Part shown: in pieces, positions 1 to 64,000 of the stretch | How the letters are laid out: the number at the start of each line of letters is the position of its first letter | Position numbering within the stretch: position 1 is the stretch's first letter | Origin: Fidelibacterota bacterium 408169 | Lineage (GTDB): Bacteria; Fidelibacterota; Marinisomatia; Marinisomatales; TCS55 | Length of the DNA stretch: 64,000 nucleotides | NCBI GenBank assembly: GCA_002256485.1 | Contig: NNSG01000010.1 | Location: 1 to 64,000, forward strand | Reading direction: 5' to 3' | Made by a program: the position numbers and the translations under genes | The notes under the pieces: model-generated | The model's database searches: none | Seen by the model: only the letters and a program-made list of their open reading frames with translations | Told to the model about the DNA's origin: nothing

Positions 1-296
1 TGTGGGGAATACATACAACCATTTTGATCTAAAACTGCTATATCTGAAGGTGCAGTATCAGAACTGATATTTTTAATATAAACAAGGACATTTGCTAAAT
101 TTCCATTTTCATCAACTACGAAACTTTGTTTATAAACAGCTTCACTATGTGCTGCATTACAAACAGGATCTGAATCCATCCGTAACGTTTTTTTCTTTGG
201 AATTTTTCCATCATAATTAACGGTGCCTGAAAGATCGCCAGCAAAAGCAATTGTCCATAAACCCACAAACAAAAGGGAAGAGATGATTATTTTCAT
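1..296 (-). CDS. Secreted cupredoxin-like protein, 3' part beyond the window
   Basis: The minus-strand reading frame opens with ATG at 294-296 and runs off the window edge, giving 98 residues. It starts with a signal peptide (MKIIISSLLFVGLWTIAFAG). The mature part reads DLSGTVNYDGKIPKKK, then DSDPVCNAAH and VLDQNGCMYSP, and lines up throughout with the N-terminal half of the protein at 2819-3520. The two are paralogs. The paralog continues into a copper-site-like C-x2-H-x2-M motif that would lie outside the window here. I infer a periplasmic copper- or electron-carrying protein, which fits the oxidase genes nearby, but the ligand region cannot be checked. The gene-free stretch upstream (297-881) should hold its promoter. 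Confidence 0.8.
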   Translation of the reverse strand, partial: MKIIISSLLFVGLWTIAFAGDLSGTVNYDGKIPKKKTLRMDSDPVCNAAHSEAVYKQSFVVDENGNLANVLVYIKNISSDTAPSDIAVLDQNGCMYSP

Positions 297-471
297 TTAA
301 TGTAGCTCCTAGTTTATTCAATAATAATTTGTTTAACTCACAAGAGCGGCGAATTTAGGTGATTCATATTAACCTAATCAAGACAAGATGTTTAATTAAC
401 AAATCATCCTAATTATTTATAAAACATAGAAAGTATCTTTAGAACTTGTTTAATGTATGTAGTATATAATA

Positions 472-495
472 TATTAAGATAAGGTAATCTTAATA
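472..495. promoter_or_regulatory. Palindromic candidate operator
   Basis: TATTAAGAT (472-480) and ATCTTAATA (487-495) form a perfect 9-bp inverted repeat around the spacer AAGGTA. It lies in the divergent region between the cupredoxin-like gene and the Rrf2 gene at 882. The symmetric AT-rich shape would suit a dimeric winged-helix regulator such as Rrf2, and autoregulation is common in that family. Assigning it to this Rrf2 protein is inference; it could also simply be a hairpin. Confidence 0.35.
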
Positions 496-570
496 ATAAT
501 TGTTTTATACTAGATATTTAATATTCTAGCGAAATTATTATTGGTAATTGTTCTTTTAATACCATGGGAA

Positions 571-821
571 TTGGCTATGACACTCGATAAAAAGGAAAAT
601 TGTTGATACTCACTCTTTTCTATTTTGGCTTCCCTCCTTTTGGTTGCCTACCAGGAAACCAAGTACCAACGAGTAGATAAGAAAAAAACAGCAATTTGAA
701 CTGCCATCTTTATAAGGTTGTGAGATATGTTTCTTTACAACACCACTGCTTCAGCCATGAAATGGGAAAAGTCCCATCATGTAAAAGTAAGTTAGAGATG
801 GGTCGAGTGTCATTCAGCCAA
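571..821. repeat. 251-bp element bounded by 16-bp inverted repeats (MITE-like or structured RNA)
   Basis: The left end, TTGGCT (571-576) plus TGACACTCGA (578-587), is exactly complementary to TCGAGTGTCA (803-812) plus AGCCAA (816-821). Only an A versus TTC internal loop interrupts the pairing. Inside lie three further hairpins: 640-662 (TTGGTT/AACCAA), 716-744 (GGTTGT/ACAAC-A-CC) and 756-781 (CATGA-aa-TGGGA paired with TCCCATCATG). On the minus strand the ends read as terminal inverted repeats TTGGCT-n-TGACACTCGA, as in an insertion-sequence relic or MITE. No transposase frame remains and no clear target duplication is visible. A structured non-coding RNA is the alternative. Confidence 0.6.
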
Positions 822-881
822 CTATTAACAAATTTATTAAATCAAAAAATTAAATAACAACTTTGGAGAATAATCTTTTTT

Positions 882-1337
882 ATGGTAAAATCTAGATTCA
901 TGTTATACTCAAAATCAGCAGAATATGCCATTCAGGCAATGATTTATTTAGCCGAACATAAACCTGAAAAACCAGTGATGATCAGGAAAATCGCAGAATC
1001 ATATAATATACCATATCAGTTTTTAGCAAAAATAATGCAGGTTCTTGTTAAAAATCGATTAATTGTAGCTACTCGAGGAAGAACAGGTGGTGTGAAATTG
1101 GGAAAGGACCCCAAAAATATTTATTTAAACCAGATTGTATATGCAATAGATGGATTACCTCCAGATCAGGAACAATGTGTGGTAGGATTAGATTTATGTA
1201 CGGATGATGCTCCGTGTCCCCTCCATGATGAATGGAAACCAATCCGGCAGAGATTAAGAGATTTACTTGCTGGTGAGCCTTTAGATGATTTAGCTCAAAG
1301 GGTAATTGAAAAACGTAAGAAAATGACAGCTAAATAA
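882..1337 (+). CDS. Rrf2-family transcriptional regulator
   Basis: A 151-residue winged-helix regulator. The family N-terminus is clear (SKSAEYAIQAMIYLAEH, about residues 10-26), followed by the wing region TRGRTGGVKLGK. Three cysteines sit in QCVVGLDLCTDDAPCPLH with spacing C-x6-C-x5-C and a nearby His, as in Fe-S-binding members such as IscR and NsrR (usual spacing C-x5-C-x5-C). A cluster sensing iron-sulfur status, NO or redox is therefore likely. The ATG at 882 has a GGAG 13 bases upstream. The internal ATG at 900 would give the conventional MLYSKSAEYA start but lacks a clear ribosome site. It is homologous to the Rrf2 gene at 8579. Targets are unknown; the neighbouring cytochrome and cupredoxin genes are candidates. 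Confidence 0.9.
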   Translation: MVKSRFMLYSKSAEYAIQAMIYLAEHKPEKPVMIRKIAESYNIPYQFLAKIMQVLVKNRLIVATRGRTGGVKLGKDPKNIYLNQIVYAIDGLPPDQEQCVVGLDLCTDDAPCPLHDEWKPIRQRLRDLLAGEPLDDLAQRVIEKRKKMTAK

Positions 1338-1349
1338 ATTTTTAGCTGT
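1326..1349 (+). terminator. Stem-loop over the Rrf2 stop codon
   Basis: ACAGCTAAA (1326-1334) pairs perfectly with TTTAGCTGT (1341-1349) around a 6-base loop that contains the TAA stop. It is followed by AT-rich sequence without a clean T-run, so termination is plausible but weak. Confidence 0.4.
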
Positions 1350-1373
1350 TATCATAAATATTTAATTACAATT

Positions 1374-1846
1374 CTATACATTAATCGGCAGTTCTACAGA
1401 AACCTTTAATCCGCCCTCCGGTAAATTAGAAAAAGTAATTTCACCTTTGTGAGCTGATACGATTTCATCTACAATAGCTAATCCTAATCCGCTGCCTTGT
1501 TTTGCTGATGTTGGTTTCCAACGATAAAACCGCTTTGTAACTCTTTCAATTTGATTCTCAGGTATACCTGATCCTTGGTCAATAATAGAGAATTGGATAT
1601 GATTAACTTGTTCATTCAATTGCACGGTCACCGTAGAGTTCTTGGGTGAAAACTTGATAGCATTATCTAATATATTTGAAATAACAATTCCTAACCAGTG
1701 AAGATCTCCTTCAATTGCAATAGATGGGGGTGGTTCAATATTGATGGAAATATTTCTTTTAGAACTTATTTTTTTGTATCGTTCAATTTCTTCATAAAGT
1801 AAATCATTAATCCATACTTTTTCTATTACCAACGATAACTTCTGGC
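1374..1846 (-). pseudogene. C-terminal fragment of a sensor histidine kinase (ATPase domain only)
   Basis: The minus-strand frame encodes the complete HATPase_c domain of a histidine kinase. The N box is NILDNAIKFSP, G1 is DQGSGIPE and G2 is GSGLGLAIV, followed by a normal C-terminus. The family-like sequence starts at about LSLVIEKVWINDLLYEEIERYK, the segment just after the dimerisation helices. The phosphoacceptor His box, sensor domain and membrane segments are missing. Upstream the frame continues to 1973, but the translation becomes the antisense of the cytochrome gene (repeats such as FIRIRIRVC). The homology therefore stops near 1840-1850, at the point where the oppositely oriented cytochrome fragment begins. 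A 5'-truncated, non-functional remnant is the best reading. Confidence 0.75.
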
Positions 1847-2693
1847 CTGTACTTGGTGCCATTATGCAAATAACGAAGAAGAACTCCATTCCAAACATGT
1901 AATGGACCTCGGTACGTATGAAGGAATTATGCGGGGTGCAGACCCTGATCCGGATACGTATGAAGATGGTCATCCGTTATTTGGTGAATCTGTAACTGGT
2001 GCAACGGACTACGACTGGGATCATGCAATGCTTAAATCTCGCTTACGTAATAATCGTATGCCTCAAGCTCCGGCATGGGAATTCATGCGCGATGAGAGCA
2101 ATCGATTAGGTCCGGATCTGGAATTTGTGGATGGTCATGCTCAACCAATCAGACCAATTCAATACTCCAATTGGGATGACCCTGAAAATGTTCCAAATGC
2201 CCTTGGTCTTGTTGAAGCTTGGGTTGCTGACCTAAAAGCTGGCGGTGATTTGACTGTAGGAGGTGATGACCCATTTTCATATGGTGGAGAAGATAACTTA
2301 ACATTCAATAATGATGTTCTGCCTTTCTTTACTGATGGAAATATGTGGTTTGAAGGAAGTACATCATGCGTAGAATGCCATTGGGGTAACATTGAAGAAT
2401 CTTTTCATTTGATGGACTTAAGTTCATATGATGGATTTATTTACGGTGCCGACGGCGGTGAACATCCTGTATTAAATGGTACTACAACAACCCTTACGTC
2501 TACAGATGAAATTGATTGGGGCAGTAGTCGGATTAAAAAGCGTTTGCGCGATAATCGTATGCCTCCCAATTCACCATTTCTCTTAAGTGAAGAAAATAGG
2601 GATGGCCCTGATGTGTGGGACCCTGTTAATGGTGAAATTGTGACTGCAGTTGATTTAATCGGAATGTGGTTAGAAGCAGGAGCACCTGAATAA
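1839..2693 (+). pseudogene. 5'-truncated c-type cytochrome with two heme motifs
   Basis: The open frame begins after a stop at 1836-1838 and encodes two similar units. Unit 1 starts with CTWCH (1848-1862) and contains MDLGTYEGIMRGADP and KSRLRNNRMP. Unit 2 starts with CVECH and contains MDLSSYDGFIYGADGG and KKRLRDNRMPP. Each unit thus has a CxxCH heme-attachment motif and a distal Met in NRMP, typical of a class I cytochrome c fold. No signal peptide, start codon or ribosome site precedes the first heme motif. An internal ATG at 1902 would remove heme 1. The start was lost at the junction with the histidine kinase fragment near 1845. If translated as it stands it would not be exported, so I call it a pseudogene or assembly-truncated gene. 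Confidence 0.75.
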
Positions 2694-2711
2694 ACACTAA
2701 ATCTGTTATTT

Positions 2712-2739
2712 GTCATGCAGGACTTTTGTCCTGCATGAC
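2712..2739 (+). terminator. Strong 12-bp hairpin after the cytochrome fragment
   Basis: GTCATGCAGGAC (2712-2723) and GTCCTGCATGAC (2728-2739) pair perfectly around a TTTT loop, 18 bases after the stop at 2693. No T-run follows, so it may act as an mRNA 3'-end structure or a factor-assisted terminator. Confidence 0.55.
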
Positions 2740-2818
2740 TATCAGGTTGGATTAATTATATTATTTAACAAGAAATTTGCATAGATTATTTAGTATTAAT
2801 AATTAGTAGAAGGATAAA

Positions 2819-3520
2819 ATGAAAAATATAACATTAAAAACAATCATTGTAATTAGTTTTCTTGCTCAATCATTTGGCAGCGAGATTTCAGGTATAATTA
2901 GTTTTGAAGGTAAAACTCCAAAAATGAAAAAACTTAAACTTGAAGCAGATCCAATATGTGTTTCTAATAATGAAGTCCCTCCAACAGCAGAATGGTTAAT
3001 TGTCGATGAAAATGGTGGTGTAAAAAATATGATTGTTTCTGTAAAAGAAGGGTTGAGCGGATCGTTTAATCCACCTACGGAAAAGGTAGTACTCGATCAA
3101 CAAGGGTGTGTTTATCGTCCCCATGTTCTTGCTGTAATGGCAGGTCAGGAAGTAGATATTTTAAATAGTGATGGAATAATGCATAATATCCACGCACTAC
3201 CAAAAATTAATCGAGAATTCAATAAAGCGATGCCAAAGTTTAAGAAAAAAATAACTACGCAATTTGAAAAAGCAGAAAAACCCTTTAAAATTAAATGTGA
3301 TGTTCATCCATGGATGGCGGCATATGTAGGTGTTTTTGATCATCCATATTTTGCAGTAACAGGTGATGATGGTTCGTATTCGATTTCCGGTTTAAATCCC
3401 GGAGAATATGTGATAGAAGTATGGCATGAAAAACTTGGTACTCAAACAGCAACTGTTACTGTTGGGGATGGTGCTACAAACGCAGATTTCACTTTTAAAA
3501 AACCTTCAAAAAAGAAGTAA
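2819..3520 (+). CDS. Secreted cupredoxin-like protein with C-terminal carboxypeptidase-regulatory-like domain
   Basis: 233 residues with an N-terminal signal peptide (MKNITLKTIIVISFLAQSFG). The central cupredoxin-like part has HNIHALP and KIKCDVHPWMAAYVG, which supply His, then C-x2-H-x2-M, the ligand set of blue copper proteins. The C-terminal 60 residues (FAVTGDDGSYSISGLNPGEYVIEVWHE) form a carboxypeptidase-regulatory-like beta-sandwich, and the tail is Lys-rich. AAGGAT precedes the ATG. The gene lies 138 bases upstream of the first oxidase operon, so electron delivery or copper handling for that oxidase is a reasonable inference. It is a paralog of the partial gene at 1-296. Copper binding itself is inferred from the motif. 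Confidence 0.8.
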   Translation: MKNITLKTIIVISFLAQSFGSEISGIISFEGKTPKMKKLKLEADPICVSNNEVPPTAEWLIVDENGGVKNMIVSVKEGLSGSFNPPTEKVVLDQQGCVYRPHVLAVMAGQEVDILNSDGIMHNIHALPKINREFNKAMPKFKKKITTQFEKAEKPFKIKCDVHPWMAAYVGVFDHPYFAVTGDDGSYSISGLNPGEYVIEVWHEKLGTQTATVTVGDGATNADFTFKKPSKKK

Positions 3521-3658
3521 AATATACCTCTCGTTTATTTAATCCACTTCCAGCGTTTATAAAACTTGAGAATAAAAATTATAATTACTATTATCTTCGC
3601 CTTAAATATGGCTAAAAAGGTCATAAATAGAATATTATAAACCAGTAAAAGGAATTTT

Positions 3659-5380
3659 ATGAGCGGACATACTGAAACGCACCAAGAAGAGTCATTTTGG
3701 AGAAAATATATATTCTCCATTGATCATAAGATAATTGGATTACAATACGGATTGACAGCATTGGTATTTTTGTTTTTTGGATTTTGCTTAATGATGATGA
3801 TGAGATGGCAGTTGGCTTATCCTGAACAACCCATGCCATGGTTTGGATGGCTTTTTGGAGAAAGTGGAATTATGCTTCCTGAAATGTATAACTCATTAGG
3901 TGCAATGCATGGCACAATCATGATATTCTTAGGTGTTGTTCCTTTAGCTGTTGGTGCTTTCGGCAACTATTTTGTACCCCTTCAAATTGGCGCTCCGGAT
4001 ATGGCTTTCCCCAAATTGAATATGGCAAGTTATTGGTGTTATTTCGCAGGTGGCATTGTAATGATGGTAGGGTTTTTTGTGCCAGGTGGCGCAGCAAACT
4101 CAGGCTGGACATCTTATCCTCCATTAGCGGACATTGCAACAACAGGGCAAACAGTTTGGCTGTTTGGCATGGTTTTACTGATTACATCTTCTCTATTAGG
4201 TTCAATTAATACAATCACAACCATTATTCAACTTCGGGCAAAAGGCCTAACATGGATGAGATTGCCATTTTTTGTTTGGGCTCAGTTAGTAACTGGGTTT
4301 CTATTACTTTTAGCCTTTCCACCTTTAGAAGCTGCCGGCGTACTTCAACTAATGGATCGCCTTTTAGGTACAAGCTTTTTTCTACCATCGGGATTGGTAG
4401 TTTCAGGTGAAATATTAAATGTAAGTGGTGGAGGAAGTCCTTTATTATGGCAGCATATGTTTTGGTTTCTTGCTCACCCGGAAGTGTATGTTCTAATTCT
4501 GCCAGCGATGGGAATTGTTGCAGAAGTATTAGCGAATAATACACGAAAACCTCTATGGGGATATAAATCAATTGTTTATGCTTCTACCTTTTTAGGATTC
4601 ATGTCATTTATTGTGTGGGCACATCATATGTTTATGACAGGAATGGGCGCAACCATCAGTGCCTTCTTCCAGACAACAACTATGATTATATCCGTCCCTT
4701 CTGTCGTTATTTTAACCGCAATGTTTATTTCTCTTTGGGGTGCATCTATTAGATATAATTCCGCCATGCTTTTTGCATTGGGATTTCTCCCCATGTTTGG
4801 TATTGGTGGTCTTACAGGGCTACCCTTAGGGATTGCAGCATCTGATATTCATTTACATGATACATATTATGTTATAGGACACTTTCATTATGTAGTTGCT
4901 CCGGGAACAATATTTGCTCTATTTGCTGGTATTTATTATTGGTTTCCTAAAATGACGGGAAAAGTTCTGAATGAAACTTTAGGAAAAATTCACTTCTGGC
5001 TTTCAATGATATTTATTAATGGTATTTTTATGCCCATGTTTGTTCAGGGATTGGCTGGAATTTCTCGGAGATTATGGGACGGAGGGGCATCCTACGCACA
5101 TGCAACGGAAACCCTATGGTTGAATGAAGTTATGTCTGCATCAGCATGGTTACTTGGATTAGCTCAAATTCCGTTTATTTATAATTTAATTAAAAGTATG
5201 AAATCGGGAGAGAAAGCCGAAAGTAACCATTGGCAAGCTACTACGTTGGAATGGACAGATGCACCATCACCGCCCTTACCTCATAGAAACTTTGAAATTA
5301 TTCCTGAAGTCTATCGTGGACCCTATGAATATAGTGTTCCAAGTGCTGACAAAGATTTTACCCCACAATCAGAAGCGTAA
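3659..5380 (+). CDS. ctaD: Cytochrome c oxidase subunit I (first set)
   Basis: A 573-residue, 12-helix catalytic subunit of an A-family heme-copper oxidase. Heme a and a3-CuB ligands are all visible: AMHGTIM, AHPEVYVLIL (CuB His plus the Tyr cross-linked to it, and the D-channel Glu), WAHHMF, and LHDTYYVIGHFHYV. The D-channel entry Asp is present in GAPDMAFPKLN. The helix that normally carries the K-channel Lys reads MIISVPSVVILTAMF, with no Lys at the expected place. AAAGGA precedes the ATG. The gene opens the operon I-III-IV-small-CxxC-II, which ends at 7587. The soluble C-terminus (YRGPYEYSVPSADKDF) is also conserved in the second subunit I at 9933. Confidence 0.97.
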   Translation: MSGHTETHQEESFWRKYIFSIDHKIIGLQYGLTALVFLFFGFCLMMMMRWQLAYPEQPMPWFGWLFGESGIMLPEMYNSLGAMHGTIMIFLGVVPLAVGAFGNYFVPLQIGAPDMAFPKLNMASYWCYFAGGIVMMVGFFVPGGAANSGWTSYPPLADIATTGQTVWLFGMVLLITSSLLGSINTITTIIQLRAKGLTWMRLPFFVWAQLVTGFLLLLAFPPLEAAGVLQLMDRLLGTSFFLPSGLVVSGEILNVSGGGSPLLWQHMFWFLAHPEVYVLILPAMGIVAEVLANNTRKPLWGYKSIVYASTFLGFMSFIVWAHHMFMTGMGATISAFFQTTTMIISVPSVVILTAMFISLWGASIRYNSAMLFALGFLPMFGIGGLTGLPLGIAASDIHLHDTYYVIGHFHYVVAPGTIFALFAGIYYWFPKMTGKVLNETLGKIHFWLSMIFINGIFMPMFVQGLAGISRRLWDGGASYAHATETLWLNEVMSASAWLLGLAQIPFIYNLIKSMKSGEKAESNHWQATTLEWTDAPSPPLPHRNFEIIPEVYRGPYEYSVPSADKDFTPQSEA

Positions 5381-5392
5381 GAAAGGATTATT

Positions 5393-5989
5393 ATGGAAAT
5401 TCCATATAATGTAGAAGAGAGACAAGATACCGGTATGTTTAATGCCAAATTGGGTATTTGGCTTTTTTTAGCCTCAGAAGTCATGTTATTTGGAGGATTA
5501 TTCTCCGCATATGTTTTTTTGAGAATGGGAGATGTTACTGGAACATTTATTAGTGGATCCAGCGAATTAAACGTCCCTTTGGCTACATTGAATACACTTG
5601 TCTTAATTTCATCGAGTGTTACAATGATTATGTCATGGGTCTCACTTAAATTAGGTGAGCAGAAAAAATTTAAGCAGTATCTAGGTTCCACGCTATTTCT
5701 AGCGACTGTGTTTTTGGTCGTTAAATATTTTGAATATACTGCAAAGTTTCATCATGGTATTTTCCCTGATACATCAACATTTTTTGCAATTTATTTTACT
5801 ATGACAGGACTTCACATGATCCATATTATAGGGGGAATGGTTGTTATTTTCTATTTTTTGGTTCCCGGTTCTAGTATGATGAATACTGAGTCTGTACGAT
5901 TCACCAACAGAATTGAAATTGTTGGTCTGTATTGGCATTTTGTTGATTTAGTTTGGATTTTTCTTTTTCCAGTACTTTACTTACTATAG
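5393..5989 (+). CDS. ctaE: Cytochrome c oxidase subunit III (first set)
   Basis: 198 residues and about five transmembrane helices, the short prokaryotic form. Family motifs are LGIWLFLASEVMLFGGLF, with the conserved membrane Glu, and IEIVGLYWHFVDLVWIFLFPVLYL at the C-terminus. It lies 12 bases after subunit I with AAAGGA before the ATG. Subunit III stabilises the catalytic subunit and supports proton uptake into the D channel. Confidence 0.95.
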   Translation: MEIPYNVEERQDTGMFNAKLGIWLFLASEVMLFGGLFSAYVFLRMGDVTGTFISGSSELNVPLATLNTLVLISSSVTMIMSWVSLKLGEQKKFKQYLGSTLFLATVFLVVKYFEYTAKFHHGIFPDTSTFFAIYFTMTGLHMIHIIGGMVVIFYFLVPGSSMMNTESVRFTNRIEIVGLYWHFVDLVWIFLFPVLYLL

Positions 5990-5998
5990 GAGATAAAT

Positions 5999-6301
5999 AT
6001 GAGTGGGCATAGTGTAGAAGACATAAAAAAAAGTGTTAAAGTTTATATTGGTGTGTTTACAGCCTTGGCTGTATTAACAGTTGTTACTGTTGCCGCATCT
6101 TATCTTGATTTAAGTTTCGGAGAGTCCTTTTTCTTGGCATTAACAATTGCTTCGATAAAAGGAACGCTTGTTGCAGGATATTTCATGCATTTATTTACAG
6201 AAAGAACAGCGATCTTGGCGGTGTTAGGATTAACTTTCTTCTTTTTAATAACAATAATGTTTTTGCCCTATATGGCATTTACAGATCAGGCAGCGATTTA
6301 A
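5999..6301 (+). CDS. Cytochrome c oxidase subunit IV, prokaryotic type (first set)
   Basis: 100 residues with three hydrophobic segments. The pattern LTIASIKGTLVAGYFMHLF is typical of the prokaryotic COX4 family (Lys inside the membrane segment, then xYFMHL). GGAG precedes the ATG, which lies 9 bases after the subunit III stop. It is an accessory membrane subunit of the oxidase complex and is homologous to 12937-13215. Confidence 0.9.
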   Translation: MSGHSVEDIKKSVKVYIGVFTALAVLTVVTVAASYLDLSFGESFFLALTIASIKGTLVAGYFMHLFTERTAILAVLGLTFFFLITIMFLPYMAFTDQAAI

Positions 6302-6303
6302 AG

Positions 6304-6501
6304 ATGTTAAGTATAAAATCATTCCATATATTTTTTATAGTTATTTCCATCGTCGTCACATTAGGGTATGGGTTTTGGCAACTACAGAATCCATCTATCG
6401 ATACAAACTTTTCTACATTATTAGGAATAATGGGAATATTGATTGGCGCGGGGCTTGTTATCTATCTGCAAAAAGTAATTAAAAAATTCAAAACCATTTA
6501 A
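6304..6501 (+). CDS. Small two-helix membrane protein in oxidase operon, unknown
   Basis: 65 residues starting 2 bases after the subunit IV stop, so probably translationally coupled. There are two predicted transmembrane helices (about residues 7-26 and 38-57) and a Lys-rich cytoplasmic end. No Cys, His or Met cluster is present and I do not recognise a family. Its place between subunit IV and subunit II suggests an oxidase accessory or assembly role. No equivalent is seen in the second oxidase set. Confidence 0.65.
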   Translation: MLSIKSFHIFFIVISIVVTLGYGFWQLQNPSIDTNFSTLLGIMGILIGAGLVIYLQKVIKKFKTI

Positions 6502-6511
6502 CAGTTTAGAA

Positions 6512-6736
6512 ATGACTCGATTAATAATTATAACCGCCCTTTATATGATACCAAAAATTTCCTATGCCTGTGCAACCTGTTATGGCGCATCAGATGAACC
6601 AGCTACCATTGGCATGAATTGGGCGATTATAACATTATTAGGTGTCACTGGAACAATGCTTGGAAGTATTGTTGCTATTATGCTCCGATTGAAAAACAAA
6701 GCAAAGAAATTTAATATCCAAACAAAAGATATTTAG
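6512..6736 (+). CDS. Small CxxC membrane protein in oxidase operon, unknown (copy 1)
   Basis: 74 residues: a hydrophobic export or anchor segment (LIIITALYMIPKISYA), immediately followed by CATCYGASDEPA, then one transmembrane helix and a basic tail (LRLKNKAKKFN). The CxxC would lie at the outer membrane face. The second oxidase set has a protein of the same layout (NACSFCAGQDNK, 13241-13456), so the class travels with these oxidases. A copper-binding or thiol role in CuA or heme assembly is inference. The ribosome site of subunit II (AGGAGG) overlaps its stop codon. Confidence 0.75.
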   Translation: MTRLIIITALYMIPKISYACATCYGASDEPATIGMNWAIITLLGVTGTMLGSIVAIMLRLKNKAKKFNIQTKDI

Positions 6737-6747
6737 GAGGAAAACTT

Positions 6748-7587
6748 GTGTTAGATCTTTTAAGAAAATATGGATTGCCTTTAAATGCTTCTTCTCATGG
6801 CAGTGCTGTGGATGAAATCATGGTTTTATTTCACTGGCTGATGTTATTTCTTTTTATTGGGTGGGGGCTCTTTTTTATCTATACCTTGTTTCGGTTTAGA
6901 GCATCCAAAAATCCAAAAGCCGATTATACAGGTGTTAAAAGTCATTTCTCTTCCGGGTTGGAAGTGGCAGTAGCTGTAATTGAATTTGTAATTTTAATAG
7001 GATTTGCAATCCCAATTTGGGCAACCCGTGTCAATGATGTTCCCAATAGCGCAACAGGGGCAGAAGAGATTAGAGTGATAGCCCAGCAGTTTGCATGGAA
7101 TATTCATTATCCTGGGCCAGATGGAATTTATGGATCTCTAGATATTAATTTAGTCGATGAAGCAGATAATCCAATTGGATTGGACAGAACGGATCCAAAT
7201 GGTGTAGATGATTTTGTAATAATAAATCAACTTCATATACCCGTCAACAAACCTATTCGAATAGATCTTTCCTCTAAGGATGTGATTCACAGCTTTTTTC
7301 TTCCTGAATTTAGAGTAAAACAAGATGCAGTCCCGGGAATGAGTATTCCTTTATGGTTTGAAGCAACAATGACAACAGATGAATTTCTAAAAACCACAGT
7401 TGGCTCTGAACGTGAGGGAAAAGGATTTGAAATTGCATGTGCTCAATTATGTGGCTTGGGGCATTATAGGATGAAAGGTTATTTAACAGTTCATGATCAA
7501 GATAGCTATGACTCATGGCTTGTGGAACAGCAGGAAATTTTAAAAGAAGAAGGTGATGAAGATGATTGGGGGGATGATGGTTGGTAA
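6748..7587 (+). CDS. ctaC: Cytochrome c oxidase subunit II (first set)
   Basis: 279 residues starting at GTG with AGGAGG seven bases upstream. Two transmembrane helices (about 23-50 and 70-92) precede a cupredoxin domain. CuA ligands are complete: DVIHSFFLPEF (His) and CAQLCGLGHYRM (C-x3-C-x3-H-x2-M). Before the second ligand group there are extra loops (for example a stretch around PNGVDDF and TTVGSEREGKGFE) compared with the second subunit II. There is no fused cytochrome c domain. The C-terminus is acidic with Trp (GDEDDWGDDGW). It takes electrons from cytochrome c and passes them to subunit I. Unusually, the gene is last in its operon. Confidence 0.96.
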   Translation: MLDLLRKYGLPLNASSHGSAVDEIMVLFHWLMLFLFIGWGLFFIYTLFRFRASKNPKADYTGVKSHFSSGLEVAVAVIEFVILIGFAIPIWATRVNDVPNSATGAEEIRVIAQQFAWNIHYPGPDGIYGSLDINLVDEADNPIGLDRTDPNGVDDFVIINQLHIPVNKPIRIDLSSKDVIHSFFLPEFRVKQDAVPGMSIPLWFEATMTTDEFLKTTVGSEREGKGFEIACAQLCGLGHYRMKGYLTVHDQDSYDSWLVEQQEILKEEGDEDDWGDDGW

Positions 7588-7596
7588 GAAAAAGTC

Positions 7597-7657
7597 TTAT
7601 TTTATTTTCGGTAAAATAACTTTTAAAAGAATTCAGTTTATTATATAATTAACTGAA
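7597..7657. terminator. Bidirectional stem-loops between convergent genes
   Basis: TTATTTTA (7597-7604) pairs with TAAAATAA (7612-7619). A second near-perfect palindrome spans 7632-7657 (TTCAGTT...AACTGAA around an ATTATATAAT core). They sit between the 3' ends of subunit II (plus strand) and the Crp/Fnr gene (minus strand), where a two-way terminator would be expected. The stems are AT-rich and modest in strength. Confidence 0.45.
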
Positions 7658-7666
7658 AGACCCTAA

Positions 7667-8383
7667 TTAGTCCTGATAACCAACTATCCCCGCAAGTTTA
7701 ACTGGGGAAGAGATAAATATTTGACGTTTTTTTGTTTGAATTAGGTGTTCACTACGAAAATCACTAAGTGTTCTTACCAAAGATTCTTTTGAAGTGCCTG
7801 CCAAATCAGCCATATCTTCTCGCGAAAGGTTGATATCTAGTAAAATTTCCTCTCCAGAATTTTTTCCATATTTTTCTTTTAAGAGAAGTAGCAAGTTTGC
7901 TACTCTTTCTCTAACGGACATATTTGCCATATCTAAAGTTTTGTTCTGAGCTGTAATTAGCTCTTTGGTTAGTTTCTGTACAATATTCCAAGTAACATCA
8001 TTATTTTCTGAAAGTAGAGGATAAATAAGTTTGCGGTCAAAATAACATAGGTTTGTATCTTCAAGTGCTTCTGCAGTAACAGAATAAGGTTGGTTGGAAA
8101 AAATAGCCAGATGCCCAAGTGGATCACCGGGATTTGCAATGCGTGAAATATGGCGTTTACCATCCGATGTAAACTTGTATAAAATTACCTTTCCTGTATT
8201 AATACAATACATAACATGGGCAGGATGTCCTTCATGAAAAATAATCTGCCCTTTTTTATATGACTTCTTGCGTTTGTTTTTATTGAGTTTGCTATACGAA
8301 TCTGGCTCAAAATATTTAAATACGCTTAAATGCAATGTTGGGCAGGTTACGCATTGAGGAATGGAAGTTGTTTTATTATTCAA
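7667..8383 (-). CDS. Crp/Fnr-family transcriptional regulator with partial FNR cysteine set
   Basis: 238 residues starting at TTG (AAAGG eight bases upstream). A cyclic-nucleotide-binding-type beta-roll (about 35-150) is followed by a long helix and a C-terminal HTH (REDMADLAGTSKESLVRTLSDF). Cysteines at 11 and 14 (QCVTC) and at about 113 (TNLCYF) match FNR Cys20, Cys23 and Cys122 in position. The residue matching FNR Cys29 is Ser, with His18 nearby. An oxygen- or NO-sensing Fe-S role with one replaced ligand is possible; a plain Crp-like factor is the alternative. It lies between two oxidase gene sets and its upstream region holds two FNR-type boxes, so oxygen control of the oxidases and autoregulation are likely. 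Confidence 0.9.
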   Translation of the reverse strand: MNNKTTSIPQCVTCPTLHLSVFKYFEPDSYSKLNKNKRKKSYKKGQIIFHEGHPAHVMYCINTGKVILYKFTSDGKRHISRIANPGDPLGHLAIFSNQPYSVTAEALEDTNLCYFDRKLIYPLLSENNDVTWNIVQKLTKELITAQNKTLDMANMSVRERVANLLLLLKEKYGKNSGEEILLDINLSREDMADLAGTSKESLVRTLSDFRSEHLIQTKKRQIFISSPVKLAGIVGYQD

Positions 8384-8430
8384 TTATAAAACCTTTGCTG
8401 GTTTGAAATTACCAAATTATTGTCTAATAA

Positions 8431-8444
8431 TTGATAAAAATCAA
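8431..8444. promoter_or_regulatory. FNR box 1 (perfect consensus)
   Basis: TTGATAAAAATCAA matches the known FNR consensus TTGAT-N4-ATCAA at every fixed position. It is in the intergenic region shared by the Crp/Fnr gene (start 8383, minus) and the Rrf2 gene (start 8579, plus), closer to the Crp/Fnr gene. Confidence 0.7.
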
Positions 8445-8452
8445 TTTTTAAA

Positions 8453-8466
8453 ATGATTCAAATCAT
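8453..8466. promoter_or_regulatory. FNR-type box 2
   Basis: ATGATTCAAATCAT is a perfect inverted repeat with the core TGAT-N4-ATCA of the Crp/Fnr (FNR/DNR) class. Its centre is 22 bp from that of box 1, two helical turns, so two dimers would bind on the same face. Confidence 0.6.
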
Positions 8467-8578
8467 TTGTTTTTTCACACGAGGAATTGATCTTTTAGCA
8501 CTTAATATGACTAAAAAACCCATATTTGTTATAAAATAACAATATATAATGAAAAAATTCTATTAATGAGAAAATGAT

Positions 8579-9028
8579 ATGCGACTTTCAATGACAGCTG
8601 AATATGCCATTCGAGCGATGGTGCATCTTTCTTCTCAAGAAGCAAAAGAAATTACTCACATTTCTGAAATCTCTAAAAAACAGGGAATACCGGAATCCAT
8701 TTTAAGAAAAATAATGGGTAATTTGGTAAAACTAGGATTAGTTTATTCCCATAGAGGTAAAGGTGGTGGTGTTAAGTTAGCCCGCCAGGGAAGTGAAATT
8801 ACTTTGTTAGATGTTATAGAAGGCATAGAAGGAAAAATATATTTAAACCAATGCTTAATTGGCCCAGACTTTTGTGATAGAACTCCATATTGCCCTGTTC
8901 ATCTTGTATGGCGGGAAGCGCAGGATACAATGCTTAACGTTTTAAGTGGAAAAACAATTGAGCAACTAGCAAATGAAAACAAAAAAATGTATCAAAAATA
9001 TTTAACAGAAAATATTGGTGTTAGTTAA
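8579..9028 (+). CDS. Rrf2-family transcriptional regulator, upstream of second oxidase operon
   Basis: 149 residues with the Rrf2 start MRLSMTAEYAIRAMVHL, the wing RGKGGGVKLAR and a cysteine cluster QCLIGPDFCDRTPYCPVH (C-x6-C-x5-C, then His). The layout matches the regulator at 882 and Fe-S-type Rrf2 proteins. A TATAAT at 8545-8550 is a possible -10 element. It starts divergently from the Crp/Fnr gene, shares the two FNR-type boxes, and ends 44 bases before subunit II of the second oxidase, so it may be cotranscribed with and control that operon. NO, Fe-S or redox sensing is inferred from the family. Confidence 0.92.
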   Translation: MRLSMTAEYAIRAMVHLSSQEAKEITHISEISKKQGIPESILRKIMGNLVKLGLVYSHRGKGGGVKLARQGSEITLLDVIEGIEGKIYLNQCLIGPDFCDRTPYCPVHLVWREAQDTMLNVLSGKTIEQLANENKKMYQKYLTENIGVS

Positions 9029-9072
9029 GCCAATCTAAATTGTGATTAGTTTATTAAACATGGAGATAACAG

Positions 9073-9933
9073 ATGGTTAAAAATACAATGCAATTCTGGC
9101 TGAAAAGACTTAAGAAAAAAGCCCAGAAAATTACTTGGTCTGCTTGGGGTATCTGGTACATAGATCCACCTAAAGATGTATCATTGGATGGATATAGAAT
9201 CGATAATGTGATTCAGTATACAGATACTGTCATTACAATATATTTTAGTTTAGTTATCCTCACATTGATTTACTTCATTTTTAAGTATAGAGCAAGACCG
9301 GGGCATAAAGCAGTATATGATAAAGGGAATACAAAAAAACATGTTATGGCTACAATCGCCATGGGTTTGTTGGTATTCTTCTCAATTGATATTGTTATAG
9401 AATCCATGTCATTTAAAGATTTAAGAGAAGCTTTTTGGAATTTTCCAAAGGGAGAAAATGTAGTGAAAATTGAAGTAATGCCACAGCAATTTGCGTGGAA
9501 TTTTCGTTATGCCGGAGCAGATGGTATTTTTGCTACTGATGATGATGTTGTGCCTGCACAAAACCAAATGCATATTCCTGTGGATACACCTGTACTCATT
9601 CAAATTGCACCGTTTGATGTAATTCATTCATTTTTTATACCCAATTTTCGAGTTAAACAAGATGCCACACCTGGCATGATAAATGCCATGTGGTTTCAGG
9701 CAACTGAAACAGGAAATTTTGAAATTGCCTGTGCTGAACTTTGCGGTAACGGCCATTACAGAATGAAAGGTTATTTAACGGTAGAGAGCCAGGAAGCATA
9801 CGAACAATGGCTTTCAGACAATGCACCTCTGGAAGATGATGAAGATGATTGGGGCGACGATTGGGGTGATGAAGATGAAGATACTCAAGAAATCCCTGAA
9901 GACTGGGGTTGGACCTGGAAGGAGGTACAATAA
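9073..9933 (+). CDS. ctaC: Cytochrome c oxidase subunit II (second set)
   Basis: 286 residues. Two transmembrane helices lie at about 50-75 and 95-115. The CuA domain has DVIHSFFIPNF and CAELCGNGHYRM, complete as C-x3-C-x3-H-x2-M. The C-terminal tail is long and strongly acidic with repeated Trp (DEDDWGDDWGDEDEDTQE). The stop TAA shares one base with the ATG of subunit I (9933), showing translational coupling. It is homologous to 6748-7587 but lacks that copy's extra loops. No fused cytochrome c domain is present. Confidence 0.96.
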   Translation: MVKNTMQFWLKRLKKKAQKITWSAWGIWYIDPPKDVSLDGYRIDNVIQYTDTVITIYFSLVILTLIYFIFKYRARPGHKAVYDKGNTKKHVMATIAMGLLVFFSIDIVIESMSFKDLREAFWNFPKGENVVKIEVMPQQFAWNFRYAGADGIFATDDDVVPAQNQMHIPVDTPVLIQIAPFDVIHSFFIPNFRVKQDATPGMINAMWFQATETGNFEIACAELCGNGHYRMKGYLTVESQEAYEQWLSDNAPLEDDEDDWGDDWGDEDEDTQEIPEDWGWTWKEVQ

Positions 9934-11648
9934 TGTCTGAACATCATGAGCAATCATTTTGGGCACAGTATATTTTTTCACAAGATCATAAAACTATTGG
10001 AAAACAATTCTTATGGTTAGGATTATTTTTCTTATTGTTTGGCGGATTTCAAGCTTTGTTAATCCGTTGGCAATTGGCATATCCTGAACAACCGGTACCT
10101 TGGTGGCTGTTTGGAAAATTATTGTTTTCTGAAACTGCAGGAATTATTGATCCAGATAAATACAACGCGCTATTTACAATGCACGGAACAATAATGATTT
10201 TCTGGGCAATAACACCTTTGTTGATTGGTGCTTTCGGAAACTTTGTTATTCCATTACAAATTGGGGCACCGGATATGGCTTTCCCAAAATTGAATATGAT
10301 TTCATTTTGGACAATGTTTTTAGCGAGTATTGTTTTATTGGCTTCCTATTTACTTCCTGAAGGTACAGCGGCAGGTGGATGGACATCTTATCCTCCACTC
10401 AGTACACCGGTAGGCGGTATTGCCGGGGAGGGTCAAACGCTTTGGACCCTTGCGTTAACTTTAGCAGGTACATCTACTATGATGGGTGCAATTAATTACA
10501 TCATTACTGTAGTAAGAATGAGAGCACCTGGTATGACATATTTTAAAATGCCTTTAACAGTTTGGGGTTTATGGTTAACATCCATATTAAATGCCATTTT
10601 TGTACCTGTAATAGCTGCTGGATTAATTCTTTTGCTTCTAGATAGAACTATAGGAACTCAATTTTTTGTTGCAGGTGGTTTGGCAACTGTTGAAGGAGGA
10701 GATCCATTACTTTATCAACATGTTTTTTGGATTTTTGGACATCCTGAAGTGTATATCTTAATACTTCCGGCATGGGGTATAGTATCTGATTTGCTTTCTG
10801 TGTTTTCCCGTAAACCTGCATTCGGAGCAAAAGTAACTGCTATTTGTATGAGTACGATTGTTGTGTTGAGTTCAATTGTGTGGGGGCATCATATGTATAC
10901 AACCGGTATGAGTCCTCTACTAGGAAAATCATTTATGTTCCTTACACTGCTTATCAGTATTCCATCAGCCATATTCTTCTTAAACTGGTTAGGGACAATG
11001 TGGCGAGGCAATCTCCATTTTGATCCACCAATGCTGTTTGCGATGGCAGTATTATGGGTTTTTGGATTAGGAGGTTTAACGGGCCTTTATAATGCTACAA
11101 TTACAGCGGATATTTATCTTCATGATACAATGTTTGTTGTTGGACATTTTCATTACACGATGGCAGCCTCAGTTTTGTTTGGTGGATTAGCAGCTATTTA
11201 TTTTTGGTTTCCGAAAATGTTCGGGAAAAAAATGAACCCACTCCTCGGGAAAATTCATTTCTGGGCATCGTTTATTCCCTTGAATTATGTGTTTTTTAAC
11301 ATGATGGTTCTGGGATATGCAGGACACCATAGACGTATTTACAATCCAAGTGAATATGAATTTTTAAAGCCGATTATTGGATTAAATGAATCTATTACGC
11401 TATTTGCAATTATTCTTGGTGTTGCACAATTTGTATTCCTTTTCAACTTTATCTATTCAATGGTTAAAGGAGAAAAGGCTGAAGCAAATCCATGGAATGC
11501 TACTACGTTGGAATGGACGTTGGAAGGCCCTATTCCTCATGGCAATTTTGCAACAACACCTACGGTATATAATGGTCCTCATGAATATAGTAATCCGGCA
11601 GTAAAAGACAGGGATTGGATTGCTCAATCCGAGCCAATGCCTACTTAA
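9933..11648 (+). CDS. ctaD: Cytochrome c oxidase subunit I (second set)
   Basis: 571 residues from the ATG at 9933, chosen because AAGGAGG lies seven bases upstream and the product then begins MSEHHEQSFWAQYIF, parallel to the first copy. Ligand motifs are complete: TMHGTIM, FGHPEVYILILP, WGHHMYTTGM and LHDTMFVVGHFHYT. The D-channel Asp (GAPDMAFPKLN) and Glu (HPEVY) are present. The K-channel helix reads LLISIPSAIFFLNWL, with Phe where related oxidases carry Lys (IPSAVK). It is the catalytic O2-reducing subunit of a second oxidase parallel to the 3659 copy. Confidence 0.97.
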   Translation: MSEHHEQSFWAQYIFSQDHKTIGKQFLWLGLFFLLFGGFQALLIRWQLAYPEQPVPWWLFGKLLFSETAGIIDPDKYNALFTMHGTIMIFWAITPLLIGAFGNFVIPLQIGAPDMAFPKLNMISFWTMFLASIVLLASYLLPEGTAAGGWTSYPPLSTPVGGIAGEGQTLWTLALTLAGTSTMMGAINYIITVVRMRAPGMTYFKMPLTVWGLWLTSILNAIFVPVIAAGLILLLLDRTIGTQFFVAGGLATVEGGDPLLYQHVFWIFGHPEVYILILPAWGIVSDLLSVFSRKPAFGAKVTAICMSTIVVLSSIVWGHHMYTTGMSPLLGKSFMFLTLLISIPSAIFFLNWLGTMWRGNLHFDPPMLFAMAVLWVFGLGGLTGLYNATITADIYLHDTMFVVGHFHYTMAASVLFGGLAAIYFWFPKMFGKKMNPLLGKIHFWASFIPLNYVFFNMMVLGYAGHHRRIYNPSEYEFLKPIIGLNESITLFAIILGVAQFVFLFNFIYSMVKGEKAEANPWNATTLEWTLEGPIPHGNFATTPTVYNGPHEYSNPAVKDRDWIAQSEPMPT

Positions 11649-11683
11649 TCAATTTTCAGGATTAAAACTAACAGATAAGTTAA

Positions 11684-12265
11684 ATGAGCACTCAAGTAAT
11701 ACAACCAAAAGTTAAAACGGATGAATTTACATCTGTACTCGGTATGCTGGTTGTATTGGGCTCAATCACAATGCTCTTTGTAGCATTATTTGTCAGTTAT
11801 TCCATTTTACGTATACAATTTGGAATGTGGAGTAAACCCGGAACTGGATCGCTTCCATTCACTTTAGGAATTATCAATACTGTCATTCTATTAGGTAGTA
11901 GTTGGTCATTCTATACAGGACAAAAATATGCAAAATTTGGAAACAATAATCAGACAAAACTGTGGTTATGGATAACATTTTTTCTGGGGATATTGTTTTT
12001 AGCAGGACAATTAAATCTCTGGAGAATATTAATGGACACTGGGATGACAGCTCATTCATCAATTGTCGGTTCAGTTTTCTATATGTTAACCGGTATGCAT
12101 GGCGTCCATATTGTGGCTGCAATTGCTGCATTAGGTTGGGCAATTTTAAAGTCAACTAAAATACCCGAATCCGTAGATGTGCGACCAATTAAACTTGTTG
12201 GGCTATTATGGCATTTTCTGGATTTTCTATGGATATGTCTATTCATTTCAATTTTTATTATTTGA
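11684..12265 (+). CDS. Cytochrome c oxidase subunit III-like protein A (second set)
   Basis: 193 residues and about five helices. The C-terminal signature IKLVGLLWHFLDFLWICLFISIFI and the central YMLTGMHGVHIVAA are those of the subunit III family. The conserved membrane Glu of helix 2 (SEVMLF in the first set) is missing here (LGSITMLFV). It is followed directly by a second subunit III-like gene. The pair may form a split or heterodimeric subunit III. Confidence 0.9.
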   Translation: MSTQVIQPKVKTDEFTSVLGMLVVLGSITMLFVALFVSYSILRIQFGMWSKPGTGSLPFTLGIINTVILLGSSWSFYTGQKYAKFGNNNQTKLWLWITFFLGILFLAGQLNLWRILMDTGMTAHSSIVGSVFYMLTGMHGVHIVAAIAALGWAILKSTKIPESVDVRPIKLVGLLWHFLDFLWICLFISIFII

Positions 12266-12292
12266 GAATACAATCAAGAAGGAAACAAGCAT

Positions 12293-12925
12293 ATGAGTGA
12301 AGCATTAGCAATTAAAGATCCGTTTGGAAAAGCTACTACTGGTAAACTCGGAATGTGGCTATTCATTATAATGGATGGATTATCATTTGGTGGTTTACTG
12401 ATTGGCGGAGCTGCATTAAGAGCGGCTGCACCATCGTGGCCTAATCCAGGGGAATTATTAAATATTCCTCTAACAGGATTTAATACTTTTTTACTTATTT
12501 GTACAAGTTTTACAATGGTAATGGCTCTGAATTCTTTGGAAAAAGGAAGTCAGTCAGGTCTTAAAAAATACCTTGCATTAACTATGGCCGGAGGAATTTT
12601 ATTCTTAGGAATCCAAGTTTATGAATATTCTCATTTTATTTTGGGAAGCCCTGAATTAACTCATAACTTGGCAGCAGCCGGTTTTGCAGAAGCCACAAAT
12701 TTTTTACCGAGTACAGGTATTTACGCAGCTGTATTTTATGCTACAACATGTTTCCATGGTTTGCATGTTCTTTCCGGAGTGATTTATATAGGTTGTATTC
12801 TTTATGCCTCAAATCAGGGAAGGTATTCTGCTGATGATACAGATCATATAGAAATCCTGGGATTGTTTTGGCATTTTGTTGATTTAATCTGGATATTTGT
12901 TTTTACAGTTATATACTTGATTTAG
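12293..12925 (+). CDS. Cytochrome c oxidase subunit III-like protein B (second set)
   Basis: 210 residues and five to six helices. Family motifs are KLGMWLFIIMDGLSFGGLL (Asp where Glu is usual), ATTCFHGLHVLSGV and IEILGLFWHFVDLIWIFVFTVIYL. AAGGA precedes the ATG. It lies 27 bases downstream of the first subunit III-like gene in the same operon. The C-terminal half is closer to canonical subunit III than that of its neighbour. Confidence 0.92.
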   Translation: MSEALAIKDPFGKATTGKLGMWLFIIMDGLSFGGLLIGGAALRAAAPSWPNPGELLNIPLTGFNTFLLICTSFTMVMALNSLEKGSQSGLKKYLALTMAGGILFLGIQVYEYSHFILGSPELTHNLAAAGFAEATNFLPSTGIYAAVFYATTCFHGLHVLSGVIYIGCILYASNQGRYSADDTDHIEILGLFWHFVDLIWIFVFTVIYLI

Positions 12926-12936
12926 GAGAGATAATA

Positions 12937-13215
12937 ATGGATAAAGATCATAAAAAAATATACTTTTACAATGCTGTAGCTTTAGCAGTACTTACTGTAC
13001 TGGAACTAGGTGTTTATCAGTTACCAATTGCAAAGATGGGTCAGATAGTTTTGCTTTTTGCTTTTGCAATTACAAAAATGATGCTGGTCGCTATGATTTA
13101 TATGCATCTACGTTATGAAACAAAAATACTCCGTCGGATTCTTTTTGTACCGATCCCGGCAGCAATATTGTTTACAGTTGCATTAATGTATGATCTCCCT
13201 TTTAGATGGGTTTAA
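12937..13215 (+). CDS. Cytochrome c oxidase subunit IV, prokaryotic type (second set)
   Basis: 92 residues and three hydrophobic segments. The pattern FAITKMMLVAMIYMHLRYE matches the prokaryotic COX4 signature (Lys within the helix, then MHL). GGAGAG precedes the ATG, 11 bases after the subunit III stop. It is the counterpart of 5999-6301. Confidence 0.88.
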   Translation: MDKDHKKIYFYNAVALAVLTVLELGVYQLPIAKMGQIVLLFAFAITKMMLVAMIYMHLRYETKILRRILFVPIPAAILFTVALMYDLPFRWV

Positions 13216-13240
13216 GTTTAATTCATAATTATAAGATAAA

Positions 13241-13456
13241 ATGCGTAGCTTAATTAAATCCAATTTAGTATGGATATGTGTTTTTCTTTTGCTAGTTGGA
13301 CCAACAGCCTTAAATGCCTGCTCTTTTTGCGCTGGCCAGGATAATAAATTTTCTGATATCCTTGTACCGGTAGCTTTTTTGCTGGGAGCTCCTTTTGCAG
13401 TAGCAGGAGTATTTATTGCAGTAGTCATGAAAAATAATAAAAATAATAAAGAATAA
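13241..13456 (+). CDS. Small CxxC membrane protein in oxidase operon, unknown (copy 2)
   Basis: 71 residues: an N-terminal hydrophobic segment ending in NACSFCAGQDNK, a second helix (ILVPVAFLLGAPFAVAGVFIAVVM) and a basic Asn/Lys tail. The order (export segment, CxxC within a few residues, helix, basic tail) is the same as at 6512-6736, although sequence identity is low. Lying between subunit IV and a Sco-like gene, a metallochaperone or thiol role is inferred. No known family is recognised. Confidence 0.75.
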   Translation: MRSLIKSNLVWICVFLLLVGPTALNACSFCAGQDNKFSDILVPVAFLLGAPFAVAGVFIAVVMKNNKNNKE

Positions 13457-13460
13457 TAAT

Positions 13461-13967
13461 TTGAAAAAAGAAGGTATAATCGCAGCAGGGTGGACATTTC
13501 TGGCTTTATGTATTGGGATTTTTTTAATTGCCAGGGAAAGCGGTTCAAATGTGCAATCAATTTATTACGGCAGATTACCGGAATTTCATTTAATAGATGC
13601 TCAAGGAAACAATTTTAATTATAATGATATAATTGGAAAAATCTGGGTAGTTCAGTTTTCTAATGATCCTTCAGCAGATTTTCCAGAAATACCTTCAGGT
13701 GTTGGAGCATTAACAATTTTGACAAACTCCACACAAATCAATAATATAAATAATAAATCAAAAATAGTACATAGTGACAAGATGAGCATATTTCAACTTG
13801 GCATAGAGGGTTTCCATTTAACTGAAAAACTACTTGAAGAAGGTGATTCTATCCCATTTATATTGGTAGATAGAACGGGAAATATCAGAGGTTATTATCA
13901 ACCAGATAAAGAAAAAGATATTGAAAAAATGAGTCGAGATATCGATTCATTGTTACAATTTTCCTGA
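13461..13967 (+). CDS. Sco-like thioredoxin-fold protein without the copper/thiol cysteines
   Basis: 168 residues, TTG start five bases after the previous stop, with one N-terminal membrane anchor. The fold tracks the true Sco protein at 15891: LPEFHLIDAQGNNFNYNDIIGKIWVVQF against IPQFNMTDSRGESFGYNDLQGNIWVADF, and FILVDRTGNIRGYY against FALVDKEMNIRGYY. The Sco C-x3-C segment (FTTCAGPCP) is replaced by FSNDPSADFPEI. The copper His of Sco is replaced too. It cannot bind copper or do thiol chemistry in the usual way, so a structural, regulatory or degenerate role is likely. Confidence 0.75.
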   Translation: MKKEGIIAAGWTFLALCIGIFLIARESGSNVQSIYYGRLPEFHLIDAQGNNFNYNDIIGKIWVVQFSNDPSADFPEIPSGVGALTILTNSTQINNINNKSKIVHSDKMSIFQLGIEGFHLTEKLLEEGDSIPFILVDRTGNIRGYYQPDKEKDIEKMSRDIDSLLQFS

Positions 13968-13974
13968 CATTAAT

Positions 13975-15012
13975 TTGTCAAATATTTCGTATACTTCTCG
14001 TCTATTTAATAAGATAAATAATCCGTTTATGTTAACAGTTCATTCAAAAAATCTACGCTGGTTTTCCAAGGTCCTTGTATTGGCCACACTATTCTTAATA
14101 TTTGCTGGTGCATTAGTTAAAAGTTTTGAAGTTGGTCTTTCTGTTCCTGATTGGCCAACAACATATGGATACCAGATGTTTGCATATCCTTTGTCTGATA
14201 TGGTTGGCGGTATTTTTTATGAACATGGTCATAGAATGATAGCAACTTTTGTAGGTGCATTAACATTGGTTTTGGCGATTTGGTTAGGATTTCATGAGCT
14301 AAGAAAACCCGTAAAAATACTGGGATATTGTGCTTTGGCATTGGTTATTATTCAAGGATTGTTAGGTGGGTTGACTGTTTTATTATTTTTACCTGCTATT
14401 GTATCTTTACTTCATGGTGTAACTGCCCAGACATTTTTATTAGTACTAATACTTATTGCTTTTTCATTATCAAAAGAATTCAGTAATAAACAACATATTC
14501 ATGATGAGAACAGAGTTTTTGTAATATTGTTTTTAATGGTTGTTTACCTGCAATTAATCTTGGGAGCATGGATGAGACATACTGAATCAGGTTTGGCAAT
14601 ATATGATTTTCCTAAAATGGCAGGTTACTGGATCCCGGTATTGAATGAAGCCATGGTAAATATCATCAATAATTGGCGTTTTGATATGGATTTGCCTGAT
14701 GTTTCATTTTATCAAGTACTTATTCATTTAACACATCGGATTGGGGCTCTTATTATTTTTATTCTTATGATTATAACACATTATAAGATACTTCGTAAAC
14801 CAAACAAATATTCTAATACTGTTAAATACAATCTTTATTTATTGGATATTCTTGTTGTAGTTCAGATTGTGTTGGGTGCATTAACCATTTGGACAGTAAA
14901 AGGACCATACATAACCAGTTTTCATGTTTTAAATGGAGCTGCTGTTATGGGAGTGTGTTTTTTATTATTATTAAGACTTTCAGATTTATCGTACTTAAAA
15001 GGTAGTAAATAA
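13975..15012 (+). CDS. ctaA: Heme A synthase (COX15/CtaA family)
   Basis: 345 residues from a TTG at 13975; an ATG at 14029 would give a start closer to the first helix and is an equal candidate. About eight membrane helices. Conserved heme-binding His are visible in EHGHRMIATFVG, LLHGVTAQTF, MRHTESGLAIYDFP, HLTHRIGALIIF and SFHVLNGAAV. The enzyme oxidises the heme O methyl group to give heme A in the membrane. It is followed immediately by the heme O synthase, the expected pathway partner. Confidence 0.94.
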   Translation: MSNISYTSRLFNKINNPFMLTVHSKNLRWFSKVLVLATLFLIFAGALVKSFEVGLSVPDWPTTYGYQMFAYPLSDMVGGIFYEHGHRMIATFVGALTLVLAIWLGFHELRKPVKILGYCALALVIIQGLLGGLTVLLFLPAIVSLLHGVTAQTFLLVLILIAFSLSKEFSNKQHIHDENRVFVILFLMVVYLQLILGAWMRHTESGLAIYDFPKMAGYWIPVLNEAMVNIINNWRFDMDLPDVSFYQVLIHLTHRIGALIIFILMIITHYKILRKPNKYSNTVKYNLYLLDILVVVQIVLGALTIWTVKGPYITSFHVLNGAAVMGVCFLLLLRLSDLSYLKGSK

Positions 15013-15894
15013 ATGAAGCGAATCAAACAACCAGCAAAAACAATTTTAGCAGCATATATTGAGCTGTCAAAACCGAATATTATGTCATTAGTGCTTATAA
15101 CTACTGTTTTAGGATATTATTTGGGTGGAAAGGGTATTGATTCGTGGTTTACGTTATTAATAACACTCATTGGTACTGCATTATCATCCGGGGGAGCAGG
15201 AGCATTGAATCATTATTTGGAAAGAGATGCTGACAGCCTTATGAATAGGACAAAAAATCGACCCATACCTGCGGGAATAATTTTACCGAGTAATGCCCTG
15301 ATGTTTGGAATAATCCTTGTTTTATCAGGAACAACCCTCCTTGTATGGAAAGTGAATACGTTAACAGGGTTTTTATCTATTTTAACTGCATTTCTTTATA
15401 TTTTGGTTTATACTCCTATGAAAAAAATTACATGGTTAAATACATCTATTGGTTCTATCCCAGGTGCAATTCCTCCCATGGGCGGTTGGGCAGCAGCTAC
15501 AGGTCATCTAGACTTTAATGCATGGATATTATTTTTTATTATGTTTTTATGGCAGCATCCTCATTTTTATGCAATTGCTTGGATGTGTAAAGAAGATTAT
15601 GCAAGAGCTAATTTTAAGATGCTTCCTGTAATTGAGCCAGATGGGAAAAGAACAATTAGACAGATTTTTTGGCATTTAGGTTTGCTTATTCCAGTTTCGA
15701 TTTTTCCTTATTTATATGGTAGCTCTGGAATAGTGTATTTATTTGGAGTTTTAATTCTTTCTGTTTTATTTTTAATTTCTGCTGTACCAATGGCTCGGGA
15801 AAAAACAAATAACAGTGCAAAACTATTATTAAAATCGTCAGTAATATACCTACCGGGTCTATTGTTTTTGATTGTCTTTGACAAATTAATATGA
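15013..15894 (+). CDS. ctaB: Protoheme IX farnesyltransferase (heme O synthase)
   Basis: 293 residues of the UbiA prenyltransferase superfamily with about nine helices. The first Asp-rich motif is NHYLERDADSLMNRTKNRP and the second region contains YTPMKKITWLNTSIGSIPGA and PPMGGWAA, both specific for CtaB/COX10. It transfers farnesyl to protoheme IX to make heme O. The ATG directly follows the ctaA stop, and the end overlaps the Sco start by four bases (ATGA). Confidence 0.97.
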   Translation: MKRIKQPAKTILAAYIELSKPNIMSLVLITTVLGYYLGGKGIDSWFTLLITLIGTALSSGGAGALNHYLERDADSLMNRTKNRPIPAGIILPSNALMFGIILVLSGTTLLVWKVNTLTGFLSILTAFLYILVYTPMKKITWLNTSIGSIPGAIPPMGGWAAATGHLDFNAWILFFIMFLWQHPHFYAIAWMCKEDYARANFKMLPVIEPDGKRTIRQIFWHLGLLIPVSIFPYLYGSSGIVYLFGVLILSVLFLISAVPMAREKTNNSAKLLLKSSVIYLPGLLFLIVFDKLI

Positions 15895-16466
15895 TTTCCC
15901 AAAAGAATCGATTCATCATATATATTGTTGTCGGAATTGTTATAGCCTATCTTTGGTTTGTAACAAAACCTGAGCCTTTACCCGTTTTGGGGAGCATCCC
16001 GCAATTCAATATGACAGATTCACGTGGTGAATCATTTGGTTATAATGATTTACAGGGAAATATTTGGGTTGCTGATTTTATTTTTACTACATGCGCAGGT
16101 CCATGTCCGATAATGAGTAGTGAGATGGCGGTTGTTCACCAAGAGTTTATTGAAGACGAAAAAATAAAAACTGTTAGCTATACAGTAAATCCGGATTACG
16201 ACACCCCTGAAGTTTTAGCTGAATATGCAGAAACATACAGTGCAAACACGGAACAATGGCATTTTTTAACTGCACCTTATGAAGATATTCAATCAATAAT
16301 TGTTAATGGTTTTAAAATGGGAGATATGGAGGAAATAGTGTTTCATAGTACTCGTTTTGCATTGGTGGATAAAGAAATGAATATTCGCGGTTATTATATT
16401 GGTACTGAAATAGAAGATATAGAAAAATTGAAAAAAGATATAAGACGTCTAAAAAAAGAAACATAA
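15891..16466 (+). CDS. Sco1/SenC copper chaperone for CuA assembly
   Basis: 191 residues with one N-terminal membrane anchor (residues 8-24) and a thioredoxin fold. The copper site is complete: FTTCAGPCP (C-x3-C) and VFHSTRFALVDK (His). Sco proteins deliver copper to, or reduce, the CuA cysteines of subunit II in the periplasm. It overlaps ctaB by ATGA and lies three bases before the DUF420 gene. Confidence 0.95.
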   Translation: MISQKNRFIIYIVVGIVIAYLWFVTKPEPLPVLGSIPQFNMTDSRGESFGYNDLQGNIWVADFIFTTCAGPCPIMSSEMAVVHQEFIEDEKIKTVSYTVNPDYDTPEVLAEYAETYSANTEQWHFLTAPYEDIQSIIVNGFKMGDMEEIVFHSTRFALVDKEMNIRGYYIGTEIEDIEKLKKDIRRLKKET

Positions 16467-16468
16467 TC

Positions 16469-16996
16469 ATGCCAGCTTTCATGGGTGAAGATCGGTTCTG
16501 GCTACGTATCATATATATAGTATCCATTCTGATAATAGCAGCAGTTGCATTTTTAATTCTTGGTCCAAGACCTGAAGGGGGGGGAGGAACTTTAGATGTC
16601 AGTTTTCTACCTACTGTTAATGCTCTTTTAAATGGAGTTACTTTAATCCTTCTGATTACAGGTTATGTTTTTATCCGAAAGAAAAAAAGAGAAAAACATA
16701 AGAAAGTGATGCTTACTGCTTTTGGTACATCTGCTGGGTTTTTAGTGAGCTATGTTATGTATCACTGGTTTAAAAGCGGACCAAAATTATATTCTGGTGA
16801 TTTCACTTCATTTTATTACTTTGTTTTAATTTCACATATTCTACTTGCAATAGTTATAACTCCATTAGCTTTGATTACACTTTACTGTGGTTGGACAGAT
16901 CAACTAACAAAACACCGAAAAATAGCTAAAACAACTATTCTGATATGGCTTTATGTTTCTGTGACTGGTGTGGTAATATATTTAATGCTTTACTAA
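16469..16996 (+). CDS. DUF420 membrane protein, oxidase assembly factor
   Basis: 175 residues, five predicted helices. Conserved His/Tyr-containing segments include SYVMYHWF, YYFVLISHILLAIVITPLALITLY and TKHRKIAKTTILIWLYVSVTGVVIYLML, matching DUF420 (YozB/CtaM family). Members are known to be needed for heme-copper oxidase assembly. It is the last gene of the oxidase and assembly run and converges with the 1511-residue gene, with a one-base gap. Confidence 0.88.
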   Translation: MPAFMGEDRFWLRIIYIVSILIIAAVAFLILGPRPEGGGGTLDVSFLPTVNALLNGVTLILLITGYVFIRKKKREKHKKVMLTAFGTSAGFLVSYVMYHWFKSGPKLYSGDFTSFYYFVLISHILLAIVITPLALITLYCGWTDQLTKHRKIAKTTILIWLYVSVTGVVIYLMLY

Positions 16997-16997
16997 A

Positions 16998-19900
16998 TTA
17001 TAATTCTTTTACATACTCGGAAATTGATTCATCTTCATTAAAACCAAATCGATGAATAAATTCGGTCTCCATTAATCCAACCGTTAGGTAAGTCACACCG
17101 GATTTTTTTACTCGATGTATCATTTCGTTCATTAACAAATCTCCCAAACCGCTTTTTGCAAATTTTTTATGAATTGCAATCTTTTCAAGATGCGCTGTAT
17201 CTTCATCTATTATTTTCCAAAATACACCACCAACCTGTGCTTTATTTGCTGAAAATACTATCAAAAAATCATGATCTTCACCAAATTGAGCTGATAAATC
17301 ATAAGAGAGGAGTAGGTCGTAAAAATTAGCAATCTCCTTTGGCTTAAAAGGTGGCCTTATTGTAAAAATTCTGCCATCATCATTTTTTACATTGATTGCT
17401 AAATCTAACTTTTTTTGTCCGGTGGCTCTCGTGATCAATTCAGCATAATCTGTTGAATCCACATGCTCATAAATTAATCGGGTGAGGAAATAGACATCTT
17501 TTTCTGAACAATTTGGTTCTTTTACCAATGCATGAATATTCATATCTAATTCAGAAGATTCAATCTCGTGATGATGCAGTTGTGAAGAAAGTTCAAATAA
17601 TCTCTGTGCTACAAACGATTTATGGTCTGCAAAACACGTAAGTAAAAAGTATCTGAGTCGAACTTCAGGATGGGAAACATAAATGGTATTCAGTCTATAG
17701 TCATTATACATCTCTTGCAGGATATTACATTGAGATTCGATTGCGGCTTCAGGATTCAAATCCATCCACCTTTGAAATCGAAGTGCAGCGAAAATAACAG
17801 ATTTTGGAATATAACCGTACGCTTCTACTTCAGAAATGTATTCATTTACTTGTGCTTGATTTAATCCATGAATATTTATAGATCCAACTTCATTCGCTAT
17901 TTGATTTAAAATCACTAATCCCTTTTCTTTTCCCACAGCCTGCATAATACATGTAAATAAAATGTCCCAATTGAGCACATGATTTAATCCCCTAAATCTT
18001 TTTTCAGTGTCAATGATTAATTTGCTATATAGTATTGTAATAAAATCCAAATAGGACTTAAAGGGCTCTTGATAAAAAGAGTGAATAATACGAACATTCG
18101 TAACATAATCAAATTCAGATACAACTACATTTTTAATTGATGGTTCAATCAAAGTATATTTAAAATTTGTCATTGCCCAATGGTCGATATATCCTTGTAA
18201 ACCACTCCATCCAAAATGCAGCCAATGCATATCCCAACGGTCACGGAGTTTTGGATTGTTCAATTCCTTTTCATGATGACGTAAATAAGCTTCAACATTC
18301 GCTTTCGTATCGTATTCAGAAATAATAATTCCTGAATTTGGAAAAGAACAGAGATATTCATTCGTAACCTTCATTGACATTAACCCGGTGCTTTTTACAA
18401 TTTGCCAATCACTGATATTTTCTATATCAATTTTTGAGGATTCTGGAAAATGATTTAAAATAAAATTATATGAATTACCATCCTTAAGTGTTGTAAGTAT
18501 TCGATAATGTTGGATCGGTATATTGGTGATCATTGGAGTAATCCAGATCCCTTTTTTAGGTATATTTTCTAAATTGGGTAGTTTATATCCTGTGATGAGA
18601 AATATAGCTTCTTTGACAATGGGATGAGATTGGAATATTTTCAATAAAAAATCTTTTTCCTCATTTGGAATAACCTTATCAAACTCAAGTATATCGGACC
18701 AGGAATATTCAATACCTGTTTCAGGATCAACACTTTGGATATCTACTTCCCCGATCATTTCCTTAAAATGTTTTATTAATGTTGTTATAGAATTGGCAGC
18801 TGTTTGCCCTAATGCATCGACCGATGAAAGTAATTTCCAGCAGGTAAGTTCATGTCTAATATGTTTGTATTGCACAGGATGAATATGGGCTAATTTTAAT
18901 AATTGACTTATGAGCATCCGAATATATGCATGCTCCGAACTCGATAAATCTTCTTGGGTTCTATGAGAGATTAATTCTTTAATTAGTTCATTTACATGTT
19001 TTACATCCAATTGGGTTATGTCAAAATTGAATGAGCGTAGTTTTTTCTCCTTTTGATGTCGTTTGAAAAGGTTTTTTAATTGAGAAATAAATTGGTCTTT
19101 ATATAAATGTGGGATTAAAGTATTGAAAATCAATCTGCTGAATTTCAATTTTGAATCTTCCAACATACTTTTAAGAACTTGAATACCTAATTTTTTCAAT
19201 TCGATGTCTTTTTGAGCAAAAACATGATTAAAATAATTCAAACCATTCTTCTGATTTTGAATAAGTAGCATCGTACCCATATGGATATCTTCTATTTTAA
19301 CTGATTCATTAATATCAGTTTGGATCACTTGGGATTGTAATGGTTGAGAAGATTTACGTAATAGTAATTGCACATCACTTGAATTTTTATATGGAAATAA
19401 TCTAAATAAGACATTTCCAAAAAAGATTGAAAGGTCGTTGTTACCCAACCATAAAACAGGATCCATTAAAATTTTTCCGAGATCTATTTTATTTGAGTTT
19501 ATTTGATATTCAAATTCTCCCAATACTAATGTTTCATTTTGCCATTGACATTTGCATTTAAGTCCGAGTGTATCATTCTTCAAATAGCGACCATTCCAGG
19601 AAATATTTTGTGAAACAATATTCATTGTTTTCAACAACCAGTTTGGAAAAGAAACCACTTTTCCTTTGTATTCAATATTCGTTTGGTTTGGTGCATACAT
19701 AGGCTCAATTATATCAGCCCAATTCTTCAAAATATTCTTACGCTTGAAAGTCCCTTTTTGAGTGAGTTCATCTTTATCAGAGCTGAAATCCCTTGGAATG
19801 ACACCAAAATTAACGATACGTTCAAATGGAGAAAGAAAACCATTTACTGATTGAATCAATGCACTAATGATTGACCTAATTATGGCTGGTTCTCTTGATG

Positions 19901-21533
19901 GAACATGCTTATTCAAATACTCTTCATCGGGATATATTAAAACTGTATTGAAATTCATTTGATCACCAACGAGAAAGGCTGATTTTATAGCATCGAATTC
20001 TGATAACATATTCTCAATCTTCTGTGGTGTTAGAGTTTGTCCCGCTGCATTTTTATATATTTCTTTCTTTCTGTCTTTTATAAAGTAATGACCGTCTTTT
20101 TCCATAAAAATATCCCCGGTATGAAACCATCCGTCAACTGTGCTGGAAATAAGAGGATCACTATAATAATATGAAGATAAATATGGGCCCTTTAATAATA
20201 ATTCACCATCTTCAGAAATTCGTAAATCTATTCCCGGAAGTCTCTGACCTACAGAATCAACAGTATATTTATTTGGGTAAGTCATGGTAATCCCACCCGT
20301 TGCTTCCGTCATTCCGTACCCGCTTAATAATTGTACATCATTATTTTGAAAGAACTGGAAAATATCAGGGTCCAGGTATCCGGCTGCAGATAGCCCCCAT
20401 TTTAAATTTCCGCCTGTAACTTTATTAATCGCTTTGCGCACAATCCGATTTTCATCTAAATGATCCCCAGCTAAAGATTGAATTGCATCATACAACTGTG
20501 TCCAGCGTTTGGGCACACTTATGAAAATGGATGGTTTAATTTTTATAAAGTTTTTTCTTAGAGCATCAAAAGATGAATTTTCCGCGAATGTATAGGAAGC
20601 TCCCCAAAAAATACTGCCTTGCAATTCAAGAAATCGTCCAAATGTGTGATAGAGAGGAAGATAGGATAAAAAAGTATCCTGTGGTCCCAACTTAGTTAGT
20701 GCCAGGGCACGAGCGAACCTCTTTGTAATCATATTATTTTGAGTGAATGTAATACCTTTTGGCTCTCCGGTCGTTCCGGAAGTATACATTATTGTTGCGA
20801 TATCTTCCATGTTAGCGCGTCCAATGCGTTTTAAAACATCTAAAGGATTAGATTTTTTGCCGTTTTCTATAAAAGAATGCCAATCTTTTTCATTTAAATT
20901 GACAATAGTTATCTTGTTGTGATTGTAAATAAGTACATCTTTTAATTCAGCATGGAGTTCTTCGTCGATAAACAAGTGTGTTATACCACTGTGTTTTATA
21001 ATATAATCGATATCTTTTTTATTCGCATTAGCCGGAATGGGAATAATGGGAAAATGAAAAGATAAACAGGTTAAATCTATAATGGCACCACGTAGGCAGT
21101 TTGGAGTAAGAATTCCAATACGCATATTTTCTTGGTGTGGTTTTTCAAATTGAATCAAAGCTCCAGCTGTTTTTGTCAATTCTTCCCAGATTTCTTCATA
21201 GGTATGATTAACAACTTCACCACTTTGAATTTCATGAAATAGGACTTTGTGTTTGTATCTATTTGAACGGTTATAAAATAGATGCCCAAATGAGTATTTA
21301 GATTTAACAATCAGTTTGATTAATAATTCTAACCAATCGTCAACAAGATTATTTTTAAATATGATGGAATTAACATTTGGGAGATGACCAAGATTTAGAA
21401 ATGTATGAATCGTTTTACGTTCAGTTTTTTCTTTAAGAAGTTGCCGTGCAATCAAAAATAATTTATCAACATCAATAACATTCTTTTCTGCTTCAATTAT
21501 TAGATTTTGGATAGCTTGTCTACTCAAATCCAT
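16998..21533 (-). CDS. Giant acyl-CoA synthetase-like / unknown / GNAT fusion protein
   Basis: 1511 residues. Residues about 75-620 form an AMP-binding (ANL) enzyme: TIMYTSGTTGEPKG (phosphate loop), GYGMTEATGGI, DGWFHTGD and KDRKKEIYKNAAGQTLTP, as in long-chain acyl-CoA synthetases. Residues about 640-1380 match no family I recognise. Part is helical and repeat-like (about 790-930), followed by a mixed region with DMHWLHFGWSGLQGYIDHW. Residues about 1395-1511 form a GNAT acetyltransferase (LEKIAIHKKFAKSGLGDLLMNE, then FIHRFGF). No signal peptide, membrane helix or carrier-protein site (DSL/DSI) is seen. I infer acyl activation coupled to acyl transfer, substrate unknown. It is transcribed alone, divergently from the HD-GYP gene. 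Confidence 0.85.
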   Translation of the reverse strand: MDLSRQAIQNLIIEAEKNVIDVDKLFLIARQLLKEKTERKTIHTFLNLGHLPNVNSIIFKNNLVDDWLELLIKLIVKSKYSFGHLFYNRSNRYKHKVLFHEIQSGEVVNHTYEEIWEELTKTAGALIQFEKPHQENMRIGILTPNCLRGAIIDLTCLSFHFPIIPIPANANKKDIDYIIKHSGITHLFIDEELHAELKDVLIYNHNKITIVNLNEKDWHSFIENGKKSNPLDVLKRIGRANMEDIATIMYTSGTTGEPKGITFTQNNMITKRFARALALTKLGPQDTFLSYLPLYHTFGRFLELQGSIFWGASYTFAENSSFDALRKNFIKIKPSIFISVPKRWTQLYDAIQSLAGDHLDENRIVRKAINKVTGGNLKWGLSAAGYLDPDIFQFFQNNDVQLLSGYGMTEATGGITMTYPNKYTVDSVGQRLPGIDLRISEDGELLLKGPYLSSYYYSDPLISSTVDGWFHTGDIFMEKDGHYFIKDRKKEIYKNAAGQTLTPQKIENMLSEFDAIKSAFLVGDQMNFNTVLIYPDEEYLNKHVPSREPAIIRSIISALIQSVNGFLSPFERIVNFGVIPRDFSSDKDELTQKGTFKRKNILKNWADIIEPMYAPNQTNIEYKGKVVSFPNWLLKTMNIVSQNISWNGRYLKNDTLGLKCKCQWQNETLVLGEFEYQINSNKIDLGKILMDPVLWLGNNDLSIFFGNVLFRLFPYKNSSDVQLLLRKSSQPLQSQVIQTDINESVKIEDIHMGTMLLIQNQKNGLNYFNHVFAQKDIELKKLGIQVLKSMLEDSKLKFSRLIFNTLIPHLYKDQFISQLKNLFKRHQKEKKLRSFNFDITQLDVKHVNELIKELISHRTQEDLSSSEHAYIRMLISQLLKLAHIHPVQYKHIRHELTCWKLLSSVDALGQTAANSITTLIKHFKEMIGEVDIQSVDPETGIEYSWSDILEFDKVIPNEEKDFLLKIFQSHPIVKEAIFLITGYKLPNLENIPKKGIWITPMITNIPIQHYRILTTLKDGNSYNFILNHFPESSKIDIENISDWQIVKSTGLMSMKVTNEYLCSFPNSGIIISEYDTKANVEAYLRHHEKELNNPKLRDRWDMHWLHFGWSGLQGYIDHWAMTNFKYTLIEPSIKNVVVSEFDYVTNVRIIHSFYQEPFKSYLDFITILYSKLIIDTEKRFRGLNHVLNWDILFTCIMQAVGKEKGLVILNQIANEVGSINIHGLNQAQVNEYISEVEAYGYIPKSVIFAALRFQRWMDLNPEAAIESQCNILQEMYNDYRLNTIYVSHPEVRLRYFLLTCFADHKSFVAQRLFELSSQLHHHEIESSELDMNIHALVKEPNCSEKDVYFLTRLIYEHVDSTDYAELITRATGQKKLDLAINVKNDDGRIFTIRPPFKPKEIANFYDLLLSYDLSAQFGEDHDFLIVFSANKAQVGGVFWKIIDEDTAHLEKIAIHKKFAKSGLGDLLMNEMIHRVKKSGVTYLTVGLMETEFIHRFGFNEDESISEYVKEL

Positions 21534-21701
21534 ATTGAAAATTACAGTGTTTAGGTTAATTAGTTGGATAGAAATGAAATTAATCTCTTAAAATAATATT
21601 GTTAGATTTTATAATTACTGAAGAAAAAAATATGTATACTATTGAGCATAAAGTTTCAATGACGTAAGTTCACAAAAATTTATTGAAGGAGAGTATTCAT
21701 T

Positions 21702-23405
21702 ATGAGTTCAAAAAACGGAAAACCAAACGGTCAAAGTTTTGATCTCTCAGAAACTGAATTAAAAAAGCTTTTAAAAAAGGTGCCTAGCGGGATACAATCT
21801 TATATTGATCATCTGGAAAAACAGGTCAAGAATCTAGCTGAAATTGGCTTATCCCTTTCCAAGGAAAAGGATATGGATGTTTTGCTGGAGAATATCTTGC
21901 TGGAAGCTAAACGTATAGCCAATGCAGATGGTGGTACGCTGTACATGAAAACAGACGATGATCGCTTAAGGTTCGAAATAATGATGACTGATTCATTGAA
22001 GTTTCATATGGGCGGTACTTCTGGGCAGGACATACCATTTTATCCAGTTAAGCTTTATGAAGATGATGGTGCACCCAATAAACATATGATTTCTGCGTAT
22101 GTTGGATTAACTGGTGAAACAGTCAACATACCGGATGCTTACAAAGCTAAAGGATTTGATTTTTCGGGAACAAAAGCATTTGATGAAAAAACTGGATATC
22201 GGTCCAAATCCTTCTTAACAGTTCCCCTTAAAAACCATGAAGATGAAATAATTGGTGTAGTTCAATTGTTGAATGCAAAAGATAAGAAAACAGATGAATC
22301 GATTCCATTTTCAATTGAAATTCAAGATATTGTTGAAGCCTTATCCAGCCAGGCTGCAGTGGCTATTACAAATAAAAATCTGATTCGCGATCTGGAAATT
22401 CTTTTTGAATCGTTTATCAAATTGATTGCTTCAGCAATTGATGCTAAATCACCTTATACAGGTGGACATTGTGCTCGTGTGCCTGAAATAACCATGATGC
22501 TGGCTGAAGCAATCAATGAATCAGAAAATGAGCACTTCAAAAATATCCATTTTACGGATAAGCAAATGTATGAATTAAAAATTGCTGCATGGCTGCATGA
22601 TTGTGGTAAAGTAACCACACCTGAATATGTTGTGGATAAAGCGACTAAATTAGAAACGATTTACGATCGTGTGCATACAGTTGCAACCAGGTTTGAAGTA
22701 TTGAAAAGAGATCAGGAAATAAAATTCCTAAAACAGCAATTAAAGGTCGAAAAAGATTCATCTCTTTCTGAATTGGAAACAAAAAATGCTTTAAAAGATA
22801 TTCGAAAAAAGTACAGAGAAAAGATAACACAACTGGATGATGATTTGGATTTTATCAAAACAACCAATGTTGGTGGTGAATTCATGTCCGGAGATAAAAA
22901 AGAACAAGTGAAAAAAATTGCCCAGTATCGTTGGAAAGATAATGGTGAGAGTAAAAATTTCTTATCGGATGATGAAGTAAAAAATCTTTGCATTGCCAAA
23001 GGAACTCTCACAGCTGAGGAAAGAAAAATTATCAATGACCATATTGTCCATACAATCGATATGCTCCAACAGCTTCCATATCCAAATCATTTGAAAAATG
23101 TTCCTGAATTCGCCGGTGGACACCATGAAAAATTGGATGGTACGGGTTATCCCATGGGCTTGACGAAAGATGAAATGTCCATCCAAGCAAAAGCAATGGC
23201 TATTGCAGATGTTTTTGAAGCACTTACTGCAAGGGATAGACCCTATAAAGAAGGAAAGGCACTCTCCATGGCCATGCGTATTATGGGCTTTATGAAAAAT
23301 GATGCCCATGTAGATCCATTTTTATTTGAATTGTTCGTCAAAGAAAAAATCTACTTAAAATATGCGGAGAAATATCTGACCAAAGAACAGTTAGATATGG
23401 ATTAA
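21702..23405 (+). CDS. GAF and HD-GYP domain protein, probable cyclic-di-GMP phosphodiesterase
   Basis: 567 residues, no membrane segment. A short N-terminal coiled segment leads to a GAF sensor domain (about 50-230), then HD-GYP (about 240-550). Catalytic motifs are intact: GGHCARVPEI, WLHDCGKVTTPEYVVDKATKLE, NDHIVHTIDML, GGHHEKLDGTGYPMGL and ALTARDRPYKEGKAL. Between the HDxGK and following His motifs is a charged insert of about 90 residues, probably coiled coil (IKFLKQQLKVEKDSSLSELE). HD-GYP proteins hydrolyse c-di-GMP; the GAF domain would sense a small ligand. GGAGAG precedes the ATG. The stretch 21534-21701 upstream is AT-rich and should hold two divergent promoters. Confidence 0.93.
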   Translation: MSSKNGKPNGQSFDLSETELKKLLKKVPSGIQSYIDHLEKQVKNLAEIGLSLSKEKDMDVLLENILLEAKRIANADGGTLYMKTDDDRLRFEIMMTDSLKFHMGGTSGQDIPFYPVKLYEDDGAPNKHMISAYVGLTGETVNIPDAYKAKGFDFSGTKAFDEKTGYRSKSFLTVPLKNHEDEIIGVVQLLNAKDKKTDESIPFSIEIQDIVEALSSQAAVAITNKNLIRDLEILFESFIKLIASAIDAKSPYTGGHCARVPEITMMLAEAINESENEHFKNIHFTDKQMYELKIAAWLHDCGKVTTPEYVVDKATKLETIYDRVHTVATRFEVLKRDQEIKFLKQQLKVEKDSSLSELETKNALKDIRKKYREKITQLDDDLDFIKTTNVGGEFMSGDKKEQVKKIAQYRWKDNGESKNFLSDDEVKNLCIAKGTLTAEERKIINDHIVHTIDMLQQLPYPNHLKNVPEFAGGHHEKLDGTGYPMGLTKDEMSIQAKAMAIADVFEALTARDRPYKEGKALSMAMRIMGFMKNDAHVDPFLFELFVKEKIYLKYAEKYLTKEQLDMD

Positions 23406-23433
23406 TTAACTTCAGTTAAGTTTAACAGATTAT

Positions 23434-25239
23434 ATGACACCTGATATCGCCATAGTCCTGGGTATGATTACCCTTATGATTGTTCTCTTTGTTAAAGAAA
23501 TCTTTCCACTTGATGTAACAGCACTTTTGGTATTAGTCATTTTTCTTGTTATGGGAAATTTAACACTGGAAGAAGCTGTCAGCGGTTTTTCGAATCAAGC
23601 TGTAATCACTATTGCGGTTCTTTTTATTTTGAGCCACGCAATGCAGAAATCCGGAATATTAGAATATGGTGTTGTGCGATTAAATAAATTAACTGACCGT
23701 TCCAAATTGTTAGGGCTGTCTGTTTTTCTAATATCGATTGCATTTGCTTCCGCTTTTGTAAATAATACTGCAATTGTTGCTATCTTCATTCCCTTAACGA
23801 TTCGAATGGCGCAAAAATATAATTTAAGTCCGTCAAAACTACTTATTCCCCTGAGCTATATTGCCATAATTGGTGGAACGCTTACCCTTGTTGGAACATC
23901 CACAAATCTGTTGGTGAATTCAATTTATGTTAATACAACGATGGCTGAACCTTTGGGTATGTTTGAATTTTCCCGATATGGAATATTTATTTTAATTATC
24001 GGGCTATTATATATCATTTTCGCAGTACCATTAATTTTACCTTCACGAACAGTTACAACCAGTTTGACCCAGAGTTATCATATGGGTGGTTATTTAACAG
24101 AATTGAAAGTGTCCGATGAATCTCCCTTGGTTGGACGTACGTTCATTGAACGGGCGATAAATAGAAATTATGATATTACGGTTTTAGATATCATTCGGGA
24201 AGGGAAAGTAATCAGTAAAAATATCCGTAATACAATTATTCACCCCGATGATGTTTTATTTGTTCGTGGTTCATTAGAAAATTTTTTGAGGATGAAAGAG
24301 GTGGAAAAAATTACAATGCTTACGGATGAAAAATTAACCCAGGCAGAATTGATCCACGATAATAATACACTGGTAGAATGTGTTTTAACCAATCAATCAG
24401 ATTTGGCCGGAAAAAGTCTTATGGAAATTAATTTTCGCCGCCGATTTGGCAGTTTCATCCTGGCTATTCGACGAGAAGGAGCCATACTCCGCAGAAAAAT
24501 TGCGCATGTTGTTCTTCAGTCTTTTGATACACTTTTGGTATACGGTCCCAGAGAAAAAATAAAAGAATTATCTGAATCTGGGAATTTTATTGTCTTGGGA
24601 GAAATTGAAGCAACATTGCAGAAACATCGTTTCTGGTGGGTGAGTTTGGTTGTAATAACAAGCGCTGTTTCTTTGGCAGCATTAGGGGTGGTTCCTATTC
24701 TTAAAGGTGCATTGATAGGCTTGATTCTGCTGCTTGTCCTGAAGGTTATTTCAACAAATGAAACCTATCAAGCAATCAATTGGCAAGTGATTATTTTAAT
24801 TGCTGCTTTGATTCCAGTTGGGATAGTTATTCAAAAAAGCGGGACTGCAGATTGGTTAGCGATAGCAATGAATCATGCCATTGAACTATTTGAACCAACT
24901 CTACGCCCTATCGTTATGGTATCATTGATTTATTTGGTAACAATGATTCTTACTGAAATGGTGTCCAATGCTGCCACAGCTATCATAATGACTCCCATCG
25001 CTATTTCTGTCGCTTTTCAATTAGGATTGGATCCAAAGCCATTCATATTGTCAGTATGTTTTGCTGCATCGGCATCATTTATTACACCCATAGGTTATCA
25101 AACTAATCTCATGGTATATGGACCTGGAGGGTATAAATTTTCTGATTATATTAAAGTAGGCTTACCATTAGCAATTTCATTTTGGATCATGGCAACATTT
25201 TTAATCCCTGTGCTATGGCCATTCACTGTAGTTCACTAA
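23434..25239 (+). CDS. DASS/SLC13-type anion transporter with two TrkA-C domains
   Basis: 601 residues. The N-terminal helices include FVNNTAIVAIFIPL, and the C-terminal half has MVSNAATAIIMTPIAI and FITPIGYQTNLMVYGPGGYKFSDYIKVG, paired hairpin motifs of the ArsB/NhaD/DASS superfamily. Between them (about 205-385) are two RCK_C/TrkA-C domains (VSDESPLVGRTFIE and NQSDLAGKSLMEI). Members move sulfate, dicarboxylates or citrate with Na+; the substrate cannot be told here. It follows the HD-GYP gene by 28 bases and precedes the MATE gene. Confidence 0.9.
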   Translation: MTPDIAIVLGMITLMIVLFVKEIFPLDVTALLVLVIFLVMGNLTLEEAVSGFSNQAVITIAVLFILSHAMQKSGILEYGVVRLNKLTDRSKLLGLSVFLISIAFASAFVNNTAIVAIFIPLTIRMAQKYNLSPSKLLIPLSYIAIIGGTLTLVGTSTNLLVNSIYVNTTMAEPLGMFEFSRYGIFILIIGLLYIIFAVPLILPSRTVTTSLTQSYHMGGYLTELKVSDESPLVGRTFIERAINRNYDITVLDIIREGKVISKNIRNTIIHPDDVLFVRGSLENFLRMKEVEKITMLTDEKLTQAELIHDNNTLVECVLTNQSDLAGKSLMEINFRRRFGSFILAIRREGAILRRKIAHVVLQSFDTLLVYGPREKIKELSESGNFIVLGEIEATLQKHRFWWVSLVVITSAVSLAALGVVPILKGALIGLILLLVLKVISTNETYQAINWQVIILIAALIPVGIVIQKSGTADWLAIAMNHAIELFEPTLRPIVMVSLIYLVTMILTEMVSNAATAIIMTPIAISVAFQLGLDPKPFILSVCFAASASFITPIGYQTNLMVYGPGGYKFSDYIKVGLPLAISFWIMATFLIPVLWPFTVVH

Positions 25240-25247
25240 AGAATACA

Positions 25248-26651
25248 ATGGCATCAATAGAACAAAAATCCTCACGTCTAAATGAATTTTTAGAAAATCC
25301 TGAAAAAGGGCTATGGAAATTGTCCGTACCTGTCATGGCCGGTATGGGAATCCAAACATTATACACGATTGTTGATATGATTTTTATCGGTCGGCTTGGA
25401 GGTAAGTCCATTGCTGCAGTCGCTTTCAATATGCCGTTGTTCTTTTTTGTCCTTGGTTTAACCATGGGACTTGGATCTGGAGTTACAGCATCCATCGCAC
25501 GTTTCATAGGTGCAAACGATAAAGTTAATGCTGATAATAGCGCTGAGCATGCTGTTATTATGGGTTTGATAATTTCCATTTCTTTAACGACGATTGGGCT
25601 TGTTTGGGGACCGGATATACTTCGAGGCATTGGAGCAACAGATGATGTGATAAATATTAGTTGGTCCTATTTACGTGTTATTTGTATCGGATTACCATTT
25701 ATGGTGTTTTCCGCATTTTTCAGATCCATTTTAGTCGGGGAGGGAGATACAAAATTCCCCATGACAGTGGCAGCATTGGGTACGGTACTGAATATTATAT
25801 TGGATCCCATTTTTATTTTTACGTTGAAACTGGGAGTTGCTGGAGCAGCTTGGGCTACGGCTATCAGCCAGTTTATCGTATTTATCATTTTTATTTATAT
25901 GTTATTCATAAAAGAACATTCTTATATCACTTTCAGGATGAAGGATTTTTCTCCATCAAAATATATAGTAAGAGATATTGTAAAAGTTGGATTACCAGCA
26001 TCAATGTCTATGGTAATTATGTCCTTCGGTCAGCTCGTTTTCAACCGTATTTTAATACATTTTTCCACGGACGCTGTAGCCGCGTATCAAATTGGAGGCC
26101 GAATTGATATGGTCATTTTCTTGCCAATCATGTCCATTTCTTACGGCTTAACAACTTTGGTGGGTATGTTTTTTGGTGCAAAAAGGATGGGTAAAGCAAA
26201 ACACATTATTTATTATGGATTAAGTCGATCATTTATGATTGCTATAATTATGTCATCGTTAGTGTATTTGAATGCTCCAATATTAGTTTCAATCTTCACA
26301 GATATTCAATATATCCAGGATACAGCTATCACGTATTTGCGGCTCTTGTCTTTAGTGTATCCATTTGTTGCGATTGCCATGCCAGCCGGACGAATTTTAC
26401 AAGGATTCGGTTTAGGTTTGCCCACGTTAGTTATTACCCTTATTCGAGTCCTTTTAGTAGCTTCACCGTTATCTTTATATTTTATTTTCATTCAAAACAG
26501 ACCTGTTGAATGGGTATGGTATTCCATGATGGTTTCAACAGTGGTAGCATTTGTGGTTGCCGTTGGTTGGGTTTTGTGGGCTTTAAAAAAATATACATTT
26601 CAACCTTTAGGAGTTCAACATGAAAAAACTCAGCTTGAGCCAAATCAATGA
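25248..26651 (+). CDS. MATE-family multidrug/Na+ exporter
   Basis: 467 residues from the ATG at 25248, eight bases after the previous stop; a longer frame from 25182 would overlap the transporter gene and adds no family sequence. Twelve helices. Motifs include PVMAGMGIQTLYTIVDMIFIGRLGG in the first repeat and VKVGLPASMSMVIMSFGQLVFNRIL in the second, typical of MATE exporters (NorM/DinF class). The end overlaps the pterin dehydratase start by 32 bases. Confidence 0.92.
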   Translation: MASIEQKSSRLNEFLENPEKGLWKLSVPVMAGMGIQTLYTIVDMIFIGRLGGKSIAAVAFNMPLFFFVLGLTMGLGSGVTASIARFIGANDKVNADNSAEHAVIMGLIISISLTTIGLVWGPDILRGIGATDDVINISWSYLRVICIGLPFMVFSAFFRSILVGEGDTKFPMTVAALGTVLNIILDPIFIFTLKLGVAGAAWATAISQFIVFIIFIYMLFIKEHSYITFRMKDFSPSKYIVRDIVKVGLPASMSMVIMSFGQLVFNRILIHFSTDAVAAYQIGGRIDMVIFLPIMSISYGLTTLVGMFFGAKRMGKAKHIIYYGLSRSFMIAIIMSSLVYLNAPILVSIFTDIQYIQDTAITYLRLLSLVYPFVAIAMPAGRILQGFGLGLPTLVITLIRVLLVASPLSLYFIFIQNRPVEWVWYSMMVSTVVAFVVAVGWVLWALKKYTFQPLGVQHEKTQLEPNQ

Positions 26652-26904
26652 GCAATTAATAGATCTTCCGGGCTGGGCATTTGCAAATGATGCACTACAC
26701 AAGGAACTATCATTTGATTCATATCTGCATGGAATCAACTTTGTAAAACAATTAGCTGATAAAGCTGAAGAACATAATCATCATCCAGATTTGACTGTTG
26801 GCTGGTGCAAGGTTGGAGTAACTTTTACAACGCACGATTCAGGCGGTGTAACAGAAAATGATTTCATTATGGCAAAAAAAGTAGAATTATTATTAAATGA
26901 CTGA
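26620..26904 (+). CDS. phhB: Pterin-4a-carbinolamine dehydratase
   Basis: 94 residues covering the whole small enzyme. The signature DKAEEHNHHPDLTVGWCKVGVTFTTHDSGGVTENDFIMA contains the active-site His-His-Pro, the Trp and the distal His/Asp. The enzyme dehydrates 4a-hydroxy-tetrahydropterin after aromatic amino acid hydroxylation; in some bacteria it supports Moco or folate metabolism. The start lies inside the MATE gene and the end overlaps livH by eight bases, so its translation is coupled on both sides. No phenylalanine hydroxylase is visible in the window. Confidence 0.92.
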   Translation: MKKLSLSQINEQLIDLPGWAFANDALHKELSFDSYLHGINFVKQLADKAEEHNHHPDLTVGWCKVGVTFTTHDSGGVTENDFIMAKKVELLLND

Positions 26905-27826
26905 ACTCATCACAGGATTATTACAGGAATCCATCAGCGGTATTGCTCTGGGCTGCATTTATGCACTCATTGCATTAGGCTTTACGTTAATCTATAAAGC
27001 AACAGAAGTAGTGAACTTTGCACAAGGTGAGCTGATGATGGTAGGTGCTTATGTTAACTTCTTTTTTGTAACTACATTTATTTCATCTGCAGGAGAGCCA
27101 ACACTTTGGACATTTATTGTTGCTTTAGCCGGGAGTATTATTTTTGCGTTGGCCTTTGGTTGGTTGTTAGATTTAATCATTAACAGGCCTATGAAAGATG
27201 AGCCCATTTTTTCTATCATTATGGCCACGATCAGTTTATCAATAATCCTCCGTGCTTTAGTTGCTATTATTGCAGGACCCATGAGCCTTTTGCCCATTTC
27301 ACCTTTTGGTGAAGGAGTCTTTTCATTTGGAGGTATTGTTATTTCCATTTTGGATACGTTTATTATAGGCAGTGCAGTTATTTTAGTTATTTTATTTTAT
27401 TATTTCTTTAATAAAACACGATGGGGTGTGGCCATGCAGGCTACTTCAGAAGATCCCATTGCTGCACAACTGATGGGGATCCCCGTAAATCGGGTAAATT
27501 CTCTTGTTTGGATCTTTTCAGCTTTAGTGGCAACTATAAGCGGAATTTTGCTTGCACCGAAATTATCTTTATTGGACACCACAATGGGGTTTCTCGGATT
27601 GAAGGCATTTCCTGCAGCTGTTTTAGGAGGCTTTGGCTCTATTGCCGGTGCAATAGTTGGAGGCGTAATAATGGGCGTTATAGAAACAATCAGTATAGGA
27701 ACATTGTCATTCCATTATGTGTGGATAAAAGAAATAAATGATATTATTGTTTGGATTGTACTCATTGCTGTTTTAATGATTAAACCGGATGGTTTATTTG
27801 GTGTTGAGAAAGTGAAAAAAGTTTGA
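26897..27826 (+). CDS. livH: Branched-chain amino acid-type ABC transporter permease LivH
   Basis: 309 residues, eight to nine helices. N-terminal ISGIALGCIYALIALGFTLIYKATEVVNFAQGE is the LivH signature, and the C-terminal half has LKAFPAAVLGGFGSIAGAIVGG. It is one of two permeases of the HAAT-type importer. The ATG overlaps the pterin dehydratase end by eight bases, and its TGA shares one base with the livM ATG at 27826. Confidence 0.94.
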   Translation: MTELITGLLQESISGIALGCIYALIALGFTLIYKATEVVNFAQGELMMVGAYVNFFFVTTFISSAGEPTLWTFIVALAGSIIFALAFGWLLDLIINRPMKDEPIFSIIMATISLSIILRALVAIIAGPMSLLPISPFGEGVFSFGGIVISILDTFIIGSAVILVILFYYFFNKTRWGVAMQATSEDPIAAQLMGIPVNRVNSLVWIFSALVATISGILLAPKLSLLDTTMGFLGLKAFPAAVLGGFGSIAGAIVGGVIMGVIETISIGTLSFHYVWIKEINDIIVWIVLIAVLMIKPDGLFGVEKVKKV

Positions 27827-28857
27827 TGAAAGATCGCTACGAAGACGAAAATTTACATTGGATACCGGTATTAATTACTTTGGTAATTTTGTTACCCTTT
27901 GTAATTCAAGGACTGACATATAGTTATAAATATTATTTATTTGTACTAAATATTGCTGGAATCTATATAATTCTTACAGTTGGATTGGATTTGTTAAGCG
28001 GTTATACAGGTCTCATTTCTTTAGGTCATGCTGCATTTTTAGCTATTGGTGCATATTCATCAGCTATACTGGTTGACCAGTTTGGAATCCCATTTTTTCT
28101 TTCCATGATTATTTCACCTCTCATTGCTGGATTGTTTGGTTTGGTGTTTGGTTTTCCTGCTTTACGCATCACAGGTATGTACTTGGGGCTTACTACAATG
28201 GGCTTTGGTTTTATTGTTAAGCGCCTGATTATCGCCTTGAGGGAATGGACACATGGTGCAGGTGGTTTGGATGTATCTTATCCTGTCATTTTTGGTTATA
28301 CAATCAGAACAGACTGGGACAACTATTATCTTATTTACTTTTTTGCTGTATTAGCTATTGTTGCAGGCAGGCGAATTGGTAAATCAAAAATTGGTCGAGC
28401 TTTCATGGCCATTCGGGATTCTGAACAAGCTGCAGAAGCATCGAGTGTCAATCTGGCAAAATACAAAATGCTCGCATTTTTTATTTCTGGCCTTTTTGCC
28501 GGCTTTGCCGGAGTACTTTTTGCCCATACCAATCATTTTATTTCCACGGATCATTTTGATATGCTTTTATCCATATATTTTATTATCATGGTGTTGGTGG
28601 GAGGTGTTAGTTCTATTTATGGTGCTGTATTGGGTACGTTGTTTATCGTCTTGCTGGATAACTTATTTGTCCCTTTGTTAGAAGATTGGATACACGTATT
28701 TTTCAATACAGAAACAGGAGATATTCAATCACTCATTTTCGGTCTCGTTATGTTTTTGTTTATTATATTCCAACCCATGGGTTTGTATGGAATGTGGTTA
28801 AAAATGAGAATTTATTGGAAATTATTTCCCTTCAATCCGCGAAAACGATTTACATAA
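27826..28857 (+). CDS. livM: Branched-chain amino acid-type ABC transporter permease LivM
   Basis: 343 residues from the ATG at 27826, which overlaps the livH stop; an in-frame TTG one codon earlier is less likely. The family motifs LDLLSGYTGLISLGHAAFLAIGAY, GDSEQAAEASSVNLAKYK (with RD before it) and FISTDHFDMLLSIYFIIMVLVGG are all present. It is the partner permease of LivH. Confidence 0.94.
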   Translation: MKDRYEDENLHWIPVLITLVILLPFVIQGLTYSYKYYLFVLNIAGIYIILTVGLDLLSGYTGLISLGHAAFLAIGAYSSAILVDQFGIPFFLSMIISPLIAGLFGLVFGFPALRITGMYLGLTTMGFGFIVKRLIIALREWTHGAGGLDVSYPVIFGYTIRTDWDNYYLIYFFAVLAIVAGRRIGKSKIGRAFMAIRDSEQAAEASSVNLAKYKMLAFFISGLFAGFAGVLFAHTNHFISTDHFDMLLSIYFIIMVLVGGVSSIYGAVLGTLFIVLLDNLFVPLLEDWIHVFFNTETGDIQSLIFGLVMFLFIIFQPMGLYGMWLKMRIYWKLFPFNPRKRFT

Positions 28858-28880
28858 TTAACTAACAAGGAGATGTAATC

Positions 28881-30047
28881 ATGAAAAAAATGACAGGATT
28901 ATTGATCAGTATACTTTTGCTGCTTACAGCATGCGGAAAGCAGGCTCCTGCACCGGGTGTAACTGATACGGAAATCTTAATTGGTAACATTCAGGATTTG
29001 AGCGGTCCAATGAAAGAATTGGGTGCTGTATTACCTGCCGGTTCCAATTTATATTTTCGGCATGTTAATGAACAGGGAGGGGTACATGGTCGGCAGATTA
29101 AAATGATTGTGGAAGATCATCAATACAATCCTCAAAAGGCTGTTACTTCTGCAAAGAAATTGATTGAAAAAGATCAAGTATTTTGCTTGTATCATGTTAT
29201 AGGTACTTCACCATGTGAAGCGTTGCGTCCCTTATTGGCAGAAACAGGAACACCGCTTATTGCTCCTGCTACCCAGTCTGGGACAATGTCCGATATGTCA
29301 CGTCCGGCAAGTGACCTAATTTTTCATACGGATACGGGTTATGATAAACAAACTCGAATTCTTGTAGATCATATCTTGAGTGAAGATGCCAATGCAAAAA
29401 TAGGTGTGATTTACCAAGATGATGATTATGGTGAAAATGTATTGAAAGGTGCAGCAGAAGTTGAACAAGCAACAGGTACATCCATACAGAAAGAAGCCTA
29501 TCAACGTGGAGCAACAGATTTTGCCGGTCAGGTTGGTAATCTGATTAAGGGTGGAGTAAACCATGTGATTATTGCAGGTGTAGTGAAAGAACCTATTATT
29601 GTAATGAAGACTGCAGCTGCAATGGGATTTTCACCCCAGTTTTATGGTACAAGTCCCACCATGGATCATCGTGTAGCGCTTGCAGCTGGACCTGCCGGGG
29701 AAGGGTTTATTGCAGCTAACTTTGCCAATTTATGGAATTCAGATGCGCCTGGTGCAGTAGAGTATAGAGAACTGTGTGCAAAATACGAAGTACCTGAAGC
29801 TTATATGGGTATGTATCATTTCTATGGATTCATTACAGCAAAAGTTCTTGTTGAAGGTCTGGAAAGAGCCGGAAAAAATCCCACTAGAAAACGCTTAGTG
29901 AATGGATTGGAAACGCTGAATAAATGGGATTCTGGTGCATTCCCGCCAATCACATACAGTTCAAGTGATCATGCCGGAACAGAATCTGTGGTTCTTGTTC
30001 AAGTTAAAGAAGGCGTGCAGACTGTTATTTCTGACTGGGTTGACTAA
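28881..30047 (+). CDS. livK: Branched-chain amino acid-type substrate-binding lipoprotein
   Basis: 388 residues. The signal peptide ends in the lipobox LLTAC with Cys18 as the lipidation site. The mature protein is a type I periplasmic binding protein: EILIGNIQDLSGPMKELG at the start, NEQGGVHGRQIKMIVEDHQYNPQKAV, and IGVIYQDDDYGENVLKGA. AAGGAG precedes the ATG. Ligand specificity cannot be read from the sequence; the downstream acyl-CoA synthetase makes an acid ligand as likely as an amino acid. A strong terminator follows at 30063. Confidence 0.93.
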   Translation: MKKMTGLLISILLLLTACGKQAPAPGVTDTEILIGNIQDLSGPMKELGAVLPAGSNLYFRHVNEQGGVHGRQIKMIVEDHQYNPQKAVTSAKKLIEKDQVFCLYHVIGTSPCEALRPLLAETGTPLIAPATQSGTMSDMSRPASDLIFHTDTGYDKQTRILVDHILSEDANAKIGVIYQDDDYGENVLKGAAEVEQATGTSIQKEAYQRGATDFAGQVGNLIKGGVNHVIIAGVVKEPIIVMKTAAAMGFSPQFYGTSPTMDHRVALAAGPAGEGFIAANFANLWNSDAPGAVEYRELCAKYEVPEAYMGMYHFYGFITAKVLVEGLERAGKNPTRKRLVNGLETLNKWDSGAFPPITYSSSDHAGTESVVLVQVKEGVQTVISDWVD

Positions 30048-30062
30048 AAACAACTAAATCAT

Positions 30063-30095
30063 AAAGCCCTCGGTTTTTTATCGGGGGCTTTTTTT
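30063..30095 (+). terminator. Rho-independent terminator inside the liv operon
   Basis: AAAGCCCTCG (30063-30072) pairs with CGGGGGCTTT (30082-30091) with one G-T wobble, and a T-run covers 30089-30095. It is the clearest intrinsic terminator in the window. The livG ATG (30099) begins only four bases after the T-run, so ATPase genes read from the same promoter need read-through. Confidence 0.9.
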
Positions 30096-30098
30096 GTC

Positions 30099-30860
30099 AT
30101 GGCTGACTTGCAAATTAAAAATCTACACATGCATTTTTCAGGTGTTGTAGCTCTGAATGGTGTATCATTTGATGTAAAAGAAGGTGAAATATTTTCTTTA
30201 ATAGGACCTAATGGTTCTGGGAAATCTACTCTGTTTAATTGTGTAAATGGGTTTAATAAACCACAGGATGGCTCAATATTTTTTGGTGGTGAAAACCTGT
30301 TAAAGAAACAACCTCACCAAATTTTGAATAAAGGAATTTCCAGAACATTTCAAAATATCCAAAATGTTCCCTATATGACAATATTGGACAATATTTTACT
30401 GGGCGCTCATCACAGGATTGATAATAAATCAACAATGAAGCGATTATTTACAAAGGAACAGCGATTTGTAGAAGAATCTATGGGGTTGGAAATTTTAGAT
30501 TTTTTGGGGATTGTTAATTATGAACAAAAGTATATGATTGGCCAACCTTATGGAATTCAAAAATTGACTGAAATAGCTCGAGCATTGATTGGTAAACCAA
30601 AGCTGGTCCTTATGGATGAACCAGCTGCAGGGATGAATGACCAGGAGACACAAGAGATTGCCAAAATTATTACTGAAATCAGGGATGACTTGGGTATAAC
30701 CGTTCTGGTAGTTGAACATGATATGAGTTTGGTGATGAGTATATCAGATCGTATTTGTGTATTGGATTCCGGGAATATTTTGGCAATAGGCGAACCGGAA
30801 GAAGTCAAAAACCACCCTGATGTAATCAAAGCATTTCTAGGAGATTCTGCAGATGCTTAA
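30099..30860 (+). CDS. livG: ABC transporter ATP-binding protein LivG
   Basis: 253 residues. Walker A GPNGSGKST, signature region YGIQKLTEIARALIGKPKLVLMDEPAAGMN (Walker B LVLMDEP), and VVEHDMSLVMSISDRICVLDSG are the LivG pattern. The canonical LSGGQ signature is altered to PYGIQK, as often in LivG. There is no ribosome site free of the terminator: the only G-rich sequence upstream is the 3' arm of the stem. It overlaps livF by eight bases. Confidence 0.94.
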   Translation: MADLQIKNLHMHFSGVVALNGVSFDVKEGEIFSLIGPNGSGKSTLFNCVNGFNKPQDGSIFFGGENLLKKQPHQILNKGISRTFQNIQNVPYMTILDNILLGAHHRIDNKSTMKRLFTKEQRFVEESMGLEILDFLGIVNYEQKYMIGQPYGIQKLTEIARALIGKPKLVLMDEPAAGMNDQETQEIAKIITEIRDDLGITVLVVEHDMSLVMSISDRICVLDSGNILAIGEPEEVKNHPDVIKAFLGDSADA

Positions 30861-31596
30861 AATGGTTGGAGTTGAAACGTACTACGGAAAAGTAAAAGCA
30901 CTCCACGGCGTTTCTTTAAACGTAAATGAAGGTCAGTTGGTAACAATATTGGGTGCAAATGGTGCCGGGAAAACTACAATACTCAAAACCATAAGTGGAT
31001 TGGTTGAACCTGAATGCGGAACCATCCATTTTGATAATAAACGTATTGACAATAAAAATCCCGAAGAAATAGTAGCGATGGGAATCAGCCATGTTCCCGA
31101 GTGGCGCAGGATATTCCCAGAATTAACAGTTTACGAAAACTTGCTTATGGGAGGCTTTCTGATCAAGAATAAGGATTTGCTGCAGGAACGAATGGAAGAA
31201 TCGTTTCAGCATTTTCCAATCCTCAAAAAGCGACAAACTCAAATTGCAGGAACCATGAGTGGGGGAGAGCAGCAAATGCTGGCTATTTCCCGGGCATTAA
31301 TGCTTAAACCAAAATTATTGCTATTGGATGAACCATCACTTGGCTTATCCCCTTTACTTGTTCAAGATATTTTTAATACTATTAAGGAACTTCATAAATC
31401 CGGAGTAACAATATTGCTAGTTGAACAAAATGTAAACCATGCACTGAAAATTGCGGATTACGGTTATGTTTTAACAACCGGGAAAATTTTCCTAAGTGGT
31501 ACATATGAAGAATTATTGGATGAGGAAAAAGTACGGGAACAGTATTTGGGTGAAGGTAAATATGTACGTAGGTCCAAATTATGGAGCGGGCGATGA
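30853..31596 (+). CDS. livF: ABC transporter ATP-binding protein LivF
   Basis: 247 residues. Walker A GANGAGKTT, signature MSGGEQQMLAISRALMLKPKLLLLDEPSLGLSP and the D/H-loop LLVEQNVNHALKIADYGYVL are typical LivF. The Gln-loop region HVPEWRRIFPELTVYENL is the usual family segment. The TGA overlaps the acyl-CoA synthetase ATG at 31593 (ATGA). Confidence 0.95.
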   Translation: MLKMVGVETYYGKVKALHGVSLNVNEGQLVTILGANGAGKTTILKTISGLVEPECGTIHFDNKRIDNKNPEEIVAMGISHVPEWRRIFPELTVYENLLMGGFLIKNKDLLQERMEESFQHFPILKKRQTQIAGTMSGGEQQMLAISRALMLKPKLLLLDEPSLGLSPLLVQDIFNTIKELHKSGVTILLVEQNVNHALKIADYGYVLTTGKIFLSGTYEELLDEEKVREQYLGEGKYVRRSKLWSGR

Positions 31597-33425
31597 AAAC
31601 ACCAGATTTATCATTATATGATACTGTTCCAAAGTTGTTTTGGTATAATGTTGAAAATTATGGGGATGACATTACTACGTGGCAAAAAGAAAAAGGTGTT
31701 TGGAAATCTATCACCTGGAATGATTATGGTCAGAGAGTATTGGATGTTGCTAATGCATTATTGGATGCTGGAATTCAAAAGGGAGATAAAGTTTCTATTT
31801 TAAGCCAGACTCGTTTTGAGTGGGTAGTGGTAGATTTAGCCATTATGTCTATTGGCGCGGTTACTGCTCCAATATATCATTCTAATACAGAAGAACAAGT
31901 CCATTATATTGCAGACCATAGTGAATCACAATTTATTTTTGTTGAAGACCAGGAACAGTTAGATAAAATATTGTCGATTTGGGGCAGTCTACCAAATATA
32001 AAACACGTAATTGTTTTTGATAAATATTTACCATCAAATCTTCCAAATGTAATGCATCTATGCGACTTTATAGATAAAGGTATCAAATACGGCAAAAATA
32101 ATTCAAGTCAATTTTTAGATAGGATGAAAGCTGGAAAAGAAGAAGATTTAATAAGTTTCATTTATACATCAGGCACAACCGGACACCCAAAAGCTGGAAT
32201 GATAAGCAGCTATAATGTGATTAGTGTAATTAAACATTTACAATCCTTATTTGATATTAGTCGGGATGATATGAGTATTGCCTATTTACCTTTGGCTCAT
32301 ATAGCTGAAAGGGATTTAGGCCATTTTGTAAAATTGTATTCAGGTTATGCTACGGTTTTTGCTGAAAGTTTAGAAGATATGCCGGCCAATCTTCGTCAGT
32401 CAGGACCTACCGTAATGTTTGGGACTCCTAGGGTGTTTGAAAAATTTTATGCGCGGATTTCCACAGGAATAAAAGATGCTACCTGGGTTCAAAAAAAGAT
32501 CTACAATTGGGCTGTAAACGTTGGTAAGAAATATGTAGAAAAAAAAGATAAGAATCAGTCCATTTCATTGTTCTTAAAAATGAAACACGCATTGGCACAT
32601 TTCCTTATTTTTCAAAAAATTCATGATATTTTTGGAGGAAATATACGTTTTATGATTTCTGGTGCAGCCCCTATATCTCCTAAAATAATTCATTATTTCC
32701 ATTGGATTGGCCTTGATATTTATGAAGTGTATGGTATGACGGAAACAACTGGTATCATATCTTCTAACAGAATAGGAAATGTTAAAATTGGTTCAGTTGG
32801 ACAAATTTATCCTGATACTGAAGTACGTATTGCAGATGATGGAGAAATTTGCTGTCGGGGACCACAGAATATTGCAGGTTATTATCATAATGATGAAGCG
32901 ACTGCTGAATTATTAGTAAAAGATGAAGAAGGAATTGAATGGCTTCATACAGGTGATGTTGGCCATATTGATGAAGATGGATATTTATTCATTACAGATC
33001 GCAAAAAAGATTTAATAATTACAGCAGGGGGAAAAAATGTTGCTCCACAAAATATTGAAAATTTGTTAAAAACCAGCCCATATGTGAGCCAATCAATGGT
33101 ATATGGTGATAAGAAACCTTATTTGTCAGCGCTGGTTACATTGGATGAGGATGAAATTGCCAAATTTGCAAGGGACAGAAAAATTTTATATCAGGATTTG
33201 GCTGATTTAACGACAAAAAGTGAAGTGATTGATTTAATACACCATGAAATTTCCAGATTGAACAGGGAATTACCCAGTTACGAAACCATCAAGAAATTTC
33301 ATATTCTTGAAGAAGACTTTGATCAGGATAAGGATGAATTAACACCCACCATGAAAGTCCGCAGAAAAGTGGTTACAAAACGATATTATGATGTTTTGGA
33401 AAAATTATATGTCACAAATAATTAA
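31593..33425 (+). CDS. Long-chain acyl-CoA synthetase (AMP-forming)
   Basis: 610 residues from the ATG at 31593, chosen because it overlaps the livF stop as ATGA; a frame start at 31581 adds four residues. It is an ANL enzyme of the FadD15/long-chain type: SFIYTSGTTGHPKAGMIS, YEVYGMTETTGI, WLHTGDVG and ITDRKKDLIITAGGKNVAPQNIE. It activates a carboxylic acid with ATP to acyl-CoA. Placed last in the liv operon, it may trap the imported substrate as a CoA ester. Its ANL domain is related to the N-terminal part of the protein at 16998-21533. Confidence 0.92.
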   Translation: MKTPDLSLYDTVPKLFWYNVENYGDDITTWQKEKGVWKSITWNDYGQRVLDVANALLDAGIQKGDKVSILSQTRFEWVVVDLAIMSIGAVTAPIYHSNTEEQVHYIADHSESQFIFVEDQEQLDKILSIWGSLPNIKHVIVFDKYLPSNLPNVMHLCDFIDKGIKYGKNNSSQFLDRMKAGKEEDLISFIYTSGTTGHPKAGMISSYNVISVIKHLQSLFDISRDDMSIAYLPLAHIAERDLGHFVKLYSGYATVFAESLEDMPANLRQSGPTVMFGTPRVFEKFYARISTGIKDATWVQKKIYNWAVNVGKKYVEKKDKNQSISLFLKMKHALAHFLIFQKIHDIFGGNIRFMISGAAPISPKIIHYFHWIGLDIYEVYGMTETTGIISSNRIGNVKIGSVGQIYPDTEVRIADDGEICCRGPQNIAGYYHNDEATAELLVKDEEGIEWLHTGDVGHIDEDGYLFITDRKKDLIITAGGKNVAPQNIENLLKTSPYVSQSMVYGDKKPYLSALVTLDEDEIAKFARDRKILYQDLADLTTKSEVIDLIHHEISRLNRELPSYETIKKFHILEEDFDQDKDELTPTMKVRRKVVTKRYYDVLEKLYVTNN

Positions 33426-33434
33426 TAAATTTAT

Positions 33435-34169
33435 CTAATCAAACATTCTCAACAATTTATCTGGCATGATCCTTAATAGTGGGATCATCATTTTCATCTG
33501 CCAGGGAAAAACAAATGTTTTCTTACCCCTGTCAATAGCATTTACTATTTTTTCTACAGCCGTTTCAACGGGCAGTAAAAATGGCATCTTTTTTATTTCT
33601 GCTGTCATTGCAGTTTCAATAAACCCCGGGCAGATGGTTGTTACTTGAATATTATATTTGGAGAGTGTCAATCTCCAACTGTCTGCCATAAGCCTAATGT
33701 TTATCTTTGCTCCTGCATAACCTCCATGGTATGGTGCCCGTATAAATGATGCAACTGAACTGATATTTACCAAAATACCATTTTGTTGTTCTTTCATAGT
33801 GGGGATAAATGGAATGAGTGTATTCGTTACTCCTAATACATTTGTTTCTATAATATTATTGATAGCTGTTGAATCACCGCTCATCAGGTCATCATGACCG
33901 CCGATCCCTGCATTAGCTATAACCATATCAATTCCATCTGTTTTACTCATGAATTCATCAGCAGCATTTTTTGCAGTTAAACGGTCCTTTGCATCCACTT
34001 GATATACATATGCATTTCCCCCCAATTCTCTGCATTTATCTGCAACTGTGTTCAATTTTTCTTTTCTCCGTGCAGCGAGACCAATGATTGCTCCTCTTTT
34101 CGAATATATGTAAGCTAAATGTTCGCCGATACCGCTGCTGGCTCCGGAAATAAAAATGCGTTTACTCAT
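33435..34169 (-). CDS. Short-chain dehydrogenase/reductase
   Basis: 244 residues. It is a Rossmann fold with GASSGIGEHLA (nucleotide loop), IANAGIGG and NISSVASFIRAPYHGGYAGAK, the catalytic Ser-Tyr-x3-Lys. A basic stretch after beta-2 (AARRKEK) suggests NADP(H). It is the last gene of the minus-strand amino-sugar operon, two bases after the DUF5009 gene, and converges with the acyl-CoA synthetase. The substrate is not evident; a role in sugar metabolism is only suggested by context. Confidence 0.9.
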   Translation of the reverse strand: MSKRIFISGASSGIGEHLAYIYSKRGAIIGLAARRKEKLNTVADKCRELGGNAYVYQVDAKDRLTAKNAADEFMSKTDGIDMVIANAGIGGHDDLMSGDSTAINNIIETNVLGVTNTLIPFIPTMKEQQNGILVNISSVASFIRAPYHGGYAGAKINIRLMADSWRLTLSKYNIQVTTICPGFIETAMTAEIKKMPFLLPVETAVEKIVNAIDRGKKTFVFPWQMKMMIPLLRIMPDKLLRMFD

Positions 34170-34171
34170 GA

Positions 34172-35287
34172 TTAGATTTTAATAAATATTTTTTGTCTGT
34201 ACAGCCACAATAAAATTACCCACCACACAAACACATGGGTCAATGCAAAAAGTAAAGATCCGTTTATGTCCCCAGCGAAGGGTTGAAAAATTGTTTTGTA
34301 TAAATATGAATATCCTGAAACTGTTTCACCATTGAGTAAAAATTTCACTTTCAAAATTGTTTTGGTCCACAGTCCTGAACCAACGAAAATAAAGAGTGAA
34401 TTCGTCCCGTAAATGATAAATGGATGAAACACGGATTTAAATCCTTTTATATCGATCAACCAAATCAATATTGCCAGAATCACGGTTGCTATTCCGGCAG
34501 TATATAACACGTAAGAACTTGTCCAAAGCTGTTTGTTTATGGGCATGAATATCGACCAGAGAAGACCCAGAATAATTTGAATAGCTCCAGCTATAAACAT
34601 TTTTTTCAAGTTGTCCTTCTGGTTCACATCGGAAGTTTGAATCATTACTCCAACCATATATCCCAACAAAACAGTAATGACTGACGGAATGGTACTTAAT
34701 AGTCCTTCGGGATCAAACGCAATTCCTGTTCCTCTCCATAAATGGTTAGCACCAAGAATAACCATGTCAATTTTCCTGATTAGATTTGTTTCCAGCCCAT
34801 ATGGATCTGTTCCGCCAAAACCCCATAATAGCAACCAATAGGCAATGAGAGTAAGGGAAATTAATTTCCAGAGATTTGTAAACGAAAATCGAATAACGAG
34901 TAATGCGCCTATGCCGTAAGCAAGTCCGATTCTCTGAAGTACACCCATAATACGAAAATTTTCCCAATTCCAATCTTGGCGAATAAACGGAAATGCATTT
35001 AATAATAATCCGAAAACAAAAATGGTCATTGTTCTCCAAATAATTTTAGAATACACTTCATGGCTTGGTTTAAAATCAAATTTAGCGAATGAAAATCTCA
35101 TGGCGACACCCACAATAAATAAAAAGAATGGGAACACCAAATCAGTGGGTGTACATCCATGCCATTTCGCGTGCCGGAGCGGAGCATAGACATGTGACCA
35201 AGTACCGGGGTTATTGACTAAAATCATTAGAGCAATGGTCATTCCTCGAAATACATCTAAAGAATAATATCTTTGGGTTGTATTCAT
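34172..35287 (-). CDS. nagX: NagX-like DUF5009 membrane protein (HGSNAT-related)
   Basis: 371 residues, ten to eleven helices. The family signature YYSLDVFRGMTIALMILVNNPGTWSHVY and HAKWHGCTPTDLVFPFFLFIVGVAMRFS is unmistakable. The family includes bacterial NagX, linked to GlcNAc and chitin use, and the transmembrane acetyltransferase HGSNAT. It overlaps the symporter gene by four bases (ATGA). A role in uptake or acetyl transfer of amino sugars fits the kinase, deaminase and GH84 genes of this locus. Confidence 0.88.
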   Translation of the reverse strand: MNTTQRYYSLDVFRGMTIALMILVNNPGTWSHVYAPLRHAKWHGCTPTDLVFPFFLFIVGVAMRFSFAKFDFKPSHEVYSKIIWRTMTIFVFGLLLNAFPFIRQDWNWENFRIMGVLQRIGLAYGIGALLVIRFSFTNLWKLISLTLIAYWLLLWGFGGTDPYGLETNLIRKIDMVILGANHLWRGTGIAFDPEGLLSTIPSVITVLLGYMVGVMIQTSDVNQKDNLKKMFIAGAIQIILGLLWSIFMPINKQLWTSSYVLYTAGIATVILAILIWLIDIKGFKSVFHPFIIYGTNSLFIFVGSGLWTKTILKVKFLLNGETVSGYSYLYKTIFQPFAGDINGSLLFALTHVFVWWVILLWLYRQKIFIKI

Positions 35288-37107
35288 GAATCCAGCTTGG
35301 AGATCAAATTATTCCAAATCCACCAGAATCCAATTCCGGATAATGTAAACAGAAGTAGAGCATATCCATTATTGCCGAATAGCCAATTCCCGATAGCAAA
35401 ATTTAAACCATAGATCATTGCAATTCCAGCTATCCAATTAAAGAAGAATCCTTTCGTGACGGGTTGGAGTGTTGTATGTTTTGCAAACGAACCCCAGAGT
35501 CCGCCAGGTTGAACTCGCTGATAAAATCTACTTAGGGTAGATGCAGGTTCGGGTTTCGTTAAAAATGTAACAATGACCCAAACAAAGACAGAGGCAGGGA
35601 CGATAATCATTAGTTTATGGTGGACTTGAATTGGAATGCCAAATAAAATAGGTGTTCTGTCGAAAAGTGCATAGGGCAAACCACTGGCAATCGTCTGATT
35701 CCAAGCAATCATTTCTAAAATAACGGTTATAATCAGTGACGTAAGTAATGCAGATATCTCAGTCCAGGCATTGATGCGCCACCAGAACCAGCGGAGAATT
35801 AACACAGCACCGATTCCGGCACCCATGGCATAAATGAATTCCCAAGCTTTGCTTATACTCTGCATATTAATGGCAACAAACGCAGCGCACACCATAAGAA
35901 AAACTGTAATGATTCTACTTACTAACACATAATGATGTTGATCTGCTTCTCGTTTGATAAATCGTTTATAGACGTCGTTTAACATATAGGAAGCGCCCCA
36001 ATTCAAATGAGTATCAATGGTAGACATAAATGCTGCAAGAAATGAAACCACTAGTAATCCTTTAAATCCAGGTCCCAGAAATTTGTTCATTAGAAGGGGA
36101 TAACCAGCTTTTGATCCCAATTCTGCATGGGATTCTGGAATGATAGGGAATACAATAATAGAGACTAATGCAACGGCGATCCATGGCCATACGCGTAAGG
36201 CGTAATGTGCTAAATTGAACCAAAGTGTTGCAGCTAAAGCGTGTTTTTCATTTTTGGCAGATGACATCCGCTGAATGATATAACCTCCGCCATCCGTTCC
36301 GTGATGAGACCACCACATGAGGGTAAGAAAGATCAAAAATTTTGAGAAAGGAGATTCCCAAAATGTGGATGTGGTAACCCCAGCGTCGGGGATCGGCGGA
36401 ATAAATTTGAGTGTAGTATCATGAACTACTCCCGAATCGGTCAGGTGCAAATTTGATATTTTATCCAGAAGCAAATCCATCCCCCCAACAGCATTAACCG
36501 CAATAATCGCCAGGATAATTGAGCCCGCCATTGCGATGAAAAACTGAACCAAATCTGTCACAACCACTCCCCAAAATCCCGATAAAAGGGCATAAAGCAA
36601 TGCAATTGTTACGCAAATCCACACGGCAGTCCAGCGGTCAATATTGAGCATAACCGCAGCCACCGAAGCCATGGCATTGATGACCCAACCCATGACGATA
36701 AAATTATACAAAATTGCGAAATAACCCGCTTTAAAGGCTCTCAATACCGCTGCGGGTCTTCCACTATAACGAATTTCTAATAATTCATTGTCCGTAATGA
36801 TTTCAGCTCGTCGCCAAAGCCTTGAAAATAGCAATGCACCCAACAGCCCGGATAGCAGCAGATTCCACCAGAACCAGTTTTGCCAGATTCCAGGTCCGCG
36901 AACAAATTCTGTAATCGCCAACGGCGTATCGGCGGCAAACGTTGTGGCCACCATGGATGTGCCTACAATCCACCAGGGAAGAGTACGGCCGGAAAGAAAA
37001 TATTCCTCGGTGCTTTGACCCGCACGCTTGGAGAAATAGATTCCAACTCCAAGGGAAAATAAAATATAAGAAATAATAATAATCCAATCGAATGTTGACA
37101 GAGCCAT
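35284..37107 (-). CDS. Sodium:solute symporter (SSS family)
   Basis: 607 residues and about 14 helices. The N-terminus reads FDWIIIISYILFSLGVGIYFSKRAGQSTEEYFLSGR (SSS start), then MVATTFAADTPLAITEFV and the central region around LLSGFWGVVVTDLVQFFIAM. These match Na+/sugar-type symporters commonly found beside GlcNAc genes in FCB bacteria. The start is one base after the SpoIID-like stop. It is the likely uptake system for the sugar handled by this operon. Confidence 0.92.
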   Translation of the reverse strand: MALSTFDWIIIISYILFSLGVGIYFSKRAGQSTEEYFLSGRTLPWWIVGTSMVATTFAADTPLAITEFVRGPGIWQNWFWWNLLLSGLLGALLFSRLWRRAEIITDNELLEIRYSGRPAAVLRAFKAGYFAILYNFIVMGWVINAMASVAAVMLNIDRWTAVWICVTIALLYALLSGFWGVVVTDLVQFFIAMAGSIILAIIAVNAVGGMDLLLDKISNLHLTDSGVVHDTTLKFIPPIPDAGVTTSTFWESPFSKFLIFLTLMWWSHHGTDGGGYIIQRMSSAKNEKHALAATLWFNLAHYALRVWPWIAVALVSIIVFPIIPESHAELGSKAGYPLLMNKFLGPGFKGLLVVSFLAAFMSTIDTHLNWGASYMLNDVYKRFIKREADQHHYVLVSRIITVFLMVCAAFVAINMQSISKAWEFIYAMGAGIGAVLILRWFWWRINAWTEISALLTSLIITVILEMIAWNQTIASGLPYALFDRTPILFGIPIQVHHKLMIIVPASVFVWVIVTFLTKPEPASTLSRFYQRVQPGGLWGSFAKHTTLQPVTKGFFFNWIAGIAMIYGLNFAIGNWLFGNNGYALLLFTLSGIGFWWIWNNLISKLDS

Positions 37108-37108
37108 A

Positions 37109-38362
37109 TTAATATAGCCTTTTCAATTCTGTGTCTATGAAATAGTGAGTTAGAATTTCGTTTGTTGAGTAGTTATTTAACGCCATACCGAGAGCACCTA
37201 TTTGGCAAAGCCCAACACCATGCCCCCAACCGGCGCCAAAGAGTTTTATATGTTTTTCATCCATGTTTATAATAAAAGCAGAACTATACAAAAATGATGG
37301 ATGGAGCATCTTACGAATGTCGTATTCATTATTAATTCGGAGTGTTTTCGGTATTCCTTCATTGGTATCATAGTCTAAATATAAGTGATTTATTCTTCCT
37401 GATTTACCACGATTTAATACATCAATTTTGGTAATGTGAGAAACATGCTCGTTTATTTTTTCAGAGAAAAATTTACAAAACTCATTTTGTGTAAAGTTAA
37501 GAAGCCATCGAAAATAATGTCCTTCCTTATCCACATTTCCGAGATATTTATGAAGTTCGTCTTCAGGTGCATAGTTTTGTCCGCAAAATACCTTAGGATA
37601 GTAAGTGAACCAATTATCCCAATCTGTTTCAACATTATCATTTGGCCCATCATATACACTGGATAAATAAGGAGTAGGCGGCATATCCCAAACATTTTCA
37701 GCACTTTCTGAAATTCCACCGCAGGATTTTGAATAACGTGCATCGCAAATTTGGTTATCATATGTAAGAACAATCCCTTTTGTATCTTTGGACGCTTTTC
37801 GTGATGAATCTGTTATTTGGTCTAATCCTTGATAACGCTGACAGCAATCATCATTGCAAGCATCAAGATTTAAGTCCGAATGTTTTTTTTCTGCAGCAGC
37901 CAAAATCCATGAACGAGCCGTTATCGTTTGTGATTCCAATAGGGCAGATGGGCAGGTACTACTCATTTCTGAAACAGCGACACATGCAATATATTGCTCC
38001 AAAGGGACACAATTAGTTAGGAGTAAATATTCGTCTTTAATGGAAATATCCACATTCCCCAATAATGTTACATCAATAGTTTTTTCCCAATGAAATTCAC
38101 GTCCGGCAGGGACACCATGAATTGTGATACCGTAATTATCATCCTCAATAATTTTTGTTATTAACATTTCACCGTTATCAACAGAAACATTGAGTATTTC
38201 AGGCGTTTTGCTTGATGGATTTAGTCGGTCAAAAGTTTCTATCTCAAACAGTGATGGATCTGAAAATGAAATAGTTACTTCTTTACGTTTATCTATAGGG
38301 AGAATAATACCAATTCGTAAAATGGGTTCAGATTGTGGGAATTTGTTTTGCATTATATTCAT
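37109..38362 (-). CDS. SpoIID/LytB-domain protein (amidase-enhancer-like), apparently not exported
   Basis: 417 residues from the ATG at 38362, one base after the kinase stop; a longer frame to 38392 would overlap the kinase. The SpoIID core is clear: VPLEQYIACVAVSEMSSTCP with the catalytic-type Glu, ARSWILAAAEKKH, NDDCCQRYQGLDQI, CDARYSKSCGGISESAENVW and GAGWGHGVGLCQIGALGMA. SpoIID proteins cleave peptidoglycan glycan strands lacking stem peptides; others activate amidases. The product begins MNIMQNKFPQSEPILRIGI, with no signal peptide or lipobox, so it should stay in the cytoplasm. That location and its place among sugar-metabolism genes are odd for the family. Confidence 0.87.
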   Translation of the reverse strand: MNIMQNKFPQSEPILRIGIILPIDKRKEVTISFSDPSLFEIETFDRLNPSSKTPEILNVSVDNGEMLITKIIEDDNYGITIHGVPAGREFHWEKTIDVTLLGNVDISIKDEYLLLTNCVPLEQYIACVAVSEMSSTCPSALLESQTITARSWILAAAEKKHSDLNLDACNDDCCQRYQGLDQITDSSRKASKDTKGIVLTYDNQICDARYSKSCGGISESAENVWDMPPTPYLSSVYDGPNDNVETDWDNWFTYYPKVFCGQNYAPEDELHKYLGNVDKEGHYFRWLLNFTQNEFCKFFSEKINEHVSHITKIDVLNRGKSGRINHLYLDYDTNEGIPKTLRINNEYDIRKMLHPSFLYSSAFIINMDEKHIKLFGAGWGHGVGLCQIGALGMALNNYSTNEILTHYFIDTELKRLY

Positions 38363-38363
38363 T

Positions 38364-39536
38364 TTATTCCAATGCAGCATCAATCCCAGCACCTAATGCA
38401 GGTGCATCTCGGAGAAGTGAAACACGGATCAAATTTGATTTTAATTTATCATTATCTAAATATGCAGACTTTGCATTTGAATCCAATCGATTAGATTTAT
38501 TAATAAGATTGCCAATGTGATAAACTAAAGATTCCCAGAAGATACCAGACCCTTTTGAAGTTTCAAGGAGCACTCCTAATCGTTGCCCAATAATTATTCG
38601 ATCTAAAATTGTATTTAAAAAAGGATGGTTTGAAGAAGGGGGGTCCCTGTTTGGGTTTATGAGTCCAAAATGTTCTACCCATCCAGAATAAATAGTTTCT
38701 ATGCGTTCAAATAGTAATTCTGCCAAATTTAAACTGACATCTGAAAAAGTTTTTAAAGCAGCCTCTTCTTTCTGGATAGCTCTTTCCAAAATAATTTTAG
38801 GGTAAATGGAATTTGTATTTATAGATGTAATTGACTGTCCCGAATATTGGCTATAGATAGACTGAATTCCACCAGCAGAAGCAAAACGCTCCAATGCAAT
38901 GCCATCTATATTTTTCATTTCCCACGATTTTAACAACCATGTCTTTGCATCATCAAATGGTATCAGTTTCCCATTGAGTTTTAAGGCATCGGCAGCACCG
39001 GTACCACCACCGAGATAGTAGGAATTTGAAACTGATTTGAAGAGTCCATCATTAGAAGATTCTTCACCTAATCCACAATAATCCGCATCACTTCCCAAAC
39101 GTCGTATAGAAGAATAGAGTTTTATCCCAACTTCAGAAAGAGCCATCTCCAAATCATCACAAAATGTTGGCATTCGGGGACCATTTGCCATCGCTACAAT
39201 TCCACGTTTATCATCTGATTTTAATCCAGGCATTCCTATACCAATTATTAATGGACTTCCTGAATACAGATTTGAAATTGTTTTTACAAATGCTTCAATA
39301 ATTGCCTGTCCTTGCTGCTTTTCGCCATCTGTAAGTGAAAAAGTAGACTTAATTTCATTTAATTGGGTTTGAATATCCACAGGAGTGAATTCCGAATCAA
39401 AACTTTGGTAATCAGAATATATTTTTATGGAGTTGGCTGAACCGAGTGAAAATCCATTTTCAGTTTCCATAACATGCCAACCGGATACTTTCGTTGCTCC
39501 GCCATCTAAACCAATAATGAATGGCGTATTGCTCAT
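38364..39536 (-). CDS. BadF/BadG-type N-acetylglucosamine kinase
   Basis: 390 residues of the ASKHA fold. The N-terminal phosphate loop is FIIGLDGGATKVSGW, the second is RRLGSDADYCGLGE and the nucleotide site region is YYLGGGTGAADAL, matching the eukaryote-like N-acetylglucosamine kinase group. It would make GlcNAc-6-phosphate (or the phosphate of a related sugar) from imported sugar. It overlaps the glycosyltransferase by four bases and is directly followed by the SpoIID-like gene. The fused deaminase/PIG-L on the other strand is the natural next step. Confidence 0.87.
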   Translation of the reverse strand: MSNTPFIIGLDGGATKVSGWHVMETENGFSLGSANSIKIYSDYQSFDSEFTPVDIQTQLNEIKSTFSLTDGEKQQGQAIIEAFVKTISNLYSGSPLIIGIGMPGLKSDDKRGIVAMANGPRMPTFCDDLEMALSEVGIKLYSSIRRLGSDADYCGLGEESSNDGLFKSVSNSYYLGGGTGAADALKLNGKLIPFDDAKTWLLKSWEMKNIDGIALERFASAGGIQSIYSQYSGQSITSINTNSIYPKIILERAIQKEEAALKTFSDVSLNLAELLFERIETIYSGWVEHFGLINPNRDPPSSNHPFLNTILDRIIIGQRLGVLLETSKGSGIFWESLVYHIGNLINKSNRLDSNAKSAYLDNDKLKSNLIRVSLLRDAPALGAGIDAALE

Positions 39537-41059
39537 GAAGATTTATTTAATGCTATTCGTCTTTGTATAGCAACTAGACGCATATGATCTTTTGCTTCGT
39601 CATTTCGATCAACAGTTACTTGGTCAATGCTATGATCAGTTCCACCGGGATGGCGAATGACATCATAAATAGCTGTATAAATTCTACCGATTTTGTATTT
39701 TTCGCTGATACGCATTACCAACTCATAATCTTCAGCATAGTTTCGACTATATGGATCATCATTTACTCCAAAATAGCCAATGTCTTTTATCACTTGAATG
39801 TCCATGCACCTGGGAGCACCGCCTCCGCCAATACGGAGTAAATTATTTCGTCCATTTTCTTCTGTCCATTCATCATGAGTTACGGTTGGTATTTCTTCGT
39901 TTCGTTTGAGAGTTCCATCATCCTGTTTTTCCCACACGTCATAACTGCCAATCACCATCCCAACAGCAGGATCTGAATCAAACTCATTCATAAGTTTTTC
40001 TACAGCATTGGGTTTAAGGCGATCGTCTGAATCTAATTGAACATAAAATTCACCTTCAGCTGCTTTTACACCTGTGTTTAGACAAAACCCGATATTGTTT
40101 ATATCCACAACAATTAATCGAACGTCAGGCGCATTGAAATCATATTTATCACCATCGGCCATATATCGTTTCACTTCTGGAATTGTTGAATCCATTTCTC
40201 CGCCGTTTACTACAACAATAATTTCAATATTCTGTTCAGTTTGCTTAAAGCAACTTTCCAATGCTGTTCCGATAAATTCCGGTCGCTCATTGACAGGAAT
40301 AATCACTGTTGCTTTTAGCTGGGGATTATGTTTTGGTGACGGTCTTTGCTGATAATATTCCTTGGGTGGGAGATAGGCGCCAATCCGCTTTAAATGATCC
40401 GTGCAAATTTTCTCTGCTTCCAACTGACTCTCTTTTCTTTCCATAAGATAATCAAACACGTTGGTAGCTTCTTTTTGTGCTTTCACAGTATAAAGACTGC
40501 CGCTGTATCTATTGGCAACCCGAATCAATTCCCCATGCTCAGATAATTTTAAGCGCAAGTCATAGAGTAAATTGAATTGAATAGATTCATCAAATCCCCC
40601 GCACTGCTGAAACGCAGATTTTCTGATGCAATACACTCTGCCGCAATCCTGATTATCCCGAACACGTCCTTCGTGGTGATGCAGCAGGTGAATTTCCTGA
40701 ATTTCGCCATCACTGTCTAAATTATAATCGGAATAAATCATGGCAGCATTTGGATTCCGTTCCATTGTTAACTGAAATAGATCAAAAGCAGATGTTGACA
40801 ATTGCACAGGCGATGTTTGGTTATCAATAAGTAAAATAAACGGATCATCTGACTGGCCAATTACTTGATTCATTGCTGCGGCGCTATGTGTTTTTTCAAG
40901 AGTTTGAAATTGAATAGCTGAATCGGCGCCATCAAACCAATCGCCAAATGCAACAATTTGACCTGGCTTTAACGATTGCCCTAAAATTGAATCAACTGTA
41001 GCTTGAATATCAGTTTCAGATTGATTCTGTTTGTCAGGTATGGAGAATAAAACAATCAT
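39533..41059 (-). CDS. Glycosyltransferase with two tandem GT2-like domains
   Basis: 508 residues. The N-terminal half is a GT-A-like domain (ATVDSILGQSLKPGQIVAFGDW, then AAMIYSDYNLDSDGE with a DxD-like element, and VYCIRKSAFQQCGGFDESI). The C-terminal half is a full GT2 domain: ATVIIPVNERPEFIGTALES, EGEFYVQLDSDDRLKPNAVE (DxDD metal site) and YAEDYELVMRISEKY. No membrane segment is present. It is the first gene of the minus-strand operon. A sugar-adding enzyme among catabolic genes is unexpected; it could build a GlcNAc-containing glycan or be linked to wall recycling. Confidence 0.85.
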   Translation of the reverse strand: MIVLFSIPDKQNQSETDIQATVDSILGQSLKPGQIVAFGDWFDGADSAIQFQTLEKTHSAAAMNQVIGQSDDPFILLIDNQTSPVQLSTSAFDLFQLTMERNPNAAMIYSDYNLDSDGEIQEIHLLHHHEGRVRDNQDCGRVYCIRKSAFQQCGGFDESIQFNLLYDLRLKLSEHGELIRVANRYSGSLYTVKAQKEATNVFDYLMERKESQLEAEKICTDHLKRIGAYLPPKEYYQQRPSPKHNPQLKATVIIPVNERPEFIGTALESCFKQTEQNIEIIVVVNGGEMDSTIPEVKRYMADGDKYDFNAPDVRLIVVDINNIGFCLNTGVKAAEGEFYVQLDSDDRLKPNAVEKLMNEFDSDPAVGMVIGSYDVWEKQDDGTLKRNEEIPTVTHDEWTEENGRNNLLRIGGGGAPRCMDIQVIKDIGYFGVNDDPYSRNYAEDYELVMRISEKYKIGRIYTAIYDVIRHPGGTDHSIDQVTVDRNDEAKDHMRLVAIQRRIALNKSS

Positions 41060-41147
41060 AATATATGGGTTTGAAAAGTATAAATGTTTATTTTGATTGC
41101 TGAAACTAACGCAAATTAAACTATAGTTCAGGCAACTTTTTTATATT
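41060..41147. promoter_or_regulatory. Divergent intergenic region between the two amino-sugar operons
   Basis: 88 AT-rich bases separate the start of the minus-strand operon (41059) from the plus-strand esterase (41148). Both promoters must be here or overlap the ends. I see no clear palindrome or reliable -10/-35 pair. Confidence 0.4.
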
Positions 41148-41963
41148 ATGAAAATAAAAATATTCACCCTAATCATTTTTCTCACATTTTTAAGAGGTCT
41201 TTTCGGAGCGGTTCAAAAAACGATAATAATCCATAGTGAATCAATGGAGAGGGATATTCCCTGTGTCATTATTTTGCCGGATAACTATGATATAACGGAT
41301 AATCAATACGCCGTCATTTATCTCCTCCACGGTTATAGTGGAAATTATAAAAACTGGTCTGACAAATCTGATTTAGGAAAATATGCTGATACGTATAACA
41401 TAATTATTGTGTGTCCAGATGGCGGTTATAATAGTTGGTATTTAGACAGTCCTATGGATTTAAACTGTCAGTATAAAACGTATGTTGGGAAAGAGGTTGT
41501 CCAGTATATTGATCAAAATTACAGGACGATTGTACACAGAAACAGTCGTGCAATTACTGGGTTAAGCATGGGCGGACATGGTGCATTATATTTGGCATTG
41601 GAATTTCCAGACATATTTGGAGCGGCCGGAAGTATGAGCGGCGTTGTTGATTTGAAATTAACGACAAAGAAATATGAATTGAGTGAAAAAATCGGATCTT
41701 TCGAACAGTTTCCAGAGCGGTGGAATCAGTTTTCAGTAATGAGCAATGTACATAAATTTAAGTATTCAAACACCCGTTTAATGATTGATTGCGGGATAGA
41801 TGATGTATTTTTTGAAAGTAATCGATTTTTACATAAAACATTATTAGAATTAAATATTCCTCATGATTATTCTGAAAAACCGGGAGGACATTCTTGGGAG
41901 TATTGGATAAACGCTCTCAATTTTCAAATATTATTTTTCATTCATAGTTTTAAACAAAATTAG
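41148..41963 (+). CDS. Secreted esterase (esterase D / CE1-like alpha/beta hydrolase)
   Basis: 271 residues with a signal peptide (MKIKIFTLIIFLTFLRGLFG). The alpha/beta hydrolase core shows YLLHGYSGNYKNW, the nucleophile elbow GLSMGGHGALYLALEFPD, IDCGIDDVFFESNR (acid) and GGHSWEYW (catalytic His). It probably removes acyl groups, such as acetyl, from glycans or peptidoglycan in the periplasm. It opens the plus-strand half of the amino-sugar locus, 65 bases before the GH3 gene. Confidence 0.88.
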   Translation: MKIKIFTLIIFLTFLRGLFGAVQKTIIIHSESMERDIPCVIILPDNYDITDNQYAVIYLLHGYSGNYKNWSDKSDLGKYADTYNIIIVCPDGGYNSWYLDSPMDLNCQYKTYVGKEVVQYIDQNYRTIVHRNSRAITGLSMGGHGALYLALEFPDIFGAAGSMSGVVDLKLTTKKYELSEKIGSFEQFPERWNQFSVMSNVHKFKYSNTRLMIDCGIDDVFFESNRFLHKTLLELNIPHDYSEKPGGHSWEYWINALNFQILFFIHSFKQN

Positions 41964-42028
41964 TTTAGACCTTTTTTAATAATTTTATAAGAAATATTGA
42001 ATTATTATTAGATTTCATACTTCAAAAT

Positions 42029-44959
42029 ATGGCATTCTTAAAAAAATCCTCAACATTCCTTTTTATCCTTTATTTCGCTTTAGCAATAATTGGTTGTACC
42101 AGTCCGAGTCAGTTGAAGTTAGAACAATCTTGGGCTGAAAAAACACTTTCCACGCTCACCTTACGGGAAAAAATCGCCCAGATGATGGTATTTCATATGA
42201 ATATGCGTTTTTTGAATGAAGAAAGTCCCAAATGGAAGGAGATTACATCCTTATTAGAAACAGATGGAATTGGAGGGATTCACATCTGGTTTGGCGATGT
42301 GGGAACATCTTTGACGTTGCTTAATGAAATTCAGCAGCGTTCAAAAGTGCCGATCATTGTAGATGCTGATATAGAATACGGTGTTCAAAGAAGATTCTCG
42401 GCGGGAACGGACTTGCCCCCACTCATGGCTATTGCCGCAACGGGCAACACACATTTTGCGTATGAAGCTGGAAGAATTGCAGCACTGGAAAGTAGAGCCC
42501 TGGGAATTCATTGGAATTTTTCACCAGTTACAGATGTGAATAATAATCCCAATAACCCTATTATTAATACTCGTTCATTTGGAGAAGACCCAGATGAGGT
42601 CGGAAAATATGCTGTTGAATTTATTAGAGGATTACAGGATCATGGTATGTTGGCTACTGCCAAGCATTTTCCCGGTCACGGAGATACAGAGACCGATTCC
42701 CACACAAGCTTAGCAACTATTCCAAGTGATTCATCTCGGTTATGGTCCCTGGAATTAAAACCGTTTCAAACAGTTATTGATGCGGGAGTAGATGCAGTTA
42801 TGGTTGCACATGTTCATTCACCTGATTTGCAGCCCAATGCCAATTTACCGGCAACACTTTCTTCATTTTGGATATCGGATGTTTTAAGGGAGAAAATGGG
42901 TTTTAAAGGTGTTATCGTAACCGATTCTATGGCTATGGGTGGTGTAACGCGAAATTATTCTGACACCTATGCGTTGATCCATGCCATTAATGCCGGTTGT
43001 GATTTTATTCTACAGAATTATAATGTGAAGAAATCCATTGATATTGTCGAAGATGCTATTCAAAAAGGAATCATTTCTGAAAACCGAATTAATGACGCTG
43101 CGTTAAAAATGCTTAAGATGAAAGAAAAAGTGGGTTTGCATACGCAGCGATTTATTGCGTTGGAAGAAACACGAAAAATCCTTGGAAATAAAGAATTCAA
43201 AAAATCCGCAATGAACATTGCAGCTAAATCAATCACATTGGTCAAAAATGAAAATAATATTCTTCCGTTAAAGGTAGAAAAAAATGAAGAAATAATCGTT
43301 ATAGATATATATGACCATCCAAATGACCATGATGAATCAACAACAACAAAAGATTTAAAGCGATCTGGTTTAAAGATACAATCGATGCAGGTTGATGAAT
43401 CTGACAGTACATCATATTATAATTCAATATTGCAAAAAATCCCTAAAAATGCGCCTATTATTTTGAATTCATTCGCCAGTCCGTCTGCTTGGAAGAACAG
43501 GATTTTTCTTCCGGATCATCAAATGGATTTTATACATGAATTGAATCAAAAATCTAACAGGGTTCTTTTAATCAGTTTTGGTAATCCATATTTGATTCAG
43601 GGATTGCCCGAAACCCCAGGATATATTTGTGCCTGGAAAGGGAATGATATATTGCAAAAAGCCATGGTGCAAACACTTATGGGAAAGAATCATTTTTCGG
43701 GTACGTTGCCAATAACGATTCCGGATATTGCCGAAAGAGGAGATGGCCTACAATTAGAGCAACAACCTATCCAATTTGAAACATCTTCATTTTCTCCCGG
43801 AAAAACAATTAAACATGTTATGCCTTATGAAGTGGATGTGGATGTTTCACACGTGAAGTCGCTATTGAAAGAAGCTGTTTCAGATACTGCTTGGCCCGGA
43901 GGAGTATTAATAGCTGGAAAAGGTGGAAAAATCTTTTTGCATGAAGCTGTTGGGAATCATACATACAGTTCAAAAACACTTACACGAAAAACAGACATTT
44001 TTGATTTAGCATCCATCACAAAAGTGATTGCTACCACATCAGCTGTTATGAAATTGGTTGAAAAAGGACAATTGGTTTTAGATGAAAAAGTGGTGACGTA
44101 TCTCCCTGAATTCAAGGGGATACAGTCTGAATATTTTCAGCAGAAAAGTAAAATAAGTATTAGAAATCTATTGACACACACTGCCGGGCTGCCTCCATTT
44201 AAACAATATTATTTAATGGATAATTCCATTGGAATGAGAATAGATAGCGTTTTCAATACAGAGCCGGATATTGGAATTGCTGAAAAGACAGTGTATTCTG
44301 ACGTTGGATTAATCACATTAGGAAAAGTATTGGAAAAAGTGAGTGGAGTAACTCTAGATGTCTTGGCTGACTCTCTAATATTTAAACCATTGGGAATGAA
44401 TACCACATTTTTTAATCCGCCAAATGAAAAATTACATAGAGTTGTGCCAACAGAAATTGCTGAAGGGTATAGAAATGGATTAATCCATGGAGAAGTTCAT
44501 GATGAAAATGCCCATAGTTTAGGCGGTATTGCAGGTCATGCAGGACTTTTTTCAACAGCAGAAGATTTAGCCGTATTTTCCCAAATGATGATCAATGGAG
44601 GAATCTATGGTTGGAAAAGAATTTTTAGAGAAGAAACGATTAATTTATTTACAACTAGAGCCAATGTAGTGGAGGGAAGTTCTCGTTGCTTGGGTTGGGA
44701 TAGTCCATCAGGTAAAGCATCTGGTGGCGTTTATTTGGCAGAAAATAGTTTTGGTCATACCGGATATACTGGGTCGTCATTATGGATTGATCCAGAAAAT
44801 GATTTGTTTGTTATTTTGTTAACAAACGCTGTTCATCCAAATCGTTCATGGAAAGCACCGAAATATTATGATTGGCATCAACGTATTCATTCAGCTGTGT
44901 ATGAAGCAGTTGGGATTACTGAACAAAATCCAAGTTTGGAATGGAGACGAGAATGGTGA
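42029..44959 (+). CDS. GH3 beta-N-acetylhexosaminidase fused to a serine beta-lactamase-like domain, lipoprotein
   Basis: 976 residues. The lipobox AIIGC places lipid-modified Cys23 at the start of the mature protein. The GH3 domain (about 35-380) has AKHFPGHGDTETDSHTSLA, the NagZ His/Asp loop, and VTDSMAMGGV with the nucleophile Asp. A GH3 C-terminal-like domain follows (about 390-600). The last 360 residues are a class C beta-lactamase/DD-peptidase-type fold: FDLASITKV (S-x2-K), TVYSDVGLITLG (Tyr-Ser) and FGHTGYTGSS (HTG). It is a two-enzyme surface or periplasmic protein, likely acting on peptidoglycan fragments. The same fusion is common in Bacteroidota. Confidence 0.93.
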   Translation: MAFLKKSSTFLFILYFALAIIGCTSPSQLKLEQSWAEKTLSTLTLREKIAQMMVFHMNMRFLNEESPKWKEITSLLETDGIGGIHIWFGDVGTSLTLLNEIQQRSKVPIIVDADIEYGVQRRFSAGTDLPPLMAIAATGNTHFAYEAGRIAALESRALGIHWNFSPVTDVNNNPNNPIINTRSFGEDPDEVGKYAVEFIRGLQDHGMLATAKHFPGHGDTETDSHTSLATIPSDSSRLWSLELKPFQTVIDAGVDAVMVAHVHSPDLQPNANLPATLSSFWISDVLREKMGFKGVIVTDSMAMGGVTRNYSDTYALIHAINAGCDFILQNYNVKKSIDIVEDAIQKGIISENRINDAALKMLKMKEKVGLHTQRFIALEETRKILGNKEFKKSAMNIAAKSITLVKNENNILPLKVEKNEEIIVIDIYDHPNDHDESTTTKDLKRSGLKIQSMQVDESDSTSYYNSILQKIPKNAPIILNSFASPSAWKNRIFLPDHQMDFIHELNQKSNRVLLISFGNPYLIQGLPETPGYICAWKGNDILQKAMVQTLMGKNHFSGTLPITIPDIAERGDGLQLEQQPIQFETSSFSPGKTIKHVMPYEVDVDVSHVKSLLKEAVSDTAWPGGVLIAGKGGKIFLHEAVGNHTYSSKTLTRKTDIFDLASITKVIATTSAVMKLVEKGQLVLDEKVVTYLPEFKGIQSEYFQQKSKISIRNLLTHTAGLPPFKQYYLMDNSIGMRIDSVFNTEPDIGIAEKTVYSDVGLITLGKVLEKVSGVTLDVLADSLIFKPLGMNTTFFNPPNEKLHRVVPTEIAEGYRNGLIHGEVHDENAHSLGGIAGHAGLFSTAEDLAVFSQMMINGGIYGWKRIFREETINLFTTRANVVEGSSRCLGWDSPSGKASGGVYLAENSFGHTGYTGSSLWIDPENDLFVILLTNAVHPNRSWKAPKYYDWHQRIHSAVYEAVGITEQNPSLEWRREW

Positions 44960-45834
44960 TGAAAGGAAAAAGTAAAAAGGAAGAAGGCAGAAGTGGGATG
45001 GAAGATGGAAAACGTAAATACTTGTTTTTACTTTTTACTTTTTACTTTTTACTGATCATCGGTTGTTCTAATTCAAATTCTTGGATCGAATCTTTACCAA
45101 AACCCTGGACATTAACAGAGGACCAGATTTCAGACATTCTTCCTCAATTCCATAATCATTATCCAGATTTTCATGATCGCTTAAAAGCAATTACTCTTTG
45201 GCAAGTGGGGAAGCCATACGAAATATTTAAACTGGGAGAAGAAATTGAACCGGATACGGATCCTATTATCCGTTTGGATGTTTCAGATTGCACAGTCCAT
45301 GTATTGACCAGTCTTGCGTTTTCTCAAAGCAGATCCTGGGTAGAAGCTCGTGAGAAGATGATCGATATTCATTATAAAGATGGAAAACCGTCTTACAAAT
45401 CACGTTGGCATTATACATCAGATCGGATTCAAGAGAATCCATATACAAAAAATATAACGAATGAACTTCTTGATATAAATCAATTTGAAAAAGTAGATAT
45501 CATCTTAAACCTTAAAGAAAACGGAAGTGAATTTTTACCATTAGGCTGGCAAAAGAATATAAAAATGAATTTTATTCCAAATAATAAGATTACAGAAGAT
45601 TTACTTTCTAAATTGCCTAGAGTATGTGGAGTGGCATTTGTAAAAAAAGCGTATTTTAAGATGGGAATTGTTATTGCTCATGAAGGAATGATTATTGATC
45701 AAAAGAATATCGTCCACGCATCAGCTGAATATGATAAGACCGTGAATGTGGATTTTATGGAATATTATTTTAGGGAAAATGGTCCTTTATTTGACGGAAT
45801 TATGATATATTCATTTCATCCAATAGAACAATAA
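44959..45834 (+). CDS. DUF1460 family NlpC/P60-type amidase, lipoprotein
   Basis: 291 residues from the ATG at 44959, which overlaps the previous stop (TGATG). ATGs at 44941, 44953 and 44998 are alternatives; the last gives the most compact signal peptide. The lipobox LLIIGC precedes SNSNSW. The catalytic Cys lies in RLDVSDCTVHVLTSLAF and the His region is SRWHYTSDRIQ, matching DUF1460. This family is known to cleave the MurNAc-L-Ala bond of muropeptides. The signal-peptide codons contain a four-copy heptamer repeat. The stop shares a base with the next ATG. Confidence 0.87.
   Translation: MKGKSKKEEGRSGMEDGKRKYLFLLFTFYFLLIIGCSNSNSWIESLPKPWTLTEDQISDILPQFHNHYPDFHDRLKAITLWQVGKPYEIFKLGEEIEPDTDPIIRLDVSDCTVHVLTSLAFSQSRSWVEAREKMIDIHYKDGKPSYKSRWHYTSDRIQENPYTKNITNELLDINQFEKVDIILNLKENGSEFLPLGWQKNIKMNFIPNNKITEDLLSKLPRVCGVAFVKKAYFKMGIVIAHEGMIIDQKNIVHASAEYDKTVNVDFMEYYFRENGPLFDGIMIYSFHPIEQ
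45025..45052 (+). repeat. Tandem heptamer TTTTTAC x4 inside a coding region
   Basis: Four perfect copies of TTTTTAC encode the hydrophobic core of the DUF1460 lipoprotein signal peptide (LFTFYFL). Change by one copy would shift the frame. The repeat is also complementary to 44967-44979 (13 bases, AAAAAGTAAAAAG), near the candidate start codons, so the mRNA can fold back there. Confidence 0.8.
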
Positions 45835-48158
45835 TGAAAATAAATTCAAAAGTAGAAAATACATTTTTAGAGCATATAAATTTTGTAAAGCAAACAACAC
45901 ATATCCCCTATGTTATAGTTGACAATTTTCCAAGACTGGGATTTTTAGCAGCGTTAAGATTTTTAGAATGGGTAAGTGATAATCCCACTGGTGTTATTTC
46001 ATTGCCTACGGGTAAAACACCTGAATATTTTATTAAATGGACACAATATTTGCTGGATAATTGGTCAAATCATGAATTGGAAAGTCTGCGTAAGAATAAT
46101 GGACTTTTAATAGACAGAAAACCGGATTTATCCAATTTACAGTTTGTTCAAATTGATGAGTTTTACCCCATTGATTCCAATCAGCACAATAGTTTTTATA
46201 ATTTTGTCCATCACTTTTATATACACAAGCTTGGTTTAAACCCAAATAGTGGGCTTTTTATTAATTGCAGTAAAATCCCCAGAGTAAAGAATAAATCACT
46301 TATGGATATATTCCCAGGTCAAACTGTGGATTTAACATTACGTTATAGGGATCCCAAATCAAAAGAAGAAGTAGATCAGCAAAAAACCATTTTTCTGGTA
46401 GATCAGTGGTGTACAGATTATGAAAATGGTATTCGTGATAAAGGCGGAATTGGATTCTTTCTTGGCGGGATTGGACCAGACGGGCATATTGCATTCAATG
46501 TGCGTGGTTCAGATCACAATTCAACTACACGTCTCATGGAAACCAATTTTGAAACACAGGCAACAGCTGCAGCTGACTTGGGCGGAATAGAAATTGCAAG
46601 AAACAGATTAGTAATCACAATTGGGTTGTCTACAATTACTGCTAAAAAAGATGCTACAGCTATCATTTTTGCTGCTGGAGAATCAAAAGCCGGAATCATT
46701 CAGGAATCACTGGAACTGGAAAAAAATATTCAATACCCAGCTACAGCTTTGCAACAATTAGAAGGCAGTAGATTCTATTTAACTAAAGGTGCAGCAAGCA
46801 AATTACTTGATGTAAAAAAATATCAGTTGAACAATGAAGCTTGGACACAGAAAAAAACAGAAATGTCCATAATCAATGTTTGTCAAAAGCTAAACACATA
46901 TGGACACCGTTTAACTCCGAATGATCTAAAGGAAGATTCAACAGCTTCTTTAATTCCGGACATAAATGAAAAAACAATTCCAGCAGTTATTGATGCATTT
47001 AAAGAAAAGATTAATAAAGCACTCGATGTACCCGACAATGAAACATTTTTACATACCGGCCCCCACCATGATGATATTATGCTGGGATATTTACCACATA
47101 TCATACACTTGGTGAGATCTCCAAATAACTATAATTATTTCGCAAATATGACGTCCGGTTTTACATCAGTGACAAATCATTATGTTATAAAGGTATTAAA
47201 AAAAACAGAAACATTTTTAAATAGTGGAAAAATTGAAATGGTACAATACCCAGATTTTTTCTCAAAGGGTTATAACTTAAAGAGGGATAAAGATGTATAC
47301 CATTATCTTGATCGCATTGCAGAAGGAAACACCCAAGGTCAGCAAAGAGGATTAAGCCATCGGATCGTAAGAGCATTGGTTGAAATATTTTCAATCAATT
47401 CCATAACAGAATTACAACATAAAATATCAGAAATCATCGTATACCTTGAATCTTGTTATGATGGTGAAAAAAATCGAGATGATATCCAAAGCTTAAAAGG
47501 CATGATCAGAGAATTCGAGGAAGAATTGGTTTGGGCGCATTATGGTGTACAAGTAAAAGATGTTTACCATTTACGATTAGGGTTTTATACGGGAGATATT
47601 TTTACTGAAAATCCTGAAAAAAGCAGGGATGTTAAACCAATATTGAAATTATTCAAGAAATTGGATCCAACTGTTATCACTTTAGCATTAGATCCCGAAG
47701 GGAGCGGACCCGACACTCATTATAAAGTGTTGCAATCGATTGCAGAAGCTGTACGGTTATGGGGCGATGAAAAAGATATATCGAAATTAAAAATTTGGGG
47801 TTATCGCAATGTTTGGTACAGATTTAGTCCGGAAGAAGCTGACATTATTGTTCCTGTTTCCCTAAATTCAATGGCCATGCTCCGTGACACTTTTCTAAAT
47901 TGTTATTTGAGTCAAAAGGATGCGTCATTTCCTAGTTTTGAATATGATGGTCCATTTTGTGATTTTACAAAAAATATATGGGTTGATCAGCACAAATTGA
48001 TGGAACTTGTTCTCGGAAGAGATTTCTGGTACCAAAATGAACATCCAAGGCCGCGCGCAACCCATGGTCTGGTTTTCTTAAAAGAACTGTCTGTAGATCA
48101 ATTTCTTAACGAAGCAAGAAGGCTGGAGAAATCCATGGAAGGGCAGATTGATTATTAG
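45834..48158 (+). CDS. nagB: Glucosamine-6-phosphate deaminase fused to a PIG-L-type deacetylase domain
   Basis: 774 residues, no signal peptide. Residues about 1-330 are NagB-like: GVISLPTGKTPEYFI, VQIDEFYPI and GGIGPDGHIAFNVRGS, the active-site set. After a linker, residues about 395-774 contain FLHTGPHHDDIMLGYLPHI, the metal-binding HxxDD of the PIG-L/LmbE deacetylase family, and DPEGSGPDTHYKVLQ, a distal His region. Such fusions occur in Bacteroidota. Together the halves could deacetylate and deaminate GlcNAc-6-phosphate to fructose-6-phosphate; the deacetylase role is inferred. It starts at the DUF1460 stop and ends overlapping the GH84 GTG. Confidence 0.9.
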   Translation: MKINSKVENTFLEHINFVKQTTHIPYVIVDNFPRLGFLAALRFLEWVSDNPTGVISLPTGKTPEYFIKWTQYLLDNWSNHELESLRKNNGLLIDRKPDLSNLQFVQIDEFYPIDSNQHNSFYNFVHHFYIHKLGLNPNSGLFINCSKIPRVKNKSLMDIFPGQTVDLTLRYRDPKSKEEVDQQKTIFLVDQWCTDYENGIRDKGGIGFFLGGIGPDGHIAFNVRGSDHNSTTRLMETNFETQATAAADLGGIEIARNRLVITIGLSTITAKKDATAIIFAAGESKAGIIQESLELEKNIQYPATALQQLEGSRFYLTKGAASKLLDVKKYQLNNEAWTQKKTEMSIINVCQKLNTYGHRLTPNDLKEDSTASLIPDINEKTIPAVIDAFKEKINKALDVPDNETFLHTGPHHDDIMLGYLPHIIHLVRSPNNYNYFANMTSGFTSVTNHYVIKVLKKTETFLNSGKIEMVQYPDFFSKGYNLKRDKDVYHYLDRIAEGNTQGQQRGLSHRIVRALVEIFSINSITELQHKISEIIVYLESCYDGEKNRDDIQSLKGMIREFEEELVWAHYGVQVKDVYHLRLGFYTGDIFTENPEKSRDVKPILKLFKKLDPTVITLALDPEGSGPDTHYKVLQSIAEAVRLWGDEKDISKLKIWGYRNVWYRFSPEEADIIVPVSLNSMAMLRDTFLNCYLSQKDASFPSFEYDGPFCDFTKNIWVDQHKLMELVLGRDFWYQNEHPRPRATHGLVFLKELSVDQFLNEARRLEKSMEGQIDY

Positions 48159-49468
48159 TGTCAAACCCTGACTTTATCTGCGGCACACTGGAAGGATTTT
48201 TTGGTCGTCCCTGGACGCTGGAACATCGAAAACAATTATTTAAATGGATGCGTGATTGGGGTGGGATGAATGCATACATGTACGCCCCGAAGGACGATCT
48301 TTACCATCGAAGCAAATGGAGGAAATTGTATCCGGAATCTATATTATTTGAACTAAAAGAATTAATCGAATCGTGTAAACAAAAAGACCTTCAATTTATT
48401 TATGCTATTGCGCCAGGCTTGGATATGAGTTATTCAAGTAAAGCTGATTGGAATAAATTATTAAAAAAGATTGAGCAAATTCAACGGTTCGGTTGTTCCC
48501 ATTTTGCCATTTTATTTGATGATATTCCATCTGAACTATCAACAGAGGATCAACGTGTTTTTCCATCATTTGCCCAAGCACAGGCTAGCGTGACAAACCG
48601 CCTGTTAGATTCGTTGAAGAAAACGAATTCAGATTCGACGTTGATTTTTTGTCCCACAATATATTGTGGACACATGGCTGATTATAATGTTACGGGAAAT
48701 GATTATTTGAATGAATTAGGCGAATCACTTGATGAAGAAATCGGGTTTTTCTGGACAGGCCCTGAAGTGGTATCAATGGAAATCCCTGTGAAAACAATTC
48801 AGGAATTACGAATGGTAATAAAACGCAAACCCATCATTTGGGATAATATTCATGCCAATGATTATGACATCAGGCAAATTTTCTTTGGTCCCTATGCAGG
48901 ACGACCGTTAGAATTAAAAAATAAAGTGTCTGGTATTTTAAGCAATCCCAACTGTCACTTTTGGGCCAATTTCAATCCGTTGAGAACCTTGGCGATGTAC
49001 AATAATGAAACTGATTCGTGGAATTCCCGACAAGCCTTTTTGGATTCTACCAAAGAGTGGATGAAGTATTTCGGGAATGATGCATTAATAGAAGAAGAAA
49101 TATTTTTGTTGGGAGATTGTTTTTATTTACCCAGTAAAATGGGGGATAAAGGATACCGACTGGTTGAGAGTGTTAAGCAAATCACCAATAATGAACCGAA
49201 TGAATGGGGAAAACATTTGGATAATTTTATACAAATTAAATCCATTTTGAATTCTCTTTGCATGAAACTCATAGCATCAACTAACCGTGACCTGCTTTAT
49301 AATTTTTATCAACCCCTTTGGGAATTAAGGGAAGAAATGGAATATGTCTCCAAAAGAATAGAATGGAAAATGTCTGGAAAGAACGAATTCAAATCACCGG
49401 AGTTAGTTCCAAGGAGACAAGGTATTTTATATGAAATTCAAAAGATTGCACATTCTGATAAAAACTAG
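48158..49468 (+). CDS. GH84 beta-N-acetylglucosaminidase, cytoplasmic
   Basis: 436 residues starting at GTG, whose first base is the last of the preceding TAG. GH84 hallmarks are GTLEGFFGRPWTLEHR, NAYMYAPKDDLYHR, FAILFDDIPSEL (the catalytic Asp-Asp pair), PTIYCGH and GFFWTGPEVVSMEIP, followed by IIWDNIHANDYD and RPLELKNKVSGILSNPN. The family removes terminal beta-GlcNAc with substrate assistance (O-GlcNAcase and bacterial NagJ types). No signal peptide is present, so it should act on imported GlcNAc-conjugates or on cytoplasmic glycosylated molecules. It is the last gene of the plus-strand amino-sugar operon. Confidence 0.92.
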   Translation: MSNPDFICGTLEGFFGRPWTLEHRKQLFKWMRDWGGMNAYMYAPKDDLYHRSKWRKLYPESILFELKELIESCKQKDLQFIYAIAPGLDMSYSSKADWNKLLKKIEQIQRFGCSHFAILFDDIPSELSTEDQRVFPSFAQAQASVTNRLLDSLKKTNSDSTLIFCPTIYCGHMADYNVTGNDYLNELGESLDEEIGFFWTGPEVVSMEIPVKTIQELRMVIKRKPIIWDNIHANDYDIRQIFFGPYAGRPLELKNKVSGILSNPNCHFWANFNPLRTLAMYNNETDSWNSRQAFLDSTKEWMKYFGNDALIEEEIFLLGDCFYLPSKMGDKGYRLVESVKQITNNEPNEWGKHLDNFIQIKSILNSLCMKLIASTNRDLLYNFYQPLWELREEMEYVSKRIEWKMSGKNEFKSPELVPRRQGILYEIQKIAHSDKN

Positions 49469-49476
49469 TATATATT

Positions 49477-49495
49477 GTGTAAATTTGGTTTACAC
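49477..49495 (+). terminator. Short stem-loop after the GH84 gene
   Basis: GTGTAAA (49477-49483) pairs with TTTACAC (49489-49495) across a five-base loop, eight bases after the stop. There is no long T-run, so it is a weak terminator candidate or an operator-like palindrome upstream of the helicase gene. Confidence 0.4.
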
Positions 49496-49577
49496 TTATG
49501 CATTATAAAACTCGTTTAGAAACCGATATTATCATTCATTACGTCAACAATTAATCATAATTAAATAAAGAAATTAA

Positions 49578-51176
49578 ATGACAAATAAAACTAAAAAGTC
49601 TTTCAAAGACCTAGGGCTTTCAGATGACATTATAGAGGCAATCAACAATAAAGGATTCGAAGAACCAACTGAAATTCAGGTTATGACGATTCCGGTGATG
49701 TTGAAAAATGATAGAAATATTATTGCTCAAGCCCAAACAGGTACTGGGAAAACAGCTGCTTTTGGTCTCCCCCTCATAGATATGATTCATCCGGAATCAA
49801 AAACAGTTCAGGCGCTGGTTCTGGTTCCGACCCGAGAATTAGCTATTCAAGTATCAGAAGAAATAAACTCTCTAAAGGGAAATAAGGGTATTAAAACAGT
49901 CCCTATATATGGTGGGCAATCTATAGATCAACAACTTCGCAGATTAAAAAAGGGTGTACATATTGTAGTGGGATCTCCGGGAAGAGTTATAGATCATCTT
50001 AAAAGAAAATCACTAAAACTTGGTGAAATTGACCATTTGATTTTAGATGAAGCGGATGAAATGTTGAATATGGGTTTTATCGATGATATGGAAGAAATAT
50101 TCAAGTACACTAATCCAGATAAAAAAACGTTATTGTTCTCTGCAACAATACCAAGAAAAATCCAAGAACTTGCACACAGATACATGGAAGGTTATGAACT
50201 TATTAAAGCTCATAAAAAGCAATTGACAACTAATCTGACCGAACAGATTTATTTTGAAGTAAAAGCTTCGGATAAATTCGAAGCACTTTGTAGAATCATT
50301 GATATTGAAGATAATTTTTATGGTCTAGTATTTTGTAGAACAAAAAAGGATGTTGATTCTGTGTTGTCCCATCTCGTGAATAGAGGGTATAGTTCTGAAG
50401 CGATTCACGGCGATATTACTCAAAGTCAACGTGAACGAACTTTGAACAATTTCAGGAAACAAAAAATCAATACACTTATAGCAACAGACGTAGCAGCGAG
50501 AGGAATCGATGTCAATAATCTAACACATGTAATCAATTATTCACTCCCCGGTGATTCAGAGGCCTATGTTCATCGCATCGGCCGAACAGGTCGAGCGGGA
50601 AATGAAGGAACTGCAATTACGTTTATTACTCCAAGTGAATATAAGCGATTAATGTTTATTCAGCGGAAAGCAAAGGCAGATATCAAAAGATCTACTGTAC
50701 CAAAAGTGGAAGATATTATTAAAGCAAAGAAAACAAAGATTGATGATGATATTTTATCTATGATGGGAAAAAATGTTAATTCAGATTATTATAATTGGGC
50801 CAAAAAGCTACAAGAAAATAACCACCCAACTGAAATATTAGCTGCTATTTTGAACTATTGTTTTGAAGGCGATTTAAATCCGAATAACTATGGTGAATTG
50901 AACGAATCGCATAAAAAAAGAAAATCTGTGGATATGCAAGGAAAAACCAGATTATTTGTTGCTATTGGTAAGAAAGATAGAATTAACCCAAAAAAATTAG
51001 TAAATCTCATATCAAAAAAAGTATCGATTCGTCCAAAAGAAATACACGATGTACAGGTGTTAGACAACTTTTCTTTTGTAACAGTACCCTTTGAAAAAGC
51101 AGAAGAAATTATCAAAAGTTTTAAAAAAAGAGGTAAAAAACAATTGATTTCTCATGTAAAGAAAGGGAAAAAATGA
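49578..51176 (+). CDS. DEAD-box RNA helicase with DbpA-type RNA-binding domain
   Basis: 532 residues. All helicase motifs are visible: Q motif (KGFEEPTEIQ), AQTGTGKTAAFG, PTRELAIQV, GSPGRVIDHL, LDEADEMLNMG, SAT, FCRTKKDVD, TDVAARGIDV and HRIGRTGRAG. The C-terminal part (TRLFVAIGKKDRINPKKLVNLISKK) is a DbpA/CsdA-type RNA-binding domain followed by a Lys-rich tail. Such enzymes remodel rRNA and mRNA structure, especially in the cold (DeaD/CsdA group). It is transcribed from its own 109-base upstream region and converges with lysA. Confidence 0.95.
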   Translation: MTNKTKKSFKDLGLSDDIIEAINNKGFEEPTEIQVMTIPVMLKNDRNIIAQAQTGTGKTAAFGLPLIDMIHPESKTVQALVLVPTRELAIQVSEEINSLKGNKGIKTVPIYGGQSIDQQLRRLKKGVHIVVGSPGRVIDHLKRKSLKLGEIDHLILDEADEMLNMGFIDDMEEIFKYTNPDKKTLLFSATIPRKIQELAHRYMEGYELIKAHKKQLTTNLTEQIYFEVKASDKFEALCRIIDIEDNFYGLVFCRTKKDVDSVLSHLVNRGYSSEAIHGDITQSQRERTLNNFRKQKINTLIATDVAARGIDVNNLTHVINYSLPGDSEAYVHRIGRTGRAGNEGTAITFITPSEYKRLMFIQRKAKADIKRSTVPKVEDIIKAKKTKIDDDILSMMGKNVNSDYYNWAKKLQENNHPTEILAAILNYCFEGDLNPNNYGELNESHKKRKSVDMQGKTRLFVAIGKKDRINPKKLVNLISKKVSIRPKEIHDVQVLDNFSFVTVPFEKAEEIIKSFKKRGKKQLISHVKKGKK

Positions 51177-51230
51177 GGCCGAATATTTCCTTTTCTTGAA
51201 AAAATCGAAATCATCAATAACAATGTAATT

Positions 51231-52496
51231 CTATACGTGACAATTCCTGAAAATATCATCAATCGTTTCTCTTCTTCGAATTAATTGAGTTTTTTCACCA
51301 TCTAATAAAACTTCAGCTGCTCTGGGTCTGGTATTAAAATTATGAGACATACTGAACCCATAAGCGCCTACGTCCATTATGGCTATTAAATCACCCTCGA
51401 TCACTTGAGGAAAATCACGATCAACAGCTAATCGATCGGTGTTTTCACAAATAGGTCCCGTGAAATCCGCTGTAATTTCGTTTGATGTTTCTGCTTCCCC
51501 AACTTTATACATTCGATGATAAGCGCCGTATAAAGCAGGGCGCATTAATGTTTCCATTCCTCCATCCCCGCCGATGAATGTTTTATAGCTTTCTTTAATT
51601 CCTGTTACTCGAGTGAGAAGAATTCCCGCATTTCCAACGACCGATTTTCCCGGTTCTACCCAAAGTGCAGGCTTCTTTTTATTCCGTTCTTCAAAATAGG
51701 AATTGAAAATTTTAGCTACATCACGGAAAACCTGATTGAAATCCAATCCGATTTCATCATCTTTATAGGGAATTCCATATCCACCTCCTAAACTGATATA
51801 ATCCATATGAATATCCAATTCTGCAGTCAATTGCTGAATTGTTTTCAATATTTCAGAGATTAGGTATGGATAGTAATTCCGATCCAATACACCTGAACCC
51901 GTCATGCATTGAATTCCAAATTTTTTAATTCCCATTTCTTTAGCTAATCTGTAAGCATTTACAATATCATAATGGGGTACTCCAAATTTTGAATTTTCAC
52001 CTCCGGTGACGATCTGTGAAAAAGCACCTATTCCGAAACCAGGGTTCAATCGAAAAGAAATTTCTTCAGGAAGACCTATAGATCTTAAACGATGGAAGGA
52101 AGAAATATCATCCAAATTAATATGAGCACCGGCTTTGAATGCAAATTCAAGGTCTTCATAAGATTCATAGTTTCCTGTGTAGATACATTTATTTGGTTGA
52201 ATACTTGCTAGTTTGGCAGCATGAATTTCACCAGGGCTTGAACAATCTGCACCTAAATCAGGTATATGATTTTTCATCAATTTTATTAAGTGTGGATTGC
52301 TATTGGCTTTTACTGCATAGCAAATATGATATTTTTGGAAATTCATTTTTAATGCTAATTCCAATCTATCCAGATTCTCTCTTATTAACTCGGCAGAGTA
52401 AATATAGAGGGGTGTTCCGTATTCTAGTGTAATGGTTGAAAATAGGTTTTTTTTAACTATTAAATGATTTAGTGGGTGCATAATATTGAATTTCAT
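51231..52496 (-). CDS. lysA: Diaminopimelate decarboxylase
   Basis: 421 residues from the ATG at 52496; a TTG one codon earlier and an internal ATG (MHPLNHL) are alternatives. It is a fold type III PLP enzyme: CYAVKANSNPHL (PLP Lys), SLGGGYGIPY, EPGKSVVGNAGILLTRV, GPICENTDRLA and GAYGFSMSHNFNTRPRAAEVL. It makes lysine from meso-diaminopimelate in the last step of the pathway. It converges with the helicase gene and is divergent from the TonB-receptor gene; the 100-base gap 52500-52602 holds both promoters. Confidence 0.93.
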   Translation of the reverse strand: MKFNIMHPLNHLIVKKNLFSTITLEYGTPLYIYSAELIRENLDRLELALKMNFQKYHICYAVKANSNPHLIKLMKNHIPDLGADCSSPGEIHAAKLASIQPNKCIYTGNYESYEDLEFAFKAGAHINLDDISSFHRLRSIGLPEEISFRLNPGFGIGAFSQIVTGGENSKFGVPHYDIVNAYRLAKEMGIKKFGIQCMTGSGVLDRNYYPYLISEILKTIQQLTAELDIHMDYISLGGGYGIPYKDDEIGLDFNQVFRDVAKIFNSYFEERNKKKPALWVEPGKSVVGNAGILLTRVTGIKESYKTFIGGDGGMETLMRPALYGAYHRMYKVGEAETSNEITADFTGPICENTDRLAVDRDFPQVIEGDLIAIMDVGAYGFSMSHNFNTRPRAAEVLLDGEKTQLIRRRETIDDIFRNCHV

Positions 52497-52629
52497 CAAA
52501 AAATTTAACTGGTCAAAATTAAATAATTATTCAACAATATTTATAAACAATAGCATAATCTATAAAAAGGCATTGCGAACCGTTTAATTAAACAATTAGA
52601 TTTTGGATAAGATTATTAAATTAGAATGC

Positions 52630-55600
52630 ATGGAACCAACTGCCCCAAATAAATTCTACTTGTTACAACAGCTCATTGTTTTTTATCTATTAATATTAAT
52701 ACCTTCAATAAGTGTTGCCGGAACGACGGGTAAAATCTCCGGTAATTTGTCTGATAAGGCGACAGGTGAACCTCTTGCAGGAGTTAATATTCAAATTGAA
52801 GGAACCTATCAAGGTGCGGCATCTGATGAAAGTGGATATTATGTTATATTAAATGTCCAACCTGGGAATCACGATCTAAAAGCAACAATGATTGGATATT
52901 CTCCTGTTTCAATAAGTAATGTTCGAGTAGAAATTGATTTGACAGCATTAGTGGATATTCAGTTATCAACGGAAGTAATTGAAGGAGAAACGGTTCAAGT
53001 AATCGCTGAAAAAAAGCTTGTAAGAGTGGATGTTGCTGCCAGTCAAAAAAGTATTTCTTCTGAAAACATCGATCAATTAGCTGTTAGCAGTGTCTCGGAT
53101 GTGATCGGATTGCAAGCGGGAATATCAGGATTTTCTGTTCGAGGCGGTAGTTATAACGAAACAATGTTTATGGTTGATGGAATTGTATTGAACGACGAAC
53201 GTACAAGTGATCCTACTACAAGTATTCCCTTAAGTTCAATTCAGGATATCAGCATCCAAACCGGCGGATTTAGCGCTGAATATCATAATGTTCGCTCCGG
53301 TGTGGTGAATGTGGTTACAAAAGAAGGTTTGGCGGATAGTTATAGTGGCTCAATATCAATTCGAAACAGTTCAGCGGGACAAAAACATTTTGGAATGTCT
53401 CCTTATGATAAAAATTCATTTTGGAATAAACCCTACTTTGATGATGAAGTCGCTTGGTCAGGAACAGAGAATAGTTCTTGGGACGAATATACGCAACGTC
53501 AGTATCCAACGTTTGAAGGTTGGAATAGAGTATCTGAACAAACCTTGGCAGACAGCGATCCAAACAATGATTTATCTCCATCAGGGGCTCAAAAACTTTT
53601 TACATGGGAAAACAGGAAAAATGGAGCTATCTCAAAACCGGATTATAATATTGATGCAGGATTTGGAGGTCCGGTTCCATTTATATCAAAACAACTGGGT
53701 AATCTACGGTTTTTCTTTTCAACTTTAATTGAACAAGATCAGTATTTATACGAGGTATCAAGAAGCGGGCTGAATCGTTCCTCATCTTTTTTAAAGCTGA
53801 CGTCAGACCTCTCCAATAACATGAAATTAACTTATTCCTTTTTAAATGGTGTAGTAGATGGCACGACGTTGTCGCGAGGCGGAGGAACTTCAATCATGAA
53901 TGATGTGTGGGATTTAGCATCACAAGTTAATCGACGAGGTTTTACAATGCCCTGGAGATTGTTTACGAATAGTTATTGGTCTCCAACTACTGTTAATAAT
54001 CGAACCAATGCTATAAAATTAACCCATCAATTAAGTTCAAAAACATTTTACAAAATATTGATTAAACATGACTATAAAGATTATTATACATGGCACGGAG
54101 CAAGGCGAGATACGACCAAAGATAACGAAGTTATAAGCGGATATTTTGTGGATGATTCCCCTGAAGGATTTTGGGGGTCACCTTATTTTAGCATAGAAGG
54201 TCGGTTAGCCTTCGGTGGTGCTATTAGTACATCTCGAGATACAAGTACAATAAGTACTTTTACAATTAAAGCAGATTGGATATCGCAAATAAATTCTACT
54301 AATCAATTAAAATCCGGTTTTGAATTTATATCAAATGATATAAAATTAGAATTTGGCTCAAGAAATGAATTCCTTCCTGAAGGAAATTATTGGACATCCA
54401 TGAGTCAAAATCCGTACCGTTTAGCATATTACTTACAAGATAAACTAGAGTTCAAAGGATTTGTTGCAACTACTGGGTTTAACTTGGATTATGTGAATCC
54501 CAATGGGAATTGGGTTGTTTTGGATGTGTATGACGAAGACTTTTTTTCTACAAATTTTTCACCTGAAAACGAAAAAGACTTTTCCAAAGAAACTATCAAA
54601 CCAATTATAACATTTAGTCCTCGCCTTGCAATATCACATCCCATAACTGAAGTATCAAAATTATATTTTAATTATGGTCATTACCGTCAAATGCCAATTG
54701 CACAAGATTTATATAGAATTCGTCGAGGTAATGGTAATGAGGTTATTAACATGGGAGATCCGAGTTTGCCCTTGGCGAAAACCATATCATACGAATTAGG
54801 TTATGATCATGCATTAAAAAATTTATTTTTGATCCATTTATCCGCCTACTATAAAGATATATCGGATCAGCAAGATTATACGCAATATATAAGTGCCAAC
54901 AGTAAAGTAATCTATTATCAGTTAACGGCAAACAGCTATGAAGATATACGCGGTTTTGAGCTTGATTTATCAAAAGTTCAGGGAGAATGGATAACAGGAA
55001 ATATCAATTATGAATATAGGGTTAACACGTCTGGGTATTATGATGTAAAAAAATATTTTGAAAATCCGGCTGACCAGAGAGATTATTTATCTAAAAATCC
55101 AAAACAAAGTAAACCTCGTCCAATTCCTAAAATTAAATCTGTTATTGATTTACATACTCCTTTAAAGTTTGGACCAAAAATTGCCGGGCAATATGTTCTA
55201 GGTGATTGGCATTTGAATTTGATTTCTTCATGGCAAGAAGGGAGTTGGTTTACATATAATCCAAATAATGTTCCTGGAATTGAATATAATGTTCAATATA
55301 AGAATAACTATAATATTGATATTAAAATTGCAAAAACTTTTTATATGGGTAAACTTCGATTAAAACTTTATGCGGACATTTATAATGCACTAAATATTAA
55401 AACTTTTTCCGGGTATGGATTCGAAGATGGTTTTGATTATAATTATTATATGCAGTCTTTGCACATGCCTGATAATGTTGCCGGTGAATTAGGGTATCAT
55501 AATTTTAATGGGGAAGATGTCCCGGGAGATGTACGAGAAGAAAATATAGATTTTGTTCCTATGGAATGGGTGTCTGATATAAATAATATTTCAACCCCAA

Positions 55601-55803
55601 GTAGTCGACCCATATATTTTAATGATGAAACAGAAACATATATGCAGTGGACTGAAGAGAGCGGTTGGGCAGAAGTGGATAATAATTATTACAACTGGGT
55701 TATAGAAAATAAGGCATATATTGATATGCCAAATATTGACCATTATATTTTTCTGAATCCCAGAGATATTTTTATGGGAATTAACATTTCATACGATTTT
55801 TAA
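52630..55803 (+). CDS. TonB-dependent outer-membrane receptor with CarboxypepD-reg-like domain (copy 1)
   Basis: 1057 residues from the ATG at 52630, which puts a standard signal peptide first (LIVFYLLILIPSISVAG); a TTG nine codons upstream is possible. Domains in order are: a carboxypeptidase-regulatory-like fold (GKISGNLSDKATGEPLAGVNI, about 38-120), a TonB-box-like GETVQVIAEK, a plug (GFSVRGGSYNETMFMVDGIVLND, then TGGFSAEYHNVRSGVVNVVTKEG) and a barrel ending in SYDF with terminal Phe. It takes up or binds a large ligand with TonB energy; the ligand is unknown and no SusD partner is present. It is a close paralog of 60733-63768. Confidence 0.93.
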   Translation: MEPTAPNKFYLLQQLIVFYLLILIPSISVAGTTGKISGNLSDKATGEPLAGVNIQIEGTYQGAASDESGYYVILNVQPGNHDLKATMIGYSPVSISNVRVEIDLTALVDIQLSTEVIEGETVQVIAEKKLVRVDVAASQKSISSENIDQLAVSSVSDVIGLQAGISGFSVRGGSYNETMFMVDGIVLNDERTSDPTTSIPLSSIQDISIQTGGFSAEYHNVRSGVVNVVTKEGLADSYSGSISIRNSSAGQKHFGMSPYDKNSFWNKPYFDDEVAWSGTENSSWDEYTQRQYPTFEGWNRVSEQTLADSDPNNDLSPSGAQKLFTWENRKNGAISKPDYNIDAGFGGPVPFISKQLGNLRFFFSTLIEQDQYLYEVSRSGLNRSSSFLKLTSDLSNNMKLTYSFLNGVVDGTTLSRGGGTSIMNDVWDLASQVNRRGFTMPWRLFTNSYWSPTTVNNRTNAIKLTHQLSSKTFYKILIKHDYKDYYTWHGARRDTTKDNEVISGYFVDDSPEGFWGSPYFSIEGRLAFGGAISTSRDTSTISTFTIKADWISQINSTNQLKSGFEFISNDIKLEFGSRNEFLPEGNYWTSMSQNPYRLAYYLQDKLEFKGFVATTGFNLDYVNPNGNWVVLDVYDEDFFSTNFSPENEKDFSKETIKPIITFSPRLAISHPITEVSKLYFNYGHYRQMPIAQDLYRIRRGNGNEVINMGDPSLPLAKTISYELGYDHALKNLFLIHLSAYYKDISDQQDYTQYISANSKVIYYQLTANSYEDIRGFELDLSKVQGEWITGNINYEYRVNTSGYYDVKKYFENPADQRDYLSKNPKQSKPRPIPKIKSVIDLHTPLKFGPKIAGQYVLGDWHLNLISSWQEGSWFTYNPNNVPGIEYNVQYKNNYNIDIKIAKTFYMGKLRLKLYADIYNALNIKTFSGYGFEDGFDYNYYMQSLHMPDNVAGELGYHNFNGEDVPGDVREENIDFVPMEWVSDINNISTPSSRPIYFNDETETYMQWTEESGWAEVDNNYYNWVIENKAYIDMPNIDHYIFLNPRDIFMGINISYDF

Positions 55804-55806
55804 CCA

Positions 55807-57954
55807 ATGAAGAAATTTAATTTTATAATCATTTTTATTAGTATGACAAATATCCTCTTTACTGAAGAAACAAAGTGGATTGCTATTGGAGATATGCATA
55901 ATTGGTTTTCTGAAGCCGGTTGTGAGGTTGAAGTTGGAAGGACAGGTCAAATAACAGATCAGCAGGACGGACTCAGATGGCCGGCTTTTTATTCAGTTCA
56001 GGATAATCAAGCGGCAAAAGCTATGTGGTTGGGAGTTGAAAATTTCTATGATCCTAAAGTGGAAAAAATCTTTGATCATAAAGTAGTGCATGTAGGTCCA
56101 AGATTTATTGATGTAAAAAATGAAACAATGCCTATTGATTTTACCATGTACGGAAAATATGATCATACTCGTGTATTTGTAGATGGGACACCTGCGACGA
56201 ATTTAATTTATACTGATGTAGTAGATGCAATTGATGAAACTTTGCCATCTGAAAGGTTGCTTATAAATAAAGTTCAAACATCTATGGGCATCGAAATGAC
56301 TCGAAAGATTTACGCTTTTGCCCATCAAGATCATCAAAATTATTTTATTTATGATATCGTTTTTAAAAATAACGGTTGTTTCGACCCTGAATGCGAAACA
56401 CAATATGAACAAACTGTAAATGGATTTATGGCTTATTTCCAATATAGATATGCAATTAGCCGAGAAGGGATGGTTTATGATGGAAACTGGCTTCCTCAAA
56501 GTGCTGCCTGGGGCCACAATACTATGAATGAAGTTATTGGAGAACACCCTGAAAGCCCTATGGCTGATATCGACCAATTTTATGATGATGAGGAAATAAT
56601 GAGAGCAATGTTTTCCTGGCATGGTTATCATTCAGGTGCAGGATTTGATAATATCGGAGGTCCAAATGAACTGGGAGATGGTCGTCTTGGAGCATCGCAG
56701 TTTACCGGGGTTGTTACTATTCATGCAGATAAAAGTCCTTCAGACCAAACAGATGATATAAATCAGCCGTCCACCACATGGTATATGCTTTCCGATGATC
56801 CATTGACAGATGTAGGTAGTGACCAATATAATGCTGGTCGAATGACGGAAGAATACAATTATATGACTCAAGGACATCCAGAGCAAAATCATGCAGAACA
56901 AGTTGGCTCGGGTTACGCAAATAGTTTTAGTCCTGGAGGTGTAAGCAATCCAGGCGGTACGTCACAAGGTGTGGGTTATGGTCCTTATACTTTAGCTCAT
57001 GGTGATAGTATTCGAATTATTTTTGCTGAGGCTGTAGCTGGCATTGATCGTAAGAAAGCTTACGAGGTTGGTATCAATTGGCAGAATGATATCAATACAG
57101 ATAATTTTCCACCAAATCCTTCAGATATACAACAATACATGATGACGAATTATAGTGGTTCTCAATCTGGTAAAGATGGTTATAAAAATGCCTGGGTCTT
57201 TACGGGTATTGATTCATTAATTAAAACATTCAAACGAGCTAGAAAAAACTTTAGATCAAACTTTGATATTGTTTCTCCACCACCACCGCCAACAGATTTT
57301 TCAGTCACGTCAGGTGGGGATCGGATTGCATTAGAATGGTCAAATAATGCGGAAAACTATCCGAATTTTAGTGGTTACAGATTAACACGGTTTAAATTTA
57401 AACCGGATACGACCATTTTTTATTACGACATAAATACAGGTGATATAGCTGATATAGATGAAAGTATTGTTCAAATTTGGGACTTTACCCCTGGAGAGAA
57501 TTCATTCGATGACAAGACGGCAACTAGAGGGTTTGATTATTTTTATTTTTTGGAGGGAATGGATGATGGATCGCAAAACAACGGTGTCCCATTAACAAGT
57601 AGTAAATTTTTTACCATTACAAATACACCCGCCTTTTTAAAACGTCCTCCCGGTGAATTAGAAGATTTGCGAGTTGTTCCTAATCCATACAATATTGCCA
57701 GTAGAGATTTGCAATATGGAATTTCTGCCCCAGATAGACTTATGTTTTTGAATATTCCGGGTGAATGTACTATAAAAATTTTTACTGAAAGAGGTGATTT
57801 AATACAGACAATTGAACATAATGATGGGAGTGGTGATGAAGCATGGAATTCACTAACTTCATCCAGACAAGTTGTTGTAAGCGGATTGTATATTGCACAT
57901 GTTGAAACACCAAAAGGTGAAAATACAATTAGAAAATTTATGGTTATCAGATAA
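55807..57954 (+). CDS. Secreted multidomain protein paired with the TonB receptor (copy 1), unknown
   Basis: 715 residues with signal peptide (FNFIIIFISMTNILFTEE), beginning four bases after the receptor stop. The first 450 residues match no family I recognise (GLRWPAFYSVQDNQAAKAMWLG). A fibronectin III-like region follows a Pro stretch (PPPPPTDFSVTSGGDRIALEW, about 495-600). The C-terminus has VVPNPYNIASRD and VVSGLYIAHVETPKGENTIRKFMVIR, a FlgD-like/type IX secretion sorting-type end domain. The partial gene at 63772 is its paralog and follows the second receptor in the same way. A surface or extracellular partner of the receptor is inferred. Confidence 0.8.
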   Translation: MKKFNFIIIFISMTNILFTEETKWIAIGDMHNWFSEAGCEVEVGRTGQITDQQDGLRWPAFYSVQDNQAAKAMWLGVENFYDPKVEKIFDHKVVHVGPRFIDVKNETMPIDFTMYGKYDHTRVFVDGTPATNLIYTDVVDAIDETLPSERLLINKVQTSMGIEMTRKIYAFAHQDHQNYFIYDIVFKNNGCFDPECETQYEQTVNGFMAYFQYRYAISREGMVYDGNWLPQSAAWGHNTMNEVIGEHPESPMADIDQFYDDEEIMRAMFSWHGYHSGAGFDNIGGPNELGDGRLGASQFTGVVTIHADKSPSDQTDDINQPSTTWYMLSDDPLTDVGSDQYNAGRMTEEYNYMTQGHPEQNHAEQVGSGYANSFSPGGVSNPGGTSQGVGYGPYTLAHGDSIRIIFAEAVAGIDRKKAYEVGINWQNDINTDNFPPNPSDIQQYMMTNYSGSQSGKDGYKNAWVFTGIDSLIKTFKRARKNFRSNFDIVSPPPPPTDFSVTSGGDRIALEWSNNAENYPNFSGYRLTRFKFKPDTTIFYYDINTGDIADIDESIVQIWDFTPGENSFDDKTATRGFDYFYFLEGMDDGSQNNGVPLTSSKFFTITNTPAFLKRPPGELEDLRVVPNPYNIASRDLQYGISAPDRLMFLNIPGECTIKIFTERGDLIQTIEHNDGSGDEAWNSLTSSRQVVVSGLYIAHVETPKGENTIRKFMVIR

Positions 57955-58476
57955 ATGAATAAAAAATACAAAATTTTAATATATATCATTTTCACTTTGT
58001 TTGTAGGATGTGATGATTTTGAAGAAGAATCATTTTCAATGAGCGAAATTGATAAACGTGCTTGCGAACAATTAAATACAGATTCGTTAGCTGTAGAAAA
58101 TGTTGCTGTTGGATTAGATACCAGTTTTGTAACTATGGCTGATTCGATTGAATATTTAAAATCATTAGACTCCAGTATGATAAGTATCAGTTCAGATCCA
58201 TGGTTAGTTCGCATAAGTAGAGATACATGTTTTTTATCTCTGAATGGATCAGGAGAAACATTGATTGTTATTAATGAGTCTGTGGATGTATCTCTTTTTT
58301 CAGTAAATGGAATGAACCTACCTCCCGAATCACATACAATTGAATTAAGTACTGTATCGGAATGTCCTGAAATGAAATCAAGGTATATTTTCGATCTTAC
58401 CTCCGGTGATTATTTAATGAGAATTACAGGAGGTAAATTGATACAAACACTTTTCGTGATTGTGAACAATGAATAA
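57955..58476 (+). CDS. Small lipoprotein, unknown
   Basis: 173 residues. Its signal peptide ends in FVGC with Cys19 as the lipidation site, followed by an acidic stretch (DDFEEESFS) typical of surface-exposed lipoproteins in FCB bacteria. No known domain is recognised. It starts directly after the stop of the secreted protein, and its end overlaps the PorV-like gene by eight bases, so it belongs to this surface operon. Confidence 0.75.
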   Translation: MNKKYKILIYIIFTLFVGCDDFEEESFSMSEIDKRACEQLNTDSLAVENVAVGLDTSFVTMADSIEYLKSLDSSMISISSDPWLVRISRDTCFLSLNGSGETLIVINESVDVSLFSVNGMNLPPESHTIELSTVSECPEMKSRYIFDLTSGDYLMRITGGKLIQTLFVIVNNE

Positions 58477-59479
58477 ACTACTTTTTATAAAATTCAGTAT
58501 TTTAATTGCATTCTTATCAACATCATTATTGATAAGTGCCGATAAAAAACTGGCTCAAACCGGATTTCAGTTTTTGAGTGTAAGTTCAGATGCCAGAGCA
58601 GGTGCCATGGGTGATGCTATGACTACCATATTCGGACAATCCAAATCTTTGTTTTTTAATCCAGCTGGAATGTCGCGTCAAAACAGTTTTATAGATGTAT
58701 CATTAAGCCAAAATCAATGGATTGCCGGTATAAATCATAATGCAATTAGTGTATCATCCGCTCCATCGAATGGTAAATATGGCGTGTTTGGAATTAGTTT
58801 TATGCATGTTGATTACGGTGAAATACAGGGAACAATGGTTTGGGATAACACTCAAGGATTTATAGATACTGAAATAATAAAACCTTCTGCGTTGGCGCTA
58901 GGGTTGGGATATGCAAAATCGTTATCTAATAAATTTTCTGTGGGAGGACAAATAAAAACAGCATCCCAATATTTAGGAAAAAATGTTGTACCTGAATCTG
59001 ATACAACACAATCTGTTGTAAAGAATATTGCAGACGCTGTTGCATTTGATTTTGGTACGATTTACGAAACAGGTTGGAAAGGTTTTTCTTTTGGTATGTC
59101 TGTTCGGAATTTTTCTCAAGAAACAAAATTCCATACTGAAGGATTTCAATTACCACTCACATTTACAATTGGCACTTCAATGAATATAATGGAATTCCTG
59201 TCACCAAAATCATCATTCCATCAATTGATTTTATCCGTTGATGCATTACATCCGAGATCGTATAGTGAGAGGATCAATATTGGTATAGAATATAGAATGA
59301 TTGATTTGATAAATATTAGAACGGGTTATTTATTTAATTATGATGAGCAAAATATTACGGCAGGTTTTGGCGTCCAAAAGCATGTGGGACCTATTTTTAT
59401 AAGTGTAGATTATGCTTACACACCTTTTGGTGTTTTTGATAATGTACAGCGTCTTTCAATAAATTTATCTCTCTATTAA
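58469..59479 (+). CDS. PorV/UPF0164-type outer-membrane beta-barrel protein
   Basis: 336 residues with signal peptide (ILIAFLSTSLLISA). The hallmark GFQFLSVSSDARAGAMGDAMTTIFGQSKSLFFNPAGM is that of PorV/PorQ/UPF0164 proteins, FadL-like barrels associated with type IX secretion and attachment of cargo. The remaining sequence is alternating beta-strand pattern, and the C-terminus SINLSLY ends in an aromatic. Its operon neighbour at 55807 has a sorting-like C-terminus, which makes a secretion link likely. No other type IX components are in the window. Confidence 0.87.
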   Translation: MNKLLFIKFSILIAFLSTSLLISADKKLAQTGFQFLSVSSDARAGAMGDAMTTIFGQSKSLFFNPAGMSRQNSFIDVSLSQNQWIAGINHNAISVSSAPSNGKYGVFGISFMHVDYGEIQGTMVWDNTQGFIDTEIIKPSALALGLGYAKSLSNKFSVGGQIKTASQYLGKNVVPESDTTQSVVKNIADAVAFDFGTIYETGWKGFSFGMSVRNFSQETKFHTEGFQLPLTFTIGTSMNIMEFLSPKSSFHQLILSVDALHPRSYSERINIGIEYRMIDLINIRTGYLFNYDEQNITAGFGVQKHVGPIFISVDYAYTPFGVFDNVQRLSINLSLY

Positions 59480-59483
59480 TAAT

Positions 59484-60713
59484 ATGAAATTGACATTTTT
59501 ACATTTGAAAAAATTATTTTTTTCCATTTTAATTATGGCTGTTTTTACAAGTTGTGATGATGATCAGTACCCTGAAGATATTTGGGATTCTAATGACCAA
59601 GGAGCGCCGACACCAATCATTACATCTATTTCTCCTTCTGATAGTGCTTTTGCAGGATCAGATATAATTACAATTAATGGAGAAAATTTTAGCTCTGATA
59701 TAGATGATATTCTTGTATATTTCAACTCTGAATTGGGTGAAGTGATTGAATCATCAAAAACAAAAATTATTGTTAGTCCACCGAATATTTTAGCAGATAG
59801 TGTCATTATTAAAGTAGCTGTGAAGGGTGCATTCCTTTTCGGTGAATATGATCGATATTATACGCTTTACCCTAGGATTATCAAATACGGAAACTTTGAT
59901 CCGATTGAAGAAAGTGCTTGGGGTTTAGAAGCGGATAATGAAGAAAATCTATATGTAGGTATATTTATCCACCCTGAAGGCGATATCGAAAGACTGACTC
60001 CACCGAATGCAGAAAGAGATAGTTCTTTTATCCACTCGATACTACCTACTCCATCAAGTATGCGAATTGGACCAGATAATGATATGTATTATATTGACAG
60101 TTTTTATCCATATCTTGTAAAACAAAATTTATTTTCTGGAAGCCCTTCTTTTGGTGAACTTCCCGGTAATATTGCCGATTTAGATTTTGATATAAATGGA
60201 AATCTATATTGTGGTGGAAGTGGAAATGCTATTTATACTGTCCAAACAGATTTGACATCCACTACGACTGCCGATTATTCCGAAATTAATATTGTAGCAA
60301 TTCGTGTGTATGATGGTTATCTGTATGTTGTCGGTAATTATCTTGGTGAGGATGAAGAAATTCCATCCACGGGCATTTGGAGAAATCAAATTACATCTTC
60401 ATCGGGATCATTAGGAGAAAAAGAATTAGTCTTGGATTGGGTCGAAACGAGTGACTCTGATTCAAAAATCACATGTTTAACTTTCGATGAAACAGGGAAA
60501 ATGTATATTTCATCCGATGGTGATATTGGAGTCGCAACTGTGGATGTGGATGGTAGTTTTGACTTACTATATCCTAAAATTGTTTTTGGTCCAATTGTTA
60601 AAATGACGTGGGGTGCAGGAAAATATTTATACCTGAATTATCGGGGAAGCACTCGTGCAATTTATCGTTTAGAATTGTCTGTACTAGGTGCTCTGTATTA
60701 CGGAAGGCCATAA
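59484..60713 (+). CDS. IPT/TIG-domain lipoprotein with probable beta-propeller
   Basis: 409 residues. The lipobox VFTSC (Cys24) is followed by the acidic DDDQYPEDIWD. Residues about 45-130 form an IPT/TIG immunoglobulin-like domain (PIITSISPSDSAFAGSDIITINGENFS). The rest has repeated short beta units (ENLYVGIFIHP, DNDMYYIDSFYP, GNLYCGGSGNAIY, KMYISSDGDIGV) that look like NHL/SMP-type propeller blades. It is probably a surface-exposed binding protein acting with the adjacent receptor. It begins five bases after the PorV-like gene. Confidence 0.8.
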   Translation: MKLTFLHLKKLFFSILIMAVFTSCDDDQYPEDIWDSNDQGAPTPIITSISPSDSAFAGSDIITINGENFSSDIDDILVYFNSELGEVIESSKTKIIVSPPNILADSVIIKVAVKGAFLFGEYDRYYTLYPRIIKYGNFDPIEESAWGLEADNEENLYVGIFIHPEGDIERLTPPNAERDSSFIHSILPTPSSMRIGPDNDMYYIDSFYPYLVKQNLFSGSPSFGELPGNIADLDFDINGNLYCGGSGNAIYTVQTDLTSTTTADYSEINIVAIRVYDGYLYVVGNYLGEDEEIPSTGIWRNQITSSSGSLGEKELVLDWVETSDSDSKITCLTFDETGKMYISSDGDIGVATVDVDGSFDLLYPKIVFGPIVKMTWGAGKYLYLNYRGSTRAIYRLELSVLGALYYGRP

Positions 60714-60732
60714 GTCAATTAAGAACGTCAAA

Positions 60733-63700
60733 ATGGGGAAATCCACTCCCTCTATTTCTTGTTTTCTTTACCTGTTTTTATCAAGTGCTTTATTTGGTGG
60801 AATCACCGGAAAAATAAGCGGGAAAGTTATTGATGCACAATCCGGATATCCTCTTATTGGTGTAAATATCGTCCTCCATGGAAATGATGCAGGAACAGTT
60901 ACAAATCAAAATGGACTATTTTCTATTATAAATATTGAGCCGGGGACATATTCGGTTCAAAGTTCAATGATCGGTTACTCTGTGGTAACCATGACCCAAG
61001 TTGATGTTGTCATGAATCAAACGACAATAATCAATTTTTCACTTGAACAAGAATCTATACAAATGAGTGAAATTGTTGTTGAAGCAAAAAAACCATTGGT
61101 TATTCATGATGTATCTTCCAGCCGAATGGATTATAATCTTGAAGATATTTCACAATTACCTGTCTCAACATTTTCTGAGGCAATTGGTTATCAGGCCGGT
61201 CTTCAGGGCATGTCCATTAGAGGTGGCGGTCAAAACCAAACAGCTATATTGATAAATGGATTTTCATTAAATGATGGGCGGTCCAATAATCCTTATGCAT
61301 CTTTAAGTTTGAATTCCATTAAGGAAGTTCAAGTTCAAACGGGTGGTTTTAATGCAGAATACGGCAATATTAGGTCGGGAATTATTAATATCATTACCGA
61401 TGATGGGAGTTATGAAAAAATATCAACTGCAATTACCATTAGACAAAGTCCGCCGGCATCAAAACATTTTGGTGAATCTATATATAGTAAATCTTCTTAT
61501 TTTTTACGCCCATATTTAGATGATGATGTATGTTGGGTGGGAACCGCAAACGGAAATTGGGATCAATATACAAAAAACCAATATCCTTCATTTGAAGGCT
61601 GGAATTCTATTTCTGAAGCAACTTTCGCTGATAATGATGAATCAAATGATTTAACACCCCAAGCATTACAACAAATATTTAAATGGCAGCATCGTCGAGA
61701 TGGGAAAATTATAAAGCCAGATTACACAATTGATTTTGCCATAGGCGGACCTGTACCGTTTTTATTTAATCAACTGGGAAAACTCCGTTTCCATATAAGT
61801 CATTTTTCACGGCAAAATGTTTTCATTTTTCCCTTATCACGAGATAGTTATAATAATGATGTTACAAACATGAAACTTACAAGTATTTTATCAAATAAAA
61901 TGAAAATAACGCTAATGGGACTTGTGGGAAAGACCCAATCCACATCTCCTTATAATTGGAAAACGACACCTACGGGATATGTATTAGAAAGTACCCTTTC
62001 TGTGGCAGATTTAACCAATAGTAGTAGCGGCGATGCTATATTATTTATGCCGGGTTATTTCAGTCCAACGGATATAAATCGATCTATGTTAGGATTGCAG
62101 ATAAATCATATGTTAAATACAAACATGTTTTATGATTTAACTGTTCAATTTTCACAAAATGAATATAATACATTTCAAATAGAAGAACGGGATACAACTG
62201 CTGTTTATGAAATTATTCCCGGATATTTTACCGATGAAGCACCATTTGGATATTGGGGGAATAGCGTTACAGGAATTGATGGTATGATTTTGGGTGGGTG
62301 GATGAATTTAGGTCGAGATAAAAGTACCATTTCAACTTTATTATTAAAATTTGATTTAACCAATCAACTGAATTCGAAGCATCAGGTAAAAACAGGTTTC
62401 CAAATTGTTGCAAATCATTATGATATCAAATCATTTACGGAAAACCCATCTATGAATACTTGGAATAGAAGTTTAGAATATAATGCAACACCAATTCGTG
62501 GCGGATTTTATGTCCAGGATAAACTTGAGTATGAGGGATTTATCGTAAATGCAGGAACTCGACTCGATTACATGAATGCTAATACTGTTAATTATGTGTT
62601 GGATGATTTTGATGAATTTTATGAACAAGGGAATGGTGATTTGATCGAGGAAGAAGCTCCAACAGAAGATTCTAATCCTGTTCTCAAAATAAGTCCAAGG
62701 CTGGGCATTTCCCACCCTATAACAGAAACATCAAAGCTTTATTTTAATTACGGACATTTTCAGAGTGAACCAGCTTCTTCATATCGTTTTAGAGTACAAA
62801 GGGAATCAAATGGGCTAGTGACACATATGGGTAACCCCAATATGATATTTGAACAGACAATTGCGTACGAATTGGGTTACTCGCAATCTTGGAAAGAATA
62901 TTTACTTAATTTATCGACTTATTATAAAGATGTTACTGATGAACCAAATTGGATTTATTACGGCAATATGGGTCGGACTGTTTCCTATAAAAAAGCCATG
63001 AATAATGAATATGAAGATATTCGAGGATTTGAACTAACCATCAGTAAGAAAACTGGGAAATGGATTACAGGATTTATCAATTATACCTACATGGTTCGAT
63101 CCTACGGCTATTTTGGTTTAACCAATTATTATCAAGACCCACAGGAGCAACAAGAATATCTTCAACTGAATCCATATCAAGAACGCCCTCACCCATTACC
63201 CTATTTGAGATGGAATCTACAATTGACTGTTCCAGATAATTATGGGCCTCTTGTACAGGGATTATTTAGACCCTTAGGCGGATGGAAATTGAACATTCTT
63301 GGCTCTTATAATACAGGAACATTTGCAACGTTTAATCCGAATTCAATCCCGGGAGTTGTAGATAATATTCAATGGAAAGATCGGTATAATGTAGATTTAA
63401 AATTCAGTAAGTCACTTGCTATTAAATCGGTAAAAGCAAGTTTATTCATTGATATCAGTAACGCTTTAAATACAAAATTCATGAGTTCGGCCGGATTTTC
63501 TGATTACTATGATTATTTGGATTATCTTGAGTCATTAAATTTTTCTTGGGAAGATGACGAGGAAAAAGGAAATGATAGGGTTGGGGAATATAGAGATTGG
63601 AATGTAGAGTACGATCCCTTGGAAGATAATCTCGCAAATGATCCGGACATAAAAGCAAGAAATGATAATAGGAAAAAGACAAAATCATATATTGATATGC

Positions 63701-63768
63701 CAAACATAAAAGCATTTACATTTCTTAATCCAATTAAAATCACTTTTGGTTTTTCATTAACATTATAA
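60733..63768 (+). CDS. TonB-dependent outer-membrane receptor with CarboxypepD-reg-like domain (copy 2)
   Basis: 1011 residues from the ATG at 60733, giving a normal signal peptide (FLYLFLSSALFGG); a longer frame from 60688 overlaps the lipoprotein gene. The domain order is the same as in copy 1: GKISGKVIDAQSGYPLIGVNI, TonB-box-like MSEIVVEAKK, plug GMSIRGGGQNQTAILINGFSLND and TGGFNAEYGNIRSGIINIIT, then the barrel. Shared barrel segments (YPSFEGWN, KPDYTIDFAIGGPVPF, SPRLGISHPITETSKLYFNYGHF) show recent paralogy. The ligand is unknown. It is followed by the paralog of the 55807 protein. Confidence 0.93.
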   Translation: MGKSTPSISCFLYLFLSSALFGGITGKISGKVIDAQSGYPLIGVNIVLHGNDAGTVTNQNGLFSIINIEPGTYSVQSSMIGYSVVTMTQVDVVMNQTTIINFSLEQESIQMSEIVVEAKKPLVIHDVSSSRMDYNLEDISQLPVSTFSEAIGYQAGLQGMSIRGGGQNQTAILINGFSLNDGRSNNPYASLSLNSIKEVQVQTGGFNAEYGNIRSGIINIITDDGSYEKISTAITIRQSPPASKHFGESIYSKSSYFLRPYLDDDVCWVGTANGNWDQYTKNQYPSFEGWNSISEATFADNDESNDLTPQALQQIFKWQHRRDGKIIKPDYTIDFAIGGPVPFLFNQLGKLRFHISHFSRQNVFIFPLSRDSYNNDVTNMKLTSILSNKMKITLMGLVGKTQSTSPYNWKTTPTGYVLESTLSVADLTNSSSGDAILFMPGYFSPTDINRSMLGLQINHMLNTNMFYDLTVQFSQNEYNTFQIEERDTTAVYEIIPGYFTDEAPFGYWGNSVTGIDGMILGGWMNLGRDKSTISTLLLKFDLTNQLNSKHQVKTGFQIVANHYDIKSFTENPSMNTWNRSLEYNATPIRGGFYVQDKLEYEGFIVNAGTRLDYMNANTVNYVLDDFDEFYEQGNGDLIEEEAPTEDSNPVLKISPRLGISHPITETSKLYFNYGHFQSEPASSYRFRVQRESNGLVTHMGNPNMIFEQTIAYELGYSQSWKEYLLNLSTYYKDVTDEPNWIYYGNMGRTVSYKKAMNNEYEDIRGFELTISKKTGKWITGFINYTYMVRSYGYFGLTNYYQDPQEQQEYLQLNPYQERPHPLPYLRWNLQLTVPDNYGPLVQGLFRPLGGWKLNILGSYNTGTFATFNPNSIPGVVDNIQWKDRYNVDLKFSKSLAIKSVKASLFIDISNALNTKFMSSAGFSDYYDYLDYLESLNFSWEDDEEKGNDRVGEYRDWNVEYDPLEDNLANDPDIKARNDNRKKTKSYIDMPNIKAFTFLNPIKITFGFSLTL

Positions 63769-63771
63769 TCT

Positions 63772-64000
63772 ATGATGAAAATTTTTCAAATAGTAATTTT
63801 TATAGTTGGAGTCGCTTATAGCCAAGTGGCAGAAACAGAAACTCGGTATGTGAAAGTGAGTTCATTGCAGAGCCATTTTTCTGCGTACGGCTCCGAGCGG
63901 GCATGGAATAATTCTTACTATGAAGGATTACGCTGGCCAGTAGATTATCCATATCAGGATAATTCAGTTATTAAACGAACGTGGATTGCTACAGAAAACT
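63772..64000 (+). CDS. Secreted protein paired with TonB receptor (copy 2), cut by window end
   Basis: The frame opens with tandem ATGs at 63772 and 63775, three bases after the receptor stop, and runs off the window. It has a signal peptide (KIFQIVIFIVGVAYSQ). The visible mature part contains SHFSAYGSE and YYEGLRWPVDYPYQDNSVIKRTWIATEN, matching HNWFSEAGCE and GLRWPAFYSVQDNQAAKAMWLGVEN of the protein at 55807. It is therefore the second copy of that receptor partner. Confidence 0.85.
   Translation, partial: MMKIFQIVIFIVGVAYSQVAETETRYVKVSSLQSHFSAYGSERAWNNSYYEGLRWPVDYPYQDNSVIKRTWIATEN

Follow-up and report, generated by a model that had tools for sequence, protein, structure and literature searches.

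The window, by which we mean the whole stretch of 64,000 nucleotides analysed from Fidelibacterota bacterium 408169, carries on its minus strand an open reading frame of 1511 codons (21533..16998) that joins an AMP-forming ANL module to a GNAT domain, and we refer to the gene and its relatives as ANL-GNAT. A preliminary description of this DNA had placed the frame correctly at 16998-21533 and given its length, though not its strand, and had named an ANL ligase at one end and a GNAT at the other, both of which are confirmed by Pfam. The protein has no transmembrane-like segment and is predicted to be soluble, and the gene shows uniform GC and GC3 over its length. The features are:

16998..21533, minus strand: whole ANL-GNAT gene, 1511 aa (ATG at 21533, stop codon 16998-17000)
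21270..21533, minus strand: residues 1-88, N-terminal extension with a W/L pattern conserved in relatives
19692..21269, minus strand: residues 89-614, AMP-forming ANL adenylation module (AMP-binding and AMP-binding_C_3), long-chain acyl-CoA-synthetase-like
19299..19691, minus strand: residues 615-745, small beta domain without a family match (AlphaFold2 model, Pfam)
18759..19298, minus strand: residues 746-925, helical solenoid with weak ARM/HEAT-like profile matches (AlphaFold2 model, profile search)
17904..18758, minus strand: residues 926-1210, kinase-fold (APH/Bud32-like) domain without a conserved catalytic or DFG Asp
17379..17903, minus strand: residues 1211-1385, alpha-helical region leading as a linker into the GNAT, the most conserved part of the middle (FAxLRxxRWxxLNPxA)
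17001..17378, minus strand: residues 1386-1511, GNAT acyltransferase domain (Pfam, alignment, Foldseek)

Other parts of the window, as read from sequence, contain two separate gene sets for cytochrome c oxidase subunits (3659-7587 and 9073-12925), each near an Rrf2-like regulator; a 976-aa protein that combines a GH3 glycosidase with a beta-lactamase/esterase-like domain (42029-44959); and a 774-aa protein that combines glucosamine-6-phosphate deaminase with an LmbE-like deacetylase (45834-48158) and lies in an amino-sugar cluster at about 33435-49468.

A search with the middle region as query found the gene in 36 of 61 near relatives and in 87 of 245 genomes of the phylum, nearly always with a frame of about 1490-1630 aa. 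Full-length relatives, the search for which the preliminary description had proposed, are present in at least four phyla (Neomarinimicrobiota, Calditrichota, Myxococcota and Acidobacteriota), where the single frame usually measures about 1500-1660 aa. The hosts named by contig search are Candidatus Neomarinimicrobiota/Marinimicrobia, Calditrichota, Anaeromyxobacter and other Myxococcales, and MAGs of Deltaproteobacteria and Acidobacteria; Anaeromyxobacter has cultured members. Four further phylum searches, in which most frames are about 1540-1660 aa, found the gene in 22 of 40 Calditrichota genomes, in 25 of 195 genomes from the phylum of an Anaeromyxobacter MAG, in 22 of 247 from that of an Acidobacteria MAG (a divergent clade included) and in 4 of 284 from that of one deltaproteobacterial MAG. 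The divergent acidobacterial clade (L203-L214) keeps the full domain order, matches the A2 profile with E-values of 1e-16 to 1e-53, and has DRIKDIYKN in its ANL in place of DRKKEIYKN. In a FastTree tree, a fast method that leaves some long branches, the sequences cluster largely by phylum, and inheritance therefore looks mainly vertical. A tblastn search against plasmids matched ANL domains alone.

This distribution bears on the possibility that the frame is an artefact in which two or more genes were fused through an error of sequencing or assembly; the preliminary description had named a sequencing error that fused two genes as a ground for rejecting the protein. Such errors, or splits, are indeed met with, as in one genome (G014:C18:27624-29946) where the gene is divided within its middle into two frames of 529 and 1015 aa, through a sequencing error or a real split. 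However, a single frame with the same domain order is found in well over a hundred genomes of several phyla, some of them single-contig genomes from Myxococcota and Acidobacteriota, and almost all carriers among the near relatives and the phylum genomes have one open frame. Because relatives across phyla nearly always have one frame, we consider a fusion artefact to be already refuted and its probability negligible.

The N-terminal module belongs to the ANL superfamily by its AMP-binding fold and by the presence of P-loop, A5 and A8 motifs. Pfam places AMP-binding at residues 89-457 (5e-52) and AMP-binding_C_3 at 497-614 (7e-12), and the motifs TSGTTGxPKG, GYGMTE and DRKKEIYKN are conserved; the P-loop Lys259, Glu410 of GMTE and the A8 Arg488 are invariant in 68 of 68 sequences. 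Its nearest relatives are long-chain acyl-CoA synthetases and the adenylation domains of carboxylic acid reductases, which have the same P-loop, A5 and A8 motifs; ANL-GNAT differs from them in an altered A10 and in its fusion to about 900 more residues, and the protein falls far below every NCBIfam equivalog cut-off. In an ungapped comparison with an acyl-CoA synthetase encoded in the same window, the A10 region reads ELTPTMKVRRK in the synthetase and ELTQKGTFKRK in ANL-GNAT, with Thr at the position of the canonical Lys. Across relatives this position is Thr/Ser, and the region ELTxKGTFKRK has an invariant Lys two residues before it. Adenylation by the module is consequently likely but not certain from these motifs. 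Unlike NRPS and other carrier-protein-dependent ligases, the window protein has no PP-binding match in Pfam, nor do the C-terminal parts of its relatives, in agreement with the earlier reading that a carrier-protein domain is absent.

The middle had been described as impossible to place. That stands with respect to families, in that residues 615-1385 have no convincing Pfam, NCBIfam or PADLOC match (the PADLOC search found no defence family), and a sequence-profile search against the PDB gave at best weak ARM/HEAT and GNAT matches. The fold, by contrast, can be assigned from structure prediction, as a solenoid followed by a catalytically degenerate kinase fold; of the profile and structure searches suggested earlier, it was AlphaFold2 and Foldseek that gave a recognisable result. 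An AlphaFold2 model of residues 600-1511, built with 39 relatives, reached a pLDDT of 86.8 and a pTM of 0.79, and a model of residues 925-1390 of a relative (L076), built with 47 sequences, reached 89.5 and 0.86. Against the PDB, the first model returned VPS34 and other PI3K/PIKK structures at the head of its matches (E 6e-6; TM at or below about 0.3). The second returned 436 matches at E<=0.001; those listed all have the kinase fold and are led by corramycin phosphotransferase, PRPK/Bud32 (the best TM, TMt 0.56), PsiK, JAK2 and FGFR2.

The fold of residues about 926-1210 is thus shared with Bud32/PRPK and APH-type kinases. Unlike the active members of those families, ANL-GNAT has no conserved HRD or DFG Asp and no conserved beta-3 Lys across 68 aligned sequences, the divergent Acidobacteriota clade included, although a kinase-type catalytic-loop Asn is kept in 49 of the 68; these positions were assigned from predicted strand order, not by coordinate superposition. 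Kinase activity is not expected, and because a kinase fold occurs here without the conserved catalytic or DFG Asp, the predicted domain is most simply read as a pseudokinase. In the class III PI3-kinase VPS34, as in ANL-GNAT, a helical domain precedes the kinase fold; given the low TM, the lack of a sequence relation and the missing catalytic residues of ANL-GNAT, the arrangement is probably only parallel.

At the C terminus, Pfam recognises a GNAT at residues 1394-1501 (4e-7), which has an R/QxxGxS/G-like CoA loop and a C-terminal GGLVKxL. Residue 1450, at the place expected of a general base, is acidic in all of 68 sequences (E in 47, D in 21). The nearest solved relatives are GCN5 by profile (4e-9) and ArgA by Foldseek (TMt 0.59, rmsd 1.9 A). 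The substrate of such a GNAT might just as well be a small molecule.

The genes beside ANL-GNAT differ among lineages. In the order to which the window belongs, the gene stands alone, with a GAF-HD-GYP gene upstream and a DUF420/SCO/ctaB/ctaA block downstream on the other strand. These HD-GYP and cytochrome-oxidase-assembly flanks lie on opposite strands and are probably uninformative; a functional link to the cytochrome-oxidase-assembly genes was considered and rejected, because they are convergent and conserved only within that order. Neither there nor in Calditrichota loci does citrate synthase adjoin the gene. Elsewhere it does recur as a conserved neighbour, of the kind that the preliminary description had proposed to look for, and adjoins the ANL-GNAT gene in four clades. 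In Neomarinimicrobiota (f30/f31), citrate synthase is convergent at about 0.1-0.8 kb, with glutamate dehydrogenase on the other side. In Acidobacteriota it is convergent at 6 and 90 bp (L239 and L238), the best NCBIfam models differing between the two synthases. In Myxococcota (L250, L252, L254) it is immediately upstream on the same strand, and aconitase lies further upstream in L252 (NCBIfam-confirmed) and L254 (identified from its sequence), so that some loci have the order aconitase, citrate synthase, ANL-GNAT gene, homocitrate synthase. Citrate synthase is just downstream on the same strand in a deltaproteobacterial MAG (L151), and in another phylum (L266) the order is citrate synthase, ANL-GNAT gene, homocitrate synthase on one strand.

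In almost every Myxococcota locus the next gene on the strand of ANL-GNAT encodes homocitrate synthase (TIGR02146 above cut-off), and it overlaps ANL-GNAT by 4 bp in L250, L252 and L254, by gene calls that in these GC-rich loci are heuristic, with approximate starts. For the gene 3′ of ANL-GNAT in Anaeromyxobacter, an assignment as homocitrate synthase is preferred over Re-citrate synthase, because the cut-off is passed and a Si-citrate synthase is also present in Anaeromyxobacter genomes. In the f30 Neomarinimicrobiota loci (L058:14839-16653:- and similar) a conserved 605-aa gene without a Pfam match and a protein of about 830 aa with a PPDK_N domain both constantly accompany glutamate dehydrogenase beside the ANL-GNAT gene.

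Almost every one of 22 genomes checked has just one copy of citrate synthase, and by a crude binomial estimate its adjacency in 4 of 7 clades would therefore arise by chance with a probability of about 4e-12. The arrangements of Neomarinimicrobiota and Acidobacteriota are both convergent and could share ancestry, and we therefore count at least three distinct arrangements. Such recurrent adjacency suggests an enzyme of control or acylation at the entry to the TCA cycle.

There are other ways to read the same neighbours and domains. One is that ANL-GNAT is a small-molecule N-acyltransferase, in which the ANL module makes an acyl-CoA and an ArgA-like GNAT N-acylates an amino acid such as glutamate or 2-aminoadipate, for biosynthesis or for protection, in the vicinity of 2-oxoglutarate, glutamate and lysine metabolism. 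An ArgA structure with acetyl-CoA and glutamate is the best structural match of the GNAT, and the neighbours homocitrate synthase in Myxococcota and glutamate dehydrogenase in Neomarinimicrobiota f30 would fit. However, likeness to ArgA at this level is generic for GNATs, GCN5 is the better match by sequence, no homocitrate synthase passes the cut-off in the genome from which the window comes, and a core of 770 residues with a solenoid and pseudokinase is hard to explain in an enzyme for small molecules; we regard this reading as unlikely. Still less probable, in our estimate, is a role in building lipids, in which a long-chain acyl-CoA synthetase would supply a GNAT that makes an N-acyl lipid. 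The relatives of the ANL module among long-chain acyl-CoA synthetases and carboxylic acid reductases point that way, whereas no lipid, envelope or ACP gene recurs beside the ANL-GNAT gene in the loci examined, the protein shows no transmembrane-like segment, and the kinase-fold scaffold would have no obvious role. From the preliminary description of a single-chain system that passes an activated acid to an amine or protein, possibly a new modification or lipid-building enzyme, the activation and transfer domains that bracket a carrier-less middle are retained, as is the possibility of such single-chain transfer, and the lipid-building alternative finds no support in gene context.

The closest parallel in architecture is with the type I KATs (Pat/YfiQ/PatZ), which also have a C-terminal GNAT and a large N-terminal module of the acyl-CoA-synthetase type and are tied to acetyl-CoA metabolism (PMC6456759, PMC8556138). 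Their synthetase domain is NDP-forming, inactive and senses acetyl-CoA (PMC8556138), whereas that of ANL-GNAT is an AMP-forming ANL with most motifs intact, followed by the added solenoid and kinase-fold core. Pfam finds AMP-binding (ANL) and no NDP-forming domain in the protein, which is therefore not a type I KAT. The parallel nonetheless raises the possibility that the ANL module has ceased to be an enzyme and would act, by analogy, as a sensor of acyl-CoA, ATP/AMP or an acid that gates the GNAT. The replacement of the canonical A10 Lys by Thr/Ser is consistent with this, as is the precedent of inactive acyl-CoA synthetase domains that serve as acetyl-CoA sensors in known bacterial KATs (PMC8556138). 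Against it, the other core ANL motifs have hardly an exception despite a large divergence, as would seldom be seen in a dead domain, and two residues from the canonical A10 position there is an invariant Lys; a purely sensory ANL module therefore seems to us improbable.

We tentatively propose that ANL-GNAT is a large soluble multidomain acyltransferase that acts at, or controls, the acetyl-CoA/citrate node, a reading that we hold to be quite possible, if short of probable. The GNAT would take an acyl group, acetyl or longer, from CoA and place it on an amine, for which a lysine in a client protein is the most likely candidate. The ANL module would use ATP to activate a carboxylic acid, either to provide the donor acyl-CoA or to sense the state of acid, ATP or CoA, and the solenoid and pseudokinase would form a scaffold that links the two ends and binds a client or effector. 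The neighbouring genes in other phyla make the entry of acetyl-CoA into the TCA cycle the most likely client process, through citrate synthase and, in the case of Myxococcota, through aconitase and homocitrate synthase as well. What the data show directly is the gene with its conservation, domain order, conserved motifs, predicted folds and neighbours; from these we infer the activities of the ANL and GNAT domains, a protein as acceptor, and control of citrate synthase or its pathway. A narrower version, in which the ANL module activates an acid, the solenoid and pseudokinase recognise the client, and citrate synthase or related acetyl-CoA-condensing enzymes are acylated so as to set TCA entry, is possible but rather doubtful. 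Sirtuin deacylases would reverse lysine acylation, and they occur in 20 of 22 genomes as against 10 of 14 control genomes; sirtuins are common, and their presence is little proof of lysine acylation by ANL-GNAT.

None of the five described types of bacterial KAT has this architecture (PMC8556138, PMC6456759), and a literature search returned no paper on the architecture. The individual domains are known; the literature searched contained neither their combination, nor the core of about 770 residues, for which Pfam has no model, nor the linkage to citrate synthase. The family is widespread and conserved, yet its annotation goes no further than a generic AMP-binding or GNAT protein. If ANL-GNAT does control the citrate synthase node, it would tie acyl activation to TCA entry in a way not seen before, in major uncultured lineages of sea and soil.
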